DNA from: a virus
Length of the DNA stretch: 27,816 nt
IMG/VR virus record: IMGVR_UViG_3300025483_001120
Coordinates: 1-27,816 of that record
Direction: 5' to 3' (one strand)
Shown here: piece by piece, positions 1 through 27,816 of the stretch
Position numbering within the stretch: position 1 is the first letter of the stretch
Layout of the letters: the number at the start of each line of letters is the position of its first letter
Made by a program: the position numbers and the translations under genes
The notes under the pieces: generated by a model
What the model saw: only the letters and a program-made list of their open reading frames with translations
What the model was told of the DNA's origin: nothing
The model's database searches: none

Positions 1-1756
1 CAGTACTAGCATCATATGTAAAACTAAGACCTTGGATAACCTTTTCGTCCTGAAGGACAATATCACAGGTGAATTCAATTGATTGCGTAGATTCATCTCT
101 AGTAAGAACTTGTCTTACATCAGAATATTGATAGTTATAAACTTTTTCAATAGTATCAAGATTAATACCATCAATCTGAACCATCTCACTTGCTTCAAAA
201 GAACCAGATACATGGTACATTTGAATGTGGTCATCAGCAGTTTCTGCATCAACAACCAGTCCAGTAGCACCAGACGATAGACCTTTGATAATAGAACCAG
301 CAGAAATGTTTTGTGTAGTTGCCAATTCCAAAACAGTAAACATCTGAACGTCAAAGACATTCAGTTTATACTGGTCATCTGCAGTACCAAACGTATTATT
401 AGGGTCTGCAAAAAATTCTAGCGATGCTGCCCTAGCATAACCGACAATACTTCCACTAGCACTACCAGCAGTACTGCTAAAGGTGTCGCGTAGTTCTAAA
501 GTTTGATATGCATTACTAATAGAAGTTCCTGAGAAGTTGGGGAAACCATGCAGATTGCCAACAATGCTATAGTTTCCAAGTTCGAATGGAACAATAGCAT
601 TTTGTGCAGAATCGGTTTTTCTGGGTTTCTCTAAATCGACATAAGTTGGAGAAAGTGTCTTGACTCTATACCCCTTAACATATGCAGCGCCAGGACCAAG
701 TTCTACTGAATACAGTCTTTCTTGAGCAACAACTCCATCACTAGTAATTTCATTCAGTTGATATACGCCATTATTAAAACCATCATCAAGATTTTCTCTC
801 ATGGTGATTTGGAAATCTTCAACTGTATAGTTGCCAGATTCCTCATAAGTTCTTGTCGCTAAAGAACGTTCTAATTCATTATAAGCACTTCTATCAACTA
901 AATTTTCTACTCTATTACCATTGATACGAAGCAGTTCAATAAAGTCTTTATCAGCGTCGTCTGTAAGAAGTTTTTTAATCAGTCTTGTACTGATTTTGAA
1001 TCGGTGAGAACCAGGAGCAGCATAATTAGATGTGCCTGCAGCGTTATCATTAAGTGATACGTCATCTTCAGGAGTAACAATAGATTCTAGAATGTCGAGA
1101 CCAACCCTATATTGTGGAGAACTACCGTATTGATCCAGAAGGATATACTGATAAGGAACGTCTACGAAGAAACCACGGATGAAATATACACCAGTTTGAA
1201 CATATGCAACAGAACCTGTCTGAATTGCATTAGTAGGAAGCAATTGTGCAAATGGTGAACCGACTTCAATCAAAGAACTTCCAAAAGTAATCTCTTGGTC
1301 AGTAACTAATTGTTCATTTAAAGTGAAAGTCTGTTGGTTATTTGCCTCACCACCAGATTCGATATATTTAATGTACAGTGTAATATACCCTTTCTCAGAA
1401 TTACTTTCTGAGATACTATACAATACTTTTGCCTTAATACCAGAGGTCAGACCTTCAATAATCTTACCATCTAGTTGAGTTCTATAATCTTCAACACTTG
1501 CGCCCAAGAAAGATTCTTGAAGCATGATAGCATCAACATTCAGGTCATAACCCACTTGACCTGGAATGACCATAGCACCATCTTTAAATAAGTGCTGACC
1601 TACGCTTTCCACCTGATTCTGCAGAACACTCTGCATTGTAGTAAGCTCTCTCGCCTGAATTGGAAATCCAGGGCGGAACAGTACTCGATAAAAATTCTTA
1701 TCCTTATCGAAGTCGTCGTAATAAGGTGAGACGTTTAGATTGGTATTTTGTGCCAT
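1..1756 (-). CDS. DUF4815-family virion structural protein, N-terminal 585 residues (runs off left edge)
   Basis: The frame is open from the ATG at 1756 to base 1, so the C-terminus lies outside the window. The N-terminus reads YYDDFDKDKNFYRVLFRPG followed by FPIQARELTTMQSVLQNQVE (about residues 12-50), the signature I associate with DUF4815 proteins of marine T4-like phages: an acidic opening, an FRPG turn and an amphipathic QARELT...LQNQ helix. Further on come LFKDGAMVIPGQ (56-67) and VYFIRGFFVDVPYQYILLDQ, then a beta-rich region. There is no signal peptide or membrane segment, as expected for a cytoplasmically assembled virion part. The ATG overlaps the gp8 stop (TAATG) and has no strong Shine-Dalgarno, so translation is probably coupled to gp8. 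The function is not established; position after gp8 points to a baseplate or fibre component. Family assignment is from memory; the structural role is inferred. Confidence 0.8.
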   Translation of the reverse strand, partial: MAQNTNLNVSPYYDDFDKDKNFYRVLFRPGFPIQARELTTMQSVLQNQVESVGQHLFKDGAMVIPGQVGYDLNVDAIMLQESFLGASVEDYRTQLDGKIIEGLTSGIKAKVLYSISESNSEKGYITLYIKYIESGGEANNQQTFTLNEQLVTDQEITFGSSLIEVGSPFAQLLPTNAIQTGSVAYVQTGVYFIRGFFVDVPYQYILLDQYGSSPQYRVGLDILESIVTPEDDVSLNDNAAGTSNYAAPGSHRFKISTRLIKKLLTDDADKDFIELLRINGNRVENLVDRSAYNELERSLATRTYEESGNYTVEDFQITMRENLDDGFNNGVYQLNEITSDGVVAQERLYSVELGPGAAYVKGYRVKTLSPTYVDLEKPRKTDSAQNAIVPFELGNYSIVGNLHGFPNFSGTSISNAYQTLELRDTFSSTAGSASGSIVGYARAASLEFFADPNNTFGTADDQYKLNVFDVQMFTVLELATTQNISAGSIIKGLSSGATGLVVDAETADDHIQMYHVSGSFEASEMVQIDGINLDTIEKVYNYQYSDVRQVLTRDESTQSIEFTCDIVLQDEKVIQGLSFTYDAST

Positions 1757-3288
1757 TAGAACTCGATTACGATTTTGATGTCTTCTACTTGGTCGTTTGC
1801 ACGACTGATTGCTCGTCTATTATCTATATAAACAACCTGACCACTATTTGACTTAATCTCAGGTTTCGCATAACCATTATTAAATTTCATACCAAGATCG
1901 TACTCAGTGTTGTTAATTGTTCTGGAGGATGTATTGGGAACTGCAGGGAAGTTTACATCGGGTTGACCAGCAGCACCAGATGTTGCTCCACTAATAACAT
2001 TAGAACCATCAAACTCGTTTTGAGTACCAGTAACTTCAGGGAAGATACCATCAACTGCGTTCTGATAATACTTAAGAACTTTTGTTGTAGGATTCCAAGA
2101 GATTACTCGACCACGAGCAGTAACATTTTGCCCACCAATAACACGAGTTTGGGTAATAATCTCATCAGGAGAATAATTACCTTGGAAAGTTGGGGAGAAG
2201 ATAATCGCTTTTGCAGCAGAAACTGTCAGGTCAGCAATTAATTCTTCAGTACCAAATTTAAGAGGATTAGTAACTAAACCAATACGGCGATAGTCATTAT
2301 CAATAGGGAAGTCACCCGCACCCTCATCATAAGAGAGTTTGGCATTAATCATAATTCGGAAAGAACCCAATTCTACAACAGGGTCTGCACCATGACCGCC
2401 AGGAGGAGGAATGATGACATCAACTTGAGCACCAGTTCCTGTACCGATACCAGTAATCGCTTCAACGGTAATTTTACCGAAAGTATAACCTGTACCACCA
2501 GAAGTTACAGTAGCGGAAATAATTTTACCACCATCAACAACAATGGATAATCTACCACCTGTACCATCACCATTAATAGGAACATTGTCATATGTTCCAT
2601 TGTTATATCCTGAACCTGCCGAATTGATAACAACAGTATCAATTTCACCAGCAACTGCGTTAGTTTTTACCGCATCATTGGTGAAGACTGGCATATAGTC
2701 ACCCGAGAAAAACTTGAGGACTGAAGCGACAGGAATTGTGTACATGTATTTCCAGCGATACCCATCACCAGTAGTGATGATGCTGGTAGAAGTGCCAGTA
2801 GGCTCAACTGTAGAAGGTTTACCATTAGGATCTGAAGGGGAAGTTCCATTATAGATTGCCTTGTAAACTTGATACTGAGAATTTACAACGTAAAAATCAG
2901 AATCATATAGTTTAGTAGCACCTGAAGAAGCAGTTTTACTGGGAGAATAGTCATGTCGATACATGTCATAAGTAAAACCCAGACCACCCGTAGTTTGTTC
3001 GGGTGAAACCCAATCAATTCTACGAACAACCTGAATAGTATCTGAAGCAAGAACTCGCTTCAGAGAAACCATATCATCATATGATGTTGAAAATTGAGAG
3101 AATGAATCTACCGCCTGCGGAGGTGAGTTTTCATTATCCCAAGGTTGGGGTCTTCCGATAAAGATATAAAGTCTATCACGGTTTGCCCCCGCATCAACGT
3201 CACTCTGGTTGGCATCAGGACCCTCCAGAGACTTAATGAATTTTTTCCCCGAAAAAATTCTAAATTGATCAGTAAGTAAAGCTGCCAT
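1756..3288 (-). CDS. gp8: Baseplate wedge subunit gp8 (T4-like), enlarged
   Basis: 510 residues, against 334 in T4. T4 gp8 is a wedge subunit that dimerises and links gp6, gp7 and gp10 in the baseplate. Conserved landmarks in the same order as T4 gp8: RLYIFIGRPQPWDNE (39-53; T4 has a matching IFITFGRSEPW stretch), VVRRIDWVSP (87-96), GDGYRWKYMYTIP (174-186), YRRIGLVTNPLKFG (333-346) and the C-terminal VVYIDNRRAISRANDQ (485-500), ending in IVIEF like the T4 terminus. The extra length lies mainly in residues 213-300, which hold two GSGY/GTGY repeats closely resembling a stretch of the giant upstream protein, and in residues 345-460. The ATG at 3288 is preceded by AGGA very close to the start and by a late-promoter-like box. 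The stop overlaps the next start. Homology was judged from remembered T4 sequence, not a search. Confidence 0.88.
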   Translation of the reverse strand: MAALLTDQFRIFSGKKFIKSLEGPDANQSDVDAGANRDRLYIFIGRPQPWDNENSPPQAVDSFSQFSTSYDDMVSLKRVLASDTIQVVRRIDWVSPEQTTGGLGFTYDMYRHDYSPSKTASSGATKLYDSDFYVVNSQYQVYKAIYNGTSPSDPNGKPSTVEPTGTSTSIITTGDGYRWKYMYTIPVASVLKFFSGDYMPVFTNDAVKTNAVAGEIDTVVINSAGSGYNNGTYDNVPINGDGTGGRLSIVVDGGKIISATVTSGGTGYTFGKITVEAITGIGTGTGAQVDVIIPPPGGHGADPVVELGSFRIMINAKLSYDEGAGDFPIDNDYRRIGLVTNPLKFGTEELIADLTVSAAKAIIFSPTFQGNYSPDEIITQTRVIGGQNVTARGRVISWNPTTKVLKYYQNAVDGIFPEVTGTQNEFDGSNVISGATSGAAGQPDVNFPAVPNTSSRTINNTEYDLGMKFNNGYAKPEIKSNSGQVVYIDNRRAISRANDQVEDIKIVIEF

Positions 3289-3319
3289 TTCCTATGGATA
3301 CAATGTTCCTCTACTTGTC

Positions 3320-3327
3320 TATTTATG
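3320..3327 (-). promoter_or_regulatory. Putative late promoter box upstream of gp8
   Basis: On the minus strand this reads CATAAATA, one mismatch from the T4 late -10 element TATAAATA recognised by gp55. It overlaps the TAA stop of the upstream 1,538-residue gene and lies about 31 bases before the gp8 ATG, which would leave room for a short leader. The spacer contains GAGGAA and then AGGA next to the ATG. A single eight-base match in AT-rich DNA is weak; position in the only gap before gp8 is the main support. Confidence 0.5.
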
Positions 3328-6300
3328 AGGTTTGTACAACCGTCTGATATTGAATACTCTTAATTCGATAAGAAGCACCCGCATTACCAACAAGTTTTTC
3401 ACCACCAAGAATGGCATACGCCTCTGCACCAGAACCAGTAGTATCACCTACTGCTGGTGTAAATGTGATAGTTGGGGATAGAACACCTGCGGTGATAGAC
3501 TGGGAATATCCATATCCACCATTAGTAATATTCAAAGAAGAAACCTGGTCAGATGCAGTTGTCATAACTGCAGTTACAGTTGCTTGAATATCTCCAATAT
3601 TTTCAATTGCGACTGTTGGGATTGCAGAATAGTTAGTACCTGCTTCCTGAACAACTATATCAACAATACTACCAGTAGAAGAGAACTCATTAAGTAAACC
3701 ATTAACACCGACATTAACATTACCAGTGTTGAATGGAATAACATCTTTCACCACCAATATTCCTGTAGTTGTGTCCCAAGAAACAACTGTTCCTCTGACT
3801 CCAGAAATATCTCCAGTAACTACTTCATTCACACCATAGTTCAAATTATTACCAGTAAGTTTATCCACAGTAATTGTAATCAAAGCAATATGTTCGATAC
3901 CCTCTGCCAATCCACCTGCAGTAGAAATAGTTGCATACTTTTGATTTGGATATGCAGTCGCGTCTAAAATACTATCACCAACGGCAAACAAAGTAGTATT
4001 TGTACCACCTTGAGTCTCTTCAATACCATAGAGAGAACTGTAGATACCACCATCAAGATTAATTTGACCAGCATAATCTGTGTTGGTATTAACCAAATCT
4101 GCGATGCCGTCGCCAGCACCGTCATTCTCATCATTATCTTCAAATTTTCTATCAGTTAAAGTATTAATGCCCGCAGCAGCAAGAGCAAAAATTTCGTCTC
4201 CTGTTGAGGTTATAACAACGTGTGGAAGAGAACCACCAACACTACTATCTGCAAGTCCTGCATCAAACTGAACAATTGCATCCTCGGTAGATGCAATACC
4301 AGCATCAATGAATGCTAGTTCGTCAATTTCAAAGACTACAAATAATTCTTTACTATTAGGATTCCAATCATAAACCTTGGCAATCTTATTATTGGCGCTT
4401 TCAACTCTTCTAAGTACTCGGTCACCAACATTGAAATTGTATGTCGATATACCAGCAATATCTTGAGTGGTATCAAGGATAACTCTTTGGTCATAGTTAA
4501 AATTGGTTCCCCTAGTAAGACCAGTGAATTTGCCTACTGACTTTCCAGTATATGTAACAATTTCATTGTTTAGGATAAAACGACCAGAACCAGGGAAAGC
4601 AGACGTAGAGTCTACAAAAATTTCAGTATCTGCAGGTCCAACATTCTTTACTAGACCAGAAAGATATTGAATAACACTATTAAATGCCTGTCTTGCTCTA
4701 GTTTTTCTTTTCAGATTTACTAGTTTTGTAAAGATGATATTAGGTGCATTTACATAACCAGAACCAGGGTCTGTAATGTTGATTGCCGAAATCTGCCCCT
4801 GATTAATTTCTGCTGTTGCCTTAGCACCAAGTCCGCCACCTCCAGTAATCAATACAAATGGTGGTTCTTGATAGAAATCACCAGCGTCGGCAATTGTAAT
4901 TGAAGAAAGTTTACCCAAAGTATCGACTTCGGCAGCACCTTGTGCTCCTTGACCACCACCACCTTCGAATACAAGAGTTGGTGAAGTTGCAAAACTTCTA
5001 CCCTCATTTTGAATGGTAAGACCTGTGATAGTTTGAACAACTGGAGATGCTGTTGCACCACTACCTTCACCACCAAGAATTCTTGCTTCAGCAGTTCCAA
5101 AATAACCATCACCATTTTTGGTCATTCTGACATAGTTGACAGTTCCGTCCGCATTTAGAATAACTTCTCCCTCTGCACCAAATGGAGATTCTGTTCCTGC
5201 TGCAGGAACAATGTCCCCTTCAAACAACGGAGCACCAAACATCTTTGGTCCGACTGCATACGGATATTCAGGAACTTCACTAGAGTTTTCCGTTAAGAAG
5301 TATGCATAGGTTCCGTTTGGATATTCTGGAGTAACAATATACGTTCCATTGAATTCATCTAAATCACCAACACTGGAATCATAGATATAATCTTGTATCA
5401 ACATGCCCATAGAATAACCGTCTTGGGTTGTTCTTATACCATGTCCAAAGTTTGCATATGAATATGTGTGTAGAGTCTGAGGTACATCGGATGGAACTTC
5501 TATTTGAATATTTCTGGTTGTTGCTGTAGTAAATCCTGAAATGTATGTATTATAGTTAACTGTAGAACCATCAAGAGTATATGTAATATTTGGGTGTGAA
5601 TACAAATAAATTAAATTGCCGATATCACCAATATCTTGAGTTGGATGCCAACCATCATCGTCATTAGATAGTAATAAAATATTACCATCATTTGAAGAAT
5701 CATCTTGATTGAAGATATATGTATTACCTCTCTTCAGATTTAAGAAGTTTGGAACACTACCATCATATTGAAATTTGCCTGCAGATACAGTGACTGTATA
5801 TGTTGTAGTAGAGGGAGTAATAATCTCAGGACGACCACCATCAATTTCTGCACCCACTTTCAATCTATATGAAGTTGATGCTCTTTCTACTACATTACCA
5901 ACTCCAAAATATCCGTATGGTCCGTAGATGGGATATCCATCAAAAGACATACCAAGAATTTTGGAATGTCCGTCTGGGTGTCTAGAGAGGTCATCATCTC
6001 CAGAACCAACGGTAATATTTCTAATACCCCAGTGGTCAAAAGAAGAACCATCAGCATTATTTTGATATAAGAATACCGTTTGGTTCTCATTTCTAGATGC
6101 AGGAGGAACTGCAATTGTTACAGTTTTAACTGTATCGTATGATGAGTCGGTAGCACTAGCAATCTCAATAGAACCATAAGATGTATTGAATGCAAAATAT
6201 ACGCGAAGTCCTTCCCCAAAATCGGGTGCTTCTCCACCATTAGTACCATTGCCTCGGATTATTTCAGCATCAAAGGTAACAACATTTCGTAAATCTAGGT

Positions 6301-7939
6301 CAAATCTTACCCATCGCTGACTCGAACTACCATTAAGTCTAAAGTGAGTACCAATAGCAAATCCGCCATTGCTTCCTGTACCACTTCCTGCACTAACAAT
6401 AGCAGCATTATTGAGATTTAAGTTATACCCACTTTGAAAGTCTGTTGGTGTGACAGTAACTCTTTCTTGGAAGAAATTTGTAATGTAGTAGTCATTTGTA
6501 GGTGCTGCAGTGTCTTGAACACTACTTAAACTAATATACCCCTCATGTCCTGCATATCCAGACATATATCTGTGATACTTACAGTAAAAGTAAATATTAT
6601 TAGTTTCATCTTCATTCATTATGAAGATGCTTCTAAATGCATTTTCATAATCAGCAGCGACTGCTGCAGAAGCGCCAGTGCTGTTATACAATAAAGTTCC
6701 GCTATTCAACTCTCCATCAGGAGTAGTACTAAACTGAATAGGGTGCCCTATACCTTGTTGATTTGATGCGTCAGACTGGTCTAAAATAATTACATAATTT
6801 TTTCTTACTTGAATATTTTCTGGTGCCAGATAATATGTGTTGGGAATGAAAGACCCAAATAATGCCGCATCAGCGCCAAAATTGATATAAAAAAGATTTA
6901 ATGAAATTGGAGAATCGCTAATAGTGAATGAGAATCCATTTGAACCAAGAACAGCATCATTTTCTACAAATGTACCACTCACATTCCTCAAGTAAACTTG
7001 GGTAATTTGATTTAAATTATTTCTAATAACTTTTACAATTTCTGCCGATGAAGTACCGCCAATTTCTACAACAGTTCTTCCTATCTCAACAGGTCCTATT
7101 GTTTCTTGTACATTAGATACATCAACCAAAAGATTCCCATATTCAACTTTCAAGTTCCAAGTGAATACTCTATGGAGACCCCAATCAAGAACACCATGCT
7201 TAGTTGCAAAGTGATTGAGTAATCTAGATGATTGATAGTAGTATGTGGTTCCATCAGTAACACCATCATAGATGTCTGAATTTTTTACATTCGATTCACT
7301 TACTGCATCAAGTTCAAATCCTACAGGGGCGGAACCAGGACTAGAACCCCACTCTGGAGTGTGTAATAGAACACCATTTGCCATGATGCCAAGAGACTTA
7401 TTCTTTTGAAAGTTTCTACCCGTTCCAAAAGGTACTTGTTTACCGCCTCTATAGATAAATGTCTGGTCGAAGTTTCTGTCTGATATTGTTCCTGCACCCT
7501 GCCTCTCTGTCAAAATATCTGCAGGTTTGGGGTCATTATCAGATCTAATCCTGAGTCTGTCTACTAAATCTCCTTCTGAGTTTACCTCAAATACTCCTGT
7601 TGTTGCAGAGTTGGGATGTGACTGCCAAATTGTATTGATATCAAAAGAATCAATAACACCTAAAGACTCTGATGTGGGAACAATTTGCAATCTAAGAGGG
7701 TCATAACCACGACCTCTTTCTAATACTCTGACGTGAATAATCTTACCAGAATCATCATCAATAATTGGATACAGCAGAGCCTCTGCTTCAGGAATTCCAC
7801 ATCCAGTAATTGTTAATCTAGGTGGGTCTGTCGAGTCGTATCCACTGCCATTATTGACAATCTCGACTGCCCTAACGCCAAAAAATTTGTCGAAAATTGG
7901 TTTAATTTCCGCACCAGATCCAGGTACTGTTCTTGCCAT
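3323..7939 (-). CDS. Multidomain virion/tail-fibre protein with cupredoxin, reelin-like and YHYH domains
   Basis: 1,538 residues, complete. Visible order: GSGY-type repeats (about 20-90); an NGV segment, IMANGVLLHTPEW (185-197), which resembles the first half of a YHYH domain; a cupredoxin-like domain (365-475) with putative copper ligands H399, C453, H456 and M459; a reelin-like jelly roll (487-645) containing NGTNGGEAPDFGEGL and DHWGIRNITVG; the YHYH core SFDGYPIYGPYGY (665-677); an inserted degenerate cupredoxin-like segment (712-845); the YHYH remainder GDLDEFNGTY and TPEYPNGTYAYF; further GSGY blocks (920-1075 and 1425-1500); and an acidic DxDxxDGxGDG loop near 1268-1281. There is no signal peptide. 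It starts 8 bases after the 407-residue gene with GAGG overlapping that gene's stop. The likely role is as a fibre, whisker or baseplate-peripheral adhesin; exact function is unknown. It has no T4 counterpart that I recognise. Confidence 0.85.
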   Translation of the reverse strand: MARTVPGSGAEIKPIFDKFFGVRAVEIVNNGSGYDSTDPPRLTITGCGIPEAEALLYPIIDDDSGKIIHVRVLERGRGYDPLRLQIVPTSESLGVIDSFDINTIWQSHPNSATTGVFEVNSEGDLVDRLRIRSDNDPKPADILTERQGAGTISDRNFDQTFIYRGGKQVPFGTGRNFQKNKSLGIMANGVLLHTPEWGSSPGSAPVGFELDAVSESNVKNSDIYDGVTDGTTYYYQSSRLLNHFATKHGVLDWGLHRVFTWNLKVEYGNLLVDVSNVQETIGPVEIGRTVVEIGGTSSAEIVKVIRNNLNQITQVYLRNVSGTFVENDAVLGSNGFSFTISDSPISLNLFYINFGADAALFGSFIPNTYYLAPENIQVRKNYVIILDQSDASNQQGIGHPIQFSTTPDGELNSGTLLYNSTGASAAVAADYENAFRSIFIMNEDETNNIYFYCKYHRYMSGYAGHEGYISLSSVQDTAAPTNDYYITNFFQERVTVTPTDFQSGYNLNLNNAAIVSAGSGTGSNGGFAIGTHFRLNGSSSQRWVRFDLDLRNVVTFDAEIIRGNGTNGGEAPDFGEGLRVYFAFNTSYGSIEIASATDSSYDTVKTVTIAVPPASRNENQTVFLYQNNADGSSFDHWGIRNITVGSGDDDLSRHPDGHSKILGMSFDGYPIYGPYGYFGVGNVVERASTSYRLKVGAEIDGGRPEIITPSTTTYTVTVSAGKFQYDGSVPNFLNLKRGNTYIFNQDDSSNDGNILLLSNDDDGWHPTQDIGDIGNLIYLYSHPNITYTLDGSTVNYNTYISGFTTATTRNIQIEVPSDVPQTLHTYSYANFGHGIRTTQDGYSMGMLIQDYIYDSSVGDLDEFNGTYIVTPEYPNGTYAYFLTENSSEVPEYPYAVGPKMFGAPLFEGDIVPAAGTESPFGAEGEVILNADGTVNYVRMTKNGDGYFGTAEARILGGEGSGATASPVVQTITGLTIQNEGRSFATSPTLVFEGGGGQGAQGAAEVDTLGKLSSITIADAGDFYQEPPFVLITGGGGLGAKATAEINQGQISAINITDPGSGYVNAPNIIFTKLVNLKRKTRARQAFNSVIQYLSGLVKNVGPADTEIFVDSTSAFPGSGRFILNNEIVTYTGKSVGKFTGLTRGTNFNYDQRVILDTTQDIAGISTYNFNVGDRVLRRVESANNKIAKVYDWNPNSKELFVVFEIDELAFIDAGIASTEDAIVQFDAGLADSSVGGSLPHVVITSTGDEIFALAAAGINTLTDRKFEDNDENDGAGDGIADLVNTNTDYAGQINLDGGIYSSLYGIEETQGGTNTTLFAVGDSILDATAYPNQKYATISTAGGLAEGIEHIALITITVDKLTGNNLNYGVNEVVTGDISGVRGTVVSWDTTTGILVVKDVIPFNTGNVNVGVNGLLNEFSSTGSIVDIVVQEAGTNYSAIPTVAIENIGDIQATVTAVMTTASDQVSSLNITNGGYGYSQSITAGVLSPTITFTPAVGDTTGSGAEAYAILGGEKLVGNAGASYRIKSIQYQTVVQTS
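4097..4138 (-). other. Acidic calcium-loop-like motif in the 1,538-residue protein
   Basis: Residues about 1268-1281 read DNDENDGAGDGIAD. The alternating aspartates with DG pairs recall thrombospondin type-3 or dockerin calcium loops. It stands alone rather than in a tandem series and lacks cysteines, so calcium binding is only a possibility. Confidence 0.3.
5405..5806 (-). other. Degenerate cupredoxin-like insert within the YHYH domain
   Basis: Residues about 712-845 of the 1,538-residue protein. The opening TYTVTVSAGKFQYDG...LKRGNTYIFNQDDSSN matches the strand pattern seen before the copper ligands in phage cupredoxin-like modules. The expected Cys is absent: the corresponding stretch reads LHTYSYANFGHGI and then GYSMGM. 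It splits the YHYH domain between YRLK and GDLDEFNG. In the giant protein these two points are only about 50 residues apart. Probably a copper-free relative. Confidence 0.5.
6005..6481 (-). other. Reelin-like jelly-roll domain (1,538-residue protein)
   Basis: Residues about 487-645. Landmarks are GSGTGSNGGFAIGTHFRL, RGNGTNGGEAPDFGEGLRV, VFLYQNNADGSS and FDHWGIRNITV. The order GxNGGExPDxGEdL, then xxxxQ, then DHWxI resembles reelin-type subrepeats. A paralogous copy lies in the giant protein at 12600-13085. Such folds often bind protein or carbohydrate surfaces. Family name is by eye only. Confidence 0.5.
6515..6847 (-). other. Cupredoxin-like domain with putative type-1 copper ligands (1,538-residue protein)
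   Basis: Residues about 365-475. The pattern is H399 in GIGHPIQFST, then C453, H456 and M459 in YFYCKYHRYMSG, i.e. Cys-x2-His-x2-Met, the spacing found in amicyanin-type blue copper proteins. The preceding strand NYVIILDQSDASN fits the cupredoxin core. I checked the ligand codons directly (TGT at 6583-6581, CAC at 6574-6572, ATG at 6565-6563). Copper binding itself is inferred. Confidence 0.6.
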
Positions 7940-7945
7940 TTATAT

Positions 7946-7949
7946 CCTC
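7946..7949 (-). promoter_or_regulatory. Shine-Dalgarno of the 1,538-residue gene, overlapping the upstream stop
   Basis: The minus strand reads TTGAGGATATAAATG. GAGG stands six bases before the ATG and shares bases with the TGA stop of the 407-residue gene. This supports the chosen start at 7939 and close translational linkage of the two genes. No separate promoter is needed here. Confidence 0.7.
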
Positions 7950-9171
7950 AACTTACGACGATAATTGTTCCGTTCATAGCAGCGTGTACTGTACACTGAT
8001 AATAAAGAGTTGTTGGAGCATCCATAGGAACAGTCCAATAAAGAACTGATGTAGAGTTTCCAGATTGACCTGTTGTATATGGATTACCACTCAAACCAGT
8101 TGTGGACTGAATTCTAAATGGGTGATTTGATCCATTTGAACTATTATCAAATGCATAAGTAAATCCTCTATGCACATAGATATCAGGGTCGTTTGCTGTA
8201 GTTGGGAATCCAGGACCACTAAAGGTATAATCATTCGCACCATTCGAACCAAGTTCCCACCAAGTAATAGGACTTGCTGTTCTTACCCAGTTACTGCCAT
8301 TCCAGAAGAGACTATCGCCTTGAGTAAGACCTGTAGTATCCGAATCCGTCAGACTGGAAAAACTGGTATTGATACTACCAGAAAAGTCGATAGTAACTGT
8401 ATCTCCAGCAATAGACGTATCAATATTAGTACCACCAGTAATAGTTAATGTATCCGTTTGCGAATCTGCTGTTGTTGTACCAGTATCAGCATTAATGGTT
8501 TGGAATAAATTAAGAGAGGAGATGCCTGCCTGGTCATCTCCAGGAACCCAATTGGTTCCATTCCACTTCAAAATTTGATTAGTTGTAGGGGCGGCAGTAG
8601 TAACATCAACGTTGGATAGAGACCCAATACCAGAATACTGTGTAAGTAATGAAACTCTAGTATCACCAACACCACCAGCAGTGATGTTCATGTTGACATA
8701 GGGATTGTCATCTCCATCAACAGTAAAGAAATAACCAGGATATGAAGCAGCAGTAGGAGCATTACCCACCGCTGTATACTCATTCTTATATTTTACTGTT
8801 GTAGGAAAATCAATAGTTCCATCACTTCCCTCAAAAGTAGAAGTAACACTACCATGAGTAATTCGTACATCTCCTGCTCCGTTAGGACCAAGAATAACAT
8901 TTGGATATGTTACTGAAGATGTAATAATATTATTATTTACATCCAATGCCGTCGTCAGTTGTCCAAAATCTGCCGAGGTAAAGTTTGTACCATTATATTT
9001 GAGCACATGCCCACTAGCAGCATTAGCCGTAGTTAAATTTAAAGTGCTTCCATTTCCAAGAGTTTGATAAATTTCATCAAAATTATCATTAACCTTATCA
9101 CCTCCATCACGGAGGGTATCCCCCGTGTTGTCATTTGCCGAAGCACCTAACCCAATAGTTTGTTTAGCCAT
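7948..9171 (-). CDS. Tail-fibre-like virion protein with C-terminal cupredoxin-like domain
   Basis: 407 residues, complete. The N-terminus, IGLGASANDNTGDTLRDGGD then KVNDNFDEIYQTLG (6-39), is the ANDgTGDxLR...KxNdNFxEiY motif common at the N-terminus of phage fibre and virion proteins. The middle carries short repeats of the type LKYNGTNF (57-64), LKWNGTNWVP (201-210) and LFWNGSNWV (288-296). The C-terminal domain (about 300-407) is cupredoxin-like, with H350 in GSNHPFRIQ and C393, H396 and M399 in YYQCTVHAAMNGT, close to the amicyanin copper loop. There is no signal peptide or transmembrane segment. It follows the giant gene after a 38-base gap that holds a late promoter box. Probably a trimeric fibre or decoration subunit; the function is not established. 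Confidence 0.83.
   Translation of the reverse strand: MAKQTIGLGASANDNTGDTLRDGGDKVNDNFDEIYQTLGNGSTLNLTTANAASGHVLKYNGTNFTSADFGQLTTALDVNNNIITSSVTYPNVILGPNGAGDVRITHGSVTSTFEGSDGTIDFPTTVKYKNEYTAVGNAPTAASYPGYFFTVDGDDNPYVNMNITAGGVGDTRVSLLTQYSGIGSLSNVDVTTAAPTTNQILKWNGTNWVPGDDQAGISSLNLFQTINADTGTTTADSQTDTLTITGGTNIDTSIAGDTVTIDFSGSINTSFSSLTDSDTTGLTQGDSLFWNGSNWVRTASPITWWELGSNGANDYTFSGPGFPTTANDPDIYVHRGFTYAFDNSSNGSNHPFRIQSTTGLSGNPYTTGQSGNSTSVLYWTVPMDAPTTLYYQCTVHAAMNGTIIVVS
7951..8274 (-). other. Cupredoxin-like domain with putative type-1 copper site (407-residue protein)
   Basis: Residues about 300-407. Ligand candidates H350, C393, H396 and M399 are all present; I checked their codons (CAC at 8124-8122, TGT at 7995-7993, CAC at 7986-7984, ATG at 7977-7975). 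The loop CTVHAAMNG has the same Cys-x2-His-x2-Met spacing as amicyanin (CTPHPFM). The domain ends the protein and would be exposed if the N-terminus anchors to the virion. Metal occupancy is unproven. Confidence 0.62.
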
Positions 9172-9190
9172 TTCTGCTAGTTTTTTTAGT

Positions 9191-9198
9191 TATTTATA
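9191..9198 (-). promoter_or_regulatory. Late promoter box upstream of the 407-residue gene
   Basis: The minus strand reads TATAAATA exactly, the T4 late promoter -10 consensus, with 19 bases between it and the ATG at 9171. It lies in the 38-base gap (9172-9209) after the TAA of the giant gene. Transcription would begin just downstream and give a leader of roughly a dozen bases. I see no hairpin terminator in this gap. Confidence 0.65.
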
Positions 9199-9209
9199 GG
9201 ATATATGAC

Positions 9210-12200
9210 TTATTGATAGTCAACGTACTCCTCGCCGTAGTCTGCGAGGTTTGGTGCAGTCCAATCGTCAGGAACTTCACTCTCAACAACAATCGCAGTT
9301 TCCTTATATGCAGAACCCACGTTGCCGATTTCAACAACATTAATACCGATAATCGCTCTAATTTGTGCATCGAAACCACTAATAGAATCAACACGAACAA
9401 CAGGTCGAGAGGTATATCCAGAACCTGGTGCAGTAATACTCACTTTTTCAATAAATCCAGATTTAAGAATTGGAGTTGCCTTTGCGTTTTGTCCAAAGAC
9501 AGAACCAAGATAATCAAATGTGATGAGTGAGTTGGAAGATTCGATAACTGCAACTTCACGGTCTTCAGTCTCACCCTGAATATCGATGAAATCACCAGGT
9601 TCAATAGGAGGAACAACTTCAGAAGCGTCAACGTCTGCTTCCGAACCAACATAAGAGAATGCAGCAAAACTAGAACCAACACGAGGAATTTCGGAGAAGA
9701 TGATTCTAGAACCAACAATCTCGAAACCAACACCAGGTTCTTGAATAACACCATTGAGCGAGACAATGATATTGTTCTCGGGTCGAATGACACTAGACTG
9801 AACACCTTCTGTAAGTGTCAGTGAATAGAACACATCATTACGCTTAAGGTTGAATGACTGACGTAATGAGTCAAACTCGAATGAGATATCATCCAACTGC
9901 CTCAGTTTACCAATATAGAATCCAGTAAATGTGGAACCTGCATCAGGTGCTTCTGCAAACTGAATTTTATTAGAGAATGCGTTGTAAGCATTACCAGCGC
10001 CAGGAGGTTGTAAAATGCCATTAATGAAAATGAGCATATGACCTGCGGGGTCTGGCAGATATGTTGTGCCATTACTGATAGAAAGGTCAAATATAGTTTG
10101 AGTGCCATCAAATCCACGGAAGGATCTCTTCACGCGGGCGCGTGAGATAACTTTATCGATAATAACAGATTTGTAATCTTTTCCAGCAATAACCGAATCA
10201 TTCTCATTCCAGATGCCAATAACATCTCTGAGATAGAGTCGCTTGTTAACACCAACTGAGGTGATATTACCAATCAATCCATATGCCTGACCAGTTTGAA
10301 CAAGTTTAGTAGCAATTGTGCCAGTGGCAATTGTGTTAGCACCTCCACCTGCTGGACCAAAGTCACCAACATTGTCCGTAATAGAGAAGTCTCCATCGAT
10401 AGGTGAAACATACAGATAGTTATTAACTGTATCGACTCCACTGATGATTGCTTTCTTAGAGGTATCTCTGCCGCCACCAGAGTTCAACAAATAGATGAAA
10501 TGACCCAATATGAACCCAGTTGCATTTGCGACTCCCAGGCGAGTATAACCGCCAGAGATAATTTTATCTCCAATCTGTACATCAAGACCATTATATTTCT
10601 GAACTTCAATATAAAGTTCAGTATTACTCGAATAAACAACAGCGGTTTTCTCGAATGTACCCGTGAGAGTTGAAGTATCAACAGTTAACTTACCGCCAGT
10701 GTTATCAAGGACAGCGGTCTCATTTCTAATGAATGATGTGGGAGTTGCAGTTGTAGAAGAAGTAAATCCAAGGAACGGAATAGAAGGTGTAAACGTACCT
10801 TTTAATCTAATAATATGCAATCTGCTTTCAAGAGCACTTAGTGTTGCAGTTGTAGTATTTGCTGCACCAATAATACCATCAGCGATTGCCCAAGTTCCAC
10901 CAGTTATTTCAACATCGAGATACTTATAGTTTTCATCTTCATGGAATCCGTAAACAACACCAGTTACACTAGAATCTCCATCCTTTTGAACTATTTCACC
11001 CATAGTGAAAGGTCCATCAGTAATATCACCATCAATACGGAATCTATTATAAACCTTAGCAATTTTTGCCTCATTCATAAACGAAGTTTCCAGTTCAGCA
11101 TTAGTATCGCTATACTCTCCATAGAAGTAATCTGATGTAGAAAGACCACCACCAACACCAGTTGGTATATATGTAATTCCAAATTCCTTAGTAGGAACAC
11201 TGATTCCACTGTTTACAGTGATATCTGCATAGTAAGTGGAATTATCAAGTTGTTTTTTATAGAAATCTACATTTCTTCTAACAACTGTAAGGAATTCATC
11301 TGTCGAATAACCCGCTCTCCAAGTAGCGTTATCAAAGGCATATGAACCATTCGCTGTGGGAGATGCAAGACTTCCATTAAGAGCACTCTCAACATAATCT
11401 TCAAACAGATTAAGAGCAAAGTTCTTAATGTTGTATTCACTGTTGGAGAAGAATCTTTCTCCACCAACGGAGGTATATGCGTCAAATGCACCTTTATTAA
11501 ACTTAGCACCCCAGACATAAATTCCAGAACTGCCGTCACCTGGATAGTTAATAGCACTAGCATTCTTGATGTTAAGTCTTGTGGTAAGACTACTAAATCC
11601 AAAGGAGAATGTTAGGGTTGCAAAAACTCTATACCAACCATTACCAAAGGGAACGACTCCCGTCGTATAACTTACCAAACCAGCTTCAGGTTGGAAGATA
11701 GACCCTGTAGAACCGTTGGTCAGGTCAACATCAAAGAAGAGTGACTGCGGACCTGCTTGACCGTCATCAAGAATAGCAGAGAATCTAATGTCTGTGTATT
11801 CTGCAGATTTGACAAATAGTGACGTTGTGAACGTTTGAGTGGAATCTTCTGCAATAGAACCTGTATCGAACGTTTCATTAGTGGTGTCAAATTTAACTGA
11901 ACCACTATCAAACGTTTCAAAAGCATTTAGAGTATATACTCTGTCAATATCATGATTAACTGTACCACTAGCATCAGCAGTTATTTTTTCTGCTGTCAAG
12001 GTATTGTCTGGTGAAAGAATTGCGTTATTGGTAAAAGTAGCACTAGCGGTTGTCCAATTAATTGCAAACGCTTCAGGATTAGTCCAGAAGTTTGTGCTAG
12101 AGAACTCAGCAGCAATAGGTGATTGAATCAATCTTGCATCATTAAAGGTCAATACATTGCCAACATTTGTGTAATAATCAAATGTAGATCCAACTCCGCT

Positions 12201-15200
12201 ACTAGGAATAGTAGAAGAAACTCCACTTGTTCCACCAGTTAATGTATCACCATCAGCAAACAATGTTCCTGTAATCACACCAATGTAAACTGCATTACCA
12301 ATATCCTCAAGAACAGTAGCACTTCCACCGCCACTAGATGTGATAGTCTCACCATTATTAAATCTGGTCGTATCAAGAACAACGTTGATATTACTAATAG
12401 TCATTGCCGTTGTAGGATTACCGCCAGAAATAGTTACCGTTGGTGGAGTTGATGGGTCATAACCAGTACCAGGATTGGTGATTGATACATTAGAAACTTC
12501 ACGGAGAGTGATGAAGTTTGCAGTTGCTGCAGTTGTAGTTACAGACTGTTCTGCACCATCTGCAAAAGCAATAGTGACAGTTCCTTGGAACTCTTTTGCA
12601 GTGTCAATTACAGAAACTCTCTTCAAACCATAATGGTCATCATTAGCACCGCTATCTTGTGCAGATTGGCGAACAATAAATGCAGTGTCAGGACCTTTCG
12701 CTCCTGTAGGTAATGCTACTGTAATAGCAGTCCAATCAGTAAAGTTTGTATAATTAGAACCACCACCAGCAGCACCACCGTAAATAAGTGTGCTAATCAA
12801 TACTTCAGTGTTGCTTCCTTGAACCTTATAGTAAAGAGCAAGGTCTTCACCAGCATCAGGTGATTCACCACCATTTGAACCATTACCTGCTGTAACATAA
12901 ACACGAACATTATCCATGTCAGTGGTATTACGACGGGTAGTGATTGCATATCTATCTCCAGATGCAGCACCAAACAGAATATATTTACCGACACCATCAA
13001 ATCCACCAGTGGTTCCAGTGCCAGTACCCGCATCTTGAATTTCGGAACCAGGACCAAATCCACTGCTAGTTTGCCACTCAATTGCAGTGTCTGCATCCCA
13101 AACAGAACCATCGTAAGTGACAGCAGAAACAGCACCACCAGAGATAGTAGCAGTTGCGCCATCGTCGCCAATATTAGCACCTGTTAAGGTTACATCGGGA
13201 CGAACTGTATATCCCGAACCACCACTGGCAACATTGATTGCAGAAATAGGACCTGCTGCTTCAAGAGTTGCAACAGCAGTTGCTGTTACGCCAGATGCAG
13301 GAGCAGTAAATGCGATTGTAGGTACAGACTGATAATCAGCTCCTGCAGTGAATTGCAGTTCACTAACTACACCTTCTCTTTGCAATGTAATTCTTCTAGA
13401 AGTAGTTTTATTAGAAGATGAAGTATCAGTGATGATAATATCGTGAGAGAGATTATCAACTAAACCATCAATGAAGGAATCATATTGCCAAGAATTAGCA
13501 CCAAACTGATTATTAATCGTGTTTGTGATTTCAGTTCTGTAGTAGTTTTTGTTGAACAGAAGAATCTGCGAGGCATATCTACCAGATAGACCAGCAGGAG
13601 ACAGAATTCTAATTGCAATGTCAATCAACTCACCATATTTTGCCATGACTGCTTGAACATCCGTTACGCTAAGAGCATCGCGATATGCAGTCTCGGTTGC
13701 ATATACTGCAGCATATTGACTTCCAGTAGTAACTGCACCTGTAGTGTATAGCAGATTCTGAATTGCACTAATACCCAAATCTCTCAGTTGTTCAATAGCA
13801 AAGATTGTTGCAGAAAGTTGCTCTTCAATGTGGTCCAATTGTAGATTAGCAGTCAGATAAAGTTCAATTGCTCTGATTGTACTGTTATTGCCGCCAGTTT
13901 GAAGGTCAGAAATAGCACTAGTAAGAATCAACTTCAAGTCTCTCTTACACTTCTCAAGACCAGCAGAACCATTAGGATAGTTAAATGCTCTATACGAAAC
14001 ATTATTCAGAACATATGTAAACTCTGCGTCCAACCTACCAGTTGCTTCAGATGCAATATAGTCACGATTAAAGTGAATTCTATCTGCAGCGATATTAAAG
14101 TCCTCACCTGTAGGTGCAATAGTATCATTCAGAAGAGTTATCAAGTTATCAATAGCAGATTGAACGTCTGCACACTGACCAGCATCATTAGTAATACCCC
14201 AATCACCAATGATGAGTTGATCGGTATTATCAGTAGTTAAATCGCCATTGATTGCCTGTTTTGCATAGAAACCAAGTCTTTCATGAGCGTATACTGACTG
14301 CCAAACTTGCAATCTAATATGCTGCAGTTCGTTATTGACTCCAACATAGAATCTAGAAGTAGATGCAACATTTTTATTACCACCAAGTTCAATATCTGCA
14401 GCAATATCATCTAAGATGAGACCAAGGTCTTGCTTACATCTTTCAGTACCATCAGTGCTTGTGCCATTAGCATTTCTAGGCATACTAGTAGCGAGGTCAG
14501 GATATCTTGTAAGCATATCAGATGCTGCTTTATCAACAATTGCTTGCCTATTAGCACGAATCAGAGTACTAGCATCTTTGAATCTATATTCAGAAGCAGC
14601 ACCGATTTTATTAGAGTACAGAATATCATTAGTATTATCAACAGAATCTGCAGTCAATGCGACTTTATAGAATCCATCAACGGTAGCACCTTTAAATTCG
14701 ACAGCAGGAGATACCTTTGTAACAGCACCGAGATGGTCAACAGGGGTAGAGAGATTTGCATTCGTGAGCGTATCAATCAGAATATCAAGGAGGTTGTCAG
14801 AGGTAGATGCAACATCAGCGCAATCGCCAGTAGTATAATTCAGCAACTTAACTGCGTTAGTACTAGAAGAGACGAAGGTATGAGCATATTGCCTATCAGT
14901 AGGAGATGCACCCACGTTTACTGTAATTGTAGTAGCAGTAGTAGCAGTAATTGCAAGAACTTTATTATAGAAAGGATCGTCTGTTCTTGGATATGCGTGC
15001 TGTGTAATGTTATTATCAGAGGAACAAGTAAATACAATACTTCCAGGAGAGATGCCGACTTGACTGCTGGTGGTCAAACTATGTGTACCAATAGTCAGAA
15101 CCATAACTCCAGTTGCAGAATCATAAGTTGCTGCAGTAGGAGTAAACTGACTGTATACAGTATTATTAGAGTCTGTAATTGTCGTGTCAGTAAACTGAGT

Positions 15201-18200
15201 AAGACCATGAGAACCAGATACAGTCCAAAGAACATTATTAATGATATATGGAATCATATCACCAACTTTATTATATGCCCAGATAGTTTCTGCAATTTCA
15301 GTTTCAATGTGATTTAATGTGATTGGTGAAACTGTTCTATCGACATATAATGCTGCTGCATCCCAAATGTGGTTGTTTGAACCATTACGAACATCTTCAA
15401 TAATTGCTTCAACAATATCTACAACATCATCTTCACAGTTAACATTACCGCCAGGAATTGTTAAACTAGGATACTGCTGAGTTAACAGATAGACTGTTTC
15501 CTTTGCAATGAAGTTTTTATTTTTCTCAAGAAGATTTGCAGCATCATAATATCTCTGAGAATTACCAGTAAATCCAGTAACTACCGCAGTATTACTATTT
15601 GCTCGGGTTGTTGCAAGAATTGCATCATTATTGAAGAACTCACCTTTGGTGAAATCTTGAGCACCAGACCAATCATCGGTGTAGGTTTGTGTATCAGTAC
15701 CATCAAAGTGCAGCAACAATTTAGCATTAATGTCTCCTTGGAACATACCGCTACGAACGGTAAATGCTGCCGTATATCTTGCAAGATTAGAAACTCTAAA
15801 GTCATCAATATGTCCAAGGAATCCATTAGCATCACTAACATCACTACCAATCTTAATAGTCTTAGTAGTCCCTAAATTGGTACTATTTGTAACACTACCA
15901 ACTTCAGTACCATCAACAAAGAGTTTCAAAGATGTGCCACTTCTGCTAACTGCAATATGATACCAGGTATCAATTACAATATTGTTACTAGAAGTGATAA
16001 TATCAGAACCACCAATGTTTACACGAACTTGACCCGTAGAAGCAACATAAAGTCTAATGGCACCACTATCACCACTATTATCTCTCATGTCTAGGATATG
16101 ATGATCTCCAGAAAGTGCGCTAGCACGAACCCAAACATCTAGGGTAAATGCTGCAGTACCAAATCCAAAATCATCAGAGGTGGCGATACTAACACCATCA
16201 CCAGTTGCAGGAACTGACAGGGAGGAAGACCCAAATTTCTTTTGAGCAGTATCAAGTTCTGCATTACCAATAAATGTTACCGCATGGTGATCGCCACCAT
16301 AGGACTTGGTTCTACCAATTTTTCCAAGATAAATGGTCTTTGCTGCTTGATTGAAACCAATAATCTCCGCTTTGGTGTCTCTTGTGCGAAGCACCTGACC
16401 TAGAGAGAAGAATCCCCCACCAACAGGATTAGTAAGACTCAATTTACGGATAGAAAGATCCTCAGATGTCGTGAAGTCGCCACTTTCGTTGCCAAATTCA
16501 ATCTTATAATTTCTGATAAATTCATCATCTTGGAATGTTCCTACAGAATTGTTATATGGAATTATGTAATTGTTGACAATTTCATTTTCAGGGAATTTGA
16601 CATTGAAATCTGTATTATTATCTGTGAAATCAACTACGGCAATTTGTGACTGAGAAATATCATCTAGGACAATATTTGGATATGTAATAGATGACAATCT
16701 ACTGAACAGAAGTCCAAAGAATGAAGAACCTTCAGAGATTTCAACTTCAGGAATAACCTCGTTAGTTGCTGCATCTCTATAAGGAGTTGTAGAAGTAATT
16801 CTAGCAACAACACGAGATTTAGCACCAACGATAATGTCGTCGAGAATGACATCATACAATCCAGGTTTGGACTGATATGTACCAACAGTTTTACTAAGGA
16901 TTAAATCATTAGTAACTGTAATGTTAGTTCCATATAAAGGAGTGAGTTCTTGAATTCCAGAAACTACCGTTCCTAGCTGCCCTCTAACTACAGTAAGTGT
17001 AGTAGAGTCTGTATTTTGAACAATATTAGACACCTGTACAATTTCACTACCAATCTGATAGTTTTGACCAACAGTAAATACACCCTCTACTCTAGATGGT
17101 GCATTAATAGTTGCATTATATCCAATAATCTCAAATCCTGTGGTAGAAGGACCAACTCCATAACGGAGTTTTGCAAGAGGAGTCTCAGAACCTTTCTGAA
17201 GGTTAATATCTTCAACAACAGCAGTGTCACCTTGCAAATCTGTTACACTTTCACCGAATACAAACAGATTGTTGCTAGGAACTACTTGAGAACTTTCAAA
17301 TACAGCAGAGAATCCTGTAGTATTTCCAAGAACAAGTTCATTTGTACTAAACGCTGTACCGATTGTAAAGAAACCTTCGATAAGTTCTTTCGATACATTA
17401 TTGATAGTAACACCAGTAACTTTAGTAACAGTAAACTTAGCACCCGACCCAGTACCACTAAGAACATTGCCAATATTAGGAACAATGCCACTAGTGCTAA
17501 TGAATGTTGCTTCTGTAATTGCAATCGGGTCAATTTGTACACTTACATACTTAACACTTGCAGGAGGAGAAGGTGGTTCAGAGAAGACAATAGAGTCACT
17601 TTGAATTGTAAATGAAACCTCAGGAGTTTGAACAACACCATTAAGGATAACCATCAACTGATTGGCATTAGCAATAACAGCATCACCATTATTAACAGTA
17701 ATTGAGAATTGGGTTTTAACACCATCAAACTGACTAGAAATATCATCTAATCTTTGTACAACAGATGTCAGAATGTTCTCCGAAGATGTTAATCTCTTTT
17801 GACGGAACTGAATAACTGTATTATCAAATTCAGAATATACAGGTTCAACCAAAGTGAAGTTCTGAATATTAGGAACGATTGCTTCATTAGCAAGTTCAAC
17901 TGACTTAGTTAATTCAAAATCGGTTTCTTTATTAGGAATAGTTGCATAGTCACTAATAGAAAGTTCACCAAAGATTTTGAATGATGCAGGGTGTACATTT
18001 CTGACAACAATGTCTTTCCACTCACTGATAGACACAGAAGACTTAACAGCATAGGAGAAGTCTTGATAATAATAAGAGTCTTGAATTTTTTGAATAATTT
18101 CCGAAGGTTTACCAACATCATCAATGAACTGACCTGTTGTCTTAGTGATAGAACCAACTTCAAGAACACCTCTAGCAATTTTCAACTTGGAAATAACACC

Positions 18201-21200
18201 AGAGGACTTGGAGATAACACCTGTGATTGTTTGACCTTCCGTAAATGTTCCAGTGTAATTGACAAGTTTGACAATTCTAGGACCAACTTGCCAACCAGAG
18301 TTTGTAGAAACATAACCCTGAGCAGTTGCATTTTCTAGAGTATCACCTTGATATACAAGTTCGCCCTCAAGGAAAGTTGAAGTAATTACGTTAGCAACTG
18401 CAGTACCACCAAAAGATGTAGTCAATACCTGTTGACGACCAGTACCAGTATTAGTAAACGTTAGAGCATCACCAAGAGTTGCATTCGCTGAAGTAATTGC
18501 AATTTTTAGTTGGTCATCTTCAAGAGAGTTTGCAGCACCAGAAATGGCATAATATGTATTACTTCCATTCAGTCTACCAATAGCACCAGCAGCGATTGGG
18601 AATTCTGCACCTTCTCCAGTATCTACAACGTTTAGTGTAATCTCAGCACCATTTTGAATTCCGTGAGGGAATGCAAACTGAAGAATACCAAGGTCTAAGT
18701 TCACAACATAGTTGAACGAAGATTTGAGTGTTACGACAGGTGTAGAAGAATACCCTGAACCAGGATCCTTTACCTCGATAGCAAACAATCTACCATTCTT
18801 GATAGTTGCTGCAGCAATAGCACCAGAACCGCCTCCTCCAGTGACAACAACCGTAGGTGCTTGTGTATAACCAGAACCAGGGTCGGTAACTGTAATGCTA
18901 TCCAAAATGCTAGTAGAAGTTAACTGAGCATTGATTGGGAAAGAGATTTCAGGACGCAGTGTGTAGTCATGAGAATAATCAAAACCGAAGTTATTATTTT
19001 TCAAGTTCTTAATCTTACCAATCTCTTCACCCAGAGTGAAAATAGAGGCACCAGAACCGAAAGATGGAATAACAACTACTAATTCTGCACCAGAACCAGT
19101 GAGTCCAGGTCCAAGGATACCGTTGATTGATTCAATATCAATTGTTGCTGTTGTATAACCTTTACCAGGAGAAGTAACAACAACTTTTTGAATTTGACCA
19201 GGGATATTACCTCCTTCTTCATCTGCACCATCAGAAACAGTAATGGAAACTAATCCACCTTCACCATCTCCAGAAATAGGCACACTATTATAAACGCCTA
19301 CTGCATATTCAGTACCAGGGTCATTGATTTGTACTCTTTCAATATTTCTAGTGGATTGAATACTTGAGACAATAGGAAGTTTTGTATAGAATCCACCAGG
19401 GTTAACAATACGAATATTAGAAATAGAACCAACTGCCTTCTTAGAACTTGTACTATAACTAGAATTGGCAATCGTTGCAGGACCTTCTGGTTGATTTATC
19501 AGTTCAAACTGGAAGATATCATCACCCCTAGTGATTGAACCACCAGATGTTGAGAATACTGTAAATGTGCCCACATAAGGAGAGAAAGTAACATCTAAGT
19601 AACTTTCAGGAATGACAGGAGAATCAGCACCCGTTCTAGATGGGTCAAAGTAATAAGAGATGTTCGTAATTACATCCCGAGTAACTTTCAGTTTTACTGT
19701 GGGTGTCGCAACACCCTGTCCAGTCACACCAGGTGTACCAATACGCTGAATAGAGTTGAATGAATATTCAAGTTTATACAGAGGGTCTTTAGAGAATGAA
19801 AGGTTGCCACCAAGCATAGATGAATGACTGAGGTCAAACAAATACTGGTGTCCATAATACATCTTAAGTGTAGGAGACTTAACAAAGACCTTTACTGAAC
19901 TAGCACTTGTCGCAGGTAATGTTAAGGCAGTTTGTGGCAGTTTATATGTAAATTCAACAGGACTAATGATTCGTTCTACAGGGAAAGAACCATCATACTC
20001 ATCATAAACAGTTCCACTAACTTCTTCAGAAGGATTACCGTCAATATACATTTGAGTATTAACACTCAAATAATGCAATGAACCACTAATTGCATATGCA
20101 GTGTCTGTATTAGAAACAGAAGTTACTTGAAGAATTTTTGTGAGATTAGCAATCAAACTGATTTTAAGAACACCAGTTAGATTAGTAATCTGAGCAGTAG
20201 AGTATGCTGCATTGAAACTAATATCACCTGAAGTAATATTTACAACAGAACCAACCGAGTAACTGGATGAACCACTAACCTCAACAATCTTAATGCTGTA
20301 ATCATCATCACTATATGGTTTAAATACACCATATTCGTCTAAATTGTTTGTACCACCAACATCTTCAGGTGCATTGTAATTTGCAAGATCGATATCAAAT
20401 GTTCCAGGTGTTGTATTAGTTACGTCTGCAAATGTTTGAGCGATTTCATTATTTGCACTATCAGTTGGAACAGGTCCGATAATGCCATAAGTGCTCTGCT
20501 CACTAAACTGTTCTGTACTAAGTTGATATTGATTTAAATCATTTGACCATGGATTACTGTTGATTGCAAGATATACTTTTTTAGTATTATAATCTACTCT
20601 AGTGATATATCCACTATTAACAAAAGAAGAACCATTTTTGAGAACTAATTTAGAACCAACCGTAAATATAAAATTCTGATTGATTGTGAGTTCTTGAACA
20701 TTATCAATTTTCAGAAGATTGAAAGTTTCAAAGTAATAACGATTTTTAACATTTGCCGTTACTTTTAACTTCTGAGAACCAGGAGAAGGAACTGTAGCAG
20801 TTCTTGTACTCCAGGTATCCTTAGTATATGTCAGAGTTTCTGTTCCCTCAGACATTGTAGTGGTCGCTTCGTTGAAATCGAGAGACTGCAATCCAACGTC
20901 CGCTAAAGTATATCCAACAGAATTCAATGTTAATGAATTACCTGTAACAGGTGTTACTGCAGTCCTAGTAAATCCATAATTTGTAGTGGTGTTTGCATTG
21001 TAACTACCAAGTCTGACTGCATCAGCATTCTTATCAACCTTTATACCAAATCCAAGATAATCGATATAATCATATCTAGCATGTTGCTGAGTGAACCATG
21101 CAGTATCAACAAATGTATGTGTAAGTCCTACTGCAGCAGCAACTGGTAGTACTGCAGGAGAACCAAAGTCACTAGGTGCAGTTACAGTAACTGCTCTATT

Positions 21201-24200
21201 ACGAATTCTGAGAGAATCGACATAGAATTGACCTTGATTATCTTCAATAAATCCACCAGAACTAGGGAATCCAGGGATATTGCCAATATGAATATCTTTA
21301 GACGCTAAATTAGTATCCGAAACATTGCCACTAATTTGTTCAATAGAGTTTACATATACTTTAAAATTGTTTCCAGATTTTCTAAGAGAAATTAGTTGCC
21401 AGGTATCATTCGCAAACAATCCAGTATTTGTTCCTGTTCCTGCAGATGATGCAGAAATAGCAGTTGAGTTATTAGCAACAACCAGTTCTACTCTACCATC
21501 ACTGGCAGTTCCATCAGTATTATAATATAACCATAGACCACCAGTGGTATCTGATGCGTCACCAATAGCAATAAGAGTTTGCTGGTCTGCACTCAACGTT
21601 TCTGCTTTACTATTAGCAGCATCTTTATAAATGAGGAAGTCGATAGTAAAGTCGGATGCAAGAGCAGTACCTAAAGAAGTTCCAGCAATTTTTGCTCCAC
21701 TATTTTCAAATGTTGTTGACTGACCTGTTTGGAATCCATAAATTTTCAGGATATTATCAGCATTTTCAATAGAACCGCTAAGACCAAGTGTAGTTAAAGT
21801 GTGATGACCAGTTTCATCAGTAAGATTTCCATCAAACTTAAAAATTGCCTCATTTCTATTCCAAGAAGTTTGTCCAAAGACATATGCGTCACCAGAGGTG
21901 TCTGTGCTTAAAGAATTGGCAGTAATTCCCTCAATAGTATTTTCAGTAAAGTCGGTAGTTGTATGATTTACAATATTACCCTTATAATCAATTTTGACCG
22001 TATTAATAGTTTTCTTAGAGGTTGTATTGTCAACTTTAGTATACGCAACATTCAACTGATTGAAAATATCAAGAGTAGTAGAAGGAACAAGATTGATATC
22101 TCTACTAACAGCATAGTTATAGTTCCAGACAGAAACGCCTTCGGAATCAAACTTGCCCACCCAGAACCTATCTCTAGTTGCATCGTCACTCTTCAACTGT
22201 AAAGTCGAAGATACATAAATTTCATTAAATTCGTCGATTGTGAAACTTGTATCTAAGAATGAATACGCATTATTAGTAATTTCCTTAATCCAATCAGTAG
22301 TAATAGAAGTAGTGCTAATAGTTGCCTTACCAATAGCAAAATTGATATCTCCAGCATTTTGAGACGTAGAGGTCTCCATCAAGAAATACAAGTTATTATT
22401 GTTATCATAAAGCAAATCAGTTACTTTCTCATTACCATTACTGGAAGCAATTTTTCTTTTTACAGTAAATGTTCCTGTAGAATCAAGAACTGCAATGAAA
22501 CCATCATAAGGTGCGGGAGAATTTGTATTTGTATATCCTGCAATAATTACTCTATTATTATCAGAACCAATAATCTTGCTGATATTATCGGAACGAGTTC
22601 CACCAGAAATACCAGCATATGCTTTCTGGAACGTTAATGTTGCACTAAGTCCATCATTTGCTTGAGTATACTTTGCAATAATAATATCTGGATTGTAAGA
22701 ATCAAGAATAGTACCATTTGGTTTGTTGATACCAGCTACCCATATAGTATCTCCATCAACATAAAGTTTTTGGAACTCTGCATAGTTTAATCCTGTTGTG
22801 AGTTCTAAGGTCTTCTCCCACTCTTTAACACCCGCTGCAGAAAGTTTAGCAACAAATGCAACGGTATTTCCAGATGCATCTAAGGTTTGACCACAAATGT
22901 AAGTTTCTTTTGCAGCATTGACAAAACTATCATTAATTTTTACATATTCTTGATTATCAACTTTGGAAACATAATAATCAGACTTTTTGAATACCTGTGG
23001 ATGTGAAAGAATAACTCTAGGATTCTTTGTATATCCATTACCAGAATTTAAAATATTAACTCGTTTGATTGCACCAACAGAGTCTACAACCGCCTCAAGT
23101 TCAGCATCTACACCATCACCGTCAATAACAATTTGTGGAGGAATTTCCTCACTATATCCACTACCAGTTTGAGCAATTACAATCTCTTCTACACCCTTAA
23201 ATTGTCTTACTGAATATTGCTTATTAGTAGTTTCAATATTTTCACTATAATCTACAAATACACTATCACCAACTGTCAGATTATGAGGTTGAGCAGTTTG
23301 TATTTTGCCGTAATTACTACCATTGCGATATTCATAATTGTAAGAACTAATGGTTTCACCTTTAATTCGTGATACTCGTGCAGATGCACCAGAACCACCA
23401 GTTCCAGAATTGTCAAAGATTAATTTATCATCAACCTGATAACTTACACCAGAATTTTCAACTACAAAATCTGTAATAGATGCATTCTCAAATCTACTAA
23501 TAGTTTCAACTTCGATATCAACTTTTGACTCAGTTTTTACTTTAGGGAAGTAATCGAAGATTTGAAGTGGAGGTTCTTCTAAAATTTGATCTGGGTCATC
23601 AATTTCATCTTGACTGATAATACCATCTTTATTTTCATCTTCAACATCAAATAATAGTAATGTTCCATCTTCTAAAGTCAATGAGTTTGTAGATGCATTA
23701 GGAATTCTTTCAACATCAATATCAACATTCTCATAAGGATCGCGATAACGAACAACCCCAGTTGGAATATTTTGCTGAGTTGCAGACTCATTTAAATTCC
23801 AAGAATCAACAACTGAGTTGAAATCAGAACCAAGAATATATGGGAATACAGAGTTACCAAACTCAGTATTATCAATGGTTACAAAATAACAATATCTACC
23901 ATTAGGATATTCTGGTGTTTTACAAAAACGACCATTATACTGGTCTAAATCACCAAGACCAAAGACATATTCATAGTCTTCTACATATGTGCCTGCAGCA
24001 TCATCAGTCAATGCAGGACCTTCAACTCTACTTGGATTAGGATTTGTAGTAGCATCAAGAATCAAATTAGTCTTTAATCTGTATGAAGTAGCAACTCTAC
24101 TGAGTGTAGAACTTTGATTAGTTGGATCACTATATCCATATGGTCCATAGATGGGATTACCATCAAATGCCCAACCGATAATTGGTGAGTGAGTTAATTG

Positions 24201-27200
24201 TGTTTCTCTTTCTCTAATTTGGTTACTTGTATTGGTGAACAAGTTATCACCAAGAATGAATCTAAGTCTCTGAGGATTAGCAATGTGTGCGTATTCGCCA
24301 CCATATTGATTATTATATCCAGCAAAAACGGCACCTTGAGAACTATCAAGTGTTGAAGATTCTTGAAGATTATACGTCCACTGGAATACATTTGCAGTAA
24401 AAGATGCACCTTGTCCAATGGAAGACAAACTAATAACAGTCGTTCCTTGAACATAATTAATACCTCTATTCAAAATTTCAATGCTAGTAACTTTACCAGC
24501 ATTTTCGCCCTCAGTATCAATGACAGCTCTTGCCTTTGCACCAAAACCTACACCTTGAATTTGAACTTCAGGTGCAGTAGTATATCCAGAACCACCAGAA
24601 ATAATTGCAATAGAAATAATTCTACCATTATTGACAATTGCTTGAGCAACAGCACCTTGACCCGAACTAATAGTTACATTTGGGCTAGATGTATATGAAG
24701 TACCACCAGAAAGAAGGTTTACAGATTTGATAGGACCTCTAACAGATGCCGTACCAGTTGCACCCGTACCACTACCACCAACAATAGTGATTTGCGGTTG
24801 AGATGTATATCCAGTACCACCATCAGTGATAAGAATATTTGATACACTACCCTTAGTAATAATAGCAGTTGCAGACGCTCCAGAACCGCCTCCACCAACG
24901 ATAGAGACAAGAGGGGATGATGTATACCCACTACCGCCAGTTTCAACTTCAATATTGATTACAGACCCATTAACGACGACTTCGGCAGTTGCACCCGTAC
25001 CAGTACTAGAAGATAATGTAAGTTTAGGAGGATTTGCAGAATCATAAAGGATACCTGCATTGTCGATACCAATGCTAGTGATAGGACCAAAAGTCTTAGA
25101 AGTTGTAGATTTATAGGACCAAACAGAGACACCGTTAACCCAAGTTCCAATAGGACCAGGAGTAATAACATTCTTGGTAGAGATTGTTGTTGGTATTTGA
25201 GGAAATCTATTCAGTTTTCTTTGGTTACCAGGCAGTAATGCAGAACCAGGGAAAGGTCCGACATTATAGTTTGGAATACCTGTAGATGCAACATAGACAA
25301 AACTATCGTTAAAGAAAGAGTTTTGAATATTTGTGGTATATACACTGATACTGTCATTAATAGACGAATCAGTAGATTTGCCTTTATTCAAGTTAACAGA
25401 AACAAGAATATTGCCCTGAGGTGCTACAAGTGCAGTCTGAGGAAGTTGATATTGAAAAACAGTGTCGCTATCTCTAGAGGTTACCGCAAACGTACCGTTA
25501 TAAAGAATTGGGTTAGCACCATAAATCGTAACTTCATCACCGACCAAAAGTCCATGAGGATTATTACAAGTTACCGTAGCAAATTGGTCATTAACACCAC
25601 CAAACACAATATCCGATACTTGAATAAGTTTTTTAACATTATACAACCAAGTATTCAGTAAAGGTTGTTCTCCAGTGCCGCCAAGTTTTGCAACAGTTAA
25701 TTTATCTCCAGGAAGATAGTATGAACCCGTATCAGTCAAATTGGTTTGCTGTGCATCAACAATACCAACAATATTCATAGTAACTTCTTGGGATGTTCCC
25801 TTATTAAGAGTTACTCCAAAGTTAGATACAACCTCAGTAGCAGAATCCCAAGTATAAGGATTAGTTCCAACACTACCAGGGGAAAGACGAGTACACTCAA
25901 TAAACTGGTTTAGAGACTTTTCCTTATAACGAATTACTTCTGCCCCGCCGAGGACAAATTCACCGTTCCTTTCTGGCCAACCAATTGTTGAGTCAACAGT
26001 AATAATACTGTCAGTACCATTAAGAGGTTCTGCAAGTTTAGTTTTATAGGGAACAATAAAACTACCTTGAATAGTCTCTTCAGACAAGACTAATTCATAA
26101 ATGGTAGTATTAGCAGTATTAATGGCAATATAGTTCTCTACTAGAGCACTAGCATCTCTAACATTAGTGTCAGCAATATCAGCATCTTGCTGAATCAAAG
26201 CATCTTGAATATTTCTTGGGTCACCAGATTCTAACGTAGCACGAAGAATTGTATTAATTGACCAAGTTGCTGCAGATGGTTTAATAATTTGGTCTCTAGG
26301 ATAAGAAATATCTACAGTCTCACCATAAAGAAGTTTGAATAAGTATGCAATACTAAAGGTAGTACCTTTAGTCATATAAAAATCTTTAATGTTTTTGATT
26401 GCTGTTCTTACATCAATCTTCTTATAATCAATCTCAGGAACATCTGGCAAAAACTGTTCAGTGTACTTATCAAGAATACGCTTTACAAATACAGCGTCTA
26501 AACACTTTACAACAGTTCCAGAAGTAGCACTAGATGCCGTTGTATTACGACTGAAAATCGCATTTCCATTTTCAGTGTAACCAGTGATGCCACTAGCAGC
26601 TCTAGCACAATTTAACAGTTGTGCCTTTGTATAATCTCTACCCGATTGTAAAATTTTAAATCCAGTAATCTCATTAACACCAATATCGACCGAAGCGGAC
26701 GCTTGAGGAGGTGCTTGAATTACAACTTTTGGGGGATTAGTTTCACTATATCCCGTTCCAAAATTAGTAATATTAATATCAGTGATTCTACCATTAAAAA
26801 TAGATGCTGTTGCTTTTGCTCCACTACCACCAATGTAAGCACCAGTATCACTAGTTCTATCATCAATAATGTATACAGATGGAATATCAGAATATCCCGA
26901 ACCCCCATCAAGAATTTCAATTCCTGTAACCCTACCATCAGTATCAACAGTAGTATCTAAAACTTGAGCGCCAATAGGTTCGATAATTTTAACTCTAGGA
27001 GTACTAGTATACCCCTGACCAGGATTCAAAATACTAATAGATGCAACTTCACCAGATGCGTTTAAAACTGCCTGAAGATTTGCTTTGATTGAATTTGCAC
27101 CTGTAGGCTCATCAACATATACTTCTGGAGGAGTCGAATATCCAATACCACCAAAAGTAACAGCAATGGTGCCACTAATTGAACCATTGGATACAGTAAT

Positions 27201-27816
27201 ATCACCAAGAGTAGCACCACCTGGTTGTTGGAAAGTAACTCTAGGAACATCAGTATATCCACTACCAGAATCTTCAAGAGTTAACTCAGTAACAGTTCCA
27301 CCAGAAACCTTTGCCGTAATTTTGGCTGTAGTAGAACCTGCAGAAGTTGGAGATACTACCTTAACAATAGGAGGATTAGTATCACTATATCCCACACCAC
27401 CACTAATCAACTGAAGATTTTTGACACCATTGATTAATGCGGTGGCAGCACCACCAGAACCTATCTCACTATTGATTCTAATTTGGGGAGGAAACTCAAA
27501 CCTATATCCACTCCCGCTATTATCAATAGCAATGTTCTCTAGACTTCCAATATTAGAAACTCTAGCGAATGCAGAAGCATTATTACCATAAGATGGAATA
27601 GATGCTTCAATATGAAACATATCTAACTTTCTGCCCTTAATAGGAACAAAAGTTCTGAAGATGATTATGTTGCCATCGAAAATATAATCTACCTTAGGTA
27701 TCAGTAAGTTACCATCATAATATACAATAACATATTCATCAACTTCAGGAACGAATGCTGTACCACCGACAGTAATTTTAAATTCAGAGGCACCATCACC
27801 AAAACTACTGGAGATA
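9210..27816 (-). CDS. Giant gp7-like baseplate/tail adhesin (5' end beyond window, at least 6,201 residues)
   Basis: The frame stays open from the TAA at 9210-9212 to the right edge. The ATG at 27620 is internal: the 65 codons before it are open and encode a normal module (FKITVGGTAFVPEVDEYVI...YYDGNLLIPKVDYIFDG). Residue numbers here count from that ATG. Order: LNGV-like module (upstream of 1); GSGY block (1-335); gp7-like core with DFYMTKGTTFSIAYLFKLLY at 413-432; GSGY block (844-1077) inside a YHYH domain (to about 1268); EF-hand-like loop (1328-1339); propeller-like region (1549-1930); LamG (1923-2151); GSGY block (2734-2967); LNGV module (about 3278-3366); LamG (3776-3984); Cys-helical repeats (4020-4740); reelin-like (4846-5005); GWYRV jelly roll (5173-5385); two C-terminal LNGV modules and a last GSGY unit. 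T4 gp7 is 1,032 residues. Likely a baseplate wedge protein fused to receptor-binding or fibre modules. The homology is by eye; the role is inferred from position. Confidence 0.85.
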   Translation of the reverse strand, partial: ISSSFGDGASEFKITVGGTAFVPEVDEYVIVYYDGNLLIPKVDYIFDGNIIIFRTFVPIKGRKLDMFHIEASIPSYGNNASAFARVSNIGSLENIAIDNSGSGYRFEFPPQIRINSEIGSGGAATALINGVKNLQLISGGVGYSDTNPPIVKVVSPTSAGSTTAKITAKVSGGTVTELTLEDSGSGYTDVPRVTFQQPGGATLGDITVSNGSISGTIAVTFGGIGYSTPPEVYVDEPTGANSIKANLQAVLNASGEVASISILNPGQGYTSTPRVKIIEPIGAQVLDTTVDTDGRVTGIEILDGGSGYSDIPSVYIIDDRTSDTGAYIGGSGAKATASIFNGRITDINITNFGTGYSETNPPKVVIQAPPQASASVDIGVNEITGFKILQSGRDYTKAQLLNCARAASGITGYTENGNAIFSRNTTASSATSGTVVKCLDAVFVKRILDKYTEQFLPDVPEIDYKKIDVRTAIKNIKDFYMTKGTTFSIAYLFKLLYGETVDISYPRDQIIKPSAATWSINTILRATLESGDPRNIQDALIQQDADIADTNVRDASALVENYIAINTANTTIYELVLSEETIQGSFIVPYKTKLAEPLNGTDSIITVDSTIGWPERNGEFVLGGAEVIRYKEKSLNQFIECTRLSPGSVGTNPYTWDSATEVVSNFGVTLNKGTSQEVTMNIVGIVDAQQTNLTDTGSYYLPGDKLTVAKLGGTGEQPLLNTWLYNVKKLIQVSDIVFGGVNDQFATVTCNNPHGLLVGDEVTIYGANPILYNGTFAVTSRDSDTVFQYQLPQTALVAPQGNILVSVNLNKGKSTDSSINDSISVYTTNIQNSFFNDSFVYVASTGIPNYNVGPFPGSALLPGNQRKLNRFPQIPTTISTKNVITPGPIGTWVNGVSVWSYKSTTSKTFGPITSIGIDNAGILYDSANPPKLTLSSSTGTGATAEVVVNGSVINIEVETGGSGYTSSPLVSIVGGGGSGASATAIITKGSVSNILITDGGTGYTSQPQITIVGGSGTGATGTASVRGPIKSVNLLSGGTSYTSSPNVTISSGQGAVAQAIVNNGRIISIAIISGGSGYTTAPEVQIQGVGFGAKARAVIDTEGENAGKVTSIEILNRGINYVQGTTVISLSSIGQGASFTANVFQWTYNLQESSTLDSSQGAVFAGYNNQYGGEYAHIANPQRLRFILGDNLFTNTSNQIRERETQLTHSPIIGWAFDGNPIYGPYGYSDPTNQSSTLSRVATSYRLKTNLILDATTNPNPSRVEGPALTDDAAGTYVEDYEYVFGLGDLDQYNGRFCKTPEYPNGRYCYFVTIDNTEFGNSVFPYILGSDFNSVVDSWNLNESATQQNIPTGVVRYRDPYENVDIDVERIPNASTNSLTLEDGTLLLFDVEDENKDGIISQDEIDDPDQILEEPPLQIFDYFPKVKTESKVDIEVETISRFENASITDFVVENSGVSYQVDDKLIFDNSGTGGSGASARVSRIKGETISSYNYEYRNGSNYGKIQTAQPHNLTVGDSVFVDYSENIETTNKQYSVRQFKGVEEIVIAQTGSGYSEEIPPQIVIDGDGVDAELEAVVDSVGAIKRVNILNSGNGYTKNPRVILSHPQVFKKSDYYVSKVDNQEYVKINDSFVNAAKETYICGQTLDASGNTVAFVAKLSAAGVKEWEKTLELTTGLNYAEFQKLYVDGDTIWVAGINKPNGTILDSYNPDIIIAKYTQANDGLSATLTFQKAYAGISGGTRSDNISKIIGSDNNRVIIAGYTNTNSPAPYDGFIAVLDSTGTFTVKRKIASSNGNEKVTDLLYDNNNNLYFLMETSTSQNAGDINFAIGKATISTTSITTDWIKEITNNAYSFLDTSFTIDEFNEIYVSSTLQLKSDDATRDRFWVGKFDSEGVSVWNYNYAVSRDINLVPSTTLDIFNQLNVAYTKVDNTTSKKTINTVKIDYKGNIVNHTTTDFTENTIEGITANSLSTDTSGDAYVFGQTSWNRNEAIFKFDGNLTDETGHHTLTTLGLSGSIENADNILKIYGFQTGQSTTFENSGAKIAGTSLGTALASDFTIDFLIYKDAANSKAETLSADQQTLIAIGDASDTTGGLWLYYNTDGTASDGRVELVVANNSTAISASSAGTGTNTGLFANDTWQLISLRKSGNNFKVYVNSIEQISGNVSDTNLASKDIHIGNIPGFPSSGGFIEDNQGQFYVDSLRIRNRAVTVTAPSDFGSPAVLPVAAAVGLTHTFVDTAWFTQQHARYDYIDYLGFGIKVDKNADAVRLGSYNANTTTNYGFTRTAVTPVTGNSLTLNSVGYTLADVGLQSLDFNEATTTMSEGTETLTYTKDTWSTRTATVPSPGSQKLKVTANVKNRYYFETFNLLKIDNVQELTINQNFIFTVGSKLVLKNGSSFVNSGYITRVDYNTKKVYLAINSNPWSNDLNQYQLSTEQFSEQSTYGIIGPVPTDSANNEIAQTFADVTNTTPGTFDIDLANYNAPEDVGGTNNLDEYGVFKPYSDDDYSIKIVEVSGSSSYSVGSVVNITSGDISFNAAYSTAQITNLTGVLKISLIANLTKILQVTSVSNTDTAYAISGSLHYLSVNTQMYIDGNPSEEVSGTVYDEYDGSFPVERIISPVEFTYKLPQTALTLPATSASSVKVFVKSPTLKMYYGHQYLFDLSHSSMLGGNLSFSKDPLYKLEYSFNSIQRIGTPGVTGQGVATPTVKLKVTRDVITNISYYFDPSRTGADSPVIPESYLDVTFSPYVGTFTVFSTSGGSITRGDDIFQFELINQPEGPATIANSSYSTSSKKAVGSISNIRIVNPGGFYTKLPIVSSIQSTRNIERVQINDPGTEYAVGVYNSVPISGDGEGGLVSITVSDGADEEGGNIPGQIQKVVVTSPGKGYTTATIDIESINGILGPGLTGSGAELVVVIPSFGSGASIFTLGEEIGKIKNLKNNNFGFDYSHDYTLRPEISFPINAQLTSTSILDSITVTDPGSGYTQAPTVVVTGGGGSGAIAAATIKNGRLFAIEVKDPGSGYSSTPVVTLKSSFNYVVNLDLGILQFAFPHGIQNGAEITLNVVDTGEGAEFPIAAGAIGRLNGSNTYYAISGAANSLEDDQLKIAITSANATLGDALTFTNTGTGRQQVLTTSFGGTAVANVITSTFLEGELVYQGDTLENATAQGYVSTNSGWQVGPRIVKLVNYTGTFTEGQTITGVISKSSGVISKLKIARGVLEVGSITKTTGQFIDDVGKPSEIIQKIQDSYYYQDFSYAVKSSVSISEWKDIVVRNVHPASFKIFGELSISDYATIPNKETDFELTKSVELANEAIVPNIQNFTLVEPVYSEFDNTVIQFRQKRLTSSENILTSVVQRLDDISSQFDGVKTQFSITVNNGDAVIANANQLMVILNGVVQTPEVSFTIQSDSIVFSEPPSPPASVKYVSVQIDPIAITEATFISTSGIVPNIGNVLSGTGSGAKFTVTKVTGVTINNVSKELIEGFFTIGTAFSTNELVLGNTTGFSAVFESSQVVPSNNLFVFGESVTDLQGDTAVVEDINLQKGSETPLAKLRYGVGPSTTGFEIIGYNATINAPSRVEGVFTVGQNYQIGSEIVQVSNIVQNTDSTTLTVVRGQLGTVVSGIQELTPLYGTNITVTNDLILSKTVGTYQSKPGLYDVILDDIIVGAKSRVVARITSTTPYRDAATNEVIPEVEISEGSSFFGLLFSRLSSITYPNIVLDDISQSQIAVVDFTDNNTDFNVKFPENEIVNNYIIPYNNSVGTFQDDEFIRNYKIEFGNESGDFTTSEDLSIRKLSLTNPVGGGFFSLGQVLRTRDTKAEIIGFNQAAKTIYLGKIGRTKSYGGDHHAVTFIGNAELDTAQKKFGSSSLSVPATGDGVSIATSDDFGFGTAAFTLDVWVRASALSGDHHILDMRDNSGDSGAIRLYVASTGQVRVNIGGSDIITSSNNIVIDTWYHIAVSRSGTSLKLFVDGTEVGSVTNSTNLGTTKTIKIGSDVSDANGFLGHIDDFRVSNLARYTAAFTVRSGMFQGDINAKLLLHFDGTDTQTYTDDWSGAQDFTKGEFFNNDAILATTRANSNTAVVTGFTGNSQRYYDAANLLEKNKNFIAKETVYLLTQQYPSLTIPGGNVNCEDDVVDIVEAIIEDVRNGSNNHIWDAAALYVDRTVSPITLNHIETEIAETIWAYNKVGDMIPYIINNVLWTVSGSHGLTQFTDTTITDSNNTVYSQFTPTAATYDSATGVMVLTIGTHSLTTSSQVGISPGSIVFTCSSDNNITQHAYPRTDDPFYNKVLAITATTATTITVNVGASPTDRQYAHTFVSSSTNAVKLLNYTTGDCADVASTSDNLLDILIDTLTNANLSTPVDHLGAVTKVSPAVEFKGATVDGFYKVALTADSVDNTNDILYSNKIGAASEYRFKDASTLIRANRQAIVDKAASDMLTRYPDLATSMPRNANGTSTDGTERCKQDLGLILDDIAADIELGGNKNVASTSRFYVGVNNELQHIRLQVWQSVYAHERLGFYAKQAINGDLTTDNTDQLIIGDWGITNDAGQCADVQSAIDNLITLLNDTIAPTGEDFNIAADRIHFNRDYIASEATGRLDAEFTYVLNNVSYRAFNYPNGSAGLEKCKRDLKLILTSAISDLQTGGNNSTIRAIELYLTANLQLDHIEEQLSATIFAIEQLRDLGISAIQNLLYTTGAVTTGSQYAAVYATETAYRDALSVTDVQAVMAKYGELIDIAIRILSPAGLSGRYASQILLFNKNYYRTEITNTINNQFGANSWQYDSFIDGLVDNLSHDIIITDTSSSNKTTSRRITLQREGVVSELQFTAGADYQSVPTIAFTAPASGVTATAVATLEAAGPISAINVASGGSGYTVRPDVTLTGANIGDDGATATISGGAVSAVTYDGSVWDADTAIEWQTSSGFGPGSEIQDAGTGTGTTGGFDGVGKYILFGAASGDRYAITTRRNTTDMDNVRVYVTAGNGSNGGESPDAGEDLALYYKVQGSNTEVLISTLIYGGAAGGGSNYTNFTDWTAITVALPTGAKGPDTAFIVRQSAQDSGANDDHYGLKRVSVIDTAKEFQGTVTIAFADGAEQSVTTTAATANFITLREVSNVSITNPGTGYDPSTPPTVTISGGNPTTAMTISNINVVLDTTRFNNGETITSSGGGSATVLEDIGNAVYIGVITGTLFADGDTLTGGTSGVSSTIPSSGVGSTFDYYTNVGNVLTFNDARLIQSPIAAEFSSTNFWTNPEAFAINWTTASATFTNNAILSPDNTLTAEKITADASGTVNHDIDRVYTLNAFETFDSGSVKFDTTNETFDTGSIAEDSTQTFTTSLFVKSAEYTDIRFSAILDDGQAGPQSLFFDVDLTNGSTGSIFQPEAGLVSYTTGVVPFGNGWYRVFATLTFSFGFSSLTTRLNIKNASAINYPGDGSSGIYVWGAKFNKGAFDAYTSVGGERFFSNSEYNIKNFALNLFEDYVESALNGSLASPTANGSYAFDNATWRAGYSTDEFLTVVRRNVDFYKKQLDNSTYYADITVNSGISVPTKEFGITYIPTGVGGGLSTSDYFYGEYSDTNAELETSFMNEAKIAKVYNRFRIDGDITDGPFTMGEIVQKDGDSSVTGVVYGFHEDENYKYLDVEITGGTWAIADGIIGAANTTTATLSALESRLHIIRLKGTFTPSIPFLGFTSSTTATPTSFIRNETAVLDNTGGKLTVDTSTLTGTFEKTAVVYSSNTELYIEVQKYNGLDVQIGDKIISGGYTRLGVANATGFILGHFIYLLNSGGGRDTSKKAIISGVDTVNNYLYVSPIDGDFSITDNVGDFGPAGGGANTIATGTIATKLVQTGQAYGLIGNITSVGVNKRLYLRDVIGIWNENDSVIAGKDYKSVIIDKVISRARVKRSFRGFDGTQTIFDLSISNGTTYLPDPAGHMLIFINGILQPPGAGNAYNAFSNKIQFAEAPDAGSTFTGFYIGKLRQLDDISFEFDSLRQSFNLKRNDVFYSLTLTEGVQSSVIRPENNIIVSLNGVIQEPGVGFEIVGSRIIFSEIPRVGSSFAAFSYVGSEADVDASEVVPPIEPGDFIDIQGETEDREVAVIESSNSLITFDYLGSVFGQNAKATPILKSGFIEKVSITAPGSGYTSRPVVRVDSISGFDAQIRAIIGINVVEIGNVGSAYKETAIVVESEVPDDWTAPNLADYGEEYVDYQ
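9640..10150 (-). repeat. Two C-terminal LNGV beta modules of the giant protein
   Basis: Two adjacent copies of a roughly 80-residue module: FRGFDGTQTIFDLS...MLIFINGILQPPG...NKIQFAEAPDAGSTF and LDDISFEFDSLRQSFNL...NIIVSLNGVIQEPG...RIIFSEIPRVGSSF. Each has a FDG/FDS entry strand, an I-x-NGVxQxP turn and an I-x-FxExP exit strand. Further copies lie at 17525-17790 and at the right edge. Confidence 0.65.
11480..12110 (-). other. GWYRV-type jelly-roll (carbohydrate-binding-like) domain
   Basis: Residues about 5173-5385 of the giant protein. Landmarks in order: FWTNPEAFAINWTTAS, LFVKSAEYTDIRFSA, GNGWYRVFATL and GIYVWGAKFNKGAFDAYTSV. The TNP...W opening, VKsxeYT strand, GWYRV strand and WGAxxxxGxfxxYxxV ending are the usual landmarks of a jelly-roll module frequent in phage fibre and spike proteins, where sugar binding is suspected. 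Confidence 0.6.
12600..13085 (-). other. Reelin-like jelly-roll domain of the giant protein
   Basis: Residues about 4846-5005. It contains GTGTGTTGGFDGVGKYILFG, AGNGSNGGESPDAGEDLALY and NDDHYGLKRVSVID. These align in the same order with the copy in the 1,538-residue protein (NGTNGGEAPDFGEGL, DHWGIRNITV), which suggests a duplication shared between neighbouring genes. Confidence 0.5.
13400..15560 (-). repeat. Cys-containing alpha-helical repeat array in the giant protein
   Basis: Three full copies and one partial copy of a helical unit, at about residues 4023-4137, 4343-4460, 4506-4632 and 4678-4740. Shared positions: an N(K/R)xxI/Y helix, then Cys-x2-Asp (CEDDVVDIVEAIIEDV, CKQDLGLILDDIAADI, CKRDLKLILTSAISDL), then a G(G/S)N turn, then L-x-HI in the next helix. 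Two CADV segments (near 14812-14825 and 14161-14183) lie between units. It stands out as helical within an otherwise beta-rich protein. Confidence 0.7.
15670..16300 (-). other. LamG/concanavalin A-like domain 2 of the giant protein
   Basis: Residues about 3776-3984. It shows the usual order of a LamG_3-type sandwich: FGSSSLSVPATGDGVSIA, FTLDVWVRASAL, WYHIAVSRSGTSLKLFVDGT and GFLGHIDDFRVSNLARYT. These domains commonly bind glycans or surface proteins, in line with a host-attachment role. Confidence 0.75.
17525..17790 (-). repeat. Internal LNGV beta module of the giant protein
   Basis: It reads QRLDDISSQFDGVKTQFSIT, then LMVILNGVVQTPEVSFTI, then SIVFSEPPSPPASV. The opening QxLDDISxxFD matches the second C-terminal copy (RQLDDISFEFDSLRQSFNL), so whole modules rather than only the turn are repeated. 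Confidence 0.65.
18720..19440 (-). repeat. GSGY repeat block with module shared with gp8
   Basis: Residues about 2734-2967 of the giant protein. It contains IRIVNPGGFYTKLP, VQINDPGTEYAVG, VVVTSPGKGYTTATIDIES, ITVTDPGSGYTQAPTVVV and IEVKDPGSGYSSTPVVTL. The part around VPISGDGEGG and GPGLTGSGAELVVVIPSF matches gp8 residues 220-300 (VPINGDGTGG and GTGTGAQVDVIIPPP). Confidence 0.75.
21170..21860 (-). other. LamG/concanavalin A-like domain 1 of the giant protein
   Basis: Residues about 1923-2151. Landmarks are AIFKFDGNLTDETGHHTL, LASDFTIDFLIYKD, GGLWLYYNTDG, WQLISLRKSGNNFKVYVNS and FYVDSLRIRNRAV. The W-x-L...R.G...VYVN and xxDxLRIxNRA steps match the LamG_3 pattern of the second domain at 15670-16300. 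Confidence 0.65.
21850..22975 (-). other. Beta-propeller-like region of the giant protein
   Basis: Residues about 1549-1930. Successive stretches read ETYICGQTLDASGNTVAFVA, IWVAGINKPNG, VIIAGYTNTNSPAPYDGFIA, LYFLMETSTSQ, IYVSSTLQLKS and AYVFGQTSWNRN, spaced roughly 50-60 residues and usually followed by an AxL/KxD strand. This recalls the SBBP/delta-60 type of propeller blade with about six blades. The call rests on periodicity alone. Confidence 0.4.
23604..23639 (-). other. EF-hand-like calcium loop in the giant protein
   Basis: Residues 1328-1339 read DENKDGIISQDE. This fits the canonical 12-residue loop: D1, N3, D5, G6, I8, S9, E12. It follows FDVE and precedes an acidic DDPDQILEEPP stretch. 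A single loop, as in dockerin-like or extracellular calcium sites, not a paired EF-hand. Confidence 0.55.
23815..24200 (-). other. YHYH-domain core of the giant protein
   Basis: Residues about 1142-1268: HSPIIGWAFDGNPIYGPYGY, then ATSYRLK, GDLDQYNGRF, TPEYPNGRYCYFVT and VFPYILGSDF. The first part of the domain (PIGTWVNGVSVW, near 25115-25165) is separated from it by a GSGY block, so the domain is split by an insertion. The related domain in the 1,538-residue protein is split at other points. YHYH is named from memory; its biochemical role is unknown. Confidence 0.65.
24390..25095 (-). repeat. GSGY repeat block B in the giant protein
   Basis: Residues about 844-1077 hold about six units: IGIDNAGILYDSANPPKL, IEVETGGSGYTSSPLVSI, ILITDGGTGYTSQPQITI, VNLLSGGTSYTSSPNVTI, IAIISGGSGYTTAPEVQI and IEILNRGINYVQGTTV. 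Most units are 32-45 residues long and contain a G-x-GAxAxAxV strand followed by a turn and the next I-x-I-x-xxGSGY. Confidence 0.8.
26200..26510 (-). other. gp7-like core segment of the giant protein
   Basis: Residues about 370-475. VKRILDKYTEQFLPDVPEID leads to IKNIKDFYMTKGTTFSIAYL, then FKLLYGETVDISYPRDQIIK. T4 gp7 has, from memory, YDFYSTKGIEASYKFLFKVL followed by YNEEVEIEI, the same DFYxTKGxxxSxxxLFKxLYxExVxI arrangement after a helical run-up. Gene position upstream of gp8 agrees. Confidence 0.6.
26640..27600 (-). repeat. GSGY repeat block A in the giant protein
   Basis: Residues about 10-335 hold seven units: IAIDNSGSGYRFEFPP, LQLISGGVGYSDTNPP, LTLEDSGSGYTDVPRV, IAVTFGGIGYSTPPEV, ISILNPGQGYTSTPRV, IEILDGGSGYSDIPSV and INITNFGTGYSETNPP. 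The spacing is about 35-50 residues. They form a beta-rich, probably elongated rod between the N-terminal region and the gp7-like core. Confidence 0.8.
27621..27816 (-). other. Open continuation of the giant gene to the window edge
   Basis: All 65 codons read from 27815 down to 27621 in the frame of the giant gene are sense codons. They encode FKITVGGTAFVPEVDEYVI and YYDGNLLIPKVDYIFDGNII, another LNGV-like module (NGV replaced by DGN). No Shine-Dalgarno stands before 27620. Hence this is coding sequence, not a leader, and the gene start is outside the window. Confidence 0.85.

What the first reader, a model, noticed from the sequence alone, without database searches (positions are those of the whole stretch)
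7951..8274. Complete type-1 copper ligand set in a fibre-like protein
H350, C393, H396 and M399 with Cys-x2-His-x2-Met spacing reproduce the amicyanin-type blue copper loop at the C-terminus of a protein whose N-terminus looks like a virion-anchoring motif. A copper site at a fibre tip could stabilise the fold, bind a surface ligand or have redox activity; none of these is established.
Basis: partly seen in the sequence, partly recalled or inferred. Interest (0 to 1): 0.7.

Follow-up and report, generated by a model that had tools for sequence, protein, structure and literature searches.

The report
Blue-copper-like domain on cyanophage baseplate protein
A baseplate protein of an ocean cyanobacterial virus ends in a domain that looks like a small blue copper protein, complete with the four copper-holding amino acids, and the same module recurs across tail and structural proteins of many marine phages, which suggests that virions may carry bound copper, although nobody has yet measured it.

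Summary
ORF 7948-9171 (-), 407 aa, is the cyanomyovirus gp9 orthologue (PHROG 677; T4_gp9_10_N at its N-terminus). Its C-terminal ~105 residues contain H350, C393 (the only Cys), H396 and M399 with amicyanin-type C-x2-H-x2-M spacing. They are invariant in 62 distinct gp9 orthologues. In 27 diverse domains from myo-, podo- and other phages, the only invariant residues are these four plus one Pro and one Tyr. AlphaFold2 folds the domain confidently (pLDDT 94); the top 50 PDB fold matches are all cupredoxins; a family profile hits blue-copper proteins. Across 109 non-redundant relatives, 103 keep all four ligands and five lose all four: all-or-none behaviour of a metal site. The neighbouring 1538-aa ORF carries a second intact copy (6539-6886) and a third that has lost every ligand. 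So this is a genuine cupredoxin-type domain, part of a large, largely unannotated module family in marine phage virion proteins, with relatives in marine Bacteroidetes surface proteins. Copper occupancy, site geometry and function remain untested. Best guess: a metal-dependent structural or attachment module on the baseplate. 'Fibre tip' is not shown; gp9 in T4 is the socket for the long tail fibres.

The parts
7948..9171 (-). gp9 orthologue, 407 aa (baseplate wedge / tail-fibre connector)
   Evidence: PHROG 677 E 1.9e-186 over residues 1-406; 325 phage records, mostly Synechococcus and Prochlorococcus phages, many annotated as gp9 / baseplate wedge tail fiber connector
8860..9165 (-). N-terminal baseplate-attachment domain (T4_gp9_10_N, residues 3-104)
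   Evidence: Pfam PF07880 E 4.4e-10, 40.3 bits against cut-off 25; phmmer to T4 gp10 and gp9 structures
7951..8262 (-). C-terminal cupredoxin-like domain (residues 304-407)
   Evidence: AlphaFold2 pLDDT 94.1, pTM 0.86; Foldseek top 50 PDB hits all cupredoxins; profile hits blue-copper proteins
8122..8124 (-). H350 codon, first predicted ligand
   Evidence: invariant
7993..7995 (-). C393 codon, predicted Cys ligand (only Cys of the protein)
   Evidence: invariant
7984..7986 (-). H396 codon, second predicted His ligand
   Evidence: invariant
7975..7977 (-). M399 codon, predicted axial Met ligand
   Evidence: invariant
3323..7939 (-). adjacent 1538-aa virion protein (PHROG 708, baseplate wedge subunit) carrying two further domains of the family
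   Evidence: domains found with the gp9-domain profile
6539..6886 (-). second intact cupredoxin-like domain in the adjacent ORF (ligands H399, C453, H456, M459 of that ORF)
   Evidence: profile-profile match to the gp9 domain 99.3%, E 1e-20
5465..5809 (-). third, 'dead' cupredoxin-like domain in the adjacent ORF, all four ligands replaced
5279..5488 (-). YHYH domain of the adjacent ORF
   Evidence: Pfam PF14240 E 3.6e-16

Best explanation
The C-terminal ~105 residues of gp9 are a true cupredoxin domain with an intact type-1 (amicyanin-loop) mononuclear metal site (shown at the level of sequence and predicted fold). It is a mobile module that marine tailed phages attach to baseplate and tail-fibre proteins; this window has two intact copies in neighbouring genes plus one that has lost its metal site. 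Most likely working (inferred): the protein is made without metal in the host cytoplasm, and the Cys-His-His-Met site fills with copper at lysis or in seawater. The metal then locks the ligand loop at one end of the domain, giving a metal-dependent, stable protein-binding surface on the baseplate, for docking to a neighbouring fibre or to the host surface, rather than acting as an electron carrier. With gp9 at 18 copies per T4 baseplate (own knowledge), a virion could hold of the order of 18 or more copper ions.
For: Ligands present and invariant in 62 distinct gp9 sequences. Only H, P, Y, C, H, M invariant among 27 diverse domains from Kyanoviridae, the podovirus P-GSP1, S-TIM5, a Pelagibacter phage and an Actinomycetia phage (taxa). 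All-or-none: of 109 relatives non-redundant at 70% identity, 103 have HCHM, 5 have none of the four, one lacks only the first His and is probably an alignment slip. Sets not selected through ligand patterns also keep the site: 81 of 81 gp9 domains and 73 of 73 domains of the neighbouring ORF. Fold: pLDDT 94.1; top 50 PDB structural matches are rusticyanin, amicyanin, plastocyanin, pseudoazurin, nitrite reductase, AcoP and multicopper oxidases. Profile searches of the PDB hit blue-copper proteins, with Cys, His and Met in register with their ligands; against plastocyanin the first His is in register too. Module on virion proteins: gp9 N-terminus; other carriers match tail-fibre and structural PHROGs and carry lectin, Mtd_N, C1q, Ig and subtilase domains. 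The ligand-free third domain keeps family resemblance, so the family can persist without metal and the metal is presumably kept elsewhere for a purpose.
Against: No measurement of metal, colour or redox activity exists, and ligand geometry could not be read because no coordinates were returned. TM-scores to solved cupredoxins are moderate (0.4-0.6, rmsd about 5 A). The window domain alone does not reach any Pfam or NCBIfam copper-protein cut-off. The residue after the first His is Pro, where plastocyanin and amicyanin have Asn. Phage proteins are assembled in a cytoplasm with almost no free copper, so loading must happen late or not at all. The docking or adhesion role is inferred only from the company the module keeps.
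Confidence: 0.68

Rival explanations
1. Redox-active blue copper site: the domain accepts or donates electrons at the host surface, for example as a trigger or as protection against superoxide.
For: Ligand set and loop length are those of electron-transfer cupredoxins such as amicyanin. The ligands are conserved although the family tolerates their loss, which suggests more than a structural role.
Against: No redox partner, no enzyme domain and no second copper centre in gp9. A baseplate protein outside the cell has no obvious electron donor.
Confidence: 0.12
2. Copper decoy ('Trojan horse'): the virion displays copper so that host metal-uptake receptors bind it, as proposed for iron in T4 gp37 and marine phages.
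For: Iron bound by HxH motifs in phage fibres and the Trojan Horse hypothesis are described in PMC11705849. The module recurs on host-contact proteins.
Against: A type-1 site buries its metal and holds it tightly, which is poor for display or hand-over. Copper is toxic to picocyanobacteria (own knowledge) and no copper receptor is implicated.
Confidence: 0.06
3. Purely structural metal site, perhaps filled by zinc or another ion in vivo, that only stabilises the domain.
For: Cytoplasmic assembly makes zinc more available than copper (own knowledge). Cupredoxins can take other metals (own knowledge).
Against: A Met ligand is poorly suited to zinc. The ligand-free third domain shows that the family does not need the metal for persistence.
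Confidence: 0.09
4. Vestigial cupredoxin: an adhesin built on an old copper fold whose site no longer binds metal.
For: Other copies in the same protein set have lost all ligands, so the fold is used without metal.
Against: Strict retention of all four ligands at 25-50% overall identity, lost only as a unit, is not expected of a vestigial site.
Confidence: 0.05

Closest known systems
Amicyanin (type-1 blue copper protein)
   Same: C-x2-H-x2-M loop of the same length; profile match E 5e-5; Foldseek hits E 4e-4
   Different: Amicyanin is a soluble periplasmic electron carrier; here it is a C-terminal module on a virion protein, with Pro instead of Asn after the first His
Rusticyanin
   Same: Best structural match (Foldseek E 7.5e-5); one family member matches NCBIfam rusticyanin at E 7e-6; rusticyanin too lacks the usual Asn after the first His (it has Ser86)
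   Different: Longer N-terminal extension, periplasmic electron carrier, different loop length (own knowledge)
Plastocyanin, including cyanophage petE
   Same: Cupredoxin fold; all four ligands in register with the family profile
   Different: Plastocyanin has C-x2-H-x4-M; the virion domain has C-x2-H-x2-M. petE is a separate cyanophage gene for photosynthetic electron transfer (PMC3037559)
Bacteriophage T4 gp9 (long tail fibre socket) and gp10
   Same: Homologous N-terminal domain (Pfam PF07880; phmmer to gp10 and gp9 chains)
   Different: No sequence match of the C-terminal half to T4 gp9 was found, and T4 gp9 is not known as a copper protein
T4 gp37 HxH iron sites and the Trojan Horse (Ferrojan) hypothesis
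   Same: Metal ions built into a phage host-contact apparatus (PMC11705849)
   Different: Octahedral iron between paired His of a trimeric needle, against a predicted single-chain Cys/His/His/Met copper site in a globular domain
Surface lipoproteins and secreted proteins of marine Bacteroidetes with the same domain
   Same: Same HPF...YYxCxxHxxM domain, mostly at C-termini
   Different: Lipobox-bearing or secreted cellular proteins rather than virion parts

Membership tests
Cupredoxin fold | Greek-key beta-sandwich matching solved cupredoxins | tested here: met
   AlphaFold2 pLDDT 94.1; top 50 PDB matches all cupredoxins, probability 0.98-1.00, but TM-scores only 0.4-0.6
Type-1 (blue) copper proteins | His-Cys-His-Met ligand set, the last three in one loop | tested here: met
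   register with plastocyanin and amicyanin in profile alignments
Type-1 (blue) copper proteins | Ligand side chains within bonding distance of one metal | not testable with these tools
   Structure prediction returns no coordinates
Type-1 (blue) copper proteins | Copper bound, intense ~600 nm S(Cys)-Cu band | not testable with these tools
   needs recombinant protein or virions
Amicyanin | C-x2-H-x2-M loop | tested here: met
   C393, H396, M399
Amicyanin | Reaches the amicyanin equivalog model cut-off (TIGR02657, 110 bits) | tested here: not met
   13.8 bits for the window domain; it is amicyanin-like, not an amicyanin
Pfam Copper-bind (PF00127) | Score above gathering threshold | tested here: inconclusive
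   Window protein gives no hit; 11 of 27 family members match weakly; phage carrier L196 passes with 34.2 bits against 21.2
Classic plastocyanin/azurin/amicyanin second sphere | Asn directly after the first His ligand | tested here: not met
   Pro at that position in all 27 domains of A1; not defining for the superfamily, rusticyanin has Ser (own knowledge)
T4 gp9 orthologue | gp9/10 N-terminal domain and baseplate gene neighbourhood | tested here: met
   PF07880 above cut-off, and gp8 (PF09215) two genes downstream; PHROG 677; same gene order in syn9
T4 gp9 orthologue | Socket for long tail fibres, trimeric | not testable with these tools
   full-length model is poor outside the cupredoxin domain (mean pLDDT 66)

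The most novel reading that the evidence does not exclude
Virions of abundant marine cyanophages carry tens of type-1 copper centres on their baseplates that are functionally required, either as a copper-dependent docking surface or as a redox-sensitive trigger of infection, making them a copper counterpart of the iron found in T4 tail fibres.
Probability: 0.3. Interest if true: 0.85.

Novelty: new variant of a known kind. Interest (0 to 1): 0.64.

Why it matters
Cupredoxins are textbook electron carriers; finding an intact, strictly conserved copper-ligand set as a mobile module on baseplate and fibre proteins of some of the most abundant ocean viruses is unexpected. No paper in the searched open library links phage tails or cyanophage virions to cupredoxins (open-access papers only). 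It gives an identity to a domain found in 366 phage records that are labelled only by position (baseplate, tail) or as hypothetical, and it makes a direct experiment possible: are the virions copper proteins, and does infection depend on it? It also bears on trace-metal budgets, where phages are so far discussed as iron ligands.

Tried and rejected
Chance motif: rejected. H334 as the first ligand: rejected, variable. Origin from phage petE: disfavoured by loop length (own knowledge of plastocyanin and alignment); not tested with a tree. Profile of the neighbouring domain alone (A2) against the PDB gave only spurious antibody hits, so its identity rests on profile-profile comparison with A1 and on its ligands. 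Alignment A1 was too divergent for the search for related loci; a closer subset, A3, was used. Full-length gp9 model: confident only for the cupredoxin domain, so no trimer or shaft architecture is claimed. Direct mass-spectrometric detection of this gp9 in virions was sought in PMC10665884, PMC3037559 and PMC6224464; they show that tail and baseplate proteins of related phages are in virions, but I found no entry that I could tie to this protein. Caveat on counts: the later scans used patterns that include ligand residues, and alignment A4 was filtered for HCHM, so its invariance is by construction; the unbiased counts are those of the gp9 scan and of the neighbouring ORF.

Full report
Identity of the protein. 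The window is a 27.8-kb record of an uncultured virus. The ORF at 7948-9171 (-) matches PHROG 677, 'baseplate wedge tail fiber protein connector', over its whole length (E 1.9e-186), and its first hundred residues match Pfam T4_gp9_10_N (E 4.4e-10, above cut-off). 325 phage records, mostly Synechococcus and Prochlorococcus phages, hold a homologue, and the gene order gp9 / 1.4-kaa structural protein / gp8 is the same in syn9.

The observation. C393 is the only cysteine. The motif is improbable by composition alone (about 1e-4), but conservation is the real test. In 62 distinct gp9 sequences found by a scan whose patterns did not include the ligand loop, all four are invariant while H334 is not. 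A wider alignment of 27 domains from different genes and phages (25-78% identity to the window) has exactly six invariant columns: the four ligands, the Pro after the first His and a Tyr two before the Cys.

Fold. AlphaFold2, fed with 101 rows, gives pLDDT 94.1 and pTM 0.86, a mostly beta domain with one short helix. Foldseek against the PDB returns only cupredoxins in its top 50: rusticyanin, three-domain nitrite reductase, amicyanin, plastocyanin, pseudoazurin, AcoP, a Nitrosopumilus cupredoxin and multicopper oxidases; TM-scores are 0.4-0.6. Family profiles searched against PDB sequences find blue-copper proteins with Cys, His and Met in register, and with plastocyanin the first His too. 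Coordinates are not returned by the tools, so the distance between ligands was not measured.

Behaviour as a unit. Over all relatives collected, 555 of 562 complete domains have H, C, H and M together. At 70% non-redundancy it is 103 of 109, and of the six exceptions five have lost all four residues and one looks like an alignment slip. The adjacent 1538-aa ORF shows both states: its first domain has all four ligands in 73 of 73 related sequences although it was never used as a query, and a later domain in the same protein has lost them in 56 of 57 distinct sequences, with Cys replaced by Ser, Ala, Gly or Thr. A site that is kept whole or lost whole is what a metal site should look like. That the ligand-free copies persist also shows that the module does not need metal to be retained, so metal is probably kept for function in the intact copies. 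The two intact copies of this window fall in separate, well-supported groups of the domain tree, so the duplication is old.

Where else it occurs. tblastn with the domain finds 366 phage records, including the T7-like podovirus P-GSP1, S-TIM5, a Pelagibacter phage and an Actinomycetia phage. Carriers match tail-fibre, baseplate and structural PHROGs and combine the module with LamG, Mtd_N, C1q, Ig and subtilase domains. This is the usual company of host-contact and virion-surface parts. Cellular relatives are mostly marine Bacteroidetes lipoproteins and surface proteins, again with the domain mostly at the C-terminus. BFVD adds cyanophage fibres and beta-sandwich proteins of giant viruses.

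Interpretation. Shown by sequence and prediction: cupredoxin fold, complete and conserved type-1 ligand set, module on baseplate and fibre proteins. Inferred: the site binds copper, late (at lysis or in seawater), and the metal organises a loop at one end of the domain that docks to a partner. Whether the partner is a phage fibre, the host surface or another subunit is open. A redox role is possible, but no partner is evident.

Relation to known things. It works like an amicyanin-type cupredoxin as far as ligands and fold go, but it is not an amicyanin: its score is far below that family's cut-off and it lacks the Asn after the first His. It is not petE, which is a separate cyanophage gene with a longer plastocyanin loop. 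Metal in phage fibres is known for iron (T4 gp37, discussed in PMC11705849); copper or cupredoxins in virions I did not find described in the searched open-access literature, which does not cover most subscription papers or preprints.

Noticed in passing
window 13521-15323 (-), inside the 6136-aa ORF 9210-27620: A stretch matches Pfam Phycobilisome (PF00502) slightly above its cut-off (24.1 against 22.2 bits; 34 bits over the half protein), next to a repeated motif (ERCKQDLGLILDDI, EKCKRDLKLILTSAI, NCEDDVVDIVEAI) that recalls the phycobilin-bearing Cys region. Could be helical convergence or a real phycobiliprotein-like fold in a virion protein.
   Followed up: partly
window 5465-5809 (-): A decayed cupredoxin domain in the 1538-aa ORF with all four ligand positions replaced, conserved as such across relatives.
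   Followed up: yes
window 5279-5488 (-) and the N-terminal half of ORF 9210-27620: YHYH domains (PF14240) in two adjacent large virion proteins; role unknown, possibly another metal-related module given its His pattern.
   Followed up: no
window 9210-27620 (-): A single 6136-aa ORF, among the largest phage proteins, with many GSGY/GGxG repeats, a LamG domain and a YHYH domain.
   Followed up: no
L196:250-3315: Phage protein combining a subtilase with several cupredoxin domains; it passes the Pfam Copper-bind cut-off.
   Followed up: no
L043:9856-10221 and L081:3791-4192: Extra intact cupredoxin domains inside the large virion protein of some relatives, at or near the place of the decayed copy.
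   Followed up: partly
L258 and L266 (contigs labelled Euryarchaeota MAG): The carriers resemble cyanophage giant virion proteins (shared stretches with the window's 6136-aa ORF), so these contigs are probably misbinned phage DNA.
   Followed up: no

Follow-up and report, generated by a model that had tools for sequence, protein, structure and literature searches.

The baseplate wedge protein gp7 of phage T4 joins two gp6 chains and is present in six copies per virion. It is not itself known to be an adhesin. Proteins of 3007-7124 aa are annotated as gp7, baseplate wedge initiator or virion structural protein in those cyanophages that we read. The gp7 annotation is borne by P-HM1, S-SSM7, B23 and S-SZBM1, among others, and gp7 identity is therefore not a new assignment for this family. 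According to the excerpt of PMC7029224, pelagi- and cyanomyophages lack T4 gp7, seemingly substituted by VrlC; that of PMC3037559 places gp7 among the non-cyanophage core genes, with proteins so divergent as to split into several clusters. We describe a giant open reading frame that is very likely gp7 and that carries its wedge core in separated blocks.

The window, that is, the whole stretch of DNA analysed, is a 27,816-base IMG/VR record from a virus of ocean cyanobacteria and represents a genome fragment. The giant frame is free of stop codons up to the window edge (Table 1). The ATG at 27620 is considered internal and approximately 220 N-terminal residues missing, because the alignment with phrog_701 (a virion protein family of 6136 positions) starts at position 221 of that family. 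With at least 6201 aa against the 1032 aa of T4 gp7, the frame bears out the sixfold enlargement proposed when the DNA was read from sequence only. The upstream neighbour falls outside the window; downstream, the order is gp9-like gene, phrog_708 gene, gp8 and, last, a partial DUF4815 gene. The sequence-only reading had put the giant where gene 7 is expected, upstream of gp8: the slot is that of gp7, but gp8 is the third gene downstream, after the gp9-like and phrog_708 genes.

Table 1. Features of the window (coordinates in nt of the window; residues numbered in the 6201-aa frame)
Feature	Coordinates	Strand	Residues	Support or remark
Giant ORF, very likely gp7 (baseplate wedge protein)	9210..27815	minus	6201 aa seen	5' end cut off
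A-B insert with seven GxGY beta modules	26676..27566	minus	84-380	
gp7 core block B (DFYMTKG...YLFKLLYGE)	26298..26399	minus	473-506	
gp7 domain V-like fold (predicted)	25980..26264	minus	518-612	directly after block B
GxGY beta modules, six of 22	24402..25106	minus	904-1138	
YHYH domain	23865..24380	minus	1146-1317	PF14240, E 1.3e-32
GxGY beta modules, two	22968..23213	minus	1535-1616	
GxGY beta modules, two, before block C	18690..18929	minus	2963-3042	
gp7 core block C (QDSYYYQDFSYAVKS...VHPASFKIFGEL)	17955..18134	minus	3228-3287	domain E 1.5e-18, IMG/VR short-form profile
Laminin_G_3 (ConA-like lectin fold)	15777..16202	minus	3872-4013	PF13385, E 7.4e-24
Phycobiliprotein-like module 1	15258..15554	minus	4088-4186	PF00502, 17.5 bits alone, below cut-off 22.2
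Phycobiliprotein-like module 2	14271..14585	minus	4411-4515	PF00502, E 1.2e-9 for piece, best stretch 4414-4470
Phycobiliprotein-like module 3	13779..14099	minus	4573-4679	
Reelin_subrepeat-B-like module	12609..12989	minus	4943-5069	PF21471, E 3.6e-6, 27.2 bits against cut-off 27
gp9-like baseplate wedge/tail fibre connector	7948..9171	minus		phrog_677, PF07880
phrog_708 baseplate wedge subunit with YHYH domain	3323..7939	minus		
gp8 baseplate wedge	1756..3288	minus		PF09215, E 6.8e-19; phrog_438

Block B contains the motif on which the earlier reading was based, DFYMTKG at nt 26384-26364 and YLFKLLYGETVDI at nt 26345-26307 of the minus strand (aa 478-503). Both the motif and its gp7 resemblance are present as described: phrog_964, which is T4 gp7, matches the giant at aa 476-504 (E 2.8e-4), and gp7 is the sole significant match in the PDB searches below. 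The resemblance had been assigned to the C-terminal region of T4 gp7; the protein is right, but the matched residues are 730-758 and not the extreme C terminus. Applied to the window, a profile of five T4-type gp7 sequences gives only weak matches (domain E 3.4e-4 for block B and 0.47 for block C), and with filters off the reversed sequence of a training member, K566, beat the window (1.9e-6 against 8.6e-6). Since this profile is too weak and is outscored by a decoy, we used short-form profiles with shuffled decoys and searches of the whole PDB. The A4 profile was built from 16 short and mid forms, and the A6 profile from 43 sequences, mostly giants (the window, 36 giant-type and six mid-form IMG/VR sequences). 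Against 177,635 distinct PDB sequences each yielded two significant matches, both gp7 (A4: 5.6e-10 and 3.7e-8, next 0.11; A6: 1.5e-6 and 2.9e-6, next 0.14). The AB2 profile, from 84 IMG/VR short- and mid-form loci that are not all distinct phages since some contigs recur, matches all five T4-type gp7 proteins (E 6.6e-12 to 5.6e-9) as well as the window (3.8e-24), while the best of 120 shuffled decoys reached 0.15; hhalign gives a probability of 98.8 for AB2 and the T4-type alignment. phrog_964 itself detects 13 of 17 records (missing pf16, S-WAM2, S-BM3 and B23) and also rings in one of 14 control genomes. Judged by these profile comparisons, the resemblance of block B to T4 gp7 exceeds what chance would give.

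AlphaFold models of low to middling confidence were made for window residues 440-660 (mean pLDDT 59.7) and for an IMG/VR short form, L090 (69.2). Foldseek ranked 5iv5_BJ, 9f4a_A0 and 5hx2_A first to third among 350,542 PDB chains for both models (best E 9.4e-4 for the window model, 3.3e-5 for the short form), with poor whole-chain superpositions (rmsd 14-22). Of these chains, 5hx2_A bears the name gp7, and we take the other two to be gp7 on the strength of their entry, length and residue range. VIA-align 2 again placed gp7 chains first to third for the window model (Z 8.1, 8.0 and 6.9; best other row 6.3), at rmsd 2.3-3.0 over 77-78 aligned residues and 9-12% identity. Model residues 79-173 superpose on T4 764-841, which is gp7 domain V (Pfam 766-861), so the structure comparison that had been suggested for this region leads to gp7. 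A Z near 8 is borderline and, by the program's own warning, may alone reflect a common arrangement; the match is credible because both the expected protein and the expected segment were found. For the short form, the top three rows are gp18 sheath chains matched over one domain (Z 9.4, rmsd 2.4, 75 residues), followed at ranks 4-6 by gp7 chains (Z 8.8, 8.4 and 6.9; rmsd 21-23 over 208-229 residues). The domain matched to T4 sheath gp18 domain I is a GxGY domain; this match belongs to the short-form model and not to that of the window.

The gp7 core had been expected at residues 335-600. Block B and domain V do lie there, but the core is discontinuous: block C is found at 3228-3287, and block A, in the cut-off part, is seen only in relatives. 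Block C was first noticed in short-form alignments. Its profile matches the window at 5.6e-19 and all five T4-type gp7 proteins at 1.2e-5 to 8.7e-4 (best shuffle 0.18), at positions 853-891 (959 in K566). The three blocks were sought in 26 proteins and occur in the order A, B, C in the 24 for which all three were reported, although the A matches in the five T4-type proteins are noise; at E 1 or worse, block A was rejected as independent evidence there. Short relatives (482-586 aa) carry all three blocks. The second 'gp7' of B23 was discarded, having no core block. Spacings A-B, B-C and after C are 47, 261 and 45 residues in ACP17 and 655, 2722 and 2914 in ACG-2014b; T4 has 107 between B and C and 142 after C. 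In the giant the blocks are spread over approximately 3500 residues, the gaps A-B and B-C and the part after C measuring approximately 650, 2720 and 2900 residues. The gp7 core of the giants is a single scaffold with interruptions at two ports and an extension at its end. A Pfam search of window pieces (E 0.001) gave no match to PF21456, the T4 domain VI that follows block C in T4.

It is highly probable, in our judgement, that the giant is the cyanophage gp7, with a scaffold packed in the inner baseplate and modules projecting outward. The scaffold (approximately 430 residues in the shortest forms) would survive as block A (N-terminal helices), block B with domain V, and block C. Large modules would occupy the A-B gap and the gap from domain V to C, and others would follow C. 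As in T4, the partners of the scaffold would be gp6 and gp53, and the 22 GxGY modules and the YHYH, Laminin_G-type lectin, phycobiliprotein-like and jelly-roll modules would project as rods and binding heads. At six copies of approximately 690 kDa (the ACG-2014b protein), some 4 MDa per virion would be able to touch the host. Homology, B-C order, synteny, single copy in relatives and the domain V fold were observed directly; the location and binding role of the added modules we infer.

The GxGY repeat profile finds 22 modules in the window giant, some of them partial. Six close relatives have 18-23 and a further six cyanophage gp7 proteins 4-15; ACP17 and YB07 have two each, and pf16 and the five T4-type gp7 proteins none. 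T4 gp7 likewise has no YHYH or Laminin_G domain. Against the PDB the GxGY profile matches a phage tailspike at 1.2e-5 and, at 0.012 or weaker, sheath proteins of the gp18 type, which is suggestive only. RecA concatemers, found for the A-B insert in a single-sequence PDB search (1e-4), were rejected because the score comes from summing over repeats (per-domain E approximately 200).

ConA/Laminin_G folds, YHYH domains and indel jelly-roll modules are typical binding heads. Host recognition by the added modules is plausible, given the predicted Laminin_G_3 and YHYH folds, the gain and loss of modules and their lower conservation. In an alignment of seven giants, the windows round the core are the most conserved: core window 451-600 is 73-89% identical in five relatives and 51% in S-SZBM1, against 43-51% and 27% for the Laminin_G window (3901-4050). 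Residues 4801-5100 are gap for 90-100% in S-SM1, Syn19 and P-SSM7 and for 81-100% in S-SZBM1, and for at most 5% in ACG-2014b and S-RIM8; the Reelin_subrepeat-B-like module falls in this stretch that several relatives lack. Such a pattern would fit a fixed core with exchangeable heads.

It is possible, if rather unlikely, that around a gp7 core the added modules serve as structural bulk (rods, spacers or stabilizers of a large baseplate) without a part in host recognition. Most of the added mass is indeed conserved (identity to ACG-2014b is 60% or higher in 39 of 42 windows of 150 residues), the modelled GxGY domain of the short form resembles a structural protein in the gp18 match given above, and segments related to phrog_701 and phrog_460 also occur in gp8 and phrog_708. 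Against this reading speak the binding-head folds, a Laminin_G window less conserved than the core, and a stretch that is gained and lost among relatives.

The identification as gp7 can also be followed through relatives. Using 266 aa around the motif as a tblastn query, 505 of 50,697 phage records match, mostly Synechococcus and Prochlorococcus phages, along with phages of Stenotrophomonas, Sinorhizobium, Acidovorax, Caulobacter and Pseudomonas. In the records read, the protein encoded next after gp6 varies widely in length: ACP17 482 aa, YB07 503, pf16 523, Desulfovibrio phage 7757 586 (an unannotated record whose ORFs were predicted from its sequence), Cr30 767, Melnitz-2 896, phiN3 1006, T4 1032, K566 1164, B23 2845, S-SSM7 3007, S-WAM2 3446, S-BM3 3849, S-SCSM1 4120, P-HM1 4446, and, for the six close complete relatives of the window giant (6180-7124 aa), S-SM1 6180, S-RIM8 6395, ACG-2014b 6422, Syn19 6483, S-SZBM1 6619 and P-SSM7 7124. 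The short proteins of ACP17, YB07 and pf16 are all annotated as hypothetical protein. Over this range (482 to 7124 aa in the proteins read) a single wedge scaffold accommodates, at fixed ports, insertions that run to thousands of residues.

The 84 short-form loci keep the same surroundings: of the 81 that offer 600 nt or more on the upstream side, 80 have the end of gp6 within 400 nt, and of the 67 that offer 1000 nt or more downstream, 63 have the start of gp8 within 1500 nt. Among cyanophage giants, the gp6 or wedge gene that the sequence-only reading anticipated is directly upstream in all 12 annotated relatives read. The A4 profile matches 17 of 17 records (16 phage records and the window), each in a single ORF except that the Desulfovibrio phage has an additional match in another ORF (E 0.007), and also five of five further records, again one ORF each (HTVC008M 1016 aa, P-SSM2 5195, S-PM2 3048, syn9 6076 and S-SM1 6180). 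A separate gp7 elsewhere in the genome would have spoken against the assignment; no convincing second copy was found among the ORFs of these 22 records with A4. S-SSM7 and S-SZBM1 each have a second gene annotated gp7; in S-SSM7, A4 matched only the first.

For HTVC008M and four cyanophages (P-SSM2, S-PM2, syn9 and S-SM1), these matches contradict the statement in the PMC7029224 excerpt that pelagi- and cyanomyophages lack gp7. A VrlC/VriC gene coexists with the ACP17 short form and with P-HM1 gp7, and VrlC is therefore no replacement in those phages. That the giant is a tail fibre or adhesin with a short helical motif borrowed from gp7, whose true function lies in VrlC or another protein, could draw on that excerpt and on segments shared with the fibre-like families phrog_5342 and phrog_4527, but is most improbable in view of the two ordered gp7 blocks and domain V that the window shows, the third block that relatives add, the slot between gp6 and gp8, the coexistence with VrlC/VriC, and a gp7 core in all five further marine genomes, HTVC008M included.

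Relatives of the giant gp7 are present in virions, according to mass spectrometry in the excerpts of three papers. T4-GC969, the label of the S-SM1 giant, is among 41 multi-peptide proteins of S-SM1 virions (PMC3037559). The slot gene of S-SZBM1 appears in Table 1 of PMC9146016 as S-SZBM1_208, baseplate wedge initiator, 724.20, 6619, 71, 13.5%, values that we interpret as kDa, residues, peptides and coverage, the column heads lying outside the excerpt. Table 3 of PMC10665884 lists 91 unique peptides for S-CREM2 ORF122, 'baseplate wedge protein, intermediate', which sits where the gp7 core query matched.

The unexpected and most interesting lead is the phycobiliprotein-like modules that come to light in large tail proteins of cyanophages; the C-terminal part of the giant carries three. 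PF00502 matches the module region of the window at E 1.8e-9 (38.2 bits against the curated cut-off of 22.2) and a window piece cut differently at 1.8e-5. Four of seven regions tried pass the cut-off, those of S-WAM2, P-HM1 and S-BM3 falling below it; taken singly, seven of 14 modules match at E up to 1 (best 2e-4), mostly too weak. A profile of 14 modules from six phages including the window, chosen from 31 matches and all with Cys, matches 137 PDB sequences with E no higher than 1, the best at 2.8e-5. Among the best 60 of the 137, 58 have names of phycobiliproteins or phycobilisome parts, and the remaining two chains are called 'bacterial fluorescent protein'. A single-sequence search gave eight matches under the same limit; each is weak (0.07-0.27), and every one is a phycobiliprotein or smURFP. 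The bilin-site Cys-x-x-Asp is kept in 50 of 53 distinct modules, 29 with Arg between (C-x-R-D); these cover at least 70 profile columns and come from 26 proteins and 30 loci that are not independent, and a profile built from Cys-bearing modules favours such finds.

Ten gp7 proteins carry one to seven copies, and the profile search found none in the gp7 of S-SSM7, S-SCSM1 or B23. The modules also occur outside gp7, with 13 matches in two other large ORFs of S-PM2 and 19 in S-WAM2 over gp7 and two other ORFs. They were found in 14 of 26 records searched; once P-HM2 and P-SSP7 are added, they are present in the window, in 14 of 17 complete cyanophage records and in 0 of 10 other phages, with P-SSM2 and S-SSM7 among the records that have none. 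A tblastn search with the 593-aa module region of the window matched 381 of 50,697 records, with names beginning Synechococcus (290), Cyanophage (61), Prochlorococcus (22) and Marine (8; hosts not stated in the rows seen). Among the records matched, the modules thus appear limited to cyanophages and unassigned marine viruses.

Of 28 records, 11 have a gene for a CpeT-type lyase, all of them module-bearing; this amounts to 11 of 14 module-bearing and 0 of 3 module-free complete cyanophages (Fisher 0.029, ignoring kinship and host). Bilin reductase (PF05996) does not track the modules, being found in 7 of the 28 records, including module-free P-SSM2 and S-SSM7. Adsorption of S-PM2 is light-dependent, and P-SSM2 adsorbs in the dark. 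By the model fit in the excerpt of PMC7112961, dark adsorption of P-HM2 is near zero and P-SSP7 lacks that effect; our profile has six matches in P-HM2 and none in P-SSP7. The tandem domains of gp7 and other large tail proteins might derive from host light-harvesting phycobiliproteins and have kept the ability to bind bilin, which lyases of the phage or the host, such as CpeT, would attach, giving a pigmented, light-sensing tail; we hold this chain of suppositions to be improbable as a whole, and the probability of pigment binding by the modules to be low. If true, it would explain the light-dependent adsorption of some cyanomyoviruses. The modules open the unexplained light dependence of cyanophage adsorption to direct test. 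The parts of the literature on phycobilisomes or phycobiliproteins with cyanophages or phages that were seen yielded no report of such modules in virion proteins.

Phycobiliproteins (PF00502; phycocyanin, phycoerythrin and allophycocyanin) align with the modules over approximately 60 residues, including a Cys and an Asp that we take to be the chromophore site. Unlike them, the phage modules are approximately 100 aa long, stand in tandem inside a virion protein and have a last third that does not align. For the giant as a whole, the closest described systems are the cyanophage proteins annotated 'gp7/baseplate wedge initiator' or 'virion structural protein' (P-HM1, S-SSM7, S-SZBM1, S-SM1 T4-GC969; phrog_701), which are the same gene in the same slot, with nothing essential differing; the window giant is a further phrog_701-type sequence, its core 86% identical to that of ACG-2014b. 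The short gp7 proteins of Acidovorax phage ACP17, Stenotrophomonas phage YB07 and Pseudomonas phage pf16 (482-523 aa) have blocks A, B and C without the large inserts. T4 gp7 (5IV5, 5HX2; PF21428, PF21427, PF21456) shares with the giants blocks B and C in order, domain V after B, gp6 upstream and one copy per genome. It is far shorter, and it uses another port, with approximately 640 residues before the helical domain (Pfam 643-689), whereas marine and short forms begin with block A.

Phycobiliprotein-like modules recur in tail proteins: ten gp7 proteins among those scanned carry one to seven copies each, and further modules lie in large tail ORFs other than gp7. All 13 module matches in S-PM2 fall outside gp7, and the 19 in S-WAM2 are spread over three ORFs. 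Among the phage records scanned (W01-W27), a gene for a CpeT-type lyase is confined to those with such modules; among complete cyanophages it is present in 11 of 14 with modules versus none of three without.

Modules and second genes annotated 'gp7/baseplate wedge initiator' (aligned bilin site, Cys and Asp columns of the phycobiliprotein chromophore site)
Feature	Location	Strand	Remark
Phycobiliprotein-like modules (n=3)	window 13779-15554, aa 4088-4679	minus	C-x-x-D at aligned bilin site
GxGY beta modules	window 9348-27566		giant gp7
GxGY-related segments	window 1756-3288		gp8
GxGY-related segments	window 3323-7939		phrog_708 (wedge subunit, YHYH domain)
Second 'gp7'	L083 27742-36744		S-SSM7
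Second 'gp7'	L087 26235-29480		B23
Second 'gp7'	L260 260-2107		S-SZBM1

The gp7 label of the second genes was probably carried over from shared modules, since a block search found no gp7 core block in the B23 copy and matches to A4, a profile of 16 short- and mid-form gp7 sequences, are confined in S-SSM7 to the first gp7 gene.

A domain of GxGY type modelled in a short form resembles domain I of the T4 sheath protein gp18. The 586-aa gp7 of Desulfovibrio phage 7757 (L074, an unannotated record) is recognised by the T4-type profile and by short-form profiles, the first of which was built from an alignment that includes it. Matched by profiles of both groups, this protein is a bridge linking T4-type and short-form gp7.
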